In this document: positions 1 through 58,233 of the stretch, in pieces | Layout: every line of letters begins with the position of its first letter | Numbering within the stretch: the first letter of the stretch is position 1 | Virus record (IMG/VR): IMGVR_UViG_3300021379_002051 | Coordinates: 1 to 58,233 of that record | Strand: one strand, 5' to 3' | DNA from: a virus | Length of the DNA: 58,233 nucleotides | Translations under genes and position numbers: made by a program | The notes under the pieces: model-generated | Database searches by the model: none | The model's input: the letters and a program-made list of their open reading frames with translations, nothing else | Told to the model about the DNA's origin: nothing

Positions 1-1150
1 TTTTAACGCATTTATCACATGTGGTACTAATATTATCTAAAGATGTTATTAAGTTGCTATATGATGAACCAGAAGAACCACTGTTTAGAGTTTTATAAAG
101 TTTAATATCGAAAGTTACGTCATTGGCTTGTGATCCTATGTAACTAGAACCCTGAGAATTAGCAGCAACATAATGCATAGAGCTTGAGCATTCAGAGTCG
201 CTGCAAAAAATAGTATCTAGCTCAAATATGTGTTGAGTTTTATTATTAATGGTACCGCTTTGAGGATAAACTACTATATCTTTATCTGTAATAATATTTT
301 CTATAACATAGTAATACGTTTGAGATGGATTTAGGTTAAGTATATCAACTTTTCTCGTATTGGTATCGCCAGTGCTAGATGTTAAAACTTGATTTTGAAC
401 AGTGAGAATTTCAGGAGAGTCTGGTAAGCAATTCTCGCAAATAGCTTCCACTATAGAGCTAGTGTCCTCCACATCTTCATCATCGATTAGTACAAATTTA
501 AATCCGGCATAATAATCATCCCTGTCGTCCAATTGATATTGCGATAATAAGCCTTCTGTTGGACAACCGACGCCGCTTTCACAAACATCTGCTGTAAATG
601 TTAAAGTTTTGGTTTGCTCATATGTTTTAAAACTTCCTCCTGTAGGAGTAACATACATAGGCCAATTACCAAATAATGATCTTATTTCATAAGTATAATT
701 GGTTCCTATTTCCAATCCGTCAATATGAATATTAAAATCTGCTTGAGCATTATTAGATTTCAACAGATTAACAAATTGAGGAGATTCGATATGCAGAGTA
801 GGTCTACATTCCGGGCAATGTATTTTTTCTGTTTTGGATAAAATAGAAATATCGTTGGAATCTTTAACATCAAGTTGTAAAGTGTTAAATAGGTCTAAAT
901 CTGTCAATAAATTTTCATTAAAAGACAAATAGCCATCAGAAAGAGGATTACAGGCTAGAGATCCACTATTAGCGCAAAAAGATACATTAGCAGAAAGATG
1001 GTATTTCCCTTCATTATCTGTGGTAAAATAACCACTAGCAGGACTTACTATAGCAGGCCAATTTCCTCCCAAACCACTAAATTCAAAGTAGTATCTTTCA
1101 AAAGGTACAAATCCATTTAGATTGGCGTTATATGCTACGTTTTTAGACAT
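1..1150 (-). CDS. Tail adhesin-like repeat protein, partial at left edge
   Basis: The frame is open from an ATG at 1150 to the left edge, so only about 383 N-terminal residues are visible. It contains at least two, probably three, copies of a beta-rich module of about 110 residues. Each module has a Tyr-rich strand, the signature NWPxxVxPxSGxF, a following FC...C segment, and a closing CxxC (for example CPEC and CENC). The same module recurs in the next two upstream genes, so these form a family of tail-tip or adhesin subunits. An AGTGTATA late motif lies 47 nt upstream, and GAGGG precedes the start. I recognise no named family. A role in host contact is inferred from position at the end of the tail module. 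Confidence 0.75.
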   Translation of the reverse strand, partial: MSKNVAYNANLNGFVPFERYYFEFSGLGGNWPAIVSPASGYFTTDNEGKYHLSANVSFCANSGSLACNPLSDGYLSFNENLLTDLDLFNTLQLDVKDSNDISILSKTEKIHCPECRPTLHIESPQFVNLLKSNNAQADFNIHIDGLEIGTNYTYEIRSLFGNWPMYVTPTGGSFKTYEQTKTLTFTADVCESGVGCPTEGLLSQYQLDDRDDYYAGFKFVLIDDEDVEDTSSIVEAICENCLPDSPEILTVQNQVLTSSTGDTNTRKVDILNLNPSQTYYYVIENIITDKDIVVYPQSGTINNKTQHIFELDTIFCSDSECSSSMHYVAANSQGSSYIGSQANDVTFDIKLYKTLNSGSSGSSYSNLITSLDNISTTCDKCVK

Positions 1151-1197
1151 TTTTTACCCTCTTTAGGTCTTATTATGAGATGCTAGCTTAATATTAT

Positions 1198-1205
1198 TAT
1201 ACACT
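1198..1205 (-). promoter_or_regulatory. Putative phage late promoter, AGTGTATA
   Basis: AGTGTATA on the minus strand, in the gap before the partial gene at 1-1150 and 47 nt from its ATG. It is one of nine similar sites, all at similar distances from minus-strand start codons. No TTGACA-like box lies at -35. Confidence 0.5.
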
Positions 1206-1225
1206 ATATTTGTCGAAATTTCCTA

Positions 1226-2959
1226 TTAATTGCTCACACTAGAGGACACTGCAGCAGACGGCCCTCCTTGCGCAGAGCCCTGAATGGATAACGTGGTTGT
1301 TGGAGAACTATAGAAAATATTATCAGTATCTATGTCTGATAGTATGATATTATATTCTATATATTTGTCTGACCCAATAGAAAACGATTCGGTTGCTGGT
1401 ACCATATTATTAGTACCAGAAGGACAGGAATTATTACTAATACAGAATTTAATATTGCCTTCAATATCTGCATTATAAATATTTCCATTAAATCCAGCGT
1501 TAAGAATACGAATGTCGTTATACCGAACAACACCTGTCGCATTTTCTATAATAATTGGCCAATTAGATTTAGATACGGAAATTTGATATTTTAAATTCCT
1601 GACAGATGTTTGCACAATATGATTATAGGATCCATCGTCTTCGTGAACAGTATCGATCATTGGACCTGGGCCCTGAAGACCATTGATTTCTAAGGTATTT
1701 TCGTATAAAATATTATTAGAATCTGCAGATTTAGCATATAGTCTTGTTGATAATTGGCAAGATCTAGCAACATCTAGACTAGGATTAAAATCTGATCTAT
1801 TGATGTTAGAATTGCCCGAGTTATGAATATCTAAAAAGTTTAATAAGACAGACATTTGATAAGTACCAGTATTTGGTCTATCTTTATATGAATGATCAGA
1901 TAATAAAATATCATGATTAGATATGCTCAAATTTTCAATGTCATCAGAATAAATATACCAATTAGCCTCTGTTTTACTTAGATCTAATTCATAGTCCATA
2001 TAGGGATCAAGATTATGAAAATCAAAATCAACCTTTATTAATCCATCATTTTTATATGTTTGATCTACGGTAAAATTAGTAATTACAGGATAATCTGGAT
2101 CCGATTTAGCAGCATACGCCGTAAAGACATTAGCTATAGCAACGGTGCCTGTGTTATCAATAGTATCTTCTTTAAGCCTTAAGCTCCAACTAGTTGCTCT
2201 CAAACTATTAGCCATCATTCCAATATCAGAAACCTTATAGGTATTATTTAGATAATCAGTTAAATCATTATTATACGGCAATAATCCTTCTACTTGACCT
2301 TCAACACAAACGCCAGTATTAGCGCATGAACATAGCGTGATGGGTAGTCTGTATGTGGTGTTTTGATAAACATTAAACGACCCTGTAGGAGGAGTAACTA
2401 TTGTAGGCCAACTAGAATTATCTGCTTCGATATTGTAATAGTATGTGGTTTGTTTTTTCAGGTTGCTTATTGCAAAATGACCATGATTACAATCATTAAT
2501 ATGCAGTTGATCAAAATCAACAGATGGTACTATATCTACACTAGATGTGTCTTCGCCAAAATCACAGCCATTACAAGTAACAGAAACAAAATCACTGTAG
2601 ATAATTTCGCCATCAGCCTCTAATTTAACCACAAAACTATTGTATACCGGATCATTAGTAATAGTTTCTGTATATTCTAACAGACCCACAGTATCGTCTG
2701 GGCACTCTGTAGTATTACCGCAAAAAACTATATTAAAATCTAGAACTTTAGATTTATCGGTGGCTGTAAAAGTTCCGCTAGCCGGTAAAACAACCGCAGG
2801 ATGATTACCTCCCTTAGGAACTATAGAATAATTATATGTTTGTCTTTTAATCAATCCAACGAACAACACCTCGGTATTAAACAATCTGCTATGAGAATTT
2901 GCTGCGTCTGTCACAACTCCAGTCTGAGCAATAAATTCTGTATTAAAATTTGATTTCAT
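1226..2959 (-). CDS. Tail adhesin-like protein with NWP/Cys modules
   Basis: 577 residues from an ATG at 2959, with AAGG upstream. A longer reading from 3028 would overlap the upstream gene and looks wrong. The N-terminal half has two clear modules: a NHPAVVLPASGTF variant and SSWPTIVTPPTGSF. Each is followed by a Cys pair (FCGNTTEC, LCSCANTGVC). A divergent third copy has ANWYIYSDD. A fourth near the C-terminus has SNWPIIIENATG followed by FCISNNSC. CNGC closes the first module. The C-terminus ends in a Gly/Ser-rich tail. It sits 10 nt downstream of the gene at 2970 in the same operon. Inferred to be a receptor-binding or tail-tip structural subunit; no named family recognised. Confidence 0.75.
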   Translation of the reverse strand: MKSNFNTEFIAQTGVVTDAANSHSRLFNTEVLFVGLIKRQTYNYSIVPKGGNHPAVVLPASGTFTATDKSKVLDFNIVFCGNTTECPDDTVGLLEYTETITNDPVYNSFVVKLEADGEIIYSDFVSVTCNGCDFGEDTSSVDIVPSVDFDQLHINDCNHGHFAISNLKKQTTYYYNIEADNSSWPTIVTPPTGSFNVYQNTTYRLPITLCSCANTGVCVEGQVEGLLPYNNDLTDYLNNTYKVSDIGMMANSLRATSWSLRLKEDTIDNTGTVAIANVFTAYAAKSDPDYPVITNFTVDQTYKNDGLIKVDFDFHNLDPYMDYELDLSKTEANWYIYSDDIENLSISNHDILLSDHSYKDRPNTGTYQMSVLLNFLDIHNSGNSNINRSDFNPSLDVARSCQLSTRLYAKSADSNNILYENTLEINGLQGPGPMIDTVHEDDGSYNHIVQTSVRNLKYQISVSKSNWPIIIENATGVVRYNDIRILNAGFNGNIYNADIEGNIKFCISNNSCPSGTNNMVPATESFSIGSDKYIEYNIILSDIDTDNIFYSSPTTTLSIQGSAQGGPSAAVSSSVSN

Positions 2960-2969
2960 AATTTTGACC

Positions 2970-4205
2970 TTATAAGCAATTATTACAATATATTGTTGTA
3001 CTATAAGAAGTGTATTGTTCTTGCACATCGCATGACGTACTTCGTACAGATATATTCATACTAATATAGTACGATTCTACAAACTTAGCCGCTTGATTGT
3101 AAGCGAATACACTTTCGTTGTCTACTGGGCAAAAACTTGGGGCAGGGCAGAAGCTGATTGACATTGGTTTAATAAACTCTCTATTGGCGGCTGTAAACGT
3201 ACCGCTTGTGGATGTATTGAAAATTACAGGCCAATTAGCGTCTAATACATTCACTTGATATTCATAAGATTTACCGGGAGTCAAATTGTCAAAAAATGCG
3301 AACCAACTATACAAACTTACACCCTCTTCACTAAGCGTGTAATCGGCAAATTCGGTAGATTCTGCTGTTAGATTAAATACTCGCATATTAGGCAGACAAT
3401 CTTTGCAAATAGCTGTAATATCATCACTCAGTATAGAGTCTGCCTCAAAGCTGATTGGTGTAATTTCTAGTCTATATATCTGATATAGATTTAATGTATC
3501 ATTATTACCTGAAACACCTACTGATTCTGGATAATGTAGCAGGCCTGGGTCACCTTCTGAGCAGCAACCTGTAGTCGCACAAAATTTCAAATTACTTTTT
3601 ATAGTCGCTGAATCCAGAATAGGTTTAAATGTTCCGGAAACAGGGCTGAATGTTACTGGCCAATTATTGTCCACATGTTTAAACTCATACTTATATGTCT
3701 CTCCATTTTCCAATCTTGACATATTGAATGCCACAATCTGGCTATTTGTTGGCTCAATAGATAGACTGCCAGCACCAGGCGATGGCCTATCAAAAACCGT
3801 ATCAGTAAATGATATAGATGGAACATTAAATGTTTCCGAACTCTCTAACAATACCTGTGATTCTCCACTAACTACTGGAATCTGTAAAGGTAATGCTGAT
3901 TCGTCTCGTAAAATAAAATAATATCCAGCTTTTGGTTGTAATTTTTGCAGTGTTGAGTTTTCACTAGGACTAAAAGCAACCTGACCTGTACCAAAACCAG
4001 AGTTTTGATCATCTCTTCTAGTCCAAAATACCGGTATAGTGCCACTAGAATTTTGACTAGCATAAATAGACACGATATTTTGCATAAATCTATTGTAGAT
4101 TAATAGAGAATCAGCGTTACCGCTAATTGAAGGTGGAACACTCATAAGGTCTAATGGTTGAGCGCCAGGATAGTAGGATATAAAAAATTGACTATTAATA
4201 TACAT
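2970..4205 (-). CDS. Tail adhesin-like protein with two NWP/Cys modules
   Basis: 411 residues. The N-terminal 130 residues are unlike the rest. After them come two copies of the module seen in the neighbouring genes: YKYEF...NNWPVTFSPVSGTF with FCATTGCC and CKDC, then YEYQV...ANWPVIFNTSTSGTF with FCPAPSFC and a terminal CNNC. The protein ends exactly at that CxxC, which suggests that the Cys pair closes the domain. A GGTGTATG motif lies 32 nt upstream of the ATG. Likely a tail-tip or adhesin subunit by context and by kinship with 1226-2959. Confidence 0.75.
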   Translation of the reverse strand: MYINSQFFISYYPGAQPLDLMSVPPSISGNADSLLIYNRFMQNIVSIYASQNSSGTIPVFWTRRDDQNSGFGTGQVAFSPSENSTLQKLQPKAGYYFILRDESALPLQIPVVSGESQVLLESSETFNVPSISFTDTVFDRPSPGAGSLSIEPTNSQIVAFNMSRLENGETYKYEFKHVDNNWPVTFSPVSGTFKPILDSATIKSNLKFCATTGCCSEGDPGLLHYPESVGVSGNNDTLNLYQIYRLEITPISFEADSILSDDITAICKDCLPNMRVFNLTAESTEFADYTLSEEGVSLYSWFAFFDNLTPGKSYEYQVNVLDANWPVIFNTSTSGTFTAANREFIKPMSISFCPAPSFCPVDNESVFAYNQAAKFVESYYISMNISVRSTSCDVQEQYTSYSTTIYCNNCL

Positions 4206-4237
4206 GTGTTTTGGTCCCGTTAAGCTATATAATTATG

Positions 4238-4245
4238 CATACACC
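4238..4245 (-). promoter_or_regulatory. Putative phage late promoter, GGTGTATG
   Basis: GGTGTATG on the minus strand in the 45-bp gap before the 2970-4205 gene, 32 nt from its ATG. It is the least conserved at the last position among the nine sites listed. Confidence 0.45.
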
Positions 4246-4250
4246 ATATG

Positions 4251-5138
4251 TCAAAGATCTTCATTACAGGGTCCTAATCTATAAATTCTACCACCGATAT
4301 AGAAAGAGCTAGCATTTGGAATATTTGTTTTTTCTGTATCGTTGGGTAGTAAAGTCTGATTTTGCGCTGGTACTCGTACTATAATAGAATTGTCATTAGT
4401 ATTATTAACAAATTTTAATAGGGTTTTACCCTGATAGGAATAAGTCCAGTTATTCTTTTCAGATAAATAAATGTAGTTATCTGTAGAAGATCTTCTTAAC
4501 AAACTCTCAGCACTATCACAGCCCGTTCGTAAGTTTATTGTGATGGGTTTATCTTGAAGACTAATAACTCCACCGGTATTGTTATTTTTAATCGGTGGGA
4601 ATATTTCCACCTGATTACTACCAAAAATACTTACCACTCTTGAACCATCTTCAAAATAATCAGACCCAGAAACTGTACTACCAATATTAATAACTTCTAC
4701 ATTTTTTAATGTAATATATGTACCACCATTTGGGCCATTGAAATTAGTATTAGAAAAATCAAATGTAGTACTATAAGTAACTGTTGATACGCATTTAAGT
4801 TTAATATATTTAGTTTTCAACAATTGATTATATCTATCATATATTTGCAATTTAAACAGAGTATTAGTTTCTCCCTCATGTACAGAATCGATATTTACCA
4901 CAGTAATTGGTATAAAAGATCGTGAAGATAGAGAATATTGATCCGGAGAAATGCTTACCTGATATGGGGGAGTTAAGGGGGCTTGAGACTCTGTGCTAAT
5001 CTTGATGAAATATTCTTCGGCTGGAGGCAAATCTAAGATATCGCCAAAATCTATAGTAACACCATCTTCACATTCTTGATTATCGTAAGAAATGGTATTA
5101 ATCACACCGCCACTAGGTATTACAAAATCTTCTGCCAT
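4251..5138 (-). CDS. Hypothetical tail protein, beta-rich
   Basis: 295 residues, starting MAEDF at 5138. It is rich in Thr, Ser, Asn and Ile with many short beta-like runs. It has few of the NWP signatures of its neighbours, but one region (YFIKISTESQAP...SISPDQYSL, ending in KLKC) is a plausible divergent relative. A single Cys near residue 200 and a C-terminal LGPCNEDL are noted. The gene lies 15 nt after the 5154 gene in the tail-tip operon. No family recognised. A role in the distal tail is inferred from position only. Confidence 0.7.
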   Translation of the reverse strand: MAEDFVIPSGGVINTISYDNQECEDGVTIDFGDILDLPPAEEYFIKISTESQAPLTPPYQVSISPDQYSLSSRSFIPITVVNIDSVHEGETNTLFKLQIYDRYNQLLKTKYIKLKCVSTVTYSTTFDFSNTNFNGPNGGTYITLKNVEVINIGSTVSGSDYFEDGSRVVSIFGSNQVEIFPPIKNNNTGGVISLQDKPITINLRTGCDSAESLLRRSSTDNYIYLSEKNNWTYSYQGKTLLKFVNNTNDNSIIVRVPAQNQTLLPNDTEKTNIPNASSFYIGGRIYRLGPCNEDL

Positions 5139-5153
5139 AATTAAAACCCTATG

Positions 5154-5693
5154 CTATTGTGTTTTCTCGCATCCTATTGTAATCAAATTCTCTGATAGAA
5201 CTTTACCTTCCGACTGAACTGTGAATTTAAAAATAGATATATTATTGGTTTGATTAATTATTAATTCAATCGGTATAATAGCTTGTCTCAAAGATACGTC
5301 TACCTGTTGTTGATTTTCAGTAATAGTTTCTACATATTGTGAGTATTGAGGCGTGGCCATTATAATTTCTGAATTATTATTTGTTAGCTCTACCAGACTA
5401 AAAACATATTCTTTGGGTGCCAGTTTAAGATTTCTGACTATATAAACTAGAGAATCTCCAGAACAGCATAGCTCTTTGATTTGTCCAGAAACTGCAGCAT
5501 TCTTATATTCTAAATAGATTTCTGGAGTTGGCTCAAAACATATGTTTTGCCCTACAAATTCTACGATATTACCCGAAACCAATTTGGTATACAGCTTGCC
5601 TGTTACAGCATTCATTACTAATTCTCCAACTTCCAACTGGTCTGGATGAGGGAAAGATTCGCTTTGTGTGTCTCTTTTTAAAAATATTTTCAT
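5154..5693 (-). CDS. Small tail fibre-associated protein
   Basis: 179 residues. I chose the ATG at 5693, which overlaps the stop of the upstream gene as ATGA and has AGGAG 10 nt upstream. A reading from TTG at 5702 is less likely. The N-terminus (residues 1-50) has a signature common at the start of phage fibre and tail-tip proteins: a Pro-rich stretch, then GELVMN..TGKLYTK and IVEFVG. The remainder is beta-rich with Cys near 52 and 79-80 and ends with TIGCEKTQ, reminiscent of the final Cys segment of the NWP modules. Likely a tail-tip structural protein. Confidence 0.75.
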   Translation of the reverse strand: MKIFLKRDTQSESFPHPDQLEVGELVMNAVTGKLYTKLVSGNIVEFVGQNICFEPTPEIYLEYKNAAVSGQIKELCCSGDSLVYIVRNLKLAPKEYVFSLVELTNNNSEIIMATPQYSQYVETITENQQQVDVSLRQAIIPIELIINQTNNISIFKFTVQSEGKVLSENLITIGCEKTQ

Positions 5694-8389
5694 ACTCTGC
5701 AAACTCCTGTAAACAATATATCTCCGAAATCCCAGTTACTCAAAACCTCTTCTTCCTCAGCTAGTCTTTTTTCTATAGCCTCTTGTTCTAATTCTGGAGG
5801 AATATTACCACTCATATAAACATATGAAAAAGCACTTTGTCCTGACGGATTTATTGCGCTAACTCTATACGTATAATTATTACCGTTAACAAGGCCATAT
5901 ATAGTTTCTTGATACCAATCTGTACCATCTATATCAATAATATTATTGTCGCCAATTAGATTATCCATAGTATTATAATAAATCCATGTTTTGCCTTTGT
6001 CTGTAGATTCTTCAATCAGAAAACCTTCCACAGGTACAGAACCTGCCGATAAAGATGATTGCCAGCTCAATTTAACGTAAGAAGTAGTATTAGTTGTCGA
6101 TTCATCGACGAAATATCTTATTCCACTTAAACCATATACTCTGGAAGGAACATTCAAATTAGACTCATATACACCGTAAGCATTACCGGTATCTGATATG
6201 GCCCTGTCTCCTATACCAATACTATTCTGAGCAGTAATGCCGAATATATACTCTACGCCGGGTATAAGGTTTGAAACAGTAGCATAGCGAGTATAATCTA
6301 GTGGTCTATCAATAGATGATTCTGGTATTTCTGCCCAAGTTTCTCCATTGTCTAATGAAAAATCTATATAATAATATAATACATCCTTACCTCCAGACGG
6401 AGCGTCCGACCAATCAATTGACGCATCTCCATTTCCATTGATCACCACTCTAATGTTTGAGGCAAGTCCTGGTGCAGTAGGGTTAGGAGTAGGTATTCTT
6501 GGTGTAACCTTGCCCTGTCTATCTATTGTTAATAATGAATTAGCAATGTACTCACCACTATTGTCTACCGATGGTGGTGGCACAAAGTACAGCCCGCTAG
6601 TAACAATTTCGTCAGTATATGTTATTCCTCTAACGGTAAAATGAGCATATAAGTTTAACTCATTGTAATCACTAGACGTTTTGTTTGGCGGCATATGATA
6701 AAAAGGTATGTCTAAATCGCCATTATTTTTAATACTATCTACAACATATGGTTTATAAGTATTGACACAAACTTTTGCAGACTGTTCCAGGGTGTATCCA
6801 GAAGGTATGGTTTTTTCTCTATCAAGCCATTGACTAAAAAATACTCCAGATCTAGCTGTTCCTACAGCAGAATCTGGCTGATATGCATCAACAAAAAATC
6901 CAGGCATCATACCCGTAGGAAGTAGAGAATCATCTTTGTCGAAGAAAACACCAGAATAATTATTGTGTTCTAAATTCATTTTGCCGTAAATTGCAAAATC
7001 TACATCTTCTGCCAATGTATTAAAAGCAGTGCTTATATTTGGCCTGATGCTTATTTGGTTTTGAGTACTCGGTTTGAATGTGTACGTTTCTCCATCAATA
7101 TTTGAACTAGCGCTACATCTCAATATTCCTTTAGCATCTTTGTCTAGCCCCATACTCAAATAGGCGCCTCTAGTAACACTATAGATATAATATGCTCCGT
7201 CAGGAATACCGCTAACATCAGAAAGATAAAAGCCGTCTTCTCCGTTATTTGATTCGGGATCAAATCCGGGTTTACTTATTAAACCATTATTATTAGACTG
7301 GGTTTGATCATTATCACTTGGCTGCTCATCGCCTGCTCCGCCTCCGCAAATATCAAAATTCAAAACCGATAATTTGTTACCTAAGGAATCGGTAAAAGGA
7401 CCCTCCGGAGCATCTAATTCGAAGATTTCAGTATCTACATCCGTAGAGTCTGTAGACAGATAGCTAATAACGCTCGCTATTTTGGCGTAAGTTACTTCTC
7501 TTGTAGTAGCCTTAACCAACGCAATAGTATCAGCTATTTTAAATTCTTCATTAAAAGATAATCCTTGCTCAGCTTGATTGTCTAATGCGTCTGGAGAACC
7601 ACTAGCTTTAATACCTAAACCAGCCCATTCTGGCGTAGTAGTTGGTAATAATACAGTGCTATTATTAGGACTAGAAGGTTTTCTACCTAAAATATAACAA
7701 GGTCTTTTAGGGTATCTGTGAAACAAAGCGCCCTCGGCGTCTAAATAGCTGGCCGGGGTCCATACAGCTTCTCCGTCAGAACCACTATGTGTTAAAATGG
7801 AACCTCTGTAAGCAGGAAAAGCTGGTCCTATTTGTATGTGTTCACAAATAAAATTTGCATCATTACCAGAAACATAAACTTTAGGAGGTATAATTATTGG
7901 TTCTCCGCCTTCTTCTTCTGGCGGTATAATCTGTTGTGGCTCTAATACTATTTCAGAAAAACTTTTTAATTTGTTTCCGCTCGGATCTATCCACAAAGCG
8001 TTAGATGCAGATAGTGTTGGCATGGTGATTTCGCCGCTAGTAATTACTATATTTTGATCAACAGCATGGGTATCATCGGTTTCTTTATATATTAAACCTC
8101 CAGAAGGTCCAACATATCTAGGAATAGGATTACCGCTTACATCAACAGACCTGATATTTTCTGCTCTAAGCTCTTTGACTCTTATACCACTAGCATCTAC
8201 AAACCCAGGTGTGATTAATTCTATACCACTACCACCCACAAGATACATAGTAGTAGGAGCAACTAAACAACTATATTTGCTACTAATAATATTTTTATAA
8301 GTAGTGTCTATGGCTCTATTGCCAGTTTCTAGTTTTAGCCCAGCCCAATCATTTGGGCCTAATATTGTATACCATTTTTCAGTTGCCAT
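5690..8389 (-). CDS. Tail protein with fibronectin type III domains
   Basis: 899 residues. The C-terminal 270 residues hold two fibronectin type III-like domains. The first has IRVVINGNGDASIDWSD...YYYIDFSLDNG..W and ends at GVEYIFGITAQN. The second has VKLSWQSS...GFLIEESTDKGKTW and YTYRVSAINPSG. The middle carries a segment (about residues 445-475) with TQN...RPN..T.FNT...D.DF..YG that is also present in the 8405-12199 protein. The N-terminal part has a repeated SGGLIYKE / VDASG style typical of fibre proteins. FN3 domains on phage tails usually aid weak surface binding. Its stop overlaps the next ATG, so the two genes are translationally coupled. Confidence 0.8.
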   Translation of the reverse strand: MATEKWYTILGPNDWAGLKLETGNRAIDTTYKNIISSKYSCLVAPTTMYLVGGSGIELITPGFVDASGIRVKELRAENIRSVDVSGNPIPRYVGPSGGLIYKETDDTHAVDQNIVITSGEITMPTLSASNALWIDPSGNKLKSFSEIVLEPQQIIPPEEEGGEPIIIPPKVYVSGNDANFICEHIQIGPAFPAYRGSILTHSGSDGEAVWTPASYLDAEGALFHRYPKRPCYILGRKPSSPNNSTVLLPTTTPEWAGLGIKASGSPDALDNQAEQGLSFNEEFKIADTIALVKATTREVTYAKIASVISYLSTDSTDVDTEIFELDAPEGPFTDSLGNKLSVLNFDICGGGAGDEQPSDNDQTQSNNNGLISKPGFDPESNNGEDGFYLSDVSGIPDGAYYIYSVTRGAYLSMGLDKDAKGILRCSASSNIDGETYTFKPSTQNQISIRPNISTAFNTLAEDVDFAIYGKMNLEHNNYSGVFFDKDDSLLPTGMMPGFFVDAYQPDSAVGTARSGVFFSQWLDREKTIPSGYTLEQSAKVCVNTYKPYVVDSIKNNGDLDIPFYHMPPNKTSSDYNELNLYAHFTVRGITYTDEIVTSGLYFVPPPSVDNSGEYIANSLLTIDRQGKVTPRIPTPNPTAPGLASNIRVVINGNGDASIDWSDAPSGGKDVLYYYIDFSLDNGETWAEIPESSIDRPLDYTRYATVSNLIPGVEYIFGITAQNSIGIGDRAISDTGNAYGVYESNLNVPSRVYGLSGIRYFVDESTTNTTSYVKLSWQSSLSAGSVPVEGFLIEESTDKGKTWIYYNTMDNLIGDNNIIDIDGTDWYQETIYGLVNGNNYTYRVSAINPSGQSAFSYVYMSGNIPPELEQEAIEKRLAEEEEVLSNWDFGDILFTGVCRV

Positions 8390-8404
8390 AATTATTTGTA
8401 CTCT

Positions 8405-11400
8405 TTAAAAGAAACCAGGACCTATTATCGAATCAAATGCAGGATTATTAATATCAATAACATCAGGTTCAGCTCCGGGCTCAAAAATATTTGGAGGGTC
8501 AGATCCTTCGCAAGAACAACCGCCGCCAACCATAGCTTGACAATTTAAGTTAGCACATGGACATATGCAATATATGCTACCTGCTGCAACCTCTCCAACC
8601 TTAACAGCGTTGATAAGTCTAGGATCATCCAGTGGTACTCCAGACGTTCTTAAAAATTCGCTACAATGGTTGGGGCACAGCCTATCACCAACAACATCTG
8701 CTGGAGGAATCCAATCTGTGCTCAAATCAGGTATTTCTTGACTTACACCATTTATAACAGTAGATTCCGATGTGGTTGTGGCGGAAGACACAGTGCTACC
8801 TATACCACCAACAGTATCGGTACCGCCAGCAAAAGCACCATTGCAATTGATATACTTAGAAGCTGATTTGATGCTGCCATCACCAACAATAATATGATCG
8901 GCATACAGCCAACCTTTTACGCTTAGATTTGCATACGTATTACATATTAACCCTTGGTCATCAATACCGCTGCCAACCAAATGAGGGGTTTCTGTTTTAA
9001 TAGATACAGCAGAGACGTCTTGACTACTATAATTATCTAGATTTTCAAAATAAGCAGCTTTATGCCACTGATTCAAATTCGGTAAATAGTATTTTTGATC
9101 AGGGTTTTTTGTCACAATAAAAGAATCGGTGCCAATTTCAAAGATATTATAGGCTCCATCATCTAGTACCACATCTATATCTGAAGGTGATTGAGGAGCA
9201 CCATTATGTAGCCAATTAATAAATCTTAATGAGCTAATATAATCAATATAAACTACAGGCTTATTCTCCATACCTGTTTTTATAGAATATTCCCATGGAG
9301 ACCCAGAGCTTGATCTATATCTTGTAATGCCACCTACTACATCAGAACCCATTCTGGAATCATAAAGACCTCTATCATTATATTGTGCTACTATATTGAG
9401 GAATTTAACATACTGATCGTTAATAACCGTAAAAATTGCAATTCTATATTTATTTCTGACCATACCAAGATTCATTACTTCAGAAGCAATGTATCTTTGA
9501 TTGTCAGGTAAATACTCATATATTGTTGCTTGGTCAGATAGATTATTTTCATATCCTACTGTAGCAAAATTCATATTGAGACCAGTAGCGTTTTCAATAT
9601 AATCCAAAGAGGCTTCAAACTCTAAGCCTGGTATACTAGCAACTCTCAGACCAACATCATCATGTCCAGAAATAGCAGATAAACTCTGTATACTCCTAAG
9701 ACCACTAGACAGAATACTTGCTCCGTTAAAATCCACACCGCTAGCACTTGTTTTATATGAACCACCAGCAGAATACATGAATGAGGGTCTAGATGTTACC
9801 GCTAAATCATCTATCCATTCGTAAACATTACCATTCTGATCATATGTTCCAAAAAATGAAGGTCTACCATTAGTACCTACATCAGATATCAAACCGTTAT
9901 ATAACACATCACCAGGATCATTAAGCCTATTATAATTAGCAGAATTATTATGATTACTAATACCCTCTCCACTACTATTAATGGTAATAGGAAAAGGTTC
10001 ATATGCTTGAGCCACTCTGTCTTTTGGACAAGGCTCACACTTGGGCAAGCTCATAGCAAAATTATGATAAAATCCAGAAGGTGTATTAATTTTTCCAACA
10101 TTTGCTTTAACATACAAAGCGGGTTCTGCATCTGTGCCATATACCTTAAAATCAATATCCTTCTGAGCAGTATTAAATGTTGTAGCCAGATTGGGTCTAG
10201 AACTAAGTATATTCTGTGTTGAGTCGCTTACCGTTCCAGGAGCAACACTTTTACCCATTACAAAATAACCACCTTTAGTAATATTTACAACTTCAACATC
10301 TGTTAGTTGCGTCCGTCCTAAAGATTGTCCAACAGTAAACTCGCTAATCACACCATCTGCTACAAAAACCGCTCCTATAGTACGATAAGTTCTTACTCCA
10401 TTAATCAATAGTTCTACTTGATCTCCAACAGAATATTCACTGAAAGGAACAACTGTTTGAAAAATAATACTTCTATTGTAAACAGTAGCTAATCTTGTAG
10501 TATATTTAAACCAATTAACATCATTGTCTGTTCTAAAAAATTCATCAACATCATAAATACCCGTAATATATCCGCCAGTAGCAGTAGAAAGAATTTTATT
10601 AGCGCTTACAGGTAATTTAGGAGAAGTCGCTGCTATAATCTGATTATCAGAACCGATAGAAAGAACACTATCTGTAGATATATTAGGTATGATAATATTA
10701 TTTGACGATAATTCTGTTGCAGAAACAGTCGGTAAAGTTAGCGTACTAGCACTACTATTGCCAACACTAATATTGTCTGCATCAATATTTACGGCAGATG
10801 ATATGATCGTAGTATCGCCATCGGGATTACTAATTTTAATGTCAGATGCAGACTCTAGACTAATACCAGTGTTACTAATTTTTATAGCTTCGTTATTATA
10901 TATAGCATTAATACCAGAAGTGTTATCTAAAGAAATGTGATTGCTGGAAATACCAAGCCTGGAATAGTCGGAAGAAGATCTAAAAGTTCTGACGTAAGAC
11001 CCGGCATCGGAAGTGTATACATCAAATCTGCCTTTTCTATTAGCGTCGTCAGACAGTTCGGCCACACCCTTTAATCTAACATAATCAATATCATTAGATA
11101 TATTATCAGAAGAATTAGAAGCCATATAAATTTCTGCAATAACATCGCCATCAGAAATAGTTGTACCTGTTGGTTTATGGAAAAGTGTAATGTTTGCGGG
11201 GTGGCAAACGGATCTATTATCTAATCGTATACCTTCTGAGCAGCTCATATTGACAAGATGCATCAGAGTCTGTGGGCTAGTACCAGAAGGTATGTTAAGA
11301 CCTAACCTTCCATCATAATCAAAATATAAATTTCTGGTTCCGCTACCATTTACAATAAAACTGCTATTTTGTTTATCTTGGTTTATAACAGTATCATAAT

Positions 11401-12199
11401 TACCAGATGTTGGAAAAACAGAAAAGGCCTGTTCCTCATTGCTAGATCCTAATAAGAGTTTATTATCTGTTGTATCCCAATATAACATAGAGGCGCCAAA
11501 AGAACCACCACCAGCATTATATTGAATACTACCGGTATCTCCGATAGAATCAGACAATGCTGAAAAATCTTGTGTAAATATTTCTTTGCTCGGAATACCT
11601 GCTGTCTGTGTATTGTTATAGTTTAATATTTTCCAAGAATTTTCAAAAGCAATAGCTCTACAACCATCGTTAACTTGTAAAATTTTAACTAAAGACTTAT
11701 CAAAGTTTTTCAAGTACACCTTATGGTGGCCAGTCATATGCTGAAATTCTATCAGAAGATTTTCGCTGTCTGAGATTGGTGGTAAAATAATATCAATATC
11801 AGAAGATGAAGAATCTAAAACATAAATTGCCGATATAGCATCAGCCTTAAATGAGGCATTTTTCAGTATTATATTTTTTAAGCCAGTATCAAAATTATAA
11901 GAATTGGCATAAATATACAGCTCATTTTCTACACCAAAAAATTGACCAGATGTTTTTTTATCTATAACCTTATGTTTTTTAACAATTATTTGTCTATTTG
12001 GCAAACTTTCTACAAAACCTATACCAATTTCCCAATGAATACCATTTCTGACCAAATATGGTATATAAACCCCGAAATGTTCTGAACTCAGAGTATTGTA
12101 ATCCGCCAGTTCGCCAGTGACTAGAAAATGGTCTTTTTTATCGCTAACCTGACAACCTATATTATCAAACACATATATTGGGGATTTGAGCATTTTCAT
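8405..12199 (-). CDS. Large tail fibre / receptor-binding protein with FGE-like halves
   Basis: 1264 residues. The N-terminus has HWEIGIGFVES, a variant of the WEVGVGT motif common at the start of phage tail fibres. Residues about 200-650 are a fibre-like stalk. At about 745-850 is a segment like the C-terminal half of formylglycine-generating-enzyme (FGE-sulfatase/SUMF1) domains: ANYN..., YDQNGNVYEW near 785, GGSY, then GLRVAS. After it, at about 905-1045, is a segment like the N-terminal half: YRIAIFTVINDQYVKFLN, MG..GITR, FINWLHNG, LPNLNQWHKAAYF. The halves are thus in reversed order. The C-terminus is Cys-rich. FGE/C-type-lectin folds serve as binding domains in phage tails. AAGGAA precedes the ATG at 12199. 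Confidence 0.8.
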   Translation of the reverse strand: MKMLKSPIYVFDNIGCQVSDKKDHFLVTGELADYNTLSSEHFGVYIPYLVRNGIHWEIGIGFVESLPNRQIIVKKHKVIDKKTSGQFFGVENELYIYANSYNFDTGLKNIILKNASFKADAISAIYVLDSSSSDIDIILPPISDSENLLIEFQHMTGHHKVYLKNFDKSLVKILQVNDGCRAIAFENSWKILNYNNTQTAGIPSKEIFTQDFSALSDSIGDTGSIQYNAGGGSFGASMLYWDTTDNKLLLGSSNEEQAFSVFPTSGNYDTVINQDKQNSSFIVNGSGTRNLYFDYDGRLGLNIPSGTSPQTLMHLVNMSCSEGIRLDNRSVCHPANITLFHKPTGTTISDGDVIAEIYMASNSSDNISNDIDYVRLKGVAELSDDANRKGRFDVYTSDAGSYVRTFRSSSDYSRLGISSNHISLDNTSGINAIYNNEAIKISNTGISLESASDIKISNPDGDTTIISSAVNIDADNISVGNSSASTLTLPTVSATELSSNNIIIPNISTDSVLSIGSDNQIIAATSPKLPVSANKILSTATGGYITGIYDVDEFFRTDNDVNWFKYTTRLATVYNRSIIFQTVVPFSEYSVGDQVELLINGVRTYRTIGAVFVADGVISEFTVGQSLGRTQLTDVEVVNITKGGYFVMGKSVAPGTVSDSTQNILSSRPNLATTFNTAQKDIDFKVYGTDAEPALYVKANVGKINTPSGFYHNFAMSLPKCEPCPKDRVAQAYEPFPITINSSGEGISNHNNSANYNRLNDPGDVLYNGLISDVGTNGRPSFFGTYDQNGNVYEWIDDLAVTSRPSFMYSAGGSYKTSASGVDFNGASILSSGLRSIQSLSAISGHDDVGLRVASIPGLEFEASLDYIENATGLNMNFATVGYENNLSDQATIYEYLPDNQRYIASEVMNLGMVRNKYRIAIFTVINDQYVKFLNIVAQYNDRGLYDSRMGSDVVGGITRYRSSSGSPWEYSIKTGMENKPVVYIDYISSLRFINWLHNGAPQSPSDIDVVLDDGAYNIFEIGTDSFIVTKNPDQKYYLPNLNQWHKAAYFENLDNYSSQDVSAVSIKTETPHLVGSGIDDQGLICNTYANLSVKGWLYADHIIVGDGSIKSASKYINCNGAFAGGTDTVGGIGSTVSSATTTSESTVINGVSQEIPDLSTDWIPPADVVGDRLCPNHCSEFLRTSGVPLDDPRLINAVKVGEVAAGSIYCICPCANLNCQAMVGGGCSCEGSDPPNIFEPGAEPDVIDINNPAFDSIIGPGFF

Positions 12200-12227
12200 T
12201 CCTTGTTTTATCTAGATAACACAATAT

Positions 12228-12235
12228 TATACACC
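12228..12235 (-). promoter_or_regulatory. Putative phage late promoter, GGTGTATAAT
   Basis: GGTGTATAAT on the minus strand in the 49-bp gap between the tape measure and the large tail fibre gene, 28 nt before the fibre ATG. It is the closest of the set to an extended -10 sequence. Confidence 0.55.
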
Positions 12236-12248
12236 TAGTTGAGCTTAT

Positions 12249-15200
12249 TTATTTGAACTGCTGAGGAATAACTATGGAACCTTCATTAGCCACCCCAAGA
12301 TCACCAAAGGCTTTTCTAATAGCGTTATTTACTATACTTTCAGCTGCTTCTGTTAAATTATTAGCCCCTGTTAAGTTAACCTGTACATTACCAGTAAATT
12401 GTATTTGTTCCGGTAGATTTATACTTGCTAAATTAGATACGATATTATTTACACTTCTGGTAAAAGAACTAATAGCATTAACAAAAGATTCAGAATTTTC
12501 TAATATATTAACACCACTCAAGACGCCAGATAATGTTTTGGCTCCTTCAGTTATTGCGGAAGAAATGGCTGTTTTGGCGTCGTTTATAGATTTTTGTTCT
12601 ATTTTTAGTGGAACAGGTTTCATAACCGCATTGCCGCCAGATACCATGCCAGCATCTTGATAATATTTAGGCTGAACTATGCCTCCTGTTGCAAATCTCT
12701 GGATAGCCTGACTAGATGATAGCCCACTACTTCCAGCGTTATTAATAGCCTTTAGCAAGGGTAGGTGCTTTTGTGTGGACTGTCTATTTATAACAAATTC
12801 ACCAGGAGTGAGCATTGCTGGGACAGTATCTGTGCCTTGAGGTTGGAAATTAACTAACGTTCCGTTAGAAGCATAAATTAATCCACCTCTTGCTTTGGTT
12901 TGTACTTCTTGCTCTTTTTGCCTTTGGGCTCTAGCTGCTTTGATTTGCTGTAATTTTTCATTGTCTGGTATAAGTCCTAGAACTCCGTTAGTAAGAAGTA
13001 ATAAATATTGATTCGCTGTTTTAAGAGCCGCATCTTCAGCAGCTGGCGACTGCGCAGCATTAGTTTCGTCTAAAAGAAAATTGTCTTGCTTAGCTAGGTA
13101 GGATCCAACATTTTTAACAGCTTCTGCAGCATTCATAAATCTAGCCTGCATTAAAGTATTAACTAAATTATCTGTAAAAGCCTGCCTTACCCCAGACGGT
13201 AAAACATTGTACGGATTCAATACTAATTTACCTACACTCTTCAAATCTTTGGGAGCTTGAGCCTCGCTAGCTTGAGAGCTGGTAAAACTACCAGTAGCTG
13301 CGTCTACTTCTGCTAATTCTACCTTGCCACTCTTGAATATATCAGCTATGGACTGTCCGTTTATTTTATAGTTTTGATCAACTGGTTGATTTAATGCTGT
13401 GGCATCTCCACCCAAAGACAAAGCACCTTGTTGTGTGAGGAATTGACCATATTTTTGTATAGCCATAGTCATCGAAGCTGCATCTTTCAAGACGGGTGGC
13501 GTTTCACCATCGCTCATAGTAGCTGGGAGACCCAGTTTGCTCAAGACCTCTTGTTTTTTATTTTGAGATATCAAGCTGAATATTTCACCCAAAGCTTTTA
13601 ACTGTCCAAATATAATTGCAGGCATATCTGTAGCACTTCTAGCCCTAGACCCAATATAATCAGCACCTTGGGATACATATTCAGCAAATGCTCCTAGTCC
13701 ATCAATACTACCTATGTTTGGCAAGCGGCCGCCCATAGCTACAATATTTCTAGCATATGGTATAACAACACCCCTAACAATATCTTGAATAACACCAAGA
13801 TCTAACCAATCTTGACCTTTTGTTTTAGGATCTATCGTGGCTGATTTTCCGGTAATAGCTTCTCCACCAACTTGACTTAGATATCTTTCTTTGAGTTTAA
13901 TTAAGCTATCTTGTAATAAAGTGTTTCCTTCTAGTGGTATTTTTTCCTTCGCATTTTTAGCTATAACTGGATCCAGGTTAATTGCTGCAATATCTGGGTT
14001 TATGCCTTTTAATTCCATTAGACCTGTGATACCAGGTTCATTCGCAAATATATTGTTTTCTTTATCATAGGCTGCAGCAAGAGCGTCGTAATAGCTTCTA
14101 AATTTCTCTTGTGCCGCAGCGAGATCTTTAAAATAAAGGGTTTTTCCGGCGAGGGCGGTACCGTCAAAAGGATTCAGGGTTGTATCATAGTTCATTCCAT
14201 CAGAGATCATAACTCCTTTTAATGAATCTCCAACTCCGCTGTATTTATTGGCCTGGGTATAAGAAGGCATCTCAAACTCTTGGGCGTTAAATGCTCCAGT
14301 GATATTTTTTGATCCTAGACCAGGACCTATATCTGCAAAAACACTAGTCAAATCGAAAGACTGTAATTGTTTTTCTCCTATCTTAAAACCTGCAGGTAAT
14401 TCTGCAGCTGTCTCTTTTTGTGTTCTGTCTTCTCCAGCAAAATATTTGCTCACAAAATTTGCTGCTAGTTTAGCTCCTGACCATAGATAACTAGTACCTC
14501 CAACACGGGCACCGTCACCATAGGCGCCAATAGCATCAGCATCTCTTTTTTGTTGAGCATCAAATTTACCTATTGTCTCGTTCCATTTATCACGAATACC
14601 CTCAATAAATAATGCAAGGCTGTCTCCTTTTGTTTTGCTTTTCCACTCTTTATTTAGATTATCAGTCCCGATAGTTGTATAAACACTACCTAAAGAACCA
14701 CTCTCTAAATTCTTTAGCCGATTACCAAGATTAGTATTGGCTGCTTTAGACGTGCTAATACTGTCAAAAAAACCAGGATCTCCAGCATAACTATCTAATG
14801 TAGATTTTATACTCTCTACATCATTTTGAGCAGTGAGTATCTGCTGCGTTAATTTCGCCGGATCTTGATATCCCGTTGTATCGGGACTGGTAATAGTTTG
14901 GGGACCAATCCCAACATGTCCAGGAATTCTAACTTTATTTCCAAAAAAGGTAGAATCTCCAGAATTAACTTCTCCAAAAGTATTGACTTTTGTAGTGCCG
15001 TTGGTTGGTGTTGGCTGATTGCCTTGTAGTTGAGGTAATACGACTAACCCATCATATTGATCTCTATCATTTAGTCTACCAAACGGACCATACCCTCCAG
15101 ATTTGGTATAAAAAGGAATCTTACCATTTCCTGGCTGTAAAAATTTTACATTATTAGCAGGTACCAAATCATTGGTTTTTTTAACAAACTGTAAAGAATT

Positions 15201-18200
15201 TAATTTCTTAGAAATCGCCTGGTATTTATTAATAGCGGCTTCAGCAAGGGATTTCTGACCTTGTATAGAGTAATAAGGCATAGCCAGGTCAGGAGAAGTA
15301 CCAGGATATCCTTCAGGCCCAACCCTTTGTATTTTATCATCATAATACAGATCTGTAGCGCCTGGTGAGATTTGTGGAACAGTACCATCGGTGTTTATAG
15401 GTATACCACCACCAAGATTATCAAATCCTTGTGAGCTAGGTAATGGTTGTTGAGTCTTCCACTTTGGAACTTTATCTCCTCCAGTAAACAATCCAGCCTC
15501 TTGTAAGCTAGCTTGTGTAAAAGGAGGATCACCAATTTTCCAGCCAATAAGAGCCGGCGCAGGACTACCCAACAAATTCATTTGTTCATTTTTTAAAACC
15601 TTCTCAACATCTTCCTGACTACTACTCTTAGAAACCCGTTTCAAGAAATGTGCGGTATAATCAAAATTGCCACCATAAACAGGCACATAATTCCCTTTAG
15701 ATCCAAATATCGCACCTTCACTCAATTCGTCAAATATTTTAGGATTAATATAAGGAATCGGGGATCTACTAACATTCTGCCTATCCTGATCATCCTCATT
15801 CTCTTTAGCCCAATTGGTCTTGTACCCACCAACTGTTCCACCCTCAGCATAATAACTAACGTCCCCACCCTTGCTTTTATTTATAGACTGTAATAAAGGA
15901 AGATGCTTTTGTGTAGAAGCTTTATTGACAACAAACTCTCCGGGTGTAAGCATAGCAGGTACAGTGTCAGTACCTTTAGGTTTAAATATCGTATTAACAT
16001 TTCCTCCATCAGCTTTGTAAATCAAACCTCCGGTGGCTATACCGACAGCAGGAACTGGCGCAGGTTGATCCGCACCAGGATTGTTGATACCTGAGATCAG
16101 ATCCGTAATTTGTTTATCGTCAAAACGCACCACACTATTTTTAATAGCTGCTTCTATACCTTTTTGAGTTTGATTAGCGATATCGTTAGCTAAGTTATTA
16201 TTAATATTGGCCAATTCGACATTTGCTTCTGATTGTTTTTGTATAGCGTCTTGGTATGTCTTTATCGCTTCTGCTTGCACAGGATCAGCTTGAGGATTGC
16301 GCATAGTATCCAATATTTGCTGAAACATTGGTGTTACACCAACTCCGCTCTGTTGCAGCATGCTCTGCAGAACATTGGCTTTTAATGGTTCAGCCTGATC
16401 GCCAAGCAAAGGAGCAATCATATTGAATAATTCCAAGTCCTGGCCTCTTTGCTCGGATGTTGTTCCAAAATTAGCAACACCAGACATATTTCTACTTAGC
16501 CTGAGAGCTGATTGGTTAAGTTCATTAAGTTGTTTAGGAGTACTAGTCACGAGCTTTTCTATGATACCAATACCAGCTCTCTGTTTTTGTTGAGCTTGTT
16601 CTATCTGTCCCAATGCGGCTGATGCTAAATCTGTATTTTCTGCCATATCTTTTAAAGCCATTACATTTTCATTAAGACTGACAGAAGTTTGCTTGATTTG
16701 TTTTTCAAACTCTTGAACGGTCCCCACATCACCAGCAGCTTGAGCAGCAGCTTTACCTGATTCTAAATTGGTTTTTTGATCAGAAAGATTGGTAATATTG
16801 CGTCTAATCTGAGCAGGGTCCGTTGATCCGCCTGTTCGACTGGTAATCTTGCTTTCTATGGCATATCTTTTTTGTGCTAGAGAAGTATTTCTACCTAAAG
16901 CTTGAGATAAAGCATTATAGCCATTAATAACTATCTGTTGAGCATTCAATGCTCTGTTGTTAGAATCTATCTGTAAACCAATCAATTCGTTGGTACTAGC
17001 AGAAAGTTGCTCAAAAGTACTTTGTAAAAATTTTAATCTATTTTCTACAGATTGACTAGCAGTTTTAAACGACTCTAAAGCTTGGCCAACAGCAGGAACC
17101 TTTTCTACGATTTCAGAAAAGTCTATATTATCATCGCCTTCTTTTCTTAAGGTCGCAACCTGTCTACCTATTTCTGCAGACAGTTTCTCTGAAAGACCAG
17201 GAGGTAATCCTATATTTTTCAATTGCTGTTTAACAGCAGAACTAACATCGGCACCCGTTTTTTCTTCTGTGGTACCATCAGCAGAATTAGCCACAGCATT
17301 ATTAACAGCTCCTAATATAGTATCTTCCAGCGTCGCCCCTATTTCTAAAACTTTACTTATAGAATCTGAAGAACTACCGAATCCAGCTGTAGCTTGGCTG
17401 AAAGAACTCTGCCTTTCTTGAGCAGAAAAGGCTCTTGGTGTGGAAATCACATCAAGTAATTGCTGTATCCCTGTAGACGAACCAGAGGTTGCTTGTCCCT
17501 GCATATTAGCTATGTTTTCTTGCATAGCAGAGTCCAACTGTCCTAAAGTGCTTACAGATCTAGCAATAGCCTCGTCCATATTCGCCATAATTCTACTAAA
17601 TGAATAGCTTAATTTCTTGGTAGCGTTGTCTAAATCTTTTAAGGCTAATTCAACATTGACTTGCTTGGCTTTTTCTAATGCTACTCTTTGTGACTCTAAA
17701 GCTATAATATTATCTTTAAGTGCTTTCTTTTGTCCCTCACCCAATCTTGTATCAGACTCTATAAGGACTATTTGCTTTTCTATAGCCTGATTCTGTCTAG
17801 CAAGCGCCTCTGCATTCTGATCAAAAGCAGCAGAATCCATAATGTCGCTTAAAGATTCACCTTCTTTTAATCTTGCAACCAGAACATCTTCGAATTGTTT
17901 GGCCGATTGTGCATATACGTTGGAGCTTTCTTTTGCAATTTTTGGCGCAAGCTCCGACATATATTTTAATTCTTTTGTGGTATCTCCAAGCACTGCAAGA
18001 TATGCCAGTGTGCCCTTTTCTTGTAAAATAATAGATCTGTTTGCTGCTCCTTGTTGTCCTCCTCCAAAATCTCCACCACCTCCCATCACGCCTTCTGTAA
18101 GGGTCTGTAATATGCTAGCTCTTTGAGTCTGTACTCCCATGTTCTTAGCTGCTTCTTGAGCGGCGGCTGCAGATGCTGCTAATGCTTTGTCGAGATTGTC

Positions 18201-21200
18201 AAGTTCATCAGACAATGGGTCTCCGCTTTTTGCTAGTTTCTCTAGGGTGTTTTTTACAGTTTCTGAACCTTCTTCTATTTTATCTTTAGCAGATTCTATT
18301 TTAAATTTTCTAGAAGCTTCTGAGGCATCAACGAAAGCTTTTCCTACAGCTAGAGCAGCTGATACAGCAGTTGTCACACCAGCGCCAAATCTTAATAATC
18401 TACCCTTAGTTCCTTTAACATTTTTTGTAAGATCTCGCAGCTCGCTACCAACAAGAGTTACGACCCCAAGATTAGTAGCAAGGCCATTGGTAAAAGATTG
18501 ATTGGCTGCTTCAGAGGCGGTAGTTGCTTCTCTATTGCCATTAATCGCCGTAGATAATAACGGTAAACCGACAGCAACACTAGTAGCTAAACTAGATAAT
18601 CTATCTAACGAAGATTGGGTTTTTGTTACATCTATATCCGGTGATTGTGCTGGAACCATGGTGGTCCCTCCAGCTCTGCCAGAACGAGTAGCTGATGGCG
18701 AACCACGCATAGCTGCGCTCACAGCGGGACTCCATGCTGTAGCTGCACCGCTGTCAACAGCTTCTCTAGAGGCCGCAGCTCTTTCGGCAGCGGTAGCTCC
18801 ACCTCCAACAGATGCGCCTTCTGGAACAAAGCCCCCAGCAACACCTCTTGCAAAGCTGGCGTTACTAGTTTTTACCTGACTTTGAACAGCAGCTGCAAGA
18901 GCAGCATCAGCGGCTGATGAGTCCGGAGGTTTTGCTCTAGAAAATCTACTTGCTAATCCAGTCAACGCCCCCGTTGCTCCGCTTATAGCTCCAGTAAGAC
19001 TAGTCCAGCTGGATGATAATTTTTGTGTTATAGTTAAGCGTTTCTTTGCAGCTGCAGTTTCTTGCTCTATGCCCTTTATTAGTTTCTTTATGTATTTTTG
19101 TTCCTCTGCGTATCCTAAGCCGCTATCCCTTATACTCTTTATTCGTGCGGCTATCTCTGTGTTAATTCTGGTCTGGGCTGCTGCACCTCTTTTGTGGGCT
19201 GCATGGTTTCTTTGTAATTCAGCAGATAGGTCGCCAGAAAATACAGTTACCTGACGTATAGAAGCATCAGCATTGGCTATATTGTCAGCCTTTAATTGAC
19301 CACTAAATCTTTCTAATGCTCCTATAAAAAATTCAGAAGCCCTTGTGATTTTACCACTAATACCGTCCAAGCCTAATGAACCAACCCTATCGTTTGATTT
19401 TGGCTTGCCTCCCCCTGCCATTTTTTGTACTCTGCCACCACTATGGTATTTATTAAGTTTTTCTAAATTACCATAACCTATAGACCTAGCAGAATTTCTG
19501 TTGATGACATATTCGCCTTCTTGAGCAAGAATGGGTACCTCTCCTCCATAGGCCATGCTTGCCTGCTTTCTCTGTCTATATGACCATCCTTTACCACTTT
19601 TTTCAAAGCCTAGTTTTGAAATCGCACTAGCGCTATTTTTAACTGACAGTCTTTGCGCTAATGCAGAGCCGGAATGTACTCCTGTTTTTAGATCTGCTGG
19701 TATGTCTCTTGTTGGTCCTTCCACCCCTTGTTGCTTCGTAGAGTCTGTTCTTTCATTCATTCTTTGTTGAATGGCAGCTTGCACCTTGGAAAAATCTTCG
19801 ATTGCTAATTGGTTAGAAATTTTCTTTTTAAACTCTGAGGGTTGTGTAGAATTTATACCTTTCTTAGCATCTACATACTTAATCTTTTCATCTATGGCGA
19901 AAAGGCCAGTATCGCCACGCTTCACTAATCTACCCAAACCATTAGTAAAGTCAAATGGTCTTTTATCTTCGCTTGCTGCAGAAGCTATGGGCTCGCCAGC
20001 TAACCCCTGTATCATTTGTTCGAACATAGAACCAACTTGACCGCCAGGAATACTAAAGTCTTCTGCAAATTCTACATTGGACACTGAAACATTAGCACTG
20101 CGTCCCCATGCTTTAGCAGAATTTTCTATCGCTTCTTTAGTATATTTTTGAATAGCGCTATTGAAAGCCTCATTTTGTCCCTCTCCAACACCAGCGACTT
20201 CTGTATTGTATGTTTTAGTTTTTGATCCACCAAGAACAGTCCTTGAAATAATACCTTCTATATCTTTTAATGGTAGTTTACTAGCGGAACCAATCTGAAT
20301 TTTGTTGCCTGTTGGTGCTGCATATAACTTGGCAATGCTACCAGAAGCAAGTGGGGAAACTTGGGGATTGGCAAACGCGACGTCCTTAGCAGAAATTGGT
20401 ACTTTCCCTAATTTATTATCCAAAATCTCTGATATAACCATACCAGCTTTAACTTCTCCACCAATGTCAAACTTTTGTACAAATTGAACATTACCAAACT
20501 TTTTATATAAGTTACTATCAATTTGAGTTGGGGCTTTCATAGTGCCCTTAAGCTGACCTATAGATCTAGTATCAGGCAAGCCAGACGACTCAGCATCAAC
20601 AATTCTTTGTTGTCTTTGACTCATAACCTGTTCTGAAGAAGGCTGTAAAGCAATTACCTGAGCAGCCCCAGACATTAAAGATTGAGCTTCTGTGCTAAAA
20701 TCTCCGGTTTTGGTAGCACCAGCACCACTTAATACAGCAAATCTAGCATATTTCTCTATATCAGCAGCAGAACGTATAAAATTTTTACCAAATTTCCTAG
20801 TAGCAAAAGTTGTTTTTCCAGAACCAGCAGGACCACTTATTACGCTATACGGCTTGCCAGAACTTCTAATAGCGTTAAGAATCTGTTTACTACCAGCACC
20901 AATCATGTCACTATCAAAAACACCAACACCCCCGACCTGCTTGCCTTGTTGTGTTTTTTTTGTCTGACCTCCGTCTGCAAACTTTTGCCTACCGCTAGCA
21001 ATATCACTAATAGTTTTATCGCCTAGAGCGTTGGTAGCATCAGTCCTAATAACATAACTCTTTGCTGGAATTTGAGTATAAAAACTATCGGCTCTACCAG
21101 TTCCAGGAACTTTTGCCAAGCCTCCTTTTGCCATTTTGTCTGCTTTATTCATCCTGTTTAAGGTGCCAACGCCTATTTTCTTAACAACTTCAGGAGAAAC

Positions 21201-22826
21201 AACAGTTTCACCAGGCATTAGCGCAACGTCAACTAGGCCTCCTGCTGCATACTTAGTAACAAGTCCTCCACTAGCTTTACCTTTTAATTCTTTACCAAAA
21301 CCTTTGGCAAAACCGAATCCTGCTCTTAAGCCTTTGCCGGCCAAAAGAACACCAAGCACAGGAAGTACGCCTTTCACACTATCAGCTATTTGTATCAATG
21401 CGCTTGCAAGATCTAATGCACTCTTGGTAATAGCTTTAAAGCTATCAGTACCTCCTATCTCTCTAATGAGACCAAGAAACTCTTCCCTAACCTTGGATAT
21501 TTGATTAGACAATGATAGTTGAGCAGTGGCCGCGTCCTCTGCTAACGAACCCTGACCGGCTTGAGCAACAGCAAGTGCTTTTTGTGCGGTTGCAAATTGT
21601 TGTATTAAAGGAATAACCTTACCAATCTGTCTGAAACCGCCAAGCTCTTCAACAAGTGTAGAAAATTTAACATCTCTGGGATCTAATTGATTTAACCCCT
21701 GGGAAAGTAATTGAATTGCTTTATAGGCTCCAACAAATTTACCATCTACATCTGTTAATGTGATACCAAACTCTTTAAGAGCTTCAATGGTAGAACCTCT
21801 TTGGATTCTGGTAAAAATAGTTCTCAAACCAGTAGCAATAGTTTCTGCGCTTTCACGAGTAGTAGCTCTGACGCTAGTAAAAACAGCAACAAATTCATTT
21901 AAAGCGTCTGTGCCTTCACTGACTCCACGACTAGCAGCGGCAAATACACCACCAGTACGCTGAATCGCAGCAATAATATCACCTGCTTCAACAGCAAAAC
22001 TAGCAGCTACGGCGTTGACGGAACCTAAGGCTTTTTCTAGATCGCCAGCAGAAATGCCAAACTGTCTCATTAACGCAATACTACCTTCGACAGTTCTGTT
22101 TAAGTCATCAAATGACGGAGCTAATGCACTAAGAGCCAAAGCCTTTAATGCCTTCTCTGTTTCTCTTGCAGACAAACCCGCTTGTGCTAATGTAGTAGAA
22201 ACAGAGATTAAATCGCTTGAAGCAACGCCAAGGCTTGTGGACAGATTAGTTATCTCGCTACTGATAGCTTTTAAACCATCAGCTGTTTTACCAGTTACCT
22301 GTTGTAGTCTTACTAATTGTCTATCGAACTCTATGAATTGTTTAAACGCTTGATTAATAGCATTAGTCAATGAAAAGACAGCGCTAGTTACCAAACTAAA
22401 AGCTGCAAATCTTTTGACAGCTAAAGCTGACTGTTTTCCGAAATCTTCCATCAGGGTAGTTGCTTTGGCCACTTGAGCGCCCGCCGCTTGTGCTTGTTTG
22501 CCGGTATTAGAAATATTTTGACTTACATTGGCGGTGCTAGAGGCAGCTTTAGTAGCTGCGGTGCTCATAGTATTAAATTGAGCAGCGATGCCTGATATGT
22601 TGGTGGAAACACTTTTGGAGGTTGCTTGTACTGATTTAAGAGTTTTGTTTAAACCAATAAGATTTCTGTTTATACTAGCTATATTTTTAGCACTATTAGG
22701 GTCTATAGTCAGGTTAACCGATGCCTTAACACCCTTAAGTTGTTTATTAATATTAGACACAACCTGTCTAACATTAGAAGGTCCCCTAAGATTTAGCTCA
22801 GCAGTTAGATTAAAGCCTTTGGCCAT
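12249..22826 (-). CDS. Tape measure protein with embedded P-loop and nuclease-like domains
   Basis: 3525 residues, the longest gene in the window, sited between the major tail/chaperone genes and the tail tip as expected for a tape measure. Residues 1-500 are Ala/Ser/Gln-rich and helical. A P-loop with GPAGSGKT lies near 660-675. At about 930-985, MFEQMIQGLAG...FDFTNG...AIDEKIKYVDAKKG resembles a PD-(D/E)XK nuclease core. Four copies of a Gly-rich segment with (P)GE(T/F/Y)VV(I)N/S occur near 525, 1105, 2300 and 3345. Two of them share TDTVPAMLTPGEFV. Coiled coil and hydrophobic stretches follow to 2200. It sets tail length and probably travels into the cell; the enzymatic roles are inference. 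Confidence 0.9.
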   Translation of the reverse strand: MAKGFNLTAELNLRGPSNVRQVVSNINKQLKGVKASVNLTIDPNSAKNIASINRNLIGLNKTLKSVQATSKSVSTNISGIAAQFNTMSTAATKAASSTANVSQNISNTGKQAQAAGAQVAKATTLMEDFGKQSALAVKRFAAFSLVTSAVFSLTNAINQAFKQFIEFDRQLVRLQQVTGKTADGLKAISSEITNLSTSLGVASSDLISVSTTLAQAGLSARETEKALKALALSALAPSFDDLNRTVEGSIALMRQFGISAGDLEKALGSVNAVAASFAVEAGDIIAAIQRTGGVFAAASRGVSEGTDALNEFVAVFTSVRATTRESAETIATGLRTIFTRIQRGSTIEALKEFGITLTDVDGKFVGAYKAIQLLSQGLNQLDPRDVKFSTLVEELGGFRQIGKVIPLIQQFATAQKALAVAQAGQGSLAEDAATAQLSLSNQISKVREEFLGLIREIGGTDSFKAITKSALDLASALIQIADSVKGVLPVLGVLLAGKGLRAGFGFAKGFGKELKGKASGGLVTKYAAGGLVDVALMPGETVVSPEVVKKIGVGTLNRMNKADKMAKGGLAKVPGTGRADSFYTQIPAKSYVIRTDATNALGDKTISDIASGRQKFADGGQTKKTQQGKQVGGVGVFDSDMIGAGSKQILNAIRSSGKPYSVISGPAGSGKTTFATRKFGKNFIRSAADIEKYARFAVLSGAGATKTGDFSTEAQSLMSGAAQVIALQPSSEQVMSQRQQRIVDAESSGLPDTRSIGQLKGTMKAPTQIDSNLYKKFGNVQFVQKFDIGGEVKAGMVISEILDNKLGKVPISAKDVAFANPQVSPLASGSIAKLYAAPTGNKIQIGSASKLPLKDIEGIISRTVLGGSKTKTYNTEVAGVGEGQNEAFNSAIQKYTKEAIENSAKAWGRSANVSVSNVEFAEDFSIPGGQVGSMFEQMIQGLAGEPIASAASEDKRPFDFTNGLGRLVKRGDTGLFAIDEKIKYVDAKKGINSTQPSEFKKKISNQLAIEDFSKVQAAIQQRMNERTDSTKQQGVEGPTRDIPADLKTGVHSGSALAQRLSVKNSASAISKLGFEKSGKGWSYRQRKQASMAYGGEVPILAQEGEYVINRNSARSIGYGNLEKLNKYHSGGRVQKMAGGGKPKSNDRVGSLGLDGISGKITRASEFFIGALERFSGQLKADNIANADASIRQVTVFSGDLSAELQRNHAAHKRGAAAQTRINTEIAARIKSIRDSGLGYAEEQKYIKKLIKGIEQETAAAKKRLTITQKLSSSWTSLTGAISGATGALTGLASRFSRAKPPDSSAADAALAAAVQSQVKTSNASFARGVAGGFVPEGASVGGGATAAERAAASREAVDSGAATAWSPAVSAAMRGSPSATRSGRAGGTTMVPAQSPDIDVTKTQSSLDRLSSLATSVAVGLPLLSTAINGNREATTASEAANQSFTNGLATNLGVVTLVGSELRDLTKNVKGTKGRLLRFGAGVTTAVSAALAVGKAFVDASEASRKFKIESAKDKIEEGSETVKNTLEKLAKSGDPLSDELDNLDKALAASAAAAQEAAKNMGVQTQRASILQTLTEGVMGGGGDFGGGQQGAANRSIILQEKGTLAYLAVLGDTTKELKYMSELAPKIAKESSNVYAQSAKQFEDVLVARLKEGESLSDIMDSAAFDQNAEALARQNQAIEKQIVLIESDTRLGEGQKKALKDNIIALESQRVALEKAKQVNVELALKDLDNATKKLSYSFSRIMANMDEAIARSVSTLGQLDSAMQENIANMQGQATSGSSTGIQQLLDVISTPRAFSAQERQSSFSQATAGFGSSSDSISKVLEIGATLEDTILGAVNNAVANSADGTTEEKTGADVSSAVKQQLKNIGLPPGLSEKLSAEIGRQVATLRKEGDDNIDFSEIVEKVPAVGQALESFKTASQSVENRLKFLQSTFEQLSASTNELIGLQIDSNNRALNAQQIVINGYNALSQALGRNTSLAQKRYAIESKITSRTGGSTDPAQIRRNITNLSDQKTNLESGKAAAQAAGDVGTVQEFEKQIKQTSVSLNENVMALKDMAENTDLASAALGQIEQAQQKQRAGIGIIEKLVTSTPKQLNELNQSALRLSRNMSGVANFGTTSEQRGQDLELFNMIAPLLGDQAEPLKANVLQSMLQQSGVGVTPMFQQILDTMRNPQADPVQAEAIKTYQDAIQKQSEANVELANINNNLANDIANQTQKGIEAAIKNSVVRFDDKQITDLISGINNPGADQPAPVPAVGIATGGLIYKADGGNVNTIFKPKGTDTVPAMLTPGEFVVNKASTQKHLPLLQSINKSKGGDVSYYAEGGTVGGYKTNWAKENEDDQDRQNVSRSPIPYINPKIFDELSEGAIFGSKGNYVPVYGGNFDYTAHFLKRVSKSSSQEDVEKVLKNEQMNLLGSPAPALIGWKIGDPPFTQASLQEAGLFTGGDKVPKWKTQQPLPSSQGFDNLGGGIPINTDGTVPQISPGATDLYYDDKIQRVGPEGYPGTSPDLAMPYYSIQGQKSLAEAAINKYQAISKKLNSLQFVKKTNDLVPANNVKFLQPGNGKIPFYTKSGGYGPFGRLNDRDQYDGLVVLPQLQGNQPTPTNGTTKVNTFGEVNSGDSTFFGNKVRIPGHVGIGPQTITSPDTTGYQDPAKLTQQILTAQNDVESIKSTLDSYAGDPGFFDSISTSKAANTNLGNRLKNLESGSLGSVYTTIGTDNLNKEWKSKTKGDSLALFIEGIRDKWNETIGKFDAQQKRDADAIGAYGDGARVGGTSYLWSGAKLAANFVSKYFAGEDRTQKETAAELPAGFKIGEKQLQSFDLTSVFADIGPGLGSKNITGAFNAQEFEMPSYTQANKYSGVGDSLKGVMISDGMNYDTTLNPFDGTALAGKTLYFKDLAAAQEKFRSYYDALAAAYDKENNIFANEPGITGLMELKGINPDIAAINLDPVIAKNAKEKIPLEGNTLLQDSLIKLKERYLSQVGGEAITGKSATIDPKTKGQDWLDLGVIQDIVRGVVIPYARNIVAMGGRLPNIGSIDGLGAFAEYVSQGADYIGSRARSATDMPAIIFGQLKALGEIFSLISQNKKQEVLSKLGLPATMSDGETPPVLKDAASMTMAIQKYGQFLTQQGALSLGGDATALNQPVDQNYKINGQSIADIFKSGKVELAEVDAATGSFTSSQASEAQAPKDLKSVGKLVLNPYNVLPSGVRQAFTDNLVNTLMQARFMNAAEAVKNVGSYLAKQDNFLLDETNAAQSPAAEDAALKTANQYLLLLTNGVLGLIPDNEKLQQIKAARAQRQKEQEVQTKARGGLIYASNGTLVNFQPQGTDTVPAMLTPGEFVINRQSTQKHLPLLKAINNAGSSGLSSSQAIQRFATGGIVQPKYYQDAGMVSGGNAVMKPVPLKIEQKSINDAKTAISSAITEGAKTLSGVLSGVNILENSESFVNAISSFTRSVNNIVSNLASINLPEQIQFTGNVQVNLTGANNLTEAAESIVNNAIRKAFGDLGVANEGSIVIPQQFK

Positions 22827-22845
22827 ATAAGATTTTCCTGTATAT

Positions 22846-22887
22846 AAAAATTATCCCCAAGCCAAAAAATATTTTAGCTGGGGATAA
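22846..22887 (-). terminator. Intrinsic terminator or attenuator before the tape measure gene
   Basis: The arms TTATCCCCA and TGGGGATAA (22851-22859 and 22879-22887) pair perfectly. On the minus strand they are followed by a run of five T. It lies between 22921-23847 and the tape measure start, so it would lower transcription into the tape measure from upstream. Confidence 0.7.
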
Positions 22888-22920
22888 CTATCATTGAAAT
22901 TACAAAAAATTAGACTTAGA

Positions 22921-23847
22921 CTATTTTTTTCTAGTTCTTGATTTACTAGTTTTTTCTTCGGGCTCCTTGTCTTCTGAAGTTTCTGTATTCTCAGACTCCG
23001 AATCATCATTAGTTGATTCTGAATCTTCATCAGTTGATTCTGAATCTTCATCATCAAGAATAATAGGGTTACCATCGTCGTCCAAAAATGGCTGACTGTC
23101 AACAATATAGTCTCCGTCTTCATTGATAAGTTTTCCGTATTTGTCAACATATTTACCTTCTTCATTAATAAATCTTCCGTTTGCATCAACCAATCGCCCT
23201 TCTTGATCAATTAATCTTCCTTGCTTATCAATAAATCTCAGATCTTTGTCAATAAATTTGTATTTCTTTAAAAACTTATTTTCTGGCAAATTGCTTTCAT
23301 AGTTGCTATCCAAACCGTACATCATATTGGCCAAAATTTGAGCGCCATTTAGAGCAACTGGCTCCGTGGATCTCTGCAAATAGTCGGCTAAATTATCGAA
23401 ATATTTTTGTTTACTATCATTATACACCACACAAACACTAACTAAATAATTAAATCTAGCATTATCAGCTTGTCCTTCAGCAGTGTGTGTGTCTAAATTG
23501 GTTCTAACGCTAATAAGCTCCCTTATCTTTTCTCTTTTTTCTTTGATTTTAATAGCTAAATCTTTAGCTTCGTTTAGGCTGAAACCACCAGCAGCAATAC
23601 GCTGTTCGCCATCTAATATCTCTTTTTGTAAAGTGTTAAATTCTGCTTCCTTCTGATCGTTCCACAAACCTTGCTCTTTTAAGAGATCATCTAATTTTGC
23701 TCTCACAATACTATCTGATTTAATAGCATCTGTAAAAGCTTGATTATATGCTTTCTGGGCTCCTCTCTGATCATCCAGAGTTGGACTCCTAACTAAGAAG
23801 GTAACTTCTTTATCATCAATAGTTGCAGTAAATGTTTTCTTATTCAT
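22921..23847 (-). CDS. Hypothetical tail assembly protein with heptad beta-repeats and acidic tail
   Basis: 308 residues from an ATG at 23847 with AGGAG upstream. Residues 1-190 are mostly helical with a YLVSVCVVYND segment, a composition seen in tail assembly chaperone-type proteins. Residues about 200-250 hold about seven tandem 7-residue repeats of the form (F/L/Y)(I/V)(D/N)xxG(R/K), for example FIDKQGR, LIDQEGR, LVDANGR. The C-terminus is strongly acidic (DSES/DEDSES runs) and then basic. Immediately upstream of the tape measure, where lambda-like phages have gpG/gpGT. I infer a chaperone or tape-measure-binding role. No frameshift signal was identified. Confidence 0.75.
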   Translation of the reverse strand: MNKKTFTATIDDKEVTFLVRSPTLDDQRGAQKAYNQAFTDAIKSDSIVRAKLDDLLKEQGLWNDQKEAEFNTLQKEILDGEQRIAAGGFSLNEAKDLAIKIKEKREKIRELISVRTNLDTHTAEGQADNARFNYLVSVCVVYNDSKQKYFDNLADYLQRSTEPVALNGAQILANMMYGLDSNYESNLPENKFLKKYKFIDKDLRFIDKQGRLIDQEGRLVDANGRFINEEGKYVDKYGKLINEDGDYIVDSQPFLDDDGNPIILDDEDSESTDEDSESTNDDSESENTETSEDKEPEEKTSKSRTRKK

Positions 23848-23861
23848 AATGTATCTATCTC

Positions 23862-24155
23862 CTATTTGTCCTTTGATTCTGAATTAAAATAATATGTATT
23901 CTTTACTTTTGTCTGGTTATTATTAGCATTTATGTATTCTTTGAGTTCATTTATGGCTAGTCTTGATTGCTTATTACCATTATTTAATATGTCATTTCTG
24001 GTATATTCCCAAATCTCTTGAAATTTTTCAATGTTGGTATTATCTTGGGTCCATAAATACCCAAAAGCTTTTTCAAATTTAGCCAAAGAGCCTATCATTG
24101 TAGTTTGAAATTTTTTGTATATAGAATCTAATAAATCTTTATCTCTGTTATTCAT
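23862..24155 (-). CDS. Small hypothetical protein of the tail assembly region
   Basis: 97 residues from the ATG at 24155, which follows AGAGGA and directly succeeds the stop of the upstream gene. A longer in-frame reading to 24191 would run into that gene. The protein is Lys/Asn-rich and predicted helical, with an aromatic patch FGYLWTQDN in the middle. Located between the major tail protein and the tape measure, so probably a tail assembly factor, but the family is not recognised. Confidence 0.7.
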   Translation of the reverse strand: MNNRDKDLLDSIYKKFQTTMIGSLAKFEKAFGYLWTQDNTNIEKFQEIWEYTRNDILNNGNKQSRLAINELKEYINANNNQTKVKNTYYFNSESKDK

Positions 24156-24156
24156 T

Positions 24157-25200
24157 TTATTTCCTCTTGTTCTGTTTTTTTTGCAAATCATTCATTTGAG
24201 ATTGTATTTTATGTTTTTCGGATGGTAGCTCATATGATTTTAATTTTTGATCAGAATTCTTAATCGCTTGATTATCTTGAGCTATTAAAACCTTAGCTGT
24301 AGCATCGTTTAAGTTATTTATCTCTTGTATATCCTTTTGGCTTTCTGCAGGAAAGTAAACATTTTGGGCATTTTTTAATTTTGGATTTATAGACTGAAAT
24401 TGCTTTTCTTTCTTCTCCTTCTTTCTGTTCTCTTTCTGTAACAGCATCCATCCGTCTAAAGCATCATCATCTTCTATAACATCGTCATCTGGACATTCTG
24501 GGTGGTCGTATACACTATCATACATTCGAGACACATTAACAAGTATTCTTTGATCATCAGACCAATTAATAACACTGTCTGGAAATATATTATTTTTGTC
24601 AGCATTCCAATACGATCTCCATAACTGAGATCTAGCCAATAATTTCAGCTTATCTATATCAATATTATATTCATTTATCTGCCTTAATAAAGCATTAAAA
24701 AAAACATAGTCTATATTATCAGATGTAAAAACTTTTTTACCTTTATGTCTCAAAGTATTTTTGATAATGTATTGATTCTTTAGATTAAGAGCATGAAATT
24801 CCAGAGTATGACTAGCAAAATCATTTTTAATATCTAATATAGACGATAATTGTTTCTTAAGCCTAGATAATTGTTTTTTATTGTTTTTCTTTTGCTCGGG
24901 TATGCGATAATTCTTAAATAAATCTATCTTTACTTTGTCAATACCCTGCTCAATATTCTTAATTTGGTCTTTGGTGTTTGGCATCCATAATCCTAATACT
25001 ATAAGATAATTTTCCACATCATTGAATCTTAGCCAGTCTTCATATTTTTCATCATTAATAATATGATCGTATATAATTTCTGCTTTATACTTAATTCTGC
25101 TATTTGGTTGATATAGTGTATAATCTTTGTCATTATAAGAAAAAATAAGAGACCTGTTAATAATCCTTTGAAGTAAAAACTCCAAATCTGAATCATTCAT
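24157..25200 (-). CDS. Hypothetical protein of the tail assembly region
   Basis: 347 residues, starting MNDSDLEFLLQ. It is charged and mostly helical, with long Lys/Glu/Gln-rich coiled-coil-like stretches (about 115-150, and the last 100 residues) and an acidic patch DDDVIEDDDALDGW near 240. Its start overlaps the end of the 25193-25345 gene (ATGAATGA), so translation is coupled. Lying between the major tail protein and the tape measure, it may act in tail assembly, but I do not recognise the family. Confidence 0.75.
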   Translation of the reverse strand: MNDSDLEFLLQRIINRSLIFSYNDKDYTLYQPNSRIKYKAEIIYDHIINDEKYEDWLRFNDVENYLIVLGLWMPNTKDQIKNIEQGIDKVKIDLFKNYRIPEQKKNNKKQLSRLKKQLSSILDIKNDFASHTLEFHALNLKNQYIIKNTLRHKGKKVFTSDNIDYVFFNALLRQINEYNIDIDKLKLLARSQLWRSYWNADKNNIFPDSVINWSDDQRILVNVSRMYDSVYDHPECPDDDVIEDDDALDGWMLLQKENRKKEKKEKQFQSINPKLKNAQNVYFPAESQKDIQEINNLNDATAKVLIAQDNQAIKNSDQKLKSYELPSEKHKIQSQMNDLQKKQNKRK

Positions 25201-25345
25201 CTTCCTTCTTTGCGCTAGAATTCCTTAATAATAAAAGCTGCTGATCTTTTTCCTGAATTTGTTTTTGTAGATCTTCTATATAATTTTTCATCTGGTAAAA
25301 ATCTACATACATTTTACCTATAATAGAAAAAATTTCGTCATTCAT
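25193..25345 (-). CDS. Small coiled-coil protein, 50 residues
   Basis: A 50-residue reading frame from an ATG at 25345 with AAGGAAG just upstream, ending at TGA 25195-25193 and overlapping the next start. It fills what would otherwise be a 200-bp gap. The sequence has a Gln/Lys/Glu-rich amphipathic helix in the second half (YIEDLQKQIQEKDQQLLLL), typical of a short coiled coil. Its clear ribosome site and overlapping stop/start support it as real. A weak GTGTTGA motif lies 47 nt upstream. Function unknown. Confidence 0.65.
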   Translation of the reverse strand: MNDEIFSIIGKMYVDFYQMKNYIEDLQKQIQEKDQQLLLLRNSSAKKEDE

Positions 25346-25402
25346 AACTTCCTTATCCTTTAAATAGTCCTTGTATCTTATTACAAATTACATCAACACT
25401 TT

Positions 25403-26380
25403 TTAAGTAAGAGTTGCAAATGTGCCAGAAACAGTAATACTGAAACTGTTATAGTTTCTGTAACTAGTAGTTACGGTAACATTTCCACCACCAGCATCTC
25501 CACCACTATAGTTGACACTAGTAATTACATTATTGCTACCTAAATTAATAGTCATCGTATTGCTACTACCGCTACTACCGCTACTAGCGCCATTACAAAT
25601 ACTCACAGATAAAGACTCGCCAGTGCTGCTACCATAACTACTACAACCAGGCTCGCTGGCACTAGCATCTCCTGCACCAGCACCCAATGCTAAGCTTTCC
25701 CACTCTGAAGTAACTTCAACAGGGAAATTTAAAAGCCTGACTGTAGGAGCAAAAGTTCCTAATTGATATAATGGTTCTCTAGAAAGATCCACACTAATAG
25801 TTACTTGCTGCATACCACTTGCAGCACCAACCATCTGTCTTCTACCAACAAAACCTCCAGCGCCAGGAAATGCGGCAGTACCTGTGGTCGTGCTGTGATT
25901 TTGTCCAATTAGAGTAACATCTTCGGTTAAATTGCCTTCTACAGGCAGGGTATATGACACATTGCTAAGGTACATACCATTCATTTGAACAGCATTCACA
26001 GCTGTTCTGGTGTTCAGATCCAGATTATTAGCAGTATCATCAAAAGCAGTCACTGTTACATCGCATGTGCGTTCAGCTAATGTATTTAATGGTAATCCGC
26101 TACCTAGACCAAGGCTACCACTACTACCACCACTACTACCACTACTACCACTACTACTAGCAGTACATAGTAAGTACAAAGGAGCAGTACCATTAATTAA
26201 TTTGGAGATAGTAACCTCTACATCTGCCAAGTCCTGTACATCTTCATATACGCTCAATCTTCCTAGCTGAAAAACCGGTTCGAGATTATATGTGGTGCTA
26301 ATTCCTAAACTTTGTACGCCAGTGATGACGCTTCCATTAATAGATACGGCTTGTGCAGCGTAATAAAGTCTATTGGCCAT
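25403..26380 (-). CDS. Major tail tube protein candidate
   Basis: 325 residues, starting MANRLYYAAQAVSING with a strong GGAGATA site. Two runs of Ser/Gly repeats (SSGSSG, near residues 75-95 and 255-275) flank compact beta-rich segments. Aromatic beta-rich sequence such as VSYTLPVEGNLTEDVTLIGQNH fits the tail tube fold, in which the N-terminal segment describes basal features and ordering of strands. A GGTGTATA late motif lies 41 nt upstream, as suits a highly expressed structural gene, and it precedes the chaperone and tape measure genes. The Ser/Gly linkers are unusual and may be flexible insertions. Assignment rests on gene order more than on sequence. Confidence 0.65.
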   Translation of the reverse strand: MANRLYYAAQAVSINGSVITGVQSLGISTTYNLEPVFQLGRLSVYEDVQDLADVEVTISKLINGTAPLYLLCTASSSGSSGSSGGSSGSLGLGSGLPLNTLAERTCDVTVTAFDDTANNLDLNTRTAVNAVQMNGMYLSNVSYTLPVEGNLTEDVTLIGQNHSTTTGTAAFPGAGGFVGRRQMVGAASGMQQVTISVDLSREPLYQLGTFAPTVRLLNFPVEVTSEWESLALGAGAGDASASEPGCSSYGSSTGESLSVSICNGASSGSSGSSNTMTINLGSNNVITSVNYSGGDAGGGNVTVTTSYRNYNSFSITVSGTFATLT

Positions 26381-26421
26381 GGTTTATCTCCATATGGTTG
26401 TAATTTGTACGGTTAAAATGA

Positions 26422-26429
26422 TATACACC
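26422..26429 (-). promoter_or_regulatory. Putative phage late promoter, GGTGTATA
   Basis: GGTGTATA on the minus strand in the gap before the major tail protein candidate, 41 nt from its ATG. Confidence 0.55.
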
Positions 26430-26432
26430 AAA

Positions 26433-27356
26433 CTATGGAAAAATTTCTATCTTCCATCTAATAATGGATCCAAAAAGAGCTGAACTAAAAGTATTAAACT
26501 CAACAGTGTTAGTATCAGATATATTACACCATAAAGAGGGGTAATTACTCACCAGTTGCTCGTATGTATACCCGCTTGTATTTAATGAGCCATTATAATT
26601 CAAGGTATATTTTTGATTCGATACGGCCAATTTGCTATTAAAGAGCCTGATACCCTTTTCTTTTTGATATAGCAATATTTCCGATATGGTATTTCGTTGA
26701 TTAATATTTTCAGTAAATATGTGTAAAAATACGTCCTGATATATAATATTGTCAACATTACCAAGACTATGTGGTTTAAGTTCTGTATTAGGCGCAATTT
26801 CTATCATGATCGCAGGCATTTGCATTCTGTGTGAAGCATCCATATCGTAATCACCCTGATTGTTTAGATGATTAGCTAATAAATATGTTTGTTTTTGTAG
26901 CTCCTTCCACCAAACACAATCGCTACTTTTGTAAGTCTGTATATATCGATAGCTATAATTAAGTTTAACATCAGATGTCGCAGCGATGGCGTTGTCAAAA
27001 ATAATGGCCCCTAACGGATAATTAATTGTGTAGGTTGTACTTCCAGAACCCGTCGGGCCTGCAAAAAAAGCAGAATTAACATATACGCCAGATACAGGAG
27101 TAGGAGAAGAACTGTTCACAGATACTCCAGTTTCATAAACCCAATCTTTTCTAGCAGATTGCCAAATTTTGGGATTAGATTCTGAGGGTTTTAATTTATT
27201 GAAATAATTACCAGCTAGATCTGTCGTAACACCATCAACATTGATAAAACCACCAATATTTAAAAAAGACCAATCCAAAAAAGCCTTGATATTCTCTTCT
27301 AGAGAAGCTATGCTATATCTTTGCGAAACCGATGAAACGTTATGAAAACCTATCAT
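26433..27356 (-). CDS. Neck or tail terminator protein candidate
   Basis: 307 residues, starting MIGFHNVSS. Middle part has TYTINYPLGAIIFD and VKLNYSYRYIQTY, beta-rich; then a segment PAIMIEIAPN...YQDVFLHIFTENINQRNTISEIL with a helix-strand pattern. It lies between connector-like genes and the major tail protein, where tail terminator and neck proteins are found. It overlaps the 27353 gene end by 4 bp. The role is inferred from order; I recognise no named family with certainty. Confidence 0.6.
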   Translation of the reverse strand: MIGFHNVSSVSQRYSIASLEENIKAFLDWSFLNIGGFINVDGVTTDLAGNYFNKLKPSESNPKIWQSARKDWVYETGVSVNSSSPTPVSGVYVNSAFFAGPTGSGSTTYTINYPLGAIIFDNAIAATSDVKLNYSYRYIQTYKSSDCVWWKELQKQTYLLANHLNNQGDYDMDASHRMQMPAIMIEIAPNTELKPHSLGNVDNIIYQDVFLHIFTENINQRNTISEILLYQKEKGIRLFNSKLAVSNQKYTLNYNGSLNTSGYTYEQLVSNYPSLWCNISDTNTVEFNTFSSALFGSIIRWKIEIFP

Positions 27357-27994
27357 ATGTATCTCTCAATATTATTTTTGACTATATTCATTATATCGTT
27401 ATCATTTATACTTTTAGCTGCTCTAGTAGTCCAGTTATCGTTTTGTTTACCAGCAAAGCTGGGTGACACAGACCAACTGGAGTCGGATTTGACCATAATT
27501 GCATTACCTGTTCGTGAATGGATATTTGGTCCATATTGAACTTGATATTGTTTGATAATAGGAGATGTTCCATGATATAGTAACCACTGTAACCAAGGTA
27601 ATACATTTCCGCTATCTACTACAGAAGCGATATCAGTATATATTAAACCGTTCATATCATCTGTTTTCATAAAGCCTATAAAAAAACCACCAGTAATACC
27701 ACCAGATCCAGCCGTAATGTTTTTTGTTGTAATAGTTGCATTACTAGCCAGAAACTCTACTATTTTATTGACGCTTCCGCTATCAGCAATGCCAAAATCG
27801 TATTTTAATGTACCAGACATTAATGATCCATATTCTGGTTGTTTTTTCAAAGCATCTGTAATTAATGGTCTAAAATCTGATTCTATGGCTGGTAGAGCTT
27901 TTTTTATGACGTTATTAATTTCTTTAGTTAAAGACTGTGTAATCTTTTTTGAAACGTCGCTAGGTTTGTCTAAAAGTTTTAAGCTAAAATTCAT
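27353..27994 (-). CDS. Tail completion / head-tail joining protein candidate
   Basis: 213 residues from the ATG at 27994, which overlaps the upstream stop as ATGA. A GTG twelve bases earlier is an alternative. N-terminal amphipathic helices (SKKITQSLTKEINNVIKKALPAIESDFRPLI) are followed by a beta-rich region with GGFFIGFM and WLQWLLYHG. The layout recalls tail completion (HK97 gp10-like or neck) proteins, which have N-terminal helices followed by a beta sheet. Position between connector and tail tube genes agrees. Family assignment is tentative. Confidence 0.6.
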   Translation of the reverse strand: MNFSLKLLDKPSDVSKKITQSLTKEINNVIKKALPAIESDFRPLITDALKKQPEYGSLMSGTLKYDFGIADSGSVNKIVEFLASNATITTKNITAGSGGITGGFFIGFMKTDDMNGLIYTDIASVVDSGNVLPWLQWLLYHGTSPIIKQYQVQYGPNIHSRTGNAIMVKSDSSWSVSPSFAGKQNDNWTTRAAKSINDNDIMNIVKNNIERYI

Positions 27995-28515
27995 TTTCTT
28001 TTCCACATAGTAGTAATGTAGTCGTTTGAACCCAAACCTACCGGTGTGGGATCTCCAGACCTTTCATATCTATATAAACCATATTTTTCTAAACTAGTAT
28101 CGAAAATAATTTCTGTAGCATTTCTTAATTTTGGTAATAGCTCTATTTTTGATAAAGTTTGCACATCTCCATCGGCAATTTTAACATTCGAAGAAGAAAG
28201 ATTGATCCAATACTTGCTATTAAACACAGCTATAATATCTATAATTTCAGAAGACTGAGAACTTAAAAATCCATGACCAATACACACCGGACATATGGCT
28301 CCGTCAGGAAATGGAGAAGGTCCAGAACCATTATATATTGAGCTAGAGAAATGAGATATAGGATCTCTAACACAATTATTACAGGTAGCTTCCTTGCCTC
28401 CATCGTATAGCAGTCTGCTTTTGACACTAAAACCCTGATCGCTCAATAAGTAATCTATAGCTGAATTAAATATACTCTTAAATTCTGGACCTAGTATATT
28501 ATTAAAATTTATCAT
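27991..28515 (-). CDS. Hypothetical protein with zinc-ribbon-like Cys motif
   Basis: 174 residues; the start overlaps the upstream stop (ATGA at 28515-28512). A four-Cys motif, CNNC...CPVC with about 35 residues between, sits near residues 45-85 and could bind zinc. The remainder is a small alpha/beta protein with VFNSKYWINLSSS and IELLPKLRNATEI. It is embedded in the head-tail connector block with tight overlaps on both sides, so it is probably a connector or neck component. No named family recognised. Confidence 0.65.
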   Translation of the reverse strand: MINFNNILGPEFKSIFNSAIDYLLSDQGFSVKSRLLYDGGKEATCNNCVRDPISHFSSSIYNGSGPSPFPDGAICPVCIGHGFLSSQSSEIIDIIAVFNSKYWINLSSSNVKIADGDVQTLSKIELLPKLRNATEIIFDTSLEKYGLYRYERSGDPTPVGLGSNDYITTMWKRK

Positions 28516-28706
28516 TGAATTACTATTTTAGGGCTTTTAAGATTATTATCGTTTTCTAAAACAACTCCGTATTGTCCAGCTGTAGCAACATTAGCGACCA
28601 CAAAAGTTTTTTTTATGGTATTAGGCGAAATATTGTCAGATATTCGCATGTCTAATATAGTAGCACTAATTTGATTTGATGATATTGTTGTATTAATAAT
28701 TTTCAT
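28512..28706 (-). CDS. Small hypothetical connector-region protein
   Basis: 64 residues, Ile/Thr/Ser-rich and beta-like (MKIINTTISSNQIS...). No clear Shine-Dalgarno. It is retained because it fits tightly between two genes, with an ATGA overlap downstream and 6 bp upstream. Function unknown. Confidence 0.55.
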   Translation of the reverse strand: MKIINTTISSNQISATILDMRISDNISPNTIKKTFVVANVATAGQYGVVLENDNNLKSPKIVIQ

Positions 28707-28712
28707 ATGATT

Positions 28713-29894
28713 TTAAGCATTATAAGTGACTATAACTTTCCAGGAATCTATAGCACCAGAAGCAATAGGGTCGGTATCCTGTATAGACAAAACCCAATCT
28801 CCAGATGGTACATGATTAGTAAAATGGTCTAAAGACGCTAGGTAGTCAGGGTTAGATTTGTCGTAAATTCTGCAGTACCCGCCATTTTTGACATTATGTA
28901 AATATGTAGTAGGAGGTGCTTTGTTGGAGAATATATAATTAAAATTATCCTGATAGTTAGGTATTTTATGGTTAGAAGATAAAAGCACTCCCGATCCAGA
29001 CGGCGGAATTAATGCAAATATCAAATCTTGAGGATTGCTGTGAGAAAGACCTCCAATAGCTATATCAATACTTTCAACGGTTCTAATAGTTTCGTCAATA
29101 GCGATAGTGCCGCTAGTAGTAGCTTCATCCAAAATATCAATACCAGAACCTGTATAAACGACAGAGTACAAATCTAGAGCAATACAGCTATCTATACATA
29201 AATTACTTTGGGTACTACTAGTATCAGTATCTTGATCTATAATACCCCCTGTTTGATTATTGTCTGTTGTACCTGTACCTGTGATGAGCTCAGCAAAGTT
29301 AGCATCTGTAGTATCTGAATTCGTAAAATTAGCATTGCTAAAAACACAATTATCAAATACTGCTGATGAAAAATTTACATTAGTAAATGAGCTACCTGTA
29401 AATGACGAATCAACAAAACTAGAATTGGTATAATCTTTTCTTGTTTGTAGTACCCCGCCAATAGTACCACATGCTCCTCTATAAGTAGTAGAGGCTGGAC
29501 AGCTTGTAAGAAAACTAGAAACCCTGTTTATAAGAAAGATGGTACCTGTGGCTATTCGGGTGTTAGAAACAAAATTATTATTTTGAGCATATTCTATAAC
29601 ATCCAAGTCATATTGCGCTGTAGTAAAATCGAACTCATTGGTTTCTGAACCTAACAGCTTAAATACTATTTGACCGTCAGCATTACCAGATAATGACCAG
29701 CCATCAACGTTTAAACTAGCATTAGCCTCAGAAGAAAAAGTAAAACAAGACCCATCACCACCGGACGTCACTAATTGCATAACAATACATTTATCTACCA
29801 AATTTATAGGATTTCCATTGGTATCATTATACTGAAATGTAATTTGAAAATCCGTACCTTTTTCTATACTGTAATTAAGGGTCGCAGCTGGCAT
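28713..29894 (-). CDS. Structural protein: adaptor domain, pentapeptide repeats, P domain
   Basis: 393 residues, starting MPAATLNYSIEKG with AAGGAG upstream. Residues 1-130 share a fold signature with the whole 37432-37836 protein: (F/Y)SIE.G..F......D.NGNP.(N/D).......L, then F.F..A.YDL. Residues about 150-205 are pentapeptide repeats (SSFVD, SSFTG, SSFTN, VNFSS...). Residues about 255-393 resemble the P (proprotein convertase / homo B) domain: IAIGGLSHSNPQDLIFALIPPSG near the start and SGDWVLSIQD...SGAIDSWKVIV at the end. P domains accompany secreted subtilases in bacteria; here there is no protease. Probably a virion decoration or adhesion protein. Confidence 0.75.
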   Translation of the reverse strand: MPAATLNYSIEKGTDFQITFQYNDTNGNPINLVDKCIVMQLVTSGGDGSCFTFSSEANASLNVDGWSLSGNADGQIVFKLLGSETNEFDFTTAQYDLDVIEYAQNNNFVSNTRIATGTIFLINRVSSFLTSCPASTTYRGACGTIGGVLQTRKDYTNSSFVDSSFTGSSFTNVNFSSAVFDNCVFSNANFTNSDTTDANFAELITGTGTTDNNQTGGIIDQDTDTSSTQSNLCIDSCIALDLYSVVYTGSGIDILDEATTSGTIAIDETIRTVESIDIAIGGLSHSNPQDLIFALIPPSGSGVLLSSNHKIPNYQDNFNYIFSNKAPPTTYLHNVKNGGYCRIYDKSNPDYLASLDHFTNHVPSGDWVLSIQDTDPIASGAIDSWKVIVTYNA

Positions 29895-29905
29895 TAATAT
29901 TCTCC

Positions 29906-30427
29906 TTAGCTATATATATCTCTACGAAAATCGCCAGGATATGATAGTGAAGTAGGATCAAAATTATTACCAACAAACGGACTAAGTACTGCTCTAATGG
30001 CTTGAGCACCACCAAACTCATAATCCATTCTTAATTTATTGTATAATGCGCATGGACCTTGATTTATAATCGTTTCATATCCCTTGAGCGCTCCAGCTAC
30101 TTGCAGCGATGCCCCAGCCAAAGAAGCTCTAATACCCTCAGTTGCTGCTTTAGTTCTTAGTGAACTGTGATCTAAAATACACGCTGCTTTTAACGCTGTA
30201 AGTCCGATAAAATCTAAATCTTTATTTGGCAATAATGTGGGGTCTGGTGTAATTTCCATATCTATCAAATTGATTGCATATTGGTTCTTCAGATTAACCT
30301 CCAAAGCAACATATTGACCAGCAACCAGTATAAGCTGCTGCACCCTTTCGTCACTATATGTTGGAGAATCAGACAGATCATTAATCCATGATCTTACTAT
30401 AATTGGTATTTCTAGTTGCCACGACAT
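29906..30427 (-). CDS. Head-tail adaptor/connector protein candidate
   Basis: 173 residues from the ATG at 30427 (MSWQLEIPI), preceded by AAAGG. A longer reading to 30481 would overlap the 30471 gene and the late motif. The N-terminal half has WINDLSDSPTYSDERVQQLILVAGQYV, with conserved hydrophobic helices and DFIGLTALKAACIL, resembling head-tail adaptor proteins found widely in marine siphoviruses and podoviruses. A AGTGTATT motif lies 37 nt upstream. The function is inferred from position and this loose resemblance. Confidence 0.6.
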   Translation of the reverse strand: MSWQLEIPIIVRSWINDLSDSPTYSDERVQQLILVAGQYVALEVNLKNQYAINLIDMEITPDPTLLPNKDLDFIGLTALKAACILDHSSLRTKAATEGIRASLAGASLQVAGALKGYETIINQGPCALYNKLRMDYEFGGAQAIRAVLSPFVGNNFDPTSLSYPGDFRRDIYS

Positions 30428-30464
30428 AATTATTAGCCTTTTGTGTTGGTAAGCTATAACCTTA

Positions 30465-30472
30465 AATACACT
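30465..30472 (-). promoter_or_regulatory. Putative phage late promoter, AGTGTATT
   Basis: AGTGTATT on the minus strand, overlapping the last bases of the 30471-31409 gene and 37 nt before the ATG at 30427. Confidence 0.45.
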
Positions 30473-31409
30473 AATTATCAAGATGAATTTGATTTATGTA
30501 TTTGTTTTTGGCGATTTTGATATATTTTGCCAGTATATTGCCCTGTTTTTTTGTCCATATTATATTTAATTGATTTGGAGTGATGTGTGAAACCCTTCCA
30601 TAAATATTTGGCTGCCTTACGCAGTAAATATCATCATTATACATATGGCGAAAAGACAGAAATTTTGAATTTATATCTAGATTTTTAGGAGCCTTAATCT
30701 TAAGGTTATTAGTAATAGAGCAACCTATACCTTTTTCACATCCTATGTACCCTAGTATTCTCTCTATGGCGTGGCTATAATTACCATCATGTTTTTCATT
30801 TACCTTACCTGATTCTTTATGTAAGAATTTTTCTAGATTATATTTATTGGGAATAATATACTTTTGATATAATTTAACATCTCCCATAAACATATTACCA
30901 CCAACAAAAATTCTGACATCTGGATTAAAATTTATAAACTTTGCAACCTCTGCAATTTTGTCTTTATGTAAACCTTCGGTATTTTTATACATCAAAGGAC
31001 AGCAACCCAGGCATCCATAGTTATATTTCTTCATTATATTTGCATTACGTTTTACATTATCTAAATCACCAATTAAAGAATCTATTAACATAGCTCGCCA
31101 ATTACAAATCCGATGAATACCCCATTTGCTTTTTTTGCTATGTAACTTAATAAAGTAATCATATTCTTGATCACTAAGTAAAGATATCTGATCTATAAAA
31201 GAATAAATATCAGCTCCAACATTAGGATAAAATTGAATAGATTTTACATTTTGTAGTGTGTGCAGATAAAAAATGGTTTTGCTATTATTGTTCTTGTCGC
31301 AGAGCCCAACGTATATATCAAAAATATCAGTAGTATTATCTAATACTGATATAAATTCTTTAGTTAGATCATTGTGATATATCCAAATTAAAACTGCTAT
31401 TTTTTTCAT
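30471..31409 (-). CDS. RgpF-like glycan synthesis protein (glycosyltransferase-like)
   Basis: 312 residues. The pattern matches the rhamnan synthesis F (RgpF) family: an N-terminal VLIWIYHNDL, FDIYVGLCDKN, NVGADIYSFI near 60-72 in place of the family's ENxGRDxxPF, YFIKLHSKKS near 90, NWRAMLIDSLIG, and a C-terminal HDGNYSHAIERILGYIGC. Such proteins act in building rhamnose-containing surface polysaccharides, cytoplasmic in the host. Inside a structural operon it is out of place. With the GDP-sugar dehydratase at 46732-47727 it suggests that virion or host glycan is modified. No clear Shine-Dalgarno precedes the ATG at 31409. Confidence 0.75.
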   Translation of the reverse strand: MKKIAVLIWIYHNDLTKEFISVLDNTTDIFDIYVGLCDKNNNSKTIFYLHTLQNVKSIQFYPNVGADIYSFIDQISLLSDQEYDYFIKLHSKKSKWGIHRICNWRAMLIDSLIGDLDNVKRNANIMKKYNYGCLGCCPLMYKNTEGLHKDKIAEVAKFINFNPDVRIFVGGNMFMGDVKLYQKYIIPNKYNLEKFLHKESGKVNEKHDGNYSHAIERILGYIGCEKGIGCSITNNLKIKAPKNLDINSKFLSFRHMYNDDIYCVRQPNIYGRVSHITPNQLNIIWTKKQGNILAKYIKIAKNKYINQIHLDN

Positions 31410-31433
31410 TTATTGTTTTTCGATATTTGAACA

Positions 31434-31619
31434 CTAACTAAATTCTGATATTGCCACTCTTTTCCACGTATCTGTAGCAGTACACACATACAAGTAATCA
31501 CTATCCCAACTAATATCTCCTTGAGTTCCAGTATCAGTATTACTAGAGGGAACAGTTGGATTTGATAATCTTAATCCGCTTGCTGCAACGATATTGTCTA
31601 TTTCTAATTGTGATGGCAT
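31434..31619 (-). CDS. Small tail/fibre-associated protein
   Basis: 61 residues. The pattern TGTQGDISWDSDYLYVCTATDTWKRV is similar in shape to a short domain often found alone or at the ends of fibre proteins in environmental phages (GDIxxDxxYLYxCxxxxxWKR). It follows the 31622 gene by 2 bp. Likely a virion accessory subunit; no named family assigned. Confidence 0.6.
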   Translation of the reverse strand: MPSQLEIDNIVAASGLRLSNPTVPSSNTDTGTQGDISWDSDYLYVCTATDTWKRVAISEFS

Positions 31620-31621
31620 GA

Positions 31622-32821
31622 TTACGGTATTGTCTCCGCATCTATATTTAATGTATTTGCTTCTGTATATCCACTAATATCTCCTCCAACTTCTAGTAAA
31701 TCAAGTTTACATACCCAATTCACATTTTTACTAGCTGCACCCTTACCCTGTATGAGTAAATAGTCACTAGCTCCAGCTCCGCCACCAGAAAGTATTGCCT
31801 GAACATCCCAGGAGCTATCACTTTCATAAAAAATAGTCTTAACGGGAGTACCTAATATCGATGCCTCATAACCGTCATTAACAAGAACGCCCTCAAGCTT
31901 ATATGCTGCGTTATCTTGTCCGTTTGTTCTACGAGCTACAATATTTGCTGTAAACATCATGGTTCTGTTAGATGCTAATATAACGTTTGATCCATTGTTT
32001 TGAATAGTGGTGAAAGTGTCATCTGTTGTAGACGTTCTTAATACATAAGAACTATTTTGAGCATCTCCATTATCAGTGAAATTACCATGAGACAGAGTTG
32101 TTTGTCCATCATTATAAAGCCAGCCACTAGTGCCTACCATGACTCCTGTAGGACTAGCATAAAAACCGCTGTCTGTAAGTCCAATATCTCCATTTACTTC
32201 TAACTTATAGGATGGCGAAGCCGTCCCTATACCAACTCTATCTGTACTAGCGTCTGCAAATAACAGGTTTGCATCGCCCGTACCTGCTACACTAAAATCA
32301 CAATCATCTCTCACATAATTAAATTTAACATTGCCATTACCATCTATTATTAGTCTAGAGTCACCAAACCCATTGCCCTGTGCAATATAAAAATAACCGC
32401 CTGATGGCATAAACATTCTTATTCCATCCCCAACCGAACTTTCGATACCAACATTAGACGAGGAGCTACTATCTAAATAAATTGTACCATTCATATAGCA
32501 ATCGTCATCAACACCCAAGTCTCCGTATACAAAAAGCTTTCTTGGTGATGTATAAGCATACCCTATAGCAACCCCTGATCCGTAATCAAAGATAGTGCTA
32601 TTACCTATACTGTTAGATGTTGTCCACTTAGTAACATAAGACCCAAAAGCACTAGTAGTACCAACACCAGTAGGCACAGGTATTCCACTTACTTCTAATG
32701 AAGTGGTAAAATTTCCAGTAGCAGCAGTTATGCTATCAGTAGTTATACTAGCAGCAGTTATACTATCAGCAGTTATGCTGCCGGATGTGCTGATATCATT
32801 ATTTCCGAAATTCGCTGACAT
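31622..32821 (-). CDS. Tail fibre-like protein
   Basis: 399 residues. The N-terminus has tandem SITAASITTDSITA repeats, then a spine-like middle with RVGIGTASPSYKLEVNGDI, a motif frequent in phage fibres before a folding or receptor domain. A C-terminal beta domain (residues about 270-390) with RTSTTDDTFTTIQNNG and ILGTPVKTIFYESDSSWDVQAI has a close counterpart in the C-terminus of the 33161-35221 protein. Lies with two other fibre genes between capsid and connector genes, an unusual place for fibres. Probably a capsid-attached or tail fibre. Confidence 0.7.
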   Translation of the reverse strand: MSANFGNNDISTSGSITADSITAASITTDSITAATGNFTTSLEVSGIPVPTGVGTTSAFGSYVTKWTTSNSIGNSTIFDYGSGVAIGYAYTSPRKLFVYGDLGVDDDCYMNGTIYLDSSSSSNVGIESSVGDGIRMFMPSGGYFYIAQGNGFGDSRLIIDGNGNVKFNYVRDDCDFSVAGTGDANLLFADASTDRVGIGTASPSYKLEVNGDIGLTDSGFYASPTGVMVGTSGWLYNDGQTTLSHGNFTDNGDAQNSSYVLRTSTTDDTFTTIQNNGSNVILASNRTMMFTANIVARRTNGQDNAAYKLEGVLVNDGYEASILGTPVKTIFYESDSSWDVQAILSGGGAGASDYLLIQGKGAASKNVNWVCKLDLLEVGGDISGYTEANTLNIDAETIP

Positions 32822-32828
32822 AATTTAC

Positions 32829-33149
32829 CTACTCAGTAATTGTGACTGTTCCATCTTCATTCATGGTTGCTAGACCAATTTGTGTCATCTTATCTGCTAT
32901 GGCGCTCATATCATATTTATATATCAGTTCGCCAAGATCATAATGTAGTTGAAATATTTCAGCAGCATTTGTACCAAGAGCGTCTGCTATTTCTTGAGGA
33001 GTAGCTCTAGGATTTCTCCAAAAAATATCTACTCCGTGCCTATAAGACTTAACCATCCTATCAAAAGTCGAATTTGTTATTTCTAATAAATTATTCTTAG
33101 CTTCGTTGGCCCAATCAGGTTGTTGATTATTTGTATTTATAATTGGCAT
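32829..33149 (-). CDS. Small conserved phage protein with fibre genes
   Basis: 106 residues, starting MPIINTNNQQPDW after AGGGG. The sequence is compact and helical: NSTFDRMVKSYRHGVDIFWRNPRATPQEIADALGTNAAEIFQLHYDL. Small proteins with a W-x-NP..TPQEI pattern occur next to fibre genes in many environmental phages, where their role is unknown. It lies 8-12 bp from its neighbours in the same operon. Possibly an assembly chaperone or minor virion protein. Confidence 0.65.
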   Translation of the reverse strand: MPIINTNNQQPDWANEAKNNLLEITNSTFDRMVKSYRHGVDIFWRNPRATPQEIADALGTNAAEIFQLHYDLGELIYKYDMSAIADKMTQIGLATMNEDGTVTITE

Positions 33150-33160
33150 AATTTAAACCC

Positions 33161-35221
33161 CTAAAAACATGAGACGACACCATCTAGCGAACACACCCAC
33201 CTGATGGTTTTTCCCGATATTCCGTTAATTTTAATGTTCATGCGATCAAAAGTGCCATTTGGAACAACACTAACAGACGCTGAACTCATAGACGCATCTG
33301 CAAAATTTTCAGTAATTAAGGAACCAACCACTTGCGGAGTGCCTGTACTGTTTTTAATACACCCTCTGATTATCCAGCCAGCTGCTGTATCGTCTGTATC
33401 ATTATTGGCTGCTATGTGTAATGTAAAAGTTAATACCGTACCCAAACCAACATAAAACGCAGAACTATAGTTTGATCCAGATTTATCAGTACTTAAATAA
33501 CGGTCACTAGCATCAGTACTCTGACCTTGTATTACATGAAAAACTCTTTGGGCGTCTCCTTTGTTGGTAAAGTAATTAGTGGCAAAAACCATACTGTTAG
33601 GCGCATAATTTTTTGCTCCTTCTCCAATAAGTAGTCCTGGTGAACCAGCTTGTTGATTAGTAACAGATGGGTCAAGTTGAACGCTAAGATCTTTTACCGA
33701 CGAATACCAGTATCCTCCATCCAAGGTCTGCCATCCACCATTTTCTTGAGCAACGATGGTCGGACAGGAAAATGTTCCATTAACGTCTAATGTATTTTCA
33801 GGAGCTAGCTCAGAATAAACACTACCATCATGCATATTGATACCAACTCTGTGGTTGGTAGAATCAGTAACAATATCGTATAATTTATATGAGCTAACAT
33901 ATGTAGGAGGAGCACCCTGTTGAATTCTAACCTCTCCAACAGATAAATATCCGGGATTTTCTAGGTCAGAAGGTTGATAGCCGCCAATTTTTAATTCACC
34001 GCTAGCTACAATATCGTTGTTGATGTTTATTCCTCCAACGCCAGTAACACTATAGGTGTCAAGATCAAGATTTCCACCAAGCTGAGGAGATGTATCCTCT
34101 ACCACATTAGCTAGCAGACTAGTTCCCCAAACTCTACTATCAATCTCATCTGTGCGCAGTTTGCCACCACTATCTAAAACTACAACACTATCATCTTCTC
34201 CGGTACCAATGTTAGGGGCTGTAATAGTTCCTGTTATATCTAAAGAATTAGGGGTATCGTTGGTTCTACCAGGGCCTAGAACCAATATTCTGCCTTGACT
34301 AGAATCGCTTCTTAAAACTCTGCCAATGTTTTGAACCAGATCTGTGGCACCAGAAGGTCTGCTGTTGGTTAAACCGCCACCACTAGCCACATAAACGGTT
34401 TGTCCTACTGTAAAACTAGAAGTATCAAAACCTTTAGACAAACCAAAACAATGAACATGTCCCTCACTGTCACTAGTAAGAGCAGTTTCTATTATTCCGA
34501 TAGCGGGCATTTTAGAAGGGTCTGCAGCATCAGCAGGAGCGACAGAGGCTTTACCATTAGTTCCGTAGTAGCCACTTACATAAACCGGAGTGCCAGCAGC
34601 TATATCGGAACCTGTTTGATTCTTACATTCTACTACTATAGGACCATCTAAATCTCCATAAAAATTTTCAGCGGTAATATCACCATCAATATTTATATTA
34701 CCAACACCAGTAACGCTATACGTATTAATATCTAGATTAGCACCTAACTGAGGACTAGTATCGTCAATTAGATCGTTCAATCCTCCCCCACCAGCTCCTC
34801 CTATAGAACTCCCATTAAATTTGAGTGTACCGTTATCATTATATAGTTTATTTGTGGTGTCAGCAGGCACATTAGAAGCTAAAGCGATATATCTGGTGTC
34901 TAAGCCAGTAGCATATATAGTGTTGAAGCTATTACCAGGCTCTCCTATATTATGGGATCCCTGTATAGGAATAATATCTCCGTCTTCTGATATTTTAATT
35001 CTAGGAACAGCAGCATTAGAATCATCTGCAGACGTAATAAAAACAAGAGAAGCAGGATTAGAAGAGGAGCCAAAAGACCCCTCTCCCATTCCATAAATTC
35101 CAGCCCCTATAAGTTGCGATGCACCGCCATCCGCTTCTGCGGAGGCGGCGAATTGCAATCTTCCCAGTATATCACCAGACGACACTACCGTATCGTTGGT
35201 CTGAAGTGTAATACTATACAT
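33161..35221 (-). CDS. Tail fibre-like protein
   Basis: 686 residues. Two near-repeated segments with TSPQLG(A/G)NLD(I/L)(N/D)TYSVTGVG occur near 155 and 380. Between them is a domain with GSDIAAGTPVYVSGYYG, MPAIGIIETALT, GQTVYVASGGG and GRVLRSDSSQGRILVLG, seen in fibres of environmental phages. The C-terminal 110 residues resemble the end of the 31622-32821 protein. These features indicate a trimeric fibre. It lies in a run of fibre genes downstream of the capsid, perhaps head fibres. Confidence 0.7.
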   Translation of the reverse strand: MYSITLQTNDTVVSSGDILGRLQFAASAEADGGASQLIGAGIYGMGEGSFGSSSNPASLVFITSADDSNAAVPRIKISEDGDIIPIQGSHNIGEPGNSFNTIYATGLDTRYIALASNVPADTTNKLYNDNGTLKFNGSSIGGAGGGGLNDLIDDTSPQLGANLDINTYSVTGVGNINIDGDITAENFYGDLDGPIVVECKNQTGSDIAAGTPVYVSGYYGTNGKASVAPADAADPSKMPAIGIIETALTSDSEGHVHCFGLSKGFDTSSFTVGQTVYVASGGGLTNSRPSGATDLVQNIGRVLRSDSSQGRILVLGPGRTNDTPNSLDITGTITAPNIGTGEDDSVVVLDSGGKLRTDEIDSRVWGTSLLANVVEDTSPQLGGNLDLDTYSVTGVGGININNDIVASGELKIGGYQPSDLENPGYLSVGEVRIQQGAPPTYVSSYKLYDIVTDSTNHRVGINMHDGSVYSELAPENTLDVNGTFSCPTIVAQENGGWQTLDGGYWYSSVKDLSVQLDPSVTNQQAGSPGLLIGEGAKNYAPNSMVFATNYFTNKGDAQRVFHVIQGQSTDASDRYLSTDKSGSNYSSAFYVGLGTVLTFTLHIAANNDTDDTAAGWIIRGCIKNSTGTPQVVGSLITENFADASMSSASVSVVPNGTFDRMNIKINGISGKTIRWVCSLDGVVSCF

Positions 35222-35248
35222 CCTGGACCTTATTAAAAAAAATAATTA

Positions 35249-36898
35249 CTAGATAACAAACCAATTCGTACCATCAGATACAAAAGTCATTGCTTCATAC
35301 TGATAGTAAAGAGCAACACTAGTCGCACCATCAATAGTTTCGCTACCATTCTGACCAATCGTTACTGCACCAGCAGCACTATCAGTCTTTTTAACAATAA
35401 CCATTTTACCAGCAACAGGAGCTGGAAGATCAACTGTGAAACCTCCAGCACCACCGGCTATAAGATTAATGTCGGCAGTTACAGGATCTCCAGATGAGTA
35501 ATCTGAAGTAGTAGCCACGGTTCTGCTAATCTTAACCTCAGTTACTGAGCTATCGGCAAGGTGAGCGTTGTCGATAGAACCATCAACGTAATGCTCGCTG
35601 TCGATACTGTCGTCAGCAATCTTATCGCCGTTCACAGAATCAGCAGCAAGATGAGCGTTGTCGATAGAACCATCAACGTAATGCTCGCTGTCGATACTGT
35701 CGTCAGCGATTTTATCGCCATTAACAGAGTCAGCAGCAAGATGAACGTTGTCGATAGAGCCATCAACGTAGTGCTCACTGTCGATACTATCATCAGCAAT
35801 TTTATCACCATTTACAGCATCAGCAGCAAGCTTATCTGTAGTAATACCAAGATCCTTCACTCTCACAGCACCAGTACCGTCACTAGCACTTAATTCAATA
35901 GTACTATTATCAACAGTAACTTCTACCTCATCAGCATTAACAGTAATACCATCTCCACCAACCACATTAACGGTACTGCTACTAGAAGTTAAACCATCAC
36001 CAGCAGCATCAAAGAACAAACTATTAGCATTAGAGTAGTTAGCAAGATCATCGTCTACAACGAAATCAAGCTTGCCAGCGCCAGCGCCATTGTCAATATA
36101 GCTAACCGTAATACGTGTTTCAGTATTACCTGTGACCATATCTCCTATAAAATCTTCAACCTGTTCTTGGGTTAAAGTAGCACCAGCAACAAGATTTGCT
36201 CTACTAATCTTTTTAAGCGAAGTAGCACTAGCATCGTAAATTAATAGCATATCGCTATCATTAGCAGTTTCTGCTAGCTCAGATTGAGCTGTAACAGCAG
36301 TTTCATCTACAGTGGTGGTTATACTAATATTACCGCTCAAATCAGTGGTAGTACTACCAGTAACCTCACCCGCTAATTCGATAGTTAAAGCACTAGGAAG
36401 AGTAACATTACCCTCAAGATTTGCAACAAGAGTACCTACGGTTACGCTAATATCGCCAGTGCTAGCACCAGTAGCAGTAGTAGTACCAAGAGTAAACTTA
36501 TCAGCACTTTCATCCCAGATAAAAGCAGCATTATCTCCGGTACTACCTCTTTCTATGATTAAACCAGCATCATTAGCATTACTGGCAGCACCAGTATTCA
36601 GCTCTAATAATGTATCTTCCACCACAGAATTAGTAGTGCTAAGAGTTGTAAGATCTCCATTAACCGTTAAACTACCGGCAATGGTAAGATCTTGACTCAT
36701 TGTTACATCGCCATTGCTAGCAATTTGAATAGCGTCATGAGTTGTCTGACTACCAACATAGCCATTATCGGGCACTTTTAGTGCGCTATTGCTAGTATCA
36801 ATTGTAAAATTAGCATTTGACTCAAATGCTTGGTCCGAAGCCGATGGTCCAAAAAAAACAATACCAGAGGCATTGTTATCAAAAGGTCTATATGACAT
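35249..36898 (-). CDS. Fibre-like structural protein with three exact-type tandem repeats
   Basis: 549 residues from ATG 36898 with GGAGAGAT upstream. The N-terminal half is beta-rich and fibre-like. Residues about 357-446 contain three tandem copies of a 30-residue unit with VNGDKIADDSIDSEHYVDGS, also common in marine phage structural proteins. The C-terminal 60 residues (K.DSAAGAVTIG...ETIDGATSVAL.Y.YEAMTFVSDGTNWFVI) are shared with the C-terminus of the 36926 protein. Probably a trimeric fibre or decoration. Confidence 0.75.
   Translation of the reverse strand: MSYRPFDNNASGIVFFGPSASDQAFESNANFTIDTSNSALKVPDNGYVGSQTTHDAIQIASNGDVTMSQDLTIAGSLTVNGDLTTLSTTNSVVEDTLLELNTGAASNANDAGLIIERGSTGDNAAFIWDESADKFTLGTTTATGASTGDISVTVGTLVANLEGNVTLPSALTIELAGEVTGSTTTDLSGNISITTTVDETAVTAQSELAETANDSDMLLIYDASATSLKKISRANLVAGATLTQEQVEDFIGDMVTGNTETRITVSYIDNGAGAGKLDFVVDDDLANYSNANSLFFDAAGDGLTSSSSTVNVVGGDGITVNADEVEVTVDNSTIELSASDGTGAVRVKDLGITTDKLAADAVNGDKIADDSIDSEHYVDGSIDNVHLAADSVNGDKIADDSIDSEHYVDGSIDNAHLAADSVNGDKIADDSIDSEHYVDGSIDNAHLADSSVTEVKISRTVATTSDYSSGDPVTADINLIAGGAGGFTVDLPAPVAGKMVIVKKTDSAAGAVTIGQNGSETIDGATSVALYYQYEAMTFVSDGTNWFVI
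35561..35830 (-). repeat. Tandem 90-bp repeat, three copies
   Basis: Three consecutive 90-bp units (starting at about 35561, 35651, 35741) within the 35249-36898 gene, encoding a 30-residue unit. The copies differ at a few third positions, so copy number is probably old and maintained at protein level rather than a fresh slippage event. Confidence 0.9.
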
Positions 36899-36925
36899 TT
36901 TTTATCTCTCCATTCAATTTAAAAA

Positions 36926-37435
36926 TTAAATAATATACCAGTTGTTATTGTTAGAGATGAACGAAAAACTTTCGAAACCATAGTTAAGAGTAAAAGAACT
37001 TTGACCGTCTATATTTGCTGTTCCGCTAGGAATAACCGTTACAGAGCCATTACCAATATTTTTAACCAAAATTTCACCACCACCAAAACCGCTAGCAGAT
37101 GGAAGATACACACTAATATCAGACAGTTCGGAGTTTACAAAAACAACCTGACTTTCTTGAGTTAAATATGTATCATTATCTACATTAGTATATTCTCTAG
37201 TAGTTATTACACCGCTATCAGGATCTTGTACAGTATCTAAAATAAAATTTGTAAGACCAACAACATCAGAAGCATAAACTATACTGCCAGCTAAACCAGT
37301 ATTAACTTCTACTGTATTAGAAGCAGGATCACTAATTTCGATTGTTACAGAAGACGCAAGATTGTCTGAAGAAGTGTCTACCTCAATAGTATAATTATTA
37401 GTGGTAACCTCTACAGAATATTCTTCTTCACTCAT
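36926..37435 (-). CDS. Small fibre-like protein sharing a C-terminal domain with its neighbour
   Basis: 169 residues from the ATG at 37435, which overlaps the upstream stop as ATGA. A GTG three codons earlier is an alternative. The N-terminus alternates EVTTNNYTIEVDT. The C-terminal 55 residues (EILVKNIGNGSVTVI...IDGQSSFTLNYGFESFSFIS...WYII) match the last segment of the 35249-36898 protein. The shared domain looks like a beta-rich capping domain. Probably a minor virion fibre. Confidence 0.7.
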   Translation of the reverse strand: MSEEEYSVEVTTNNYTIEVDTSSDNLASSVTIEISDPASNTVEVNTGLAGSIVYASDVVGLTNFILDTVQDPDSGVITTREYTNVDNDTYLTQESQVVFVNSELSDISVYLPSASGFGGGEILVKNIGNGSVTVIPSGTANIDGQSSFTLNYGFESFSFISNNNNWYII

Positions 37436-37836
37436 GTTTGACACTCTAATAGATCAGTTGATTTACTGTATCTCTTGACGATTGTAATAGTGCCATATAA
37501 AATACGCACAGTATATTTGCCACCATCTGTATAATAATCATCGTCAGACTGAAGTTCTAAATCATATTTAGCATTATTGAAAGCAAAACTATTGGTTTTA
37601 GATGCAGGAAACTTTAGGTCTAACTTACCTTGAGCCCCTGACAACTCAAATTTATATTGGGTATAATCCATATTTTCAGTGGAGAAAATTTCTACACTAT
37701 TATTACTAGTTTTCCAAATCAATCTAGCGCACCAACCAGTGATATCAACAGGGTTACCATTACCATCCTTATACACAACAGACATATGAAAAGAAGATCC
37801 TTGCTCTATGCTGAAATCGTGTTTTCCTGCGGCCAT
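37432..37836 (-). CDS. Small virion adaptor-like protein
   Basis: 134 residues, starting MAAGKHDFSIEQGSSF after AAAGG. It matches the N-terminal domain of the 28713-29894 protein over its whole length (SIE.G..F....Y.D.NGNP, F.F..A.YDLE, and a final GTI.I..R.S...). Similar domains occur at the N-terminus of many phage structural proteins, where they are thought to attach them to the virion. It begins the operon after the capsid terminator, with a GGTGTATA motif 41 nt upstream. Exact role unknown. Confidence 0.7.
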   Translation of the reverse strand: MAAGKHDFSIEQGSSFHMSVVYKDGNGNPVDITGWCARLIWKTSNNSVEIFSTENMDYTQYKFELSGAQGKLDLKFPASKTNSFAFNNAKYDLELQSDDDYYTDGGKYTVRILYGTITIVKRYSKSTDLLECQT

Positions 37837-37877
37837 AGAACTACCTTTATTGTATTAAAACATATCTTATATTTAAG

Positions 37878-37885
37878 TATACACC
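37878..37885 (-). promoter_or_regulatory. Putative phage late promoter, GGTGTATA
   Basis: GGTGTATACTTAAATATAAG on the minus strand, immediately downstream of the capsid terminator and 41 nt before the ATG at 37836. Terminator then promoter implies separate control of capsid and fibre genes. Confidence 0.6.
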
Positions 37886-37891
37886 TTTAAT

Positions 37892-37920
37892 AAAAAAGCC
37901 GCCCTGAATAGAGCGGCTTT
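37892..37920 (-). terminator. Intrinsic terminator after the major capsid gene
   Basis: AAAGCCGC and GCGGCTTT arms (37895-37902 and 37913-37920) pair around an 10-base loop. On the minus strand a run of six or more T follows. It also has a shorter T run on the plus strand. It lies 31 bp beyond the capsid stop. Confidence 0.85.
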
Positions 37921-37950
37921 AAATAAACTCTATCTCTTTAAGTGTCTATA

Positions 37951-38967
37951 TTAGATAGCACCTAGAAGAACTCTACGATTATCGAGAACAGCAAAACCCT
38001 GCTCAGCCCAACCGTAGAAACCAGCTCTCTTCTGACGATGTAGGCTATCGTCTTCGAAAATCTGTACTTCTTGTCGTACTGGCATGATAAAGCTATCTCT
38101 GCGAGATAGGTCAAGACCCACAACGTACTCCTCTTTGGAAGAAATGCTACCACTAAATGTTCTACCAAGAACATCAACAGCAAAGTCTTGATACTCTTGA
38201 TCAACACCTAGTTCATCTAGGTCATGAAGATTAACCCCAAATACACGGTTAACAGCACCGTCTCCTGCTGTGTAAATCTCTCTGCGAGTAACCTCGTCAA
38301 GCTGATCAACACCCCAGTTACGGATATCTTCCATAGCCTCTGGAGATACATAAAGATCTGTTAAAGCACCACGATTGTTGCTAGCGCTGTTACCGCCACC
38401 GTTACGACGCATAACAGTTTTCATAAGGCTAACAAGTCTCTTGGTGAATTGACCCTGATCACCATCAGCATCATAAACAACAAGATCTCTATCAACGGCA
38501 GCAGCAAGAAGAGTGTGCCAGCCGTCGTCGTTCATCTTTTTGACAAACGAACCTTCTAGAACTTCCATGGCTCTACCAACAACATCCCAACGAGCATCAC
38601 GAGCATATTTTAAAAGATAGTCGATGCTTGCTCCAATGTCATAAGTTGGAACCATGACATAATCACTTTCGACATGTCTTTCTGGAATATATCCATGATT
38701 AGGGATGGTGTAAGCTACGAAATCTCTTTCGTCACCTGGAGTTAGAAAATCTAGAGGAAATTCTGGAGTAGCACTTTGAGCTAATCTAATGGGCTCAAAA
38801 ATACCATCCAGAATATTACCACTCATCAAACCTTGACGTAGTGGCAATTCTAAAGCTTTAGCAAACTGAGCATTTGCTTCGACAGATTCTTGCTTGTTAG
38901 CAGAACCAGAGCGTACAAGTAGTTCAGTTAACTCTGGAGTTGGCTGAAAATTATCGACTTTGGACAT
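37951..38967 (-). CDS. Major capsid protein
   Basis: 338 residues, starting MSKVDNFQPTPELTELLVRSG after AAGGAG. The length, the place after protease/scaffold and decoration genes, and its own strong terminator fit the HK97-fold major capsid protein. An N-terminal extended arm with helix is followed by a YVMVPTYDIGAS segment, a long helix YLLKYARDARWDVVGRAMEVLEGSF and the DLYVSPEAMEDIRNWG region, and a C-terminal beta domain with VRQEVQIFEDD. No obvious signal for proteolysis can be read. Assignment depends on both context and overall pattern. Confidence 0.85.
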   Translation of the reverse strand: MSKVDNFQPTPELTELLVRSGSANKQESVEANAQFAKALELPLRQGLMSGNILDGIFEPIRLAQSATPEFPLDFLTPGDERDFVAYTIPNHGYIPERHVESDYVMVPTYDIGASIDYLLKYARDARWDVVGRAMEVLEGSFVKKMNDDGWHTLLAAAVDRDLVVYDADGDQGQFTKRLVSLMKTVMRRNGGGNSASNNRGALTDLYVSPEAMEDIRNWGVDQLDEVTRREIYTAGDGAVNRVFGVNLHDLDELGVDQEYQDFAVDVLGRTFSGSISSKEEYVVGLDLSRRDSFIMPVRQEVQIFEDDSLHRQKRAGFYGWAEQGFAVLDNRRVLLGAI

Positions 38968-38993
38968 AAGTAATCTCCTTACAGATAAATAAA

Positions 38994-39452
38994 TTATAGG
39001 TTAACTGAAACTTTAACGTAATCGTCTGAATCTTTAGAACTTAAGAAAGTTCCAACTTTAGCATAAGTGTCGTCGGTGGTAAATTCACCAGCATCACCAA
39101 GATGGGCAGGATCACCAGCCTTTGGCGTGTCGCTTGAAACAACATTATTGGTGGTAATTTGACCTTGGCGAAGTAATGTTACTTTGCCTCCCTTAACAAC
39201 TTCATCTTTATGCCAGTTAATATGCTGTCTAGTTAAATCGATGTCAACAACATCGTTCAACAGAACGCCAACAGGCAAGGTAGTGGCTGACGCAGTTGCA
39301 GCATACTCTACAGCAGCATTTGAGTCATCCATAGAAACACCAACGCCGCTTGCTGAATTGACAGCACATACAATACCACCCCTGGTAGCTGCAGCATTCA
39401 TAAAGAATGAAACGTCAGTTAAAAGTTCGATACGATCTGGTTTTAGAGCCAT
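38994..39452 (-). CDS. Capsid decoration protein candidate
   Basis: 152 residues, starting MALKPDRIELLTDVSFFMN with GGAG upstream. It is rich in small residues and beta-strands (GGIVCAVNSASGVGV, LPVGVLLNDVVDID, GGKVTLLRQGQI, YAKVGTFLSS). Sited between the protease/scaffold and the capsid gene, as with the gpD decoration protein of lambda. Such proteins bind and stabilise the expanded capsid. Identity is inferred from order and size. Confidence 0.7.
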   Translation of the reverse strand: MALKPDRIELLTDVSFFMNAAATRGGIVCAVNSASGVGVSMDDSNAAVEYAATASATTLPVGVLLNDVVDIDLTRQHINWHKDEVVKGGKVTLLRQGQITTNNVVSSDTPKAGDPAHLGDAGEFTTDDTYAKVGTFLSSKDSDDYVKVSVNL

Positions 39453-39480
39453 AGTTTAATCTCCATTAAAGAAATAGTGT

Positions 39481-40284
39481 TTATTTTTTACCTAGTCTGG
39501 AACGAACAAAGTCTACAAGAGCCGCTCTAGTAGATTCACCCTCATCAATAATCTCACCTCCAACGCTTACAGCAGCACTTGTATCTACTTCAACGTCATC
39601 AAGCAATTCTTCGTCGGATGATTCTTCTGCTGATGCCTCTTTCTTAGCCATCTCTTCTTCTTTTTTCATCATGGCTTCTTTTTTGGCCATCTCTTCTTCT
39701 TTTTTCATCGTGGCTTCTTTCTTAGCCATATCTTCATTCTTTTTGGCTATCAAAGCTGACATAGCCTCAAAAGCATCATCATCTAGATTTTCGAATTTTG
39801 TAATAAAAGCTTCTGCTTCTTCATGGTCAATGCCACTTTCGGTAAGAGAAGCCATTCTTTTTTGCATCTTTTCTTTCTTCTTCATCTCCTCTTCTTTTTG
39901 CTTGTATTCAGCAACAGTTTCGGATAAAGTATCAATCTGAGCTTGCATATCTTCTTTTTCTTTGAGAAGTTCAGCAAGAGTTGCTTCTTGAGATGCTTTC
40001 ATTTCTTCTAAAGAAGTCTGAGCTTCTGTTTTTTCAGAAATAGTAGCTTCTAATTCAGAGATACTTTTTTCTAATTTTTCAATTTTACTATTGTACTCTG
40101 CTTTGACACTTTCTAGTTCTTCGGCATGTTTAACTTCTGCACTACTCATAGCTACCTCATGTTCTTTAGTTAAATCGGAAATAGACGCATTTAGTGTATT
40201 GTTTGCATTTTCTAGCTCAGATACTTTTTGTTCAAGCTCTGCAGCCTTTACTGATAAATCTTCATGTTCTTTTTGTTCATTCAT
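39481..40284 (-). CDS. Nested scaffold protein from an internal start
   Basis: An internal ATG at 40284 (MNEQKEHEDLSVK) follows GGAG with a 9-base spacer, in frame with the protease gene. It would give a 267-residue scaffold-only product consisting of the coiled-coil region and the basic/acidic tail. This is the arrangement known for lambda C/Nu3. Inference from the ribosome-binding site and the domain boundary; not directly shown. Confidence 0.6.
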   Translation of the reverse strand: MNEQKEHEDLSVKAAELEQKVSELENANNTLNASISDLTKEHEVAMSSAEVKHAEELESVKAEYNSKIEKLEKSISELEATISEKTEAQTSLEEMKASQEATLAELLKEKEDMQAQIDTLSETVAEYKQKEEEMKKKEKMQKRMASLTESGIDHEEAEAFITKFENLDDDAFEAMSALIAKKNEDMAKKEATMKKEEEMAKKEAMMKKEEEMAKKEASAEESSDEELLDDVEVDTSAAVSVGGEIIDEGESTRAALVDFVRSRLGKK

Positions 40285-41112
40285 ATTATCTTTCTCCACG
40301 CTAGAAATTGACTTATGATTAGATACACCTAAAAAATTAAATTTGTCATTTTTTTGTTCTTGATAAATCTTAGCAAAAACATCTTTTGTAAATATTATAC
40401 TATCTTCATTAGCAGGCTTGTCAACAAATCCTTTACCGCTAAAAGTAATATCTTTTAAAACTCTACCAATTCTGTAATTATCTTTTTCTCCTGTTCCGCC
40501 GTAAGCTCTTAAGTGTTTAGTGAGATGAGATGTGTCTTCATTTCTCTCTAAAACCTTATACTCTCCAGTAGAAACATCTTCTATCCCGTAATCAAAAGAT
40601 TTGAAATAGCACTCCATGCTAACATATTTGGTACCATTTTCTATTTCGCTAATTAATTTTTGTGCTCTCTCGGCTAAACTTTTACTACTATACCCTTTGT
40701 ATATTACAGAGCCAGTTACTATATGAAATTTAGTTGGTATATTTTCTAAATCGGTATCTTCTGGAATGATTTCGCCATCGACAGTAATGGGATAGTTGGA
40801 AGTAATATGTCCAACAATTTCATGTTCATCATGCTCTATATTTGTTGGTTTATCTTCTGGCGTATGCCTGGCAGCCCATACCTCAGCCTTATCAAAAATA
40901 TCATCATTTTTATTCCAGGATGAGCTAACCAATATAGATCTAACATAAAATAGATCTTTATCATCTATAGCAGCAATACTTTTTAAGGCATTTGGTAGTA
41001 CTATTTCTGATTTATCATTAACAATAATAGCTTCAGAAGCCATGGCCACGGACTCTGCAGCAATAAGCTTATCTGTTAAACCGTCATCTATTTCATTCTG
41101 ATATATGATCAT
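39481..41112 (-). CDS. Prohead protease fused to scaffold
   Basis: 543 residues. The N-terminal 230 residues resemble a prohead maturation protease: VRSILVSSSWNKNDDIFD, HDEHEIVGHI near 95, and FHIVTGSVIYKGYSSKSL, followed by YVSMECYF near 170. In that family a His and a Ser form the catalytic pair; H96/H102 and the Ser of VSMEC are candidates. Residues from about 277 are a long Glu/Lys coiled coil typical of scaffold, with a repeated EEMAKKEA(M/T)MKK segment near the end. A GGTGTATA motif lies 40 nt upstream. A second start inside gives scaffold alone. Confidence 0.8.
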   Translation of the reverse strand: MIIYQNEIDDGLTDKLIAAESVAMASEAIIVNDKSEIVLPNALKSIAAIDDKDLFYVRSILVSSSWNKNDDIFDKAEVWAARHTPEDKPTNIEHDEHEIVGHITSNYPITVDGEIIPEDTDLENIPTKFHIVTGSVIYKGYSSKSLAERAQKLISEIENGTKYVSMECYFKSFDYGIEDVSTGEYKVLERNEDTSHLTKHLRAYGGTGEKDNYRIGRVLKDITFSGKGFVDKPANEDSIIFTKDVFAKIYQEQKNDKFNFLGVSNHKSISSVEKDNMNEQKEHEDLSVKAAELEQKVSELENANNTLNASISDLTKEHEVAMSSAEVKHAEELESVKAEYNSKIEKLEKSISELEATISEKTEAQTSLEEMKASQEATLAELLKEKEDMQAQIDTLSETVAEYKQKEEEMKKKEKMQKRMASLTESGIDHEEAEAFITKFENLDDDAFEAMSALIAKKNEDMAKKEATMKKEEEMAKKEAMMKKEEEMAKKEASAEESSDEELLDDVEVDTSAAVSVGGEIIDEGESTRAALVDFVRSRLGKK

Positions 41113-41144
41113 ATCGATTACCTCAATATAGTTTTGTTTGGCTA

Positions 41145-43334
41145 TTAAGCTGTATACACCATTGAATAATACGAAGCTTTAATTTGTCTTTTTTCTTCTT
41201 GTGATAGTTCTCTGCCAAAATCTTTCTGCAGATCTATAAGCCAATTTGAATATTCTGTGTACAATGAGTCATCAATGCTATTGAGACTCTCCATATGGTC
41301 AACACTTATAGTTTGGTTGGGTTTTAAATTGAGCAGGATATTTGTTTTGATTTTCTCTAGCTCTTTGTATTCTTCGCTAGATAGGGCTCTTAAGTTTTTC
41401 TTGTTGACTATTTCTAGAAAAATAGGATTAATAATCTGGTTTATTTTGTCTTGTGCTGAGAGTGCCCACACATTTAATTTAGCTCCTGTTCGGGGCTGAA
41501 ATGTTCTTTCTTTTCTGGTGGTAGAATCTTTAGAGTTTTTGGGGCGCCCTTGTTGTGGTTCTTCTGGCAAAGATTCTGATGGCGAATCATTTGCCAACTT
41601 CGTCCTCTTTGCCTCCTTTTGCTTTAGGTCTAGTACTGAAGATTCGCCTTCTTTTTTAGGTAACAAATCCAGACCTACTTCACTTGGGCTAGCAATACCG
41701 GACTGCAAAGCTATTTTCCTCAATGAATTCTCCGGCTGAGGATCGTGCCAAGGTGATGCTTTTTGGCTCATGTTCTTATTTTTCCTAGATCGATATTCTT
41801 TTTTAATTCTGATATTTTCCATTTCTGGATCAAATCCAAATCTTGATTGCAATAATTCATCAGAGATTAAGCTTCTATCTGCTAATTGTATCAACAAAGC
41901 TTTTTCGGATTCTTCGTTAGATAAGTCCATTCTATCAAATTGTATTCTAGCTGGATATTTGAAACCCATAGCTTTTTGTAGATCTTCTATCTCTTTATTC
42001 CAGAAAGAAACCAGCACATCCCTGCCGTACTGCAATCTTTGAGTCAAGGTTTTTAAGCTGATAAAATTATTGGTCGTACCAGCTGCTCCAAAAGTACCAG
42101 TCAATGTTGGAGGAATACCAAGACCAGCATACACACTATTCAAGTGAGGTATATATTTACCTTCTCCTAAGAACTGATGTACATTGGTCTTAGATTCTAA
42201 TAATTCTATATCTGGACCCCATACAAGATCCATAGTTCCTCCGCCAACATTATTACCAAGTATCTGTGCTAATTTAGCGGTTGCTGCTTTGGTGGGAGCT
42301 ATTTTGTGCTCTAAATTTCCTAACTTAAATATTCTGATATTAGAAATAGCACCATCTAAAGCTGCCATATCTGCCAATTTTAGTTTTTCAATAACTGTAA
42401 TATCGTCCATAATAGAATATATCATTGGAAAAGCCCAACTTTGCCAATCGTCTTTCTTATAATGAAAGACTGATACTTTTTCTGGGTCTAATGGATATTT
42501 ATTTTTTTCTTTTGCTGCTTCTATGATATATTCTGGTAAATTACTAACAATAGTTTTTTCTGCTTCACTTTTTGGTGAATTAATTATTTTTCTAATAGAT
42601 GCTGGTAAAATAACCTCATACCTTTTATCATGTACAAAAGACGATAATGCCCCAGATGCTGAGTCTACATACGCAGGATCTAAGAATGTATATATCCAAG
42701 GTATCTCTTTTTTTGATATGCTCGACTTATCAATAATATCAATAGTTTTTAGATCTTCCACTCCCATGCTTTTGTATAAAGAGTCTTCTATTTTTTTGTT
42801 AATTTTAGCTGTTTGTTTACTAACAACAACATTACCAGTTTTGTATAGATTATTAAGAAATCTCTCGCTACGATCTTTACCGTTTACTTTTTTAAACCAT
42901 TTACGATAAAATCTTTCTATTTTCTTGTCTGGATGTACTAAAGCTATACCTTGAGCTGCAAAATCACCCATTAAATCAATAACATTTTTTACTAGACCAA
43001 CCCTATTGTATATATCTTCAGCCCTTTTAATAATAAGCTTAGTATGTTTTGAGTTGGGAACAGCTTCATCTGGCCTAAAATAATCATAATCGGTTCTAGT
43101 AAGTCCAGGTCTACCTGAAGTATTAGAATCCAGATTGGAATAATCGATACTGTATCTCCTGCTAGCTGCAGTGGATTTTTGTACCAACGTAAATTCTTCC
43201 AACGATTTAGAAGCTTCATTTAATGCTATTTGTTTAGCTTCTATATTATCGTCAGACCATGTTAAATAAGCTTTTTCAGGAACTGTTTCTGCGTCTTGAA
43301 TGATATCTTTAGGTGATTTTTTATTATTGGCCAT
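41145..43334 (-). CDS. Portal protein
   Basis: 729 residues, in the normal place after the large terminase. The centre shows the portal pattern: KSMG..., FLDPAYVDSASGALSSF, VFHYKKDDWQSWAFPMIYSIMDDI, and HLNSVYAGLGIPPTLTGTFG (about residues 395-415), then a helical clip/wing with LTQRLQYGRDVLVSFWNKEIEDL and the portal C-terminal NEESEKALLIQLADR. About 200 residues at the C-terminus are charged and unlike typical portals, perhaps an extension for injected material or scaffold contact. It forms the dodecameric DNA channel. A late motif lies 41 nt upstream. Confidence 0.85.
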   Translation of the reverse strand: MANNKKSPKDIIQDAETVPEKAYLTWSDDNIEAKQIALNEASKSLEEFTLVQKSTAASRRYSIDYSNLDSNTSGRPGLTRTDYDYFRPDEAVPNSKHTKLIIKRAEDIYNRVGLVKNVIDLMGDFAAQGIALVHPDKKIERFYRKWFKKVNGKDRSERFLNNLYKTGNVVVSKQTAKINKKIEDSLYKSMGVEDLKTIDIIDKSSISKKEIPWIYTFLDPAYVDSASGALSSFVHDKRYEVILPASIRKIINSPKSEAEKTIVSNLPEYIIEAAKEKNKYPLDPEKVSVFHYKKDDWQSWAFPMIYSIMDDITVIEKLKLADMAALDGAISNIRIFKLGNLEHKIAPTKAATAKLAQILGNNVGGGTMDLVWGPDIELLESKTNVHQFLGEGKYIPHLNSVYAGLGIPPTLTGTFGAAGTTNNFISLKTLTQRLQYGRDVLVSFWNKEIEDLQKAMGFKYPARIQFDRMDLSNEESEKALLIQLADRSLISDELLQSRFGFDPEMENIRIKKEYRSRKNKNMSQKASPWHDPQPENSLRKIALQSGIASPSEVGLDLLPKKEGESSVLDLKQKEAKRTKLANDSPSESLPEEPQQGRPKNSKDSTTRKERTFQPRTGAKLNVWALSAQDKINQIINPIFLEIVNKKNLRALSSEEYKELEKIKTNILLNLKPNQTISVDHMESLNSIDDSLYTEYSNWLIDLQKDFGRELSQEEKRQIKASYYSMVYTA
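41153..41160 (-). promoter_or_regulatory. Putative phage late promoter, GGTGTATA
   Basis: GGTGTATACAGC on the minus strand. It overlaps the last codons of the portal gene, so the promoter is inside coding sequence, and lies 40 nt before the protease/scaffold ATG. Confidence 0.5.
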
Positions 43335-43375
43335 TTTAATTCTATTGTAATTGTTATGTTATTCGTTTGGAATGC

Positions 43376-43383
43376 TATACACT
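43376..43383 (-). promoter_or_regulatory. Putative phage late promoter, AGTGTATA
   Basis: AGTGTATAGC on the minus strand, overlapping the stop codon of the large terminase by two bases and 41 nt before the portal ATG. Confidence 0.5.
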
Positions 43384-45406
43384 ATTTTCTGTATACCCCG
43401 CCATAAATATTATCTTCATTAACGGCGGATGTAAACCATGCTGGCCCTTTATACATCTCACCTTTATGAGATACCATATTTCTAGTATCGCCTCCTACAA
43501 CATCATATTCGACCGAAGGCATACTATTTCTGATTTGTCTCGCTAGCATATTAGCTATAACTAGAGAACTATATCGGTCTTTTCTTAGTCTTCCTTTTTT
43601 ACCGTTTTCTAACTTCACTTCTGGGGTGTCCCATCTGTCTCTAGCATTAGGACCATTACTAGTTTGAGACATGACTATTGTGGTAAGTTCATTTTTAAGC
43701 TCTTCTATTTCCAGTATGCAAGTTGTCAATGTGTCGTGTAAGAGATCTACATCATCTACCTCAACATTTTGTCCACTTTCTGCCATAGATAAACCTATGC
43801 TAAGATTATCAAAAAACGGAAATAATAATAATTTGTCCTCTAAATCTTTTCTTAGTCCATGATTAGCCTGAGATGTCCAGTCAGCTTTGGCAAATTGCAC
43901 TAAATCTAAAATATGTAAACCTGCTTGATTATCGGAATCTCTACTTTTACCATCTTCTATAGATGGCCACAGCGGTAATTCTCCTTCTTGTATCTTTGAA
44001 GGATCATGTAAAGCTTCTTCGATAGCAATGCCTCCTCCCTGTGCATCCATACCTATTCTTACAGGAGGAAATATTTTCATCAGATCACGAATTTTTCTAG
44101 CGCAGAATCCGTAAAAATCATGATCGTTAGTAATACCGACTTTATTTCTCACTCTAAAGTTTGCTCTATTTGTTGTCCAACAATATACTATGCGAGAATG
44201 ATCGGGATGACACTCTAATATGACAATACTAAAATTATCTTTCTCTGAAGCTGGGTCAATGCCGTATATGTATTCTAGTTTAGGATCACCTTTAATTTTT
44301 GCCTCAAACCATATATCTCGACCATTAATTTGAATAGTATTATTGTTAGATATAACACAGCTTTCTATCAAACTTCTTTTGAAAAAACCACGGCTGTCAT
44401 TTACAAAACATGCAGCATATTCCATGTTATATATTCCAGAATGTATAGTAGCTTTGGCTCTTGCAACCTGTTTGTCATCCATAAAACCTTTGGGTATTAA
44501 TTCATAAGGAACCCTGATTACTGAATAATCTTTCCAGTTAAAATTTTCAGGAACCTCTCCCTTAAAGATCTTAGACAGTTTAGTGTGATCTCCACCACTC
44601 TCAATAATGGATTTATATCTATTCCAATACTGTGCGAAGTGTTTAAAACCATAATCAGCAGTACCGCTAATAATGGCTTGATTACCATTTTTCTTGGATA
44701 AAATATCTAATTCCTCTGTCCACAAACCAGCATCAATCAATGCCTGTCTTTTAGCCTGTGCTTTTACATTTTCTATAGGGCTTGCACTAACAGCAGCAAA
44801 ACCCGCTACTACAGTTTCGTAGATTTCGGGAGACATAGATGCAAATTCATCGGCTATGATTATATGGGCTCTAAGGCCTCTAATTTTACTACCATCGCCC
44901 ATTGGGATAGCTATAGTCCAACTGTCTCCCAATCTTAAAGTACATCTGTCCACATCTCTTCTTGGACCATCTTCATTGCCGCTAAAAATACTTCTTAATA
45001 TAGGACTATTACGCCAAATATTTTCCATATACTCAAAAAGAATTTTACTCTGTCTGAACCCGGCACCAACCACCACGATTTTAGTGCCGGGAACAAATGA
45101 GCACTTCAATATGCAATATAAGCTCATCAAAAAAGATTTACCAAAACCACGACTAGCTATAAACATAGGAAAAGGTCTGTGCCAAAACTCTTGTAATATA
45201 GCCACTTGTATAGGATGTAATTCTATACCAAATAGCATTTTACAAGTTGCACCCAGATATTCTGTTTGCCTCATAATTTTTAACAAATGCTTATCTGGAT
45301 GCTCTATGTCATCTTTGGACCTATTTACCATCAGATTTTTCTTTATATCTAATGTAGATAAGTCTCCAAGTCCTAACCAAGCATTTTCATATATCAAATT
45401 AGCCAT
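43382..45406 (-). CDS. terL: Terminase large subunit
   Basis: 674 residues. ATPase domain: Walker A SRGFGKS at 85-91, Walker B IIIADE at 182-187, and a coupling motif near GTADYG 248-253. Nuclease domain: GIDPASEKD at 382-390, IGMDAQGGG at 451-459 and a further acidic motif with DLLHD near 555, which form the metal site of the RNase H fold. The enzyme packages DNA into the prohead with the portal. It overlaps the 45399 gene by 8 bp. Full length for the family. The phylogenetic type (and so packaging mode) cannot be judged without alignment. Confidence 0.95.
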   Translation of the reverse strand: MANLIYENAWLGLGDLSTLDIKKNLMVNRSKDDIEHPDKHLLKIMRQTEYLGATCKMLFGIELHPIQVAILQEFWHRPFPMFIASRGFGKSFLMSLYCILKCSFVPGTKIVVVGAGFRQSKILFEYMENIWRNSPILRSIFSGNEDGPRRDVDRCTLRLGDSWTIAIPMGDGSKIRGLRAHIIIADEFASMSPEIYETVVAGFAAVSASPIENVKAQAKRQALIDAGLWTEELDILSKKNGNQAIISGTADYGFKHFAQYWNRYKSIIESGGDHTKLSKIFKGEVPENFNWKDYSVIRVPYELIPKGFMDDKQVARAKATIHSGIYNMEYAACFVNDSRGFFKRSLIESCVISNNNTIQINGRDIWFEAKIKGDPKLEYIYGIDPASEKDNFSIVILECHPDHSRIVYCWTTNRANFRVRNKVGITNDHDFYGFCARKIRDLMKIFPPVRIGMDAQGGGIAIEEALHDPSKIQEGELPLWPSIEDGKSRDSDNQAGLHILDLVQFAKADWTSQANHGLRKDLEDKLLLFPFFDNLSIGLSMAESGQNVEVDDVDLLHDTLTTCILEIEELKNELTTIVMSQTSNGPNARDRWDTPEVKLENGKKGRLRKDRYSSLVIANMLARQIRNSMPSVEYDVVGGDTRNMVSHKGEMYKGPAWFTSAVNEDNIYGGVYRK

Positions 45407-45998
45407 TAGCTGCAGCTGTCTGTTGTTCTTTAGCCTTTAGCTTTCTTGATTTATTAATTGCTCTATTAACCATTACTCTAGCAACAGTTTCAACATATGG
45501 CAAGCTTCTCTTTTGACTTTCATCCTTAAGCCAATTGAGTATAGTATCTATATTCTGCTCACACCAATCCGGACCTTCATCATTCATCTGCAAAGCATGT
45601 CTCCTACAAGAGCATGTGGATGTACTCTTAATTCCAAGAGCGCTAATCATGCCAGTTAAAATACTACCAGGGCCATTAGGGTCTTGCTCTAATGTTCTTG
45701 GATAATTAGCTTGTAGTTTTACCTGTATCTCTTCGCTTGTTGTGCCTATAACACCAGCCAATAATGTGTCTAACTCTGATCTTGTATAATCCCCAAGACC
45801 ATCATAGGTTTGACCTGTCGCCAAATAATAGCTACCTGGAGCACTTTCTATAGTGGCATACAGATACTTTCTGCTAGTGTCATCATGATAAGTAATTTTT
45901 AATTCTTCCAAAACTACAGGATCAGGCGTAACCACTTTATTGGTTTGCTGATCAGTAGTAGGTGGTGGATTCAAAGTAATGGGACTATCTAGTTTCAT
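45399..45998 (-). CDS. Conserved hypothetical protein with CxC / GPDWC domain
   Basis: 199 residues from the ATG at 45998, 8 bases after AGGAG. A TTG two codons upstream is the only longer start. The C-terminal 75 residues (STCSCRRHALQMNDEGPDWCEQNIDTIL...EESQKRSLPYVETVARVMVNRAI...) have a CxC...WC arrangement and conserved hydrophobics that resemble a domain I associate with environmental and planctomycete-like proteins. I cannot name it. It lies between TerL and the ERCC4 nuclease. Its role in packaging is unknown. Confidence 0.6.
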   Translation of the reverse strand: MKLDSPITLNPPPTTDQQTNKVVTPDPVVLEELKITYHDDTSRKYLYATIESAPGSYYLATGQTYDGLGDYTRSELDTLLAGVIGTTSEEIQVKLQANYPRTLEQDPNGPGSILTGMISALGIKSTSTCSCRRHALQMNDEGPDWCEQNIDTILNWLKDESQKRSLPYVETVARVMVNRAINKSRKLKAKEQQTAAANG

Positions 45999-46000
45999 AA

Positions 46001-46480
46001 TCAATTCTCCTTGTTATTTAACTCTAAGTAATAAACTCTTTTAAATATGTATTCCGCTATATCTATAGCATTTGTGGTATTATCGCAAAATAAAACATTG
46101 ATACCATATTTTAACTGCCAATCCAAAATACATTTAACTAAAAAATTTGGTGAAATTTTAATCTTGTTCCACACCCTTTCTGGTAACTCTGAACCAATAG
46201 GAAATTTTAAAACTTTGGACATATCAAACTCTAACAGGAAAAACGGATATTTGAATGTAGACATTCTTTCAAGCACATCCGTAAAACGCTTTTCCGTAAT
46301 ATTATTTGCTATCTCTCCAACAGTTTTCTTTCTTTCGATAGCCAAAATATCTTCAAAACCAGCAATAGTGTAATCTCCGGTATCCAATTTTTGTTTAGCT
46401 GTAGTATAATTATAAAACTCCCAAGGTATTTGTTCTCTAGTATCAACTAATATAGTAACATCTGGATATTTACTTGTCAT
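46001..46480 (-). CDS. ERCC4-type (XPF-like) nuclease
   Basis: 159 residues. The ERCC4 nuclease core is complete: VDTRE at 12-16, GDYT at 35-38 and IERKKT at 48-53, giving the (V/I)DxRE...GD...ERK(x)3D-type metal site, although the final acidic residue of the ERKxxxD motif appears as E56 in KTVGE. Such enzymes cut branched or flapped DNA. A phage copy beside TerL could resolve replication branches before or during packaging. It overlaps the HNH gene by 11 bp and is coupled to it. Confidence 0.8.
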   Translation of the reverse strand: MTSKYPDVTILVDTREQIPWEFYNYTTAKQKLDTGDYTIAGFEDILAIERKKTVGEIANNITEKRFTDVLERMSTFKYPFFLLEFDMSKVLKFPIGSELPERVWNKIKISPNFLVKCILDWQLKYGINVLFCDNTTNAIDIAEYIFKRVYYLELNNKEN

Positions 46481-46748
46481 TATTCTTTTTGTTATTAATG
46501 GCTATTTTTTTAAAGACACTCTCATAATAGGTTTCTTGTCCAGAAATCATCTTATGATGTAAGTTACATAATGTAATACCATTATCCTCATTATATCTTA
46601 AACCTGGATTATCACACCATCTATGTATATGATGTACATTTAACTTGCTTTTTTTATTACACCCAATCCACTGACATCTGTGCCTATCTCTGGCTAAAAC
46701 TTTCTGCCTAAATTTTTTATACGCTGGATCACTATAGTCTCTCTTCAT
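46470..46748 (-). CDS. HNH endonuclease
   Basis: 92 residues with a full small HNH: C25-x4-C30, HH at 39-40, an N near 57, and C61-x2-H64. The N-terminal RQKVLARDRHRCQW is the common HNH lead. Small HNH proteins sit next to terminase in many siphoviruses and help cleavage and packaging. It overlaps the dehydratase gene by 17 bp. Alternative: a homing nuclease; the compact size and place favour a packaging role. Confidence 0.8.
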   Translation of the reverse strand: MKRDYSDPAYKKFRQKVLARDRHRCQWIGCNKKSKLNVHHIHRWCDNPGLRYNEDNGITLCNLHHKMISGQETYYESVFKKIAINNKKNNDK

Positions 46749-47727
46749 AGTATTTGATATCCGATTTTACCATTTCAGAAACAAGTTGATTGAAACTAAT
46801 ACTAGGGGACCATCCTAGTTTTCTCTTAGCCTTGCTACAATCACCCAACAAAAAATCTACCTCTGCGGGTCTATAGAGACTAGGATCAATTTCAAGGTAA
46901 TCCTTATAATTTAGATCGATTTCATTAAAAGCTAGTTCTAAAAATTCTTGTACGCTATGTGTGCTACCTGTGGCTATTACATAATCATCTGGATATTCTT
47001 GATTAAGCATCATTCTCATAGCTTCGACATAATCTCTAGCATGCCCCCAATCACGATAACTATAAATATTACCTAGTTTCAGCTTATCCTCAGTTAGTCC
47101 ATTAATCAACCTACCCAAATATTTAGTAATTTTTCTGGTAACAAAATTCTCCCCTCTTTTAGGACTCTCGTGATTAAATAATATTCCACTACAAGCATAT
47201 AGACCGTAGCTCTCTCTGTATAATTTTACCATTTGATGAGAAGCAACTTTAGATACAGCATATGGACTTTGGGGGCTGAAATCTGTAGATTCATCTTGAT
47301 ATTTTTCTTTTTCCGTAGAAGAACTATAATTAGAACCAAACATTTCGCTAGTGCTAGCTTGATAAAATCTAGTTTTAGGTGAAACACTTCTAATAATCTC
47401 AAGGATAGATACTACGCCATGAGTATTTATATTAAAGGTATTGATAGGTTGATCAAAACTAGTCCCGACATGGCTCTGGGCAGCTAAATTATAGAATTCA
47501 TCCGGTAAATATTGCGTGATAATTCTATGTAAGGAAGAGTAGTCTGTCAAATCAAATTCTTGCAAATTCAACATAGGATGTTTTATATGTTTTTCAATTC
47601 TCCAAAAATTATTGGTACTATTTCTTCTATATAAACCAATAACATTGTATCCTCTAGACAGTAAAGAACTCATTAAATAGCTGCCATCTTGTCCTGTAAT
47701 ACCAGTAATAATAGCTGTTTTATTCAT
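46732..47727 (-). CDS. gmd: GDP-mannose 4,6-dehydratase
   Basis: 331 residues, a full-length extended short-chain dehydrogenase. The NADP-binding TGITGQDG lies at 8-15, with DLTDYSS, YNLAAQSHV, the STSEMFG catalytic Ser/Thr region near 124 and the YAVSK Tyr-Lys at about 155-159. LFNHESPKRGE, RDWGHARDYVEAM and RPAEVDFLLGD follow, all typical of Gmd. It converts GDP-mannose to GDP-4-keto-6-deoxymannose, precursor of GDP-fucose, rhamnose and perosamine. It lies between packaging genes, which is unusual. No epimerase/reductase partner (fucose synthase) is seen in the window. Confidence 0.92.
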   Translation of the reverse strand: MNKTAIITGITGQDGSYLMSSLLSRGYNVIGLYRRNSTNNFWRIEKHIKHPMLNLQEFDLTDYSSLHRIITQYLPDEFYNLAAQSHVGTSFDQPINTFNINTHGVVSILEIIRSVSPKTRFYQASTSEMFGSNYSSSTEKEKYQDESTDFSPQSPYAVSKVASHQMVKLYRESYGLYACSGILFNHESPKRGENFVTRKITKYLGRLINGLTEDKLKLGNIYSYRDWGHARDYVEAMRMMLNQEYPDDYVIATGSTHSVQEFLELAFNEIDLNYKDYLEIDPSLYRPAEVDFLLGDCSKAKRKLGWSPSISFNQLVSEMVKSDIKYYEERL

Positions 47728-48553
47728 GATTTTCCTCTTCTACCTGCTCAGGAAAAAGAAAAGGTTTATCTAAATTTCCGTCTGCATATTCGTGTAAGGT
47801 CTGTAAGTTCTGTTTAAATTTTTGTGTTGCCATACTCAAGATTTCCATTTCCCTGCCTTGCTTTTCTCTGGTTTCCTCATCCTCTAGCATTCTTATTAAA
47901 CCAATCCAACTACTCTTACCATCTTCGATACGCTTAATTCTTTGCTCTCTAGTAGCTTTTAGATCTTTACTAATTCTTTGCTGCTCTGCTAACAACTTAG
48001 TATATTCATTAGTATAATTAGCTATACTATTTCTGGCAAAACTTAACTGGGTTTCTAGATTGCTTAACTTAGCAGTGTCTCTATCTGATTCTGGCATAGA
48101 ATATTCAAAATCTACTTGCTTCTGTAATTTTTCTGTTTCACTAATATGTCTTTTTCTCTCCTTCATGCTGCGATTAATTAATATATCAATCGTAATAAAC
48201 TGTTTAATTTGCAGTTCCTCGGCTGGCAATACATCCTCTCTAAATTGTTTGATTAAATTAATCCAAGTAGCTTCAAAATATTGTAACTCACCACTCGGCT
48301 CATCAAACTGCTTTTGTATCTCAGACCAGAAGCTTTTAGCATACAATTTTTGTCGAATCATAGAATCTACAACACTATCCTCACTCAAAGAGTTTTCGCT
48401 AATATACTTTTTTATCGGAGCTGTACTTCTATTGAGATGGTCTGCAATTTGATCAATAGAAAGCTTGTTGAAATTTTGTTTAATATAATCTTGCTCCTCT
48501 AAAGACAACTGTCCTTTTTTTCTAGGAACACTACTTTTTTTTCTGGTAGTCAT
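47720..48553 (-). CDS. Terminase small subunit candidate
   Basis: 277 residues. The N-terminal 60 residues contain a helix-turn-helix-like LSLEEQDYIKQNFNKLSIDQIADHLNRSTAPIKKYI, followed by an all-helical Lys/Glu-rich coiled coil (about 130-250), and an acidic end. The layout matches small terminases: DNA-binding N-terminus, oligomerising helices. Upstream of the TerL gene in the same operon, separated by three genes. I chose this by elimination and domain layout; the sequence is not close to a family I can name. Confidence 0.65.
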   Translation of the reverse strand: MTTRKKSSVPRKKGQLSLEEQDYIKQNFNKLSIDQIADHLNRSTAPIKKYISENSLSEDSVVDSMIRQKLYAKSFWSEIQKQFDEPSGELQYFEATWINLIKQFREDVLPAEELQIKQFITIDILINRSMKERKRHISETEKLQKQVDFEYSMPESDRDTAKLSNLETQLSFARNSIANYTNEYTKLLAEQQRISKDLKATREQRIKRIEDGKSSWIGLIRMLEDEETREKQGREMEILSMATQKFKQNLQTLHEYADGNLDKPFLFPEQVEEENHE

Positions 48554-49205
48554 TTAGCATCTCTTGTATATGTTTCTGTAATTTATCTAAATACTTTTTA
48601 CTAATTTTAGATCCGTGTTTAAGTTTTAGATAATGCTCCCTATATTCTTTAGAAATATTATTGTCTATATATTCTAATATCTCCTTATCCTCTATAAAAG
48701 ATAAGCTTAAGTTATCATCGTTAATTATATTATGATCTGAAATATGATTAAGCTGCATAATATTTTTCTTAGATTCATTTCTTTCATGCCAAGACCTATA
48801 CTCTTTGCACGATAATTTATCATTAAATTTCGTACATTGATTTGAGCTTTGTTTTAGATGCTTATCATAAAAAGGACAGGATTTGCAAGGTAAATCAGGT
48901 CTCTGATAATTGTTCCTTTTAAAATTAAACAACCTGTTTCTGACATGAGTCCATAGAAAGTTTTCTAATGGTCTGACTCCATCATATTTTTCTAATCCTT
49001 CTAGTGCAAAAATAGCAGCTTGTTGCTTCATGTCTTCAATATCATGATATCCAAATTTAAACTTATAGCTTAATTTTTTGGATATTTTATTCCAAACATT
49101 AACAAATTCTTCATCTGAAACTTTAACCTGCTTATTGTCCGGATTCTGGTCCGGATTCTTGTTCTTTGTCTGTTTCTGTTTCTTCTTGGCTTTGTTTTGA
49201 GTCAT
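48531..49205 (-). CDS. Phage-encoded sigma-70 family factor
   Basis: 224 residues. A basic N-terminus precedes a sigma region 2 core at about 51-97: FGYHDIEDMKQQAAIFALEGLEKYDGVRPLENFLWTHVRNRLFNFKRN. The pattern DxEDxxQxxxxxAxxxxxKYDxxRxxxxFxxxxVRNRLxxxxR is the classic core-binding and -10 recognising helix. Cys at 107, 110, 124 and 133 form a probable zinc insert. A weak region 4-like helix pair ends the protein. Late-gene sigma factors of this shape are known in T4-like and other phages (gp55). It is the first gene of the late operon with the tiny 49132 gene, so it can feed its own promoter. Confidence 0.8.
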   Translation of the reverse strand: MTQNKAKKKQKQTKNKNPDQNPDNKQVKVSDEEFVNVWNKISKKLSYKFKFGYHDIEDMKQQAAIFALEGLEKYDGVRPLENFLWTHVRNRLFNFKRNNYQRPDLPCKSCPFYDKHLKQSSNQCTKFNDKLSCKEYRSWHERNESKKNIMQLNHISDHNIINDDNLSLSFIEDKEILEYIDNNISKEYREHYLKLKHGSKISKKYLDKLQKHIQEMLNDYQKKK

Positions 49206-49311
49206 TCAATAAAGATGCTATGCTTTTTCCTTCGGGTTTATGTAAATCTTCCCCAACATCTATGTCTGATACGATATTTAATATGCTGCCTGTTAATTGT
49301 GCTTGCTTCAT
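49132..49311 (-). CDS. Small protein upstream of sigma factor, 59 residues
   Basis: 59 residues from the ATG at 49311, with AAAGG upstream and a TAA at 49134-49132, overlapping the sigma gene by 74 bp. The N-terminus has a hydrophobic LTGSILNIVSD and the end is Gln/Glu-rich. The late motif GGTGTATT lies 36 nt upstream, which supports this start as the first gene of the operon. Function unknown; a sigma partner is possible. Confidence 0.5.
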   Translation of the reverse strand: MKQAQLTGSILNIVSDIDVGEDLHKPEGKSIASLLNDSKQSQEETETDKEQESGPESGQ

Positions 49312-49319
49312 AATGTAAC

Positions 49320-49347
49320 TTGCCTTTTGTTAAGGTTCTACTATAAT
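49320..49347 (+). promoter_or_regulatory. Sigma-70-like promoter for the HTTM operon
   Basis: TTGCCT (49320-49325), a 16-base spacer, TATAAT (49342-49347), 44 bp before the ATG at 49392. It abuts the minus-strand late motif. Confidence 0.5.
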
Positions 49348-49355
49348 AATACACC
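49348..49355 (-). promoter_or_regulatory. Putative phage late promoter, GGTGTATT
   Basis: GGTGTATTATTATAG on the minus strand, 36 nt before the ATG at 49311. It lies back to back with the plus-strand promoter, so early and late promoters share one short intergenic region. Confidence 0.5.
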
Positions 49356-49391
49356 GGTTTATAAAATTGTCAATGTATCCCAGAGACTATC

Positions 49392-49595
49392 ATGAAATAT
49401 AAAAAATGGAATAATCAAGAACTAGATTTCATCAAAAATAATTTTACAGTTATGTCTGATGCTGATCTGGCTCAAAGACTAAGCAAAGAAAATGAAAAAA
49501 TTACTGTATATATGATTAGAAGACAGCGCAGAAGTATACAGGCTAATAAAAAAAGAGGAAGACCCAGAAAAACAAATAACAATGATAATCAATGA
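49392..49595 (+). CDS. Small HTH / AT-hook-like DNA-binding protein
   Basis: 67 residues, very basic. Residues 1-40 (KWNNQELDFIKNNFTVMSDADLAQRLSKE) look like a short helix-turn-helix, and the end GRPRK is an AT-hook. The N-terminus resembles that of the small terminase candidate (EEQDYIKQNFNKLSIDQIADHLNR). It may regulate the divergent junction, or bind DNA generally. First gene of the plus-strand operon, with the next gene overlapping by 14 bp. Confidence 0.6.
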   Translation: MKYKKWNNQELDFIKNNFTVMSDADLAQRLSKENEKITVYMIRRQRRSIQANKKRGRPRKTNNNDNQ

Positions 49596-50106
49596 TTTGA
49601 TATCTATTTTTCAGTACTGTCTGATAATTTTTGCATTCATATCCATAATAATGATTATGATTTATAGCAATGCTTATTATTATACAATAATGTCCTATAT
49701 ATATCAACACAGCATATTCAACACTATCAATAATGGTCTACAATTCAGTCATGCCTGGAACCATTTTGGAGGACCGTCTATGCCGTTCGACGTATCAATA
49801 AAAGCTATTATTTATCAGGATGAAAAGAGATACGAGATTGTTTTATATGATCCTGCCACAAACACGACTTGGCAAAATAAAAAAATCAATGTGCTAGATG
49901 CTAAGTGGTTTGAATATGTGAAAAACGGTAATCAAGATGCAGTGAAAGCATTATATAATTATTTACAAAGACTGTATCGTACTGATCGCATACAAATACA
50001 GGCACACTTTCAGCCAATGAAAGGTTTTCATGCTATAAATTACCAACATCAAGGTTTTGTACATGATATAAATATACAACAAGAAGGTGGTCAAGACGCT
50101 CATTAA
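49582..50106 (+). CDS. Membrane-anchored protein, HTTM-associated (DUF5819-like?)
   Basis: 174 residues. One transmembrane helix at about 5-28 (IFQYCLIIFAFISIIMIMIY) precedes an extracytoplasmic beta-rich domain with FSHAWNHFGGPSMPFDVSIKAIIYQ, then RYEIVLYDPATNTTWQ and AKWFEYVKNG. The W-x-HFGGP feature is like the WNMFAP of DUF5819-type proteins found beside HTTM genes in bacteria. I infer the relationship; it is weak. It overlaps the 49392 gene and lies 28 bp before the HTTM gene, as expected of a three-gene cassette. Confidence 0.5.
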   Translation: MIINDLISIFQYCLIIFAFISIIMIMIYSNAYYYTIMSYIYQHSIFNTINNGLQFSHAWNHFGGPSMPFDVSIKAIIYQDEKRYEIVLYDPATNTTWQNKKINVLDAKWFEYVKNGNQDAVKALYNYLQRLYRTDRIQIQAHFQPMKGFHAINYQHQGFVHDINIQQEGGQDAH

Positions 50107-50134
50107 CCAGCAGCCATAGAAGGAAACACCGTGG

Positions 50135-51034
50135 ATGTTTGAGATAAACGATATTTATGATTTGTTGCTACTACTAGTAGATAACACAAAATATTTTTTA
50201 TTTGAGCCAACTATGTCTACTACTACAGGACTGGCTAGAATCATGATAGCCATTGCAAATATAATATTACTTATGGAATATCGTGATAGAACAGATAGGT
50301 ATCTTAGTACAGCTAGTGTTGCTACATTTCCTAAAGTACATATAAAATATGTAGATTTGCTTGTGTGGGATAGATGGAATAACTGTAATGCTAATAGTTT
50401 TATTATATTTGGTATTTTATGTAGTATAAGTTTCATGGTTGGTTTTTGCTCTAATATATGCGCCCTGTTATTGTATATAGTATCTTTGTCTACGTATAGT
50501 AGAAACTATCTGATAGAAAACGCAGGTCACTGTCAAATGAGAGCAATGCTGCTGCTCATGATATTTAGTAGATGTGGAGATGCTTTATCACTGGACACAA
50601 TAATACAAAATAAAAATTTTATAGGATCTATGGGAGAACCTTGGTGTGATAGATTTATGCAAGTTTTTATAGCGCTAATGTACTATAAAACTATTACATA
50701 TAAAATGATTAGTGGACCATCCTGGTGGAAAGGAGAAGTATTAAGCTATGCTCTTAACTCATTAGAGTTCGGTAAATATTCTCAACATTTTACATTTCCC
50801 AGATGGTTATGTATTATGGGATCATACTATACAATAGCTACACAAAACGCCCTAGTGTATCTAATATGGTTTAAAGAATTTAGGTATTATGTGTTGATCA
50901 ACTCTATGCTACATCATGCTATGATGCTTATGCTTATGAAACTAGGAGCTTTTCCTATTGTTGCTATTAGTTGCTTGAGTGTTTTTGTTCCTTCAGATGA
51001 TCTGGCTAAATTTTTATCTAGATTTATACAATGA
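50135..51034 (+). CDS. HTTM domain (vitamin K-dependent gamma-carboxylase-like) membrane protein
   Basis: 299 residues with about six membrane segments, for example TGLARIMIAIANIILLM, FIIFGILCSISFMVGFCSNICALLLYIVSL, and MLLLMIFSRCGDALSLD. HTTM hallmarks are the opening GLARI, the conserved R/SLD element near 165, PWWK..., and a final LHHAMMLMLMKLGAFP...SCLSVF. HTTM proteins are named for homology to vertebrate gamma-glutamyl carboxylase; the bacterial role is mostly unknown. It overlaps the DCC gene (ATGA), a pairing known from bacterial genomes. The start ATG at 50135 follows AAGGA at 10 bases. Confidence 0.8.
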   Translation: MFEINDIYDLLLLLVDNTKYFLFEPTMSTTTGLARIMIAIANIILLMEYRDRTDRYLSTASVATFPKVHIKYVDLLVWDRWNNCNANSFIIFGILCSISFMVGFCSNICALLLYIVSLSTYSRNYLIENAGHCQMRAMLLLMIFSRCGDALSLDTIIQNKNFIGSMGEPWCDRFMQVFIALMYYKTITYKMISGPSWWKGEVLSYALNSLEFGKYSQHFTFPRWLCIMGSYYTIATQNALVYLIWFKEFRYYVLINSMLHHAMMLMLMKLGAFPIVAISCLSVFVPSDDLAKFLSRFIQ

Positions 51035-51300
51035 TAGTGATACTAGACGGATATTGTAAATTTTGCAGAAGGGTGGGCGAATATATGGGGAAATTTACGA
51101 AAATTGGTGATCTAACCGTATTGTATAGTGATATGGAAGATGCTAGGGGCTTAATGTATAAGTATGGTATGGGGGATAGTATTGATAATATAGTGGGAAT
51201 AGTGGGAAACTATAAGGTTGTAGAGGGTGTTTATTGTTGGATTGTAGAATTAATTAAAAGGAGATTGTGGGATGGGAAGAAGAATAGGAAGCAAGGATAA
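51031..51300 (+). CDS. DCC-family thiol-oxidoreductase-like protein
   Basis: 89 residues, starting MIVILDGYCKFCRRVGEYMG: the DGxCxFC motif at 6-12 is the hallmark of DCC (DUF393) proteins, named for Asp-Cys-Cys, which have a thioredoxin-like fold. Later: LTVLYSDMEDARGLMYKYGMGDSIDNIVGIV, the typical helix and strand, though short of the usual 120-130 residues, so it is a minimal version. It is coupled to the HTTM gene by a 4-bp overlap. Predicted redox partner or thiol donor for the HTTM protein; unproven. Confidence 0.75.
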   Translation: MIVILDGYCKFCRRVGEYMGKFTKIGDLTVLYSDMEDARGLMYKYGMGDSIDNIVGIVGNYKVVEGVYCWIVELIKRRLWDGKKNRKQG

Positions 51301-52354
51301 GAAATCAAGGAAAAAGAAGGTGTTTGTTGATTCTGCACAGGAAAGACAAATTGTGTGTGACTATAATAATGGTATGAGTTCTGCAGACATAAGAAGTAAG
51401 TATGGGATTAGTAATAGTCAGTTGAGCAGAATAAGGGGGGATAGAGGGGTAAAGGTCAAACTAAGAAGAGATATTGTTGATAGTTGGGAGGTAGTAGGGG
51501 ATTTTAAAGACTATAAGGAAACTAGTGGTATATATGCTATATATTTTATCTGGAATTATGATAAAGAAGATCCTGATAAAAACCATAAAATCAATAATAT
51601 AAAAGCTTATATAGGTAGTAGTGTCAATATAGGACAAAGATTAATGGCTCATGATAATGAGTTAAAAAATAATAAGCATTTTAATAAAAATCTGCAGGAT
51701 AGATATAATGATTGTGAATTTTCTGTAAGGTATGCCATAATAGAAGAATGTGGTGAAGATGAGATTATGCAGAAGGAAGGGGGCTATCTTGATAGGTGGA
51801 ATATGGGGTGTCTTTTTAATACGTGGAAGGTTATTAAAAAAGAAGATATAGAGCCGTGGCTAGAAAAAGCTATAACCATGGATGCTTATGATAAAAACTA
51901 TACTATTAGCAAAACGAACTTCTATAATGGAACTGCTTGTAAAGAAACGAATAATGTGCATAAAAGCGGATATGGAAGAATGCAAACAACTATTGAAGGA
52001 GTTACGAAATATCTAGCAAAACATAGAGTAGCATACTGGCATAAGCATGGAGAATATGTTGAGTTGGTGAGACATATGTGTGATAATCCGAAATGTTTTA
52101 ATCCTGAGCATTTAGCAGCAGGGAATCATAGACAGAATAATTTGGATAGGCGAGGCGATTTTCCTGAAGAATTTGAAAGGAAATGGCTGGAGTGTAAAGG
52201 AGATGTGATAAAATTAACAGAAGAATTTGGATGGAAGGCTAACGCTAAACTAAAAGACGGAGGTGTAAGCTGTAGTGTTTATGAATGGGAGAAGAAGCTA
52301 GACTTAAGGAATAAGTATCCTGAAATCGTTAAGAACAGGGGCCTATTAAGATAG
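51272..52354 (+). CDS. Dual-domain GIY-YIG and HNH endonuclease
   Basis: 360 residues. An N-terminal helix-turn-helix (YNNGMSSADIRSKYGISNSQLSRI, 31-54) is followed by a GIY-YIG core: SGIYAIYF at 85-92, AYIGSSVNIGQRL at 112-124 with the key Arg123, and an E near 169. At 235-290 is an HNH/recombination-endonuclease type zinc finger with RHMCDNPKCFNPEHLAAGNHRQNN: H268, C270, C275, N277 and H280. Two nuclease folds in one protein is uncommon and suggests a homing endonuclease built from modules. It overlaps the DCC gene by 29 bp and a terminator follows. Confidence 0.8.
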   Translation: MGRRIGSKDKKSRKKKVFVDSAQERQIVCDYNNGMSSADIRSKYGISNSQLSRIRGDRGVKVKLRRDIVDSWEVVGDFKDYKETSGIYAIYFIWNYDKEDPDKNHKINNIKAYIGSSVNIGQRLMAHDNELKNNKHFNKNLQDRYNDCEFSVRYAIIEECGEDEIMQKEGGYLDRWNMGCLFNTWKVIKKEDIEPWLEKAITMDAYDKNYTISKTNFYNGTACKETNNVHKSGYGRMQTTIEGVTKYLAKHRVAYWHKHGEYVELVRHMCDNPKCFNPEHLAAGNHRQNNLDRRGDFPEEFERKWLECKGDVIKLTEEFGWKANAKLKDGGVSCSVYEWEKKLDLRNKYPEIVKNRGLLR

Positions 52355-52395
52355 TTTAGGTAATACTTTTTTATTTATATGTCCCTACTGTAATT

Positions 52396-52415
52396 GCACC
52401 CCGGTGCGTTTTTTA
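52396..52415 (+). terminator. Intrinsic terminator after the endonuclease gene
   Basis: GCACC pairs with GGTGC around a very small loop, followed by G and six T. It ends the HTTM operon. Confidence 0.7.
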
Positions 52416-52480
52416 TATGGTGGGGATACATCATAATATAATGAAAAAACCCCCCTATATGTAGATATATATGTAAAGTA

Positions 52481-52509
52481 TTGATACGTATAGACTTATG
52501 TGATATACT
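52481..52509 (+). promoter_or_regulatory. Sigma-70 promoter, TTGATA-N17-TATACT
   Basis: TTGATA (52481-52486) with 17 bp to TATACT (52504-52509). A C/G hairpin (52518-52536) begins just after the expected start, so transcripts from it would begin with a stem-loop. Confidence 0.65.
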
Positions 52510-52510
52510 G

Positions 52511-52536
52511 CCGGCCGACCCCCTCTGTGGTGGGGT
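52511..52536. repeat. GCCGGCC palindrome plus C/G hairpin, copy A
   Basis: GCCGGCC followed by ACCCC...GGGGT arms. It is the first of a series of similar elements in the early region. Confidence 0.6.
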
Positions 52537-52654
52537 GAACATTATTATACCATGCTAATGAGGGGGATGATAGCAAACTGTGTGCCGAAACACAAAAAAC
52601 TTTTGGCACGATATTTGCAGTAGAAAAAAAATAAAAAAATTTTTCAGAAAGTAC

Positions 52655-52683
52655 TTGACACCTGACGATACTAGGTATATACT
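52655..52683 (+). promoter_or_regulatory. Sigma-70 promoter, TTGACA-N17-TATACT
   Basis: TTGACA at 52655-52660, 17-bp spacer, TATACT at 52678-52683, leading to the gene at 52723. The leader contains AAGAAAGAAAAGGAAAAG, the purine-rich 5' leader typical of the early region. Confidence 0.85.
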
Positions 52684-52722
52684 TGAAGCATAACAAGCAA
52701 CCAAGAAAGAAAAGGAAAAGAC

Positions 52723-52917
52723 ATGAAAAAGTTTCTCTCATACTTCGAAGCAAACGGAATTCGCTACACTATCCTCAACAAGATGAGAATCTTTCTCTCA
52801 CAGAATAATCGAGTAGTTGCTGTTCAGCCTCAAGATGCTGTGCTGCAAAAGCCTTCACAAGATCCTCTGCTTGTTCGCTTTTGGCAGAATGAGTTGAATC
52901 GGGAATACGCCCGATAA
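52723..52917 (+). CDS. Small early protein, 64 residues
   Basis: A basic protein, starting MKKFLSYFEANG. An AAGGAAAAG ribosome site is well placed before the ATG and a near-consensus promoter lies upstream. Mixed helix, with aromatic and Arg residues (NKMRIFLSQNNRV). Family not recognised. Probably one of the short host-takeover proteins typical of this region. Confidence 0.65.
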   Translation: MKKFLSYFEANGIRYTILNKMRIFLSQNNRVVAVQPQDAVLQKPSQDPLLVRFWQNELNREYAR

Positions 52918-52955
52918 AGTAACATATTTACACTACTACTAAAGAGGTACTCACT

Positions 52956-53147
52956 ATGGGTGGTTTCTATTCTAGCGACAAGCGTATCATGGGTTGGATC
53001 AGTGGTTGGATCGACAGGGGATCATCCCCCCATTATAGGGGTGTTCTTGCTGCTCAACTGCGACTGATTCGCAAGAAGCATGGTACCCTACTTGCGAGGG
53101 GGTATCGAGATCATATGCTCTGGATAGGTTCATACCCTACTAGGTAG
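52956..53147 (+). CDS. Small early protein, 63 residues, basic
   Basis: Start MGGFYSSDKRIMGW after AGAGG. Rich in Arg, Trp and Gly. The stop codon TAG lies in the loop of a CCTAC-TAG-GTAGG hairpin, and two further C/G palindromes are inside the coding sequence (53026-53042, 53082-53105). Unrecognised. It follows the 52723 gene in the same transcript. Confidence 0.6.
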   Translation: MGGFYSSDKRIMGWISGWIDRGSSPHYRGVLAAQLRLIRKKHGTLLARGYRDHMLWIGSYPTR

Positions 53148-53170
53148 GTTTACCCCCCAAAAGAATTACT

Positions 53171-53222
53171 AGCCGAACGTAAGTGCTTGGTAGATAAGGA
53201 CTTACGAGCGATTCGGCCGGCC
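53171..53222. repeat. 52-bp intergenic repeat, copy 1
   Basis: Matches 55491-55542 with one mismatch. It contains the inverted repeat CGTAAGT...ACTTACG with 15 bases between the arms, and ends in GGCCGGCC. A partial third copy with a different loop lies at 57719-57764. Confidence 0.9.
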
Positions 53223-53223
53223 G

Positions 53224-53242
53224 ACCCCCACTGCAGGGGGGT
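53224..53242. repeat. C/G hairpin, copy B
   Basis: ACCCCC, loop ACTGCA, GGGGGGT. Strong short stem, no long T run after it, so termination function is uncertain. Confidence 0.7.
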
Positions 53243-53346
53243 ATCACCTAAAGTATCTAGCTAGGGAAGCATACCACACCAAAGAGGGGTATCGCTATTC
53301 TGCTAGCAAACGCTGTGCCAAACGAGCAAAAAATGCCGGAAAGTTT

Positions 53347-53364
53347 TGTCAAATTTTCTTGACA
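53347..53364. promoter_or_regulatory. Operator-like inverted repeat, copy B
   Basis: TGTCAA-ATTTTC-TTGACA, perfect 6-bp arms, 20 bp upstream of the -35 box at 53385. Same design and arms in cassettes C and D. Confidence 0.65.
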
Positions 53365-53384
53365 TAAAAATTCCAAAATTATTG

Positions 53385-53413
53385 TTGACAACTAAAGATT
53401 GCTTTGGTATAAT
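53385..53413 (+). promoter_or_regulatory. Consensus sigma-70 promoter, TTGACA-N17-TATAAT
   Basis: TTGACA at 53385-53390, 17-bp spacer, TATAAT at 53408-53413, and an extended TGG before the -10. The initial transcript GTCGATATAAGG... is shared with other early promoters. Confidence 0.92.
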
Positions 53414-53453
53414 GTCGATATAAGGAATAAGGAAGAAAGAAAAGGAGAAAAAA

Positions 53454-53600
53454 ATGGAAATGCAAATCCTCTACATTTCAGATTGCTGCGGTTCATATCT
53501 TGACGATACTCAGATTGAGTATGGTATCTGCAACGATTGCGGTGAGCATTGTGAAGTGCTAACCGAAGAATATCCTGCCACCCCCGTTTGTGGGGGTTGA
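53454..53600 (+). CDS. Small Cys-rich protein, 48 residues
   Basis: ATG at 53454 after AAGGAG. Sequence has DCCGSYLDD and a CNDCGEHCE pattern, with five Cys before the middle and one near the end, suggesting a zinc ribbon or knuckle. It runs through the C/G hairpin at 53580-53597, and its stop TGA overlaps the next -35 box at 53597. Too short for most gene finders. Unrecognised. Confidence 0.65.
   Translation: MEMQILYISDCCGSYLDDTQIEYGICNDCGEHCEVLTEEYPATPVCGG
53580..53597. repeat. C/G hairpin joined to a -35 box
   Basis: ACCCCC, loop GTTTGT, GGGGGT, the last T being the first base of TTGACA. It forms a compact hairpin-promoter unit, seen again at 54957 and 55209. Confidence 0.8.
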
Positions 53601-53624
53601 CAAACAAAAAACTTTTGGTAGACT
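53597..53624 (+). promoter_or_regulatory. Sigma-70 promoter joined to a hairpin
   Basis: TTGACA (53597-53602), 16-bp spacer, TAGACT (53619-53624). The stop of the preceding gene overlaps the -35 box. Confidence 0.75.
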
Positions 53625-53652
53625 GTTGGAAAGTAAGAAAGAGAGAAAGAAA

Positions 53653-53856
53653 ATGAAAACGATTGAAATTTCACCACGTTACGTTGACTATCAAAACTAC
53701 TTCCACGAGATGAGTGACGAGTTGCTCGCAGTGTGGATTGAAGTTGCAGAGCGTAGGCTTCCTACCTATCGTCGGAAGTCTGACTTGGTGTCCGTTGCTT
53801 TGGGTATCCGTGCTGCTAAAAGTGTTCAGCGTTTACGAGAAAGGAATTGGGAATGA
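53653..53856 (+). CDS. Small early protein, 67 residues
   Basis: Start MKTIEISPRYVDYQ at 53653, in a purine-rich leader. A GTG at 53590 would lie inside the hairpin and is rejected. Contains YQNYFHEMSDELLAVWIEVAERR, an acidic/aromatic helix, and ends basic. The stop overlaps the next start (ATGA at 53853-53856). Unrecognised. Confidence 0.65.
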   Translation: MKTIEISPRYVDYQNYFHEMSDELLAVWIEVAERRLPTYRRKSDLVSVALGIRAAKSVQRLRERNWE

Positions 53857-53927
53857 TCGTCTTGACCGTTGCTGTTTCGTTTGCTATACTGTTCTGCGGG
53901 TTCGCCGCCCTCTATCTCACCCTATAA
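53853..53927 (+). CDS. Micro-protein, one membrane helix, 24 residues
   Basis: ATG overlaps the preceding TGA (ATGA). It is almost entirely hydrophobic: a single transmembrane helix with LTVAVSFAILFCGFAALYLTL. Its translation would be coupled. AAGGA for the following gene lies at its stop. Short membrane peptides of this kind are common in phage early regions. Alternative: a leader peptide for the next gene. Confidence 0.5.
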   Translation: MIVLTVAVSFAILFCGFAALYLTL

Positions 53928-53938
53928 GGAAAACCACA

Positions 53939-54262
53939 ATGAGTACCGAAAGCCTAATGGCACAGTTCCCAATTACTCGCAAGGCTTGGAATCAAGTTTC
54001 TGGAATCTGGAAAGGCATCGCCATCCCATGCGAAAAGAGTACCCCTAATGGTGGGGTTGTGCAGAGTGAAAAGGTTCTCAAGTTTACACGCTCGGCCTTG
54101 CGTGAATTGAGAATCACCAAGAAAGTTGATCCCCGTCTTATTGGGGGTGAGGATAGAATGATTGAAAAGGTAGGAAAGCCTGGCTCCCCCGAAAGGGTGG
54201 CTGCATTGGCTGCTCAATATGCTAGGTTGAGTGAAAGTGAATCATCCCCCTTTGGAGAGTGA
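53939..54262 (+). CDS. Small early protein, 107 residues
   Basis: Start MSTESLMAQFPITRKAW at 53939, after AAGGA at the stop of the micro-gene. A longer reading from 53714 would cover other genes and is rejected. Basic and helical, with KFTRSALRELRITKKVDPRLIGGEDR and RVAALAAQYARLSES. Carries three C/G palindromes in frame (54041-54057, 54131-54147, 54188-54197). Unrecognised; perhaps nucleic-acid binding by charge. Confidence 0.65.
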   Translation: MSTESLMAQFPITRKAWNQVSGIWKGIAIPCEKSTPNGGVVQSEKVLKFTRSALRELRITKKVDPRLIGGEDRMIEKVGKPGSPERVAALAAQYARLSESESSPFGE

Positions 54263-54266
54263 AAGC

Positions 54267-54428
54267 ATGAACAGTACCAAACTGACCTATGTACAAGTGA
54301 ACAGCACCGGCGAGAAGCAGTGGGTAAAGGATACGTATGTTCAGGCCTACCCTAAGTTATATACGCCTGTGCAGTTCAAGGGTATCAAAATCCAGGCCGA
54401 GGTGAAGGATATCTATTCCCCTCGATAG
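54267..54428 (+). CDS. Small early protein, 53 residues
   Basis: Start MNSTKLTYVQVNSTGEKQW at 54267 after GGAG. Beta-like and basic. Ends at TAG 54426-54428, which lies in the hairpin CCCCTC-GATA-GAGGGG (54418-54433). A GTG start at 54231 overlaps the preceding gene and is less likely. Unrecognised. Confidence 0.6.
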   Translation: MNSTKLTYVQVNSTGEKQWVKDTYVQAYPKLYTPVQFKGIKIQAEVKDIYSPR

Positions 54429-54632
54429 AGGGGGCCGGCCGGCCAAAATACTTGTAAGTTGTTGATATATAAGCACTTAGGTATACAACGTGCCGCCGAG
54501 CCCCGCCGATGGGGGGTATGGCTACTAGGATGGGTGGTATACATAGGTGTACCACCTAAGCCTACAGGCTAAGTGAACATAGGTACAGCCAGCAAACCCC
54601 GTGCCAAACGTACACAAAATTCCAGAAAGTTG

Positions 54633-54650
54633 TGTCAAAATTTCTTGACA
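54633..54650. promoter_or_regulatory. Operator-like inverted repeat, copy C
   Basis: TGTCAA-AATTTC-TTGACA, 30 bp before the -35 box at 54681; here the spacing is about one helical turn longer than in B and D. Confidence 0.65.
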
Positions 54651-54680
54651 TAAAAAATCGAAAAAAACTTCAGAAGTCTA

Positions 54681-54709
54681 TTGACAAATGACGATAAGTA
54701 TGGTATACT
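54681..54709 (+). promoter_or_regulatory. Sigma-70 promoter, TTGACA-N17-TATACT
   Basis: TTGACA 54681-54686, 17-bp spacer, TATACT 54704-54709, extended TGG, 42 bp before the next ATG. Confidence 0.9.
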
Positions 54710-54751
54710 TAACACATAAGAAAGAAAGTTGGAAAGAAAGAGAGTCTGAAA

Positions 54752-54955
54752 ATGGAAGATTATTCGAAACCGTTTGACATCATCGCCAATCTGCCCCGTA
54801 TTCGGAAACGGAAGATTTGGCAAGTTATCATCGACGATACTGTTGTTCAGTTGGTTGGTGCTACCGACAATCGCAAGGCTACTGCCGAGCGATATATCGC
54901 TGGTAAGTATCCAGACGTTCAGTTCACACTGAAATTTTTGGAATATCGCATCTAG
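54752..54955 (+). CDS. Small early protein, 67 residues
   Basis: Start MEDYSKPFDIIANLPRI at 54752. It has a compact alpha/beta look: KIWQVIIDDTVVQLVGATD, RKATAERYIAGKYPDVQFTLKFLEYRI. The pattern strand-turn-helix-strand suggests a small folded domain. TAG is followed directly by the C/G hairpin at 54957. Unrecognised. Confidence 0.65.
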   Translation: MEDYSKPFDIIANLPRIRKRKIWQVIIDDTVVQLVGATDNRKATAERYIAGKYPDVQFTLKFLEYRI

Positions 54956-54956
54956 T

Positions 54957-54999
54957 CCCCCAGTGTGGGGGTTGACAAACGCAAAATCTTTGGTATAAT
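54957..54999 (+). promoter_or_regulatory. Compact hairpin-promoter unit
   Basis: CCCCC-AGTGT-GGGGG (54957-54971) directly followed by TTGACA (54972-54977), a 16-bp spacer and TATAAT (54994-54999). Confidence 0.85.
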
Positions 55000-55026
55000 G
55001 TTCGCAACAGAAAAAAAGGAGAAAAG

Positions 55027-55203
55027 ATGTTCAAAGCAATTGCAAAAGGATTCGACGGTTCGACTCACTACACTTCAGAGTTTCGCAACTACGCTGACGT
55101 TCTCAACTACGTTTTTGCGACTTTCATCGGTTGGGACGTTATTCGAGATATAGAAATTATCGACGCTCAGACTGGTGAGTTGGTTGACGTTGTAGAAAAT
55201 TGA
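55027..55203 (+). CDS. Small early protein, 58 residues
   Basis: Start MFKAIAKGFDGSTHY at 55027, after AAGGAG. Small alpha/beta pattern with FRNYADVLNYVFATFIGWDVI and IEIIDAQTGELVDVVEN, acidic at the end. Too short for the usual 60-residue limit, but its promoter, ribosome site and spacing make it credible. Unrecognised. Confidence 0.65.
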   Translation: MFKAIAKGFDGSTHYTSEFRNYADVLNYVFATFIGWDVIRDIEIIDAQTGELVDVVEN

Positions 55204-55208
55204 ACTGA

Positions 55209-55252
55209 CCCCCACTAGGGGGGTTGACACGGCAGGAAAAATTTGGTAGAAT
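55209..55252 (+). promoter_or_regulatory. Compact hairpin-promoter unit
   Basis: CCCCC-ACTA-GGGGGG (55209-55223) directly followed by TTGACA (55224-55229), a 17-bp spacer and TAGAAT (55247-55252). Confidence 0.85.
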
Positions 55253-55278
55253 TGGAAAATCAGAAAGAGAGAAAGAAG

Positions 55279-55470
55279 ATGAGAAAGCCTAGTTTCAAAA
55301 CCGTCGATAGCAAACTGTCCCACTACTGCCGCCGTTTCGGTATGCAGCTGTGGAACCACGGTGATGGCACATATTCATTGTACGATACAAAAATGCAGTA
55401 TCTGGTACTGAATCGTGTTGACCGTCGCCGTGTGGCAATTGAAGTGTACGCATGTTTCAACAACTGCTGA
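55279..55470 (+). CDS. Small early protein, 63 residues
   Basis: Start MRKPSFKTVDSKLSHYCRR at 55279. A TTG start at 55243 lies inside the promoter and is rejected. The pattern LWNHGDGTYSLYDTKMQYLVLNR, then RRVAIEVYACF, is a small beta-beta-alpha-like domain with a Cys at each end. Basic N-terminus. Unrecognised. Confidence 0.65.
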   Translation: MRKPSFKTVDSKLSHYCRRFGMQLWNHGDGTYSLYDTKMQYLVLNRVDRRRVAIEVYACFNNC

Positions 55471-55490
55471 TCAGTTGTTCACCTATTGCT

Positions 55491-55542
55491 AGCCAAACGT
55501 AAGTGCTTGGTAGATAAGGACTTACGAGCGATTCGGCCGGCC
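55491..55542. repeat. 52-bp intergenic repeat, copy 2
   Basis: Same as 53171-53222 except one base (A for G in the fifth position). Contains the CGTAAGT...ACTTACG hairpin and GGCCGGCC. Confidence 0.9.
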
Positions 55543-55695
55543 CGCCCCCACCTTTGGGGGGTACAGTGCCTAGAAGGGGTGGCGTACATAGGTGTACCAG
55601 CTAAGCCTACAGGCTAGGTCAACATAGGCATAGCCAGCCAATTTGGGGGTATGAGCAAACTTCATGCCAAACGAGCAGAAAATCTCCAAAAGTTG

Positions 55696-55713
55696 TGTCA
55701 AAATTTCTTGACA
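55696..55713. promoter_or_regulatory. Operator-like inverted repeat, copy D
   Basis: TGTCAA-AATTTC-TTGACA, 20 bp before the -35 box, identical spacing to copy B. Confidence 0.65.
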
Positions 55714-55733
55714 TAAAAATGCAGAAAAATCTC

Positions 55734-55762
55734 TTGACAATTCAAGTTTCACCTGGTAAAAT
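55734..55762 (+). promoter_or_regulatory. Sigma-70 promoter, TTGACA-N17-TAAAAT
   Basis: TTGACA 55734-55739, 17-bp spacer, TAAAAT 55757-55762, with the shared GTCGATATAAG leader after it. Confidence 0.88.
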
Positions 55763-55802
55763 GTCGATATAAGAAGTAAGGAAAGAACGAAAGGAAAAGA
55801 AA

Positions 55803-56030
55803 ATGATGTTCGCAAGCAGGACTGAAATCCAAGACCATATCCAAGACCGTTCAGCCGGCTGGTATGATCAACTGGTGAACGACGGTTCAGTAAGCCCCGA
55901 GCTACTAGCCGATGCTATCGATAATGATGGCGAACTTGAAATCGGCTACGATTTTGGTACGCTCACTATCGACAGTGAAGGGTACATCACCGCTTGGGAT
56001 GCTCTCAACACTGACTGGTATGAGGACTAA
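55803..56030 (+). CDS. Small acidic early protein, 75 residues
   Basis: Start MMFASRTEIQDHIQDR at 55803, after AAAGGAAAAG. Very acidic, with VSPELLADAIDNDGELEIGYDFGTLTIDSEGYITAWDALNTDWYED. Its charge and size resemble phage proteins that mimic DNA or bind host factors, but that is only an analogy. Unrecognised. Confidence 0.65.
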   Translation: MMFASRTEIQDHIQDRSAGWYDQLVNDGSVSPELLADAIDNDGELEIGYDFGTLTIDSEGYITAWDALNTDWYED

Positions 56031-56048
56031 AAAAATCCAAAAAAATAC

Positions 56049-56077
56049 TTGACAAGCTCAAGTTCATCTGATAAAAT
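56049..56077 (+). promoter_or_regulatory. Sigma-70 promoter, TTGACA-N17-TAAAAT
   Basis: TTGACA 56049-56054, 17-bp spacer, TAAAAT 56072-56077. The segment from TCAAGTT to the leader is a near copy of the one at 55734. Confidence 0.88.
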
Positions 56078-56119
56078 GTCGATATAGAAAGTAAGGAAGA
56101 AAGAAAGAGAGAGTGAAAG

Positions 56120-56296
56120 ATGAGTAAGTATCAAATGTTCAGTACCTATCGTCGCCATGATGGCGGTTACTTTGAATGCTACAAGAACGATGAGTATCTT
56201 GGTAACGTGTACGCTAGTACAGAGAAGGCTGCAAGGTATAAAGCCTTCAAGTTGTTTGGTGTTTGGTGCAATGTTTATTGGCAAGATGGAGAATGA
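56120..56296 (+). CDS. Small early protein, 58 residues
   Basis: Start MSKYQMFSTYRRHDGG at 56120. Rich in Tyr and aromatic residues, pattern GYFECYKNDEYLGNVYASTEKAARYKAFKLFGVW: strand-strand-helix, a likely small folded domain. The next gene starts 2 bp after its stop. Unrecognised. Confidence 0.65.
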   Translation: MSKYQMFSTYRRHDGGYFECYKNDEYLGNVYASTEKAARYKAFKLFGVWCNVYWQDGE

Positions 56297-56298
56297 AC

Positions 56299-56541
56299 AT
56301 GAAAAAGCCTGAGTTTAAAACTAAATTCAAAAGTGTTCGTGATGAAATCATGGCTCTTGAGTGTGAGCAAGAATCAGAATCTGGTGGGTTAGAGTTTCAA
56401 GAAGCAGTCCGTTGGCGACTTGCTCAACTTGAAAATGATTATTGGGAAGATGATGAACCAGAAGAAGAGTTTGTTGTTAGGAAAAAGAAAAAGTCGAAAT
56501 GTTATAGTAGGTTCAACGGTGGTTGGATGTTTGTGGATTGA
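56299..56541 (+). CDS. Small charged early protein, 80 residues
   Basis: Start MKKPEFKTKFKSVRDE at 56299, 6 bases after GGAGA; the ATG at 56293 is an alternative but too close to the site. Acidic middle (DDEPEEEF), basic KKKKSK, and a C-terminus ending in FNGGWMFVD. The last motif also ends the next protein. Unrecognised. Confidence 0.65.
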   Translation: MKKPEFKTKFKSVRDEIMALECEQESESGGLEFQEAVRWRLAQLENDYWEDDEPEEEFVVRKKKKSKCYSRFNGGWMFVD

Positions 56542-56550
56542 GGAGAAAAG

Positions 56551-56733
56551 ATGAAAACTAAACTTTACCATTCGGAAACTGTACCGCCTTCACACAAGGA
56601 ATGCCCAACGGGTTACTGTAGAACAGAAAACGGGTTTTGGACTTATTCAAGAAGAGCGGCTCGTGATTATCGCTTCTTTCGTCTGAATGGTGGTTGGATG
56701 TTTGTGGATATGAGGAAGCAAGATGAAAAGTAA
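56551..56733 (+). CDS. Small early protein, 60 residues
   Basis: Start MKTKLYHSETVPPSHKE at 56551 after GGAG. CPTGYCRTENGFWTYSRRAARDYRF with a C-x4-C pair, then RLNGGWMFVD as in the preceding protein. The shared motif is also close at DNA level. Overlaps the next small gene by 11 bp. Unrecognised. Confidence 0.6.
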   Translation: MKTKLYHSETVPPSHKECPTGYCRTENGFWTYSRRAARDYRFFRLNGGWMFVDMRKQDEK

Positions 56734-56812
56734 ACTTGACAATGACGGCCTGGCCGTTATACTGTTTCTTATGGTGTGTGTTGTGGTAATATTTATGGAA
56801 AGATTAGGGTAA
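56723..56812 (+). CDS. Micro-protein, one membrane helix, 29 residues
   Basis: Start at 56723, overlapping the preceding stop. Sequence has MKSKLDNDG then a hydrophobic AVILFLMVCVVVIFM helix and MERLG. A single-pass membrane peptide. It ends at TAA 56810-56812, just before a C/G hairpin and GGCCGGCC. Confidence 0.5.
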   Translation: MKSKLDNDGLAVILFLMVCVVVIFMERLG

Positions 56813-56818
56813 GGGATA

Positions 56819-56846
56819 GTCCCCTCTTTGGTGGGGGCCGGCCGGC
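56819..56846. repeat. C/G hairpin and GGCCGGCC, cassette E
   Basis: CCCC...GGGG arms followed by GGCCGGCCGGCCG. Beyond it is a variant of the CGTAAGT hairpin in reversed order: TAAGTC...GACTTA. Confidence 0.6.
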
Positions 56847-56939
56847 CGAGTCGGCCATAAGTCCTTACGCCCCAATGACTTACGATCACAGAGCAAATTC
56901 TGTGCCAAAAAAGAAAATAATTTTTCCAGATTTTTTCTC

Positions 56940-56967
56940 TTGACATTCAAGTTTGCTGTGGTAGAAT
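56940..56967 (+). promoter_or_regulatory. Sigma-70 promoter, TTGACA-N16-TAGAAT
   Basis: TTGACA 56940-56945, 16-bp spacer, TAGAAT 56962-56967, then CCGATATAGAAAGTAAGGAG leader, 29 bp before the ATG at 56996. Confidence 0.85.
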
Positions 56968-56995
56968 TCCGATATAGAAAGTAAGGAGAACAAAA

Positions 56996-57301
56996 ATGAA
57001 GGCACACAACCCACGAATCGTTTGCAAAGATGGTTTCAGTATCAGTGTTCAGGCCCGTGAGACTGCATACTGCACGCCACGAAGCGACCACGGCCCATAC
57101 TCGCATGTAGAGTGTGGATACCCTAGCGAGGTTCCAAAGAGTTGGACATTTCGGGAATTCTCGGAAGCCGCCCAATTTGGCAAGGGTTATCCAAAGGATG
57201 AAGAATACACGGACACGGTATATCCGTATGTTCCGGTTGATCTTGTTCGGCATGAGTTGGATTTGCATGGTGGAATTGTTGAAGGAAGGTTGCCAGAATA
57301 G
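56996..57301 (+). CDS. Conserved hypothetical phage protein, 101 residues
   Basis: Start MKAHNPRIVCKDGFSISVQA at 56996 after AAGGAG. The pattern VCKDGFSISVQARETAYC.PR...GPYSHVECGYPS, then TVYPYVPVDLV, is one I associate with small proteins of unknown function in several tailed phages. Function unknown; the family is the best-preserved of the early genes here. Confidence 0.7.
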   Translation: MKAHNPRIVCKDGFSISVQARETAYCTPRSDHGPYSHVECGYPSEVPKSWTFREFSEAAQFGKGYPKDEEYTDTVYPYVPVDLVRHELDLHGGIVEGRLPE

Positions 57302-57312
57302 GAGAGATTGAA

Positions 57313-57477
57313 ATGGCTTGTATCCAGATGATTGTTGAGTTGACAATTCGTGACCCCAATTATCCAGAGGGGGATGAGCGTAATACTCGGGTAATAAGGA
57401 ACGGAACTTGTTTCTCTGCCACGCCAGAGTGGCAATGGTTGATTGATGCTGGGTTTGCAGTTTGGTACTATGTTTAG
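57313..57477 (+). CDS. Small early protein, 54 residues
   Basis: Start MACIQMIVELTIRDPNY at 57313 with GGAGAG upstream. Alpha/beta pattern with TCFSATPEWQWLIDAGFAVWYYV at the end; aromatic-rich. Follows the 56996 gene by 11 bp. Unrecognised. Confidence 0.55.
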   Translation: MACIQMIVELTIRDPNYPEGDERNTRVIRNGTCFSATPEWQWLIDAGFAVWYYV

Positions 57478-57487
57478 GGAGAATGAA

Positions 57488-57622
57488 ATGACTGAGTATG
57501 ATGAGGGATATGAGGATGGATACCATGATGCTTGGGATGAACTTGAGGCATGGTATGGTATAGATGATATGGGTTGGGATTGGTATGTGGTGGGTGAGGA
57601 TGAGTATGAGACCGTGGATTGA
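57488..57622 (+). CDS. Small acidic early protein, 44 residues
   Basis: Start MTEYDEGYEDGYHDAW at 57488, just after GGGAGAATG. Strongly acidic and aromatic with GYEDGYHDAWDELEAWYG, a repeat-like Y-D-G-Y pattern. Overlaps the next frame. A G-Y-x-D-G-Y pattern is common in small phage proteins. Unrecognised. Confidence 0.55.
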   Translation: MTEYDEGYEDGYHDAWDELEAWYGIDDMGWDWYVVGEDEYETVD

Positions 57623-57728
57623 TGAGGGGCCTTGGCTTGATGAGTATGGTTGGATACTGGCCGTATGCTATCATGTAACATTTACTATTATGTTTACTAG
57701 ACTAATGTTCAGTGATAAACGTAAGTAA
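57600..57728 (+). CDS. Small membrane-like protein, 42 residues
   Basis: Start at 57600 (or 57606), overlapping the preceding gene. Ends MFSDKRK. A hydrophobic stretch YGWILAVCYHVTFTIMFTRLM can span a membrane. The stop TAA lies in the CGTAAGT hairpin of cassette F. Alternative: not a gene, as coding evidence is thin. Confidence 0.4.
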   Translation: MSMRPWIDEGPWLDEYGWILAVCYHVTFTIMFTRLMFSDKRK

Positions 57729-57764
57729 TTGAAAATAAAGGACTTACGAGCGGCGAGGCCGGCC
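57719..57764. repeat. CGTAAGT hairpin variant, cassette F
   Basis: CGTAAGT...ACTTACG arms are kept but the 15-base loop differs from copies 1 and 2. GGCCGGCC follows at 57757-57764. Stem conserved, loop variable. Confidence 0.75.
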
Positions 57765-57767
57765 GGG

Positions 57768-57783
57768 CCCCTCGGCTGGGGGG
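57768..57783. repeat. C/G hairpin, cassette F
   Basis: CCCC-TCGGCT-GGGGGG, directly followed by TTGACC; a decayed version of the hairpin-promoter unit, with no -10 box at the right distance. Confidence 0.55.
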
Positions 57784-57937
57784 TTGACCCACTTGTATTA
57801 CCTAAGCCTGCCGGCTAAGGCTTAGATGGTATAGCCAGCGAAAACCGTGCCAAATAAAAATTATTTTTTCCTATAGTTTAGCCGGCCGAATGTCGATATA
57901 TAAAGTATTGGCAAGGATAACCCACGGAGAATGAAAG

Positions 57938-58099
57938 ATGATGACGCTCTACACGATTTTTGGAATGTTCGTTGGTTTCGAGGGATACGATAATGGCAAG
58001 GTTTATTTTGGGATTTATACCCCCCAATATGAGTATGGGTATGTGGTTACGCCGAACGAGATTTATCTGGACACAATTTTGGAAAAAACTCAAGATTAG
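57938..58099 (+). CDS. Small early protein, 53 residues
   Basis: Start MMTLYTIFGMFVGFEG at 57938, 7 bases after GGAG. Beta-rich, with KVYFGIYTPQYEYGYVVTPNEIYLD. Carries a palindromic C/G segment ATACCC...GGGTAT. The promoter upstream is degenerate: GTCGATATA leader is present after a GCCGGCCG palindrome where the -10 would be. Unrecognised. Confidence 0.6.
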   Translation: MMTLYTIFGMFVGFEGYDNGKVYFGIYTPQYEYGYVVTPNEIYLDTILEKTQD

Positions 58100-58102
58100 G
58101 GG

Positions 58103-58130
58103 TTGACTTGGCCGATCTAAGGAGTATAAT
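58103..58130 (+). promoter_or_regulatory. Sigma-70 promoter, TTGACT-N16-TATAAT
   Basis: TTGACT 58103-58108, 16-bp spacer, TATAAT 58125-58130, with GGGG just before the -35. Confidence 0.75.
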
Positions 58131-58169
58131 TCGGGAATGACACGCAACCAACACCACGGAGGCTTGAAA

Positions 58170-58233
58170 ATGGACGATATCAACACCACTCTCTTGATTG
58201 CTTCTCTTGAGGCTGAAGGAATCGTTGAACCTT
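58170..58233 (+). CDS. Small early protein, partial at right edge
   Basis: ATG at 58170 after a perfect GGAGG with a 7-base spacer; the reading frame is open to the window end. First residues MDDINTTLLIASLEAEGI. Too little to assign. Confidence 0.6.
   Translation, partial: MDDINTTLLIASLEAEGIVEP

Follow-up and report, generated by a model that had tools for sequence, protein, structure and literature searches.

In a hypervariable slot for accessory cargo, bordered by conserved flanks, an uncultured bacterial virus has a three-gene unit of bacterial type: a gene for a polytopic HTTM membrane protein, preceded by the gene for a probable membrane-anchored partner (ORF1) and followed by a short gene whose product may be DCC-like. 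No three-gene bacterial HTTM unit of this kind was present in the cultured phages searched here. The virus is represented by the IMG/VR record IMGVR_UViG_3300021379_002051, and its whole stretch of 58,233 bases is referred to below as the window.

The structural and packaging genes of the window are encoded on the leftward strand (large terminase, 43382-45406; tape-measure-like protein, 12249-22826). Right of 49.3 kb the direction of transcription is rightward, into a part of the window that has small ORFs, a raised GC content and strong -35/-10-like sites. The number of promoter-like sites in this region is that expected by chance, and it is by its position that the candidate promoter listed in Table 1 is singled out. 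From 49392 to 52354 the neighbouring genes overlap or almost touch one another. Indeed, the 4-bp overlap between the HTTM stop codon and the start of the DCC-like ORF that had been noticed earlier is present (ATGA), and the endonuclease gene overlaps the 3' end of the DCC-like gene by 29 bp. These overlaps and near-contacts, in combination with a promoter-like site on the 5' side and a terminator-like hairpin on the 3' side, suggest that the five genes are probably transcribed as one unit. The three cassette ORFs themselves were found at the positions given in the earlier note, which had interpreted them as a bacterial unit captured whole. A chimeric contig, which that note had considered as an objection, can be ruled out at this point, since the genes on both flanks have homologues in related phages with their order conserved, and the gene junctions overlap.

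Table 1. The probable cargo operon of the window and the sites bordering it.
Feature	Position	Strand	Basis
Candidate sigma-70 promoter, TTGCCT-16-TATAAT	49320..49347	+	Consensus scan; divergent intergenic space before the cargo operon
Small DNA-binding-like protein with AT-hook motif, conserved	49392..49595	+	Pfam AT_hook, 17.6 bits; left border of the slot
ORF1, putative membrane-anchored partner protein of SdpA/DUF5819-like layout	49582..50106	+	TM 9-27; W-x-x-F...P; predicted beta/alpha domain
HTTM/SdpB-type polytopic membrane protein	50135..51034	+	Pfam HTTM; short-HTTM profile; GGCX alignment
DCC-like thiol-disulfide oxidoreductase (candidate), short, DGYCKFC intact	51031..51300	+	DCC profile built here
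Free-standing GIY-YIG + HNH endonuclease	51272..52354	+	Pfam GIY-YIG, HNH_3; PHROG HNH endonucleases
Intrinsic-terminator-like hairpin with T tail, 3' of the endonuclease gene	52395..52408	+	Sequence scan

Judged by its sequence, the central ORF encodes a genuine HTTM protein. The Pfam HTTM model (PF05090) aligned with it over positions 2-258 of 259 with an E-value of 4.6e-6, and the score of 26.8 bits (26.6 in a repeat) fell 0.9 bit short of the curated cut-off of 27.7 bits. With a profile built from 14 short HTTM/SdpB proteins of bacteria, the same ORF ranked first among the 455 ORFs in the window (96.3 bits, E-value 5.7e-29), the second-ranked ORF having an E-value of 0.07. The full-length Pfam match and the profile match thus confirm the HTTM identity assigned in the earlier note. 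The closest single matches were HTTM proteins of Vampirovibrionia, which were 29.6-32% identical to the phage protein along some 210 aa and had E-values near 2e-28 when 80 sequences were compared. In a phylogenetic tree, the phage protein was located within a supported clade of 34 rows, mostly from Vampirovibrionia, on a very long branch (2.74) that leaves the donor unsettled. Thirteen of the 17 residues that are invariant in nine bacterial homologues are retained, including K190, W197, G200 and H261, while at the remaining four positions the phage protein has N107, H132, S204 and Q237 instead of R, D, Y and E.

When the PDB was searched with a profile of ten HTTM proteins that included the one from the phage, human GGCX was matched with an E-value of 7e-22; phmmer searches of the PDB with the phage HTTM or the DCC-like protein singly gave nothing useful. 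The conserved lysine of the HTTM proteins aligns with the second K of VKKL in GGCX, and Lys190 of the phage protein takes the position of Lys218, which is catalytic in the human vitamin K carboxylase (PMC12589487). Whereas the HTTM fold and the Lys218 position are shared, the lumenal propeptide-binding part and the Glu-binding His160 belong to GGCX only: the alignment covers the transmembrane part, the phage protein of 299 aa is without the lumenal domain, and the His160 region is not conserved (NSGD in bacteria, NAGH in the phage protein). Gamma-carboxylation is not implied. The SdpB model TIGR04033 was matched by 7 of the 10 members of the alignment (best 6.8e-16), below the cut-off of the model, and the phage HTTM itself had no match in NCBIfam, TIGR04033 included. 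Because the ten-member profile matches GGCX and seven of its members match the SdpB model, we regard SdpB, the bacterial HTTM proteins and GGCX as one superfamily, in which one conserved lysine links the SdpB, bacterial and human proteins.

The 174-aa product of ORF1 has one strongly hydrophobic segment at its N-terminus, followed by the sequence HAWNHFGGP, which is in agreement with the membrane anchor and the W-x-HFGGP motif described in the earlier note. Its W-x-x-F...P motif is located where bacterial partner proteins carry W-x-x-F-A-P-x-P. ORF1 did not match any model of Pfam or NCBIfam, including those for SdpA (PF17418/TIGR04034) and DUF5819 (PF19136), and the DUF5819 match that had been anticipated for it was not obtained. 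A profile of 57 bacterial partners aligned with ORF1 from end to end at 8.7 bits, the best score in the window, which was reached by 6 of 4,000 shuffled sequences. Among five partner profiles of differing composition, this 57-sequence profile was the one that ranked ORF1 first in the window. Single-sequence AlphaFold2 models were poor (pLDDT 51 and 38), the one of ORF1 showing a helix, two strands, two helices and a strand. We regard ORF1 as a probable, weakly supported partner protein of the SdpA/DUF5819 type.

The weakest claim of the earlier note was that the third protein belongs to the DCC family, and it could be upheld in part. The DCC profile built here ranked this protein first of the 455 ORFs (14.3 bits, E 0.0012), its gene lies in the appropriate position, and a D-x-x-C-x-x-C motif follows a hydrophobic strand at its N-terminus (MIVILDGYCKFC). 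However, searches of Pfam, PHROG and NCBIfam gave no match, and the DCC1-like model (PF04134) was not seen even at E≤10 in a search of the phage's own genome. None of 5,000 full shuffles came near 14.3 bits (best 8.2), whereas 103 of 5,000 shuffles that kept the first 12 residues equalled or exceeded the real score; the evidence for a DCC protein therefore resides in the MIVILDGYCKFC start. The alignment with the profile ends near residue 37, with the evidence in the first 35 residues or so, and the C-terminal half of the domain is missing from the protein, which has 89 aa compared to the 113 positions of the family model. It may have been shortened by the overlap with the start of the endonuclease gene. 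Taken together, these data weakly support a DCC-like identity. A YuxK-like sequence served as the query for locating annotated DCC loci and for nothing else.

Since both ORF1 and the third ORF remain under the curated cut-offs of their families, and the profile score of ORF1 is marginal, it is conceivable that a captured HTTM gene happens to lie between two phage genes with which it has no relationship. We consider this improbable, as both have the size, the motif and the order expected from bacterial units, and the D-G-x-C-x-x-C type of N-terminus, which a single one of 124 ORFs in the window has, was not observed in any of the 2,921 ORFs from related phages.

These expectations derive from bacterial loci, in which short HTTM genes are nearly always positioned 3' of a gene for a membrane-anchored protein of 160-230 aa, usually with a short overlap. 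The partner proteins share the W-x-x-F-A-P-x-P motif or a variant of it, and belong to DUF5819 (a Macrococcus plasmid and the Bacteroidota locus L267), to SdpA (a Staphylococcus plasmid) or to unnamed relatives in Bacteroidota, Cyanobacteriota and Planctomycetota. The gene order is secreted peptide, DUF5819, HTTM and DCC on the Macrococcus bovicus plasmid pLI0213a (L082), and two small secreted peptides, DUF5819, HTTM and then DCC in L267. The Staphylococcus simulans plasmid (L085) has SdpA, SdpB, SdpC and DCC, followed by SdpI and SdpR, and in Rhodococcus the order is DCC, short protein, HTTM. Of the 246 planctomycetotal genomes, 74 matched the short-HTTM alignment; HTTM and DCC form one protein in 12 of 30 loci, and the partner gene is located upstream in 10 of those 12. 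The occurrence of partner-HTTM-DCC loci in Macrococcus, in L267 and, in fused form, in the Planctomycetota shows that the whole bacterial unit invoked in the earlier note is a real one. This part of the capture proposal is thus upheld, whereas the identities of the phage DCC and partner proteins are weakly supported.

Comparison with the individual bacterial systems revealed both likenesses and differences. The Macrococcus unit resembles the cassette in its three modules, in their order and in the overlaps between genes, but it is preceded on its 5' side by a small secreted peptide gene, its DCC protein has 125 aa instead of 89, and its partner is a DUF5819 protein, a family that ORF1 does not match. 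Like the phage cassette, SdpABC of Bacillus subtilis and the Staphylococcus operon have a W-x-x-F-containing anchored partner upstream of a membrane protein with the HTTM fold, and the latter operon also shares the DCC gene; unlike the cassette, the Sdp operons carry genes for the SdpC toxin and for SdpI/SdpR immunity. In the 12 planctomycetotal loci with a fused protein the module order is that of the phage, but HTTM and DCC are separate proteins in the phage, and the phage HTTM groups with Vampirovibrionia instead. The pairs in Vampirovibrionia (L316, L319, L325 and others) have the HTTM proteins closest to that of the phage and a partner gene directly upstream, often overlapping; unlike in the phage, no DCC gene adjoins them in the loci read. 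Many of the Vampirovibrionia genomes G978-G1067 have 3-9 short HTTM copies each, which frequently form clusters and have a partner gene next to them.

Processing of SdpC into SDP in Bacillus requires SdpA as well as SdpB (PMC6818787). By analogy, ORF1 and the HTTM protein might process a small peptide of phage or host, either secreted or membrane-bound, into an active membrane toxin or signal. This would be in line with the assignment of SdpB and the short HTTM proteins to one family, with the peptide genes next to the partner and HTTM genes of L267 and of the Macrococcus plasmid, and with the SdpC-like proteins of L268 and L085. However, neither a small peptide gene with a signal peptide nor SdpI or SdpR adjoins the phage cassette, the phage HTTM did not match NCBIfam, and the pairs of the nearest clade, the Vampirovibrionia, have no neighbouring peptide gene in those loci that were read. 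We therefore regard such a maturation function as quite unlikely. Action on an envelope or secreted protein is favoured instead, because the phage has no nearby precursor or immunity gene and the same holds for the Vampirovibrionia pairs.

The slot in which the cassette resides is well delimited by its neighbours. Homologues of the AT-hook gene occur at 54 loci of related phages, and right of the cassette both the endonuclease gene and the small genes likewise have homologues in relatives, the endonuclease being found in the same slot at six related loci. In all 44 relatives for which the slot after the AT-hook gene is covered, the cargo differs from the cassette and comprises GlmS-like (12), GNAT acetyltransferase (10), GDP-fucose-synthase-like (4) and subtilisin-like (4) genes as well as Val/Pro/Tyr-rich secreted proteins, glycosyl- or methyltransferase-like genes and GIY-YIG/HNH endonucleases; these classes were assigned by sequence signature, and two of the subtilisins were confirmed with Pfam. 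The three cassette genes were absent from all related phage loci compared, a set to which close kin do not belong because the sequences of the two phages most similar to this one (terminase identities of 98% and 90%) stop before the slot, and an HTTM gene was absent from all 50 relatives searched whole. Likewise, tblastn with five HTTM queries, within the limits of its sensitivity, found none in 50,697 INPHARED phage records. Bacterial HTTM alignments were also used to scan viral sequences two more times, again with no HTTM found, and direct searches of viral contigs, genome contigs, phages and plasmids returned no close relatives of the three proteins. The similar cassettes in related phages for which the earlier note had hoped were thus not encountered.

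This distribution could mean that the cassette is passenger DNA, which entered the slot when an endonuclease cut was repaired and is now decaying with no present benefit. Such a scenario would account for the absence of the cassette from the 44 relatives, for the adjacent and overlapping GIY-YIG/HNH gene, for the shortening of the DCC-like gene at this overlap, and for the codon usage of ORF1 and the DCC-like gene, which fits the phage less well than that of the core genes. On the other hand, all three frames are open and each overlaps or nearly touches its neighbours, the CxxC pair is intact, and the HTTM gene, which has kept most of the invariant residues, is as phage-like in its codon usage as the core genes (+0.33 bits/codon). 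On balance, we consider passenger DNA unlikely, though somewhat less so than peptide maturation.

Above both of these possibilities we place, tentatively, the view that a captured bacterial partner-HTTM-DCC module acts on an envelope or secreted protein of the host, the likely benefit being that competitors are excluded. The HTTM enzyme would activate a membrane hydroquinone via Lys190, as in the vitamin K carboxylase. ORF1, anchored beside it, would present or position the substrate at the membrane's outer face, as SdpA may do for SdpB, and the DCC-like protein would transfer electrons through its CxxC pair. The substrate would most likely be a protein or peptide that the host secretes or carries in its envelope. 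The outcome would be a host surface or membrane that is altered in infection so as to favour the phage over its competitors, an accessory 'moron' role. We infer the quinone chemistry, the substrate and the benefit entirely, and the DCC and partner identities in part; by analogy, the function of the cassette is probably a quinol-dependent modification or exclusion located in the envelope. The proposition that an SdpAB/GGCX-like quinol-driven system modifies a surface protein of host or phage, or matures a peptide, and thereby keeps competing phages or cells out, appears doubtful.

The view that a captured module acts on the host envelope is supported by the HTTM homology, the lysine alignment with GGCX, the existence of the bacterial units, the overlapping genes with their promoter- and terminator-like sites, the location in the slot and the other envelope-related cargo of the relatives. 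It is weakened by the unconserved His160 region, the four changed invariants, the first rank of ORF1 with a single partner profile, and the confinement of the DCC evidence to the N-terminal part of a protein that lacks the C-terminal one. HTTM-DCC-partner units are widespread in bacteria, and in the literature searched substrate and chemistry are known only for the SDP toxin system of Bacillus. The compact phage copy, which has no toxin gene and is found among swappable envelope-related cargo, represents a small natural system for testing the three core proteins, and suggests that altering the envelope via HTTM-type chemistry can benefit a virus.

Several further observations concern the relatives and the remainder of the window. 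The phage has a gene for GDP-mannose 4,6-dehydratase on the leftward strand (46732-47727), and a GDP-fucose-synthase-like gene occupies the slot in four relatives (L006, L020, L038 and L081); together, the two enzymes would make GDP-L-fucose. The subtilisin-like cargo of six loci (L031, L032, L039, L069, L072 and L080) starts with LEN(K/R)xLLS/T-like motifs, which are reminiscent of planctomycete secreted proteins. These 'LENRSLLT'-like starts and the Val/Pro/Tyr-rich secreted proteins of relatives are only a hint at a planctomycete host; the motif was not found in a small planctomycete sample, and a search of 99 planctomycete genomes with the phage terminase, run without a positive control, gave no match.

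The G over C skew of the coding strand is extreme in the DCC-like (+0.75) and endonuclease (+0.47) genes (51031-52354), and low in ORF1 (-0.01) and the HTTM gene (+0.16). Between 52500 and 58233, repeated intergenic blocks, in which GGCCGGCC sites and CCCC...GGGG hairpins occur together with promoter-like TTGACA sites, separate small early genes, some of which are also present in relatives. Two very short hydrophobic ORFs of about 24 and 29 aa on the rightward strand (53855-53929 and 56724-56812), which resemble single membrane spans, are located among these genes. Lastly, a presumed tail-region protein of 1,264 aa encoded on the leftward strand (8405-12199) contains a domain with the FGE-sulfatase (formylglycine-generating-enzyme-like) fold, a fold type that is frequently used as a variable binding domain.
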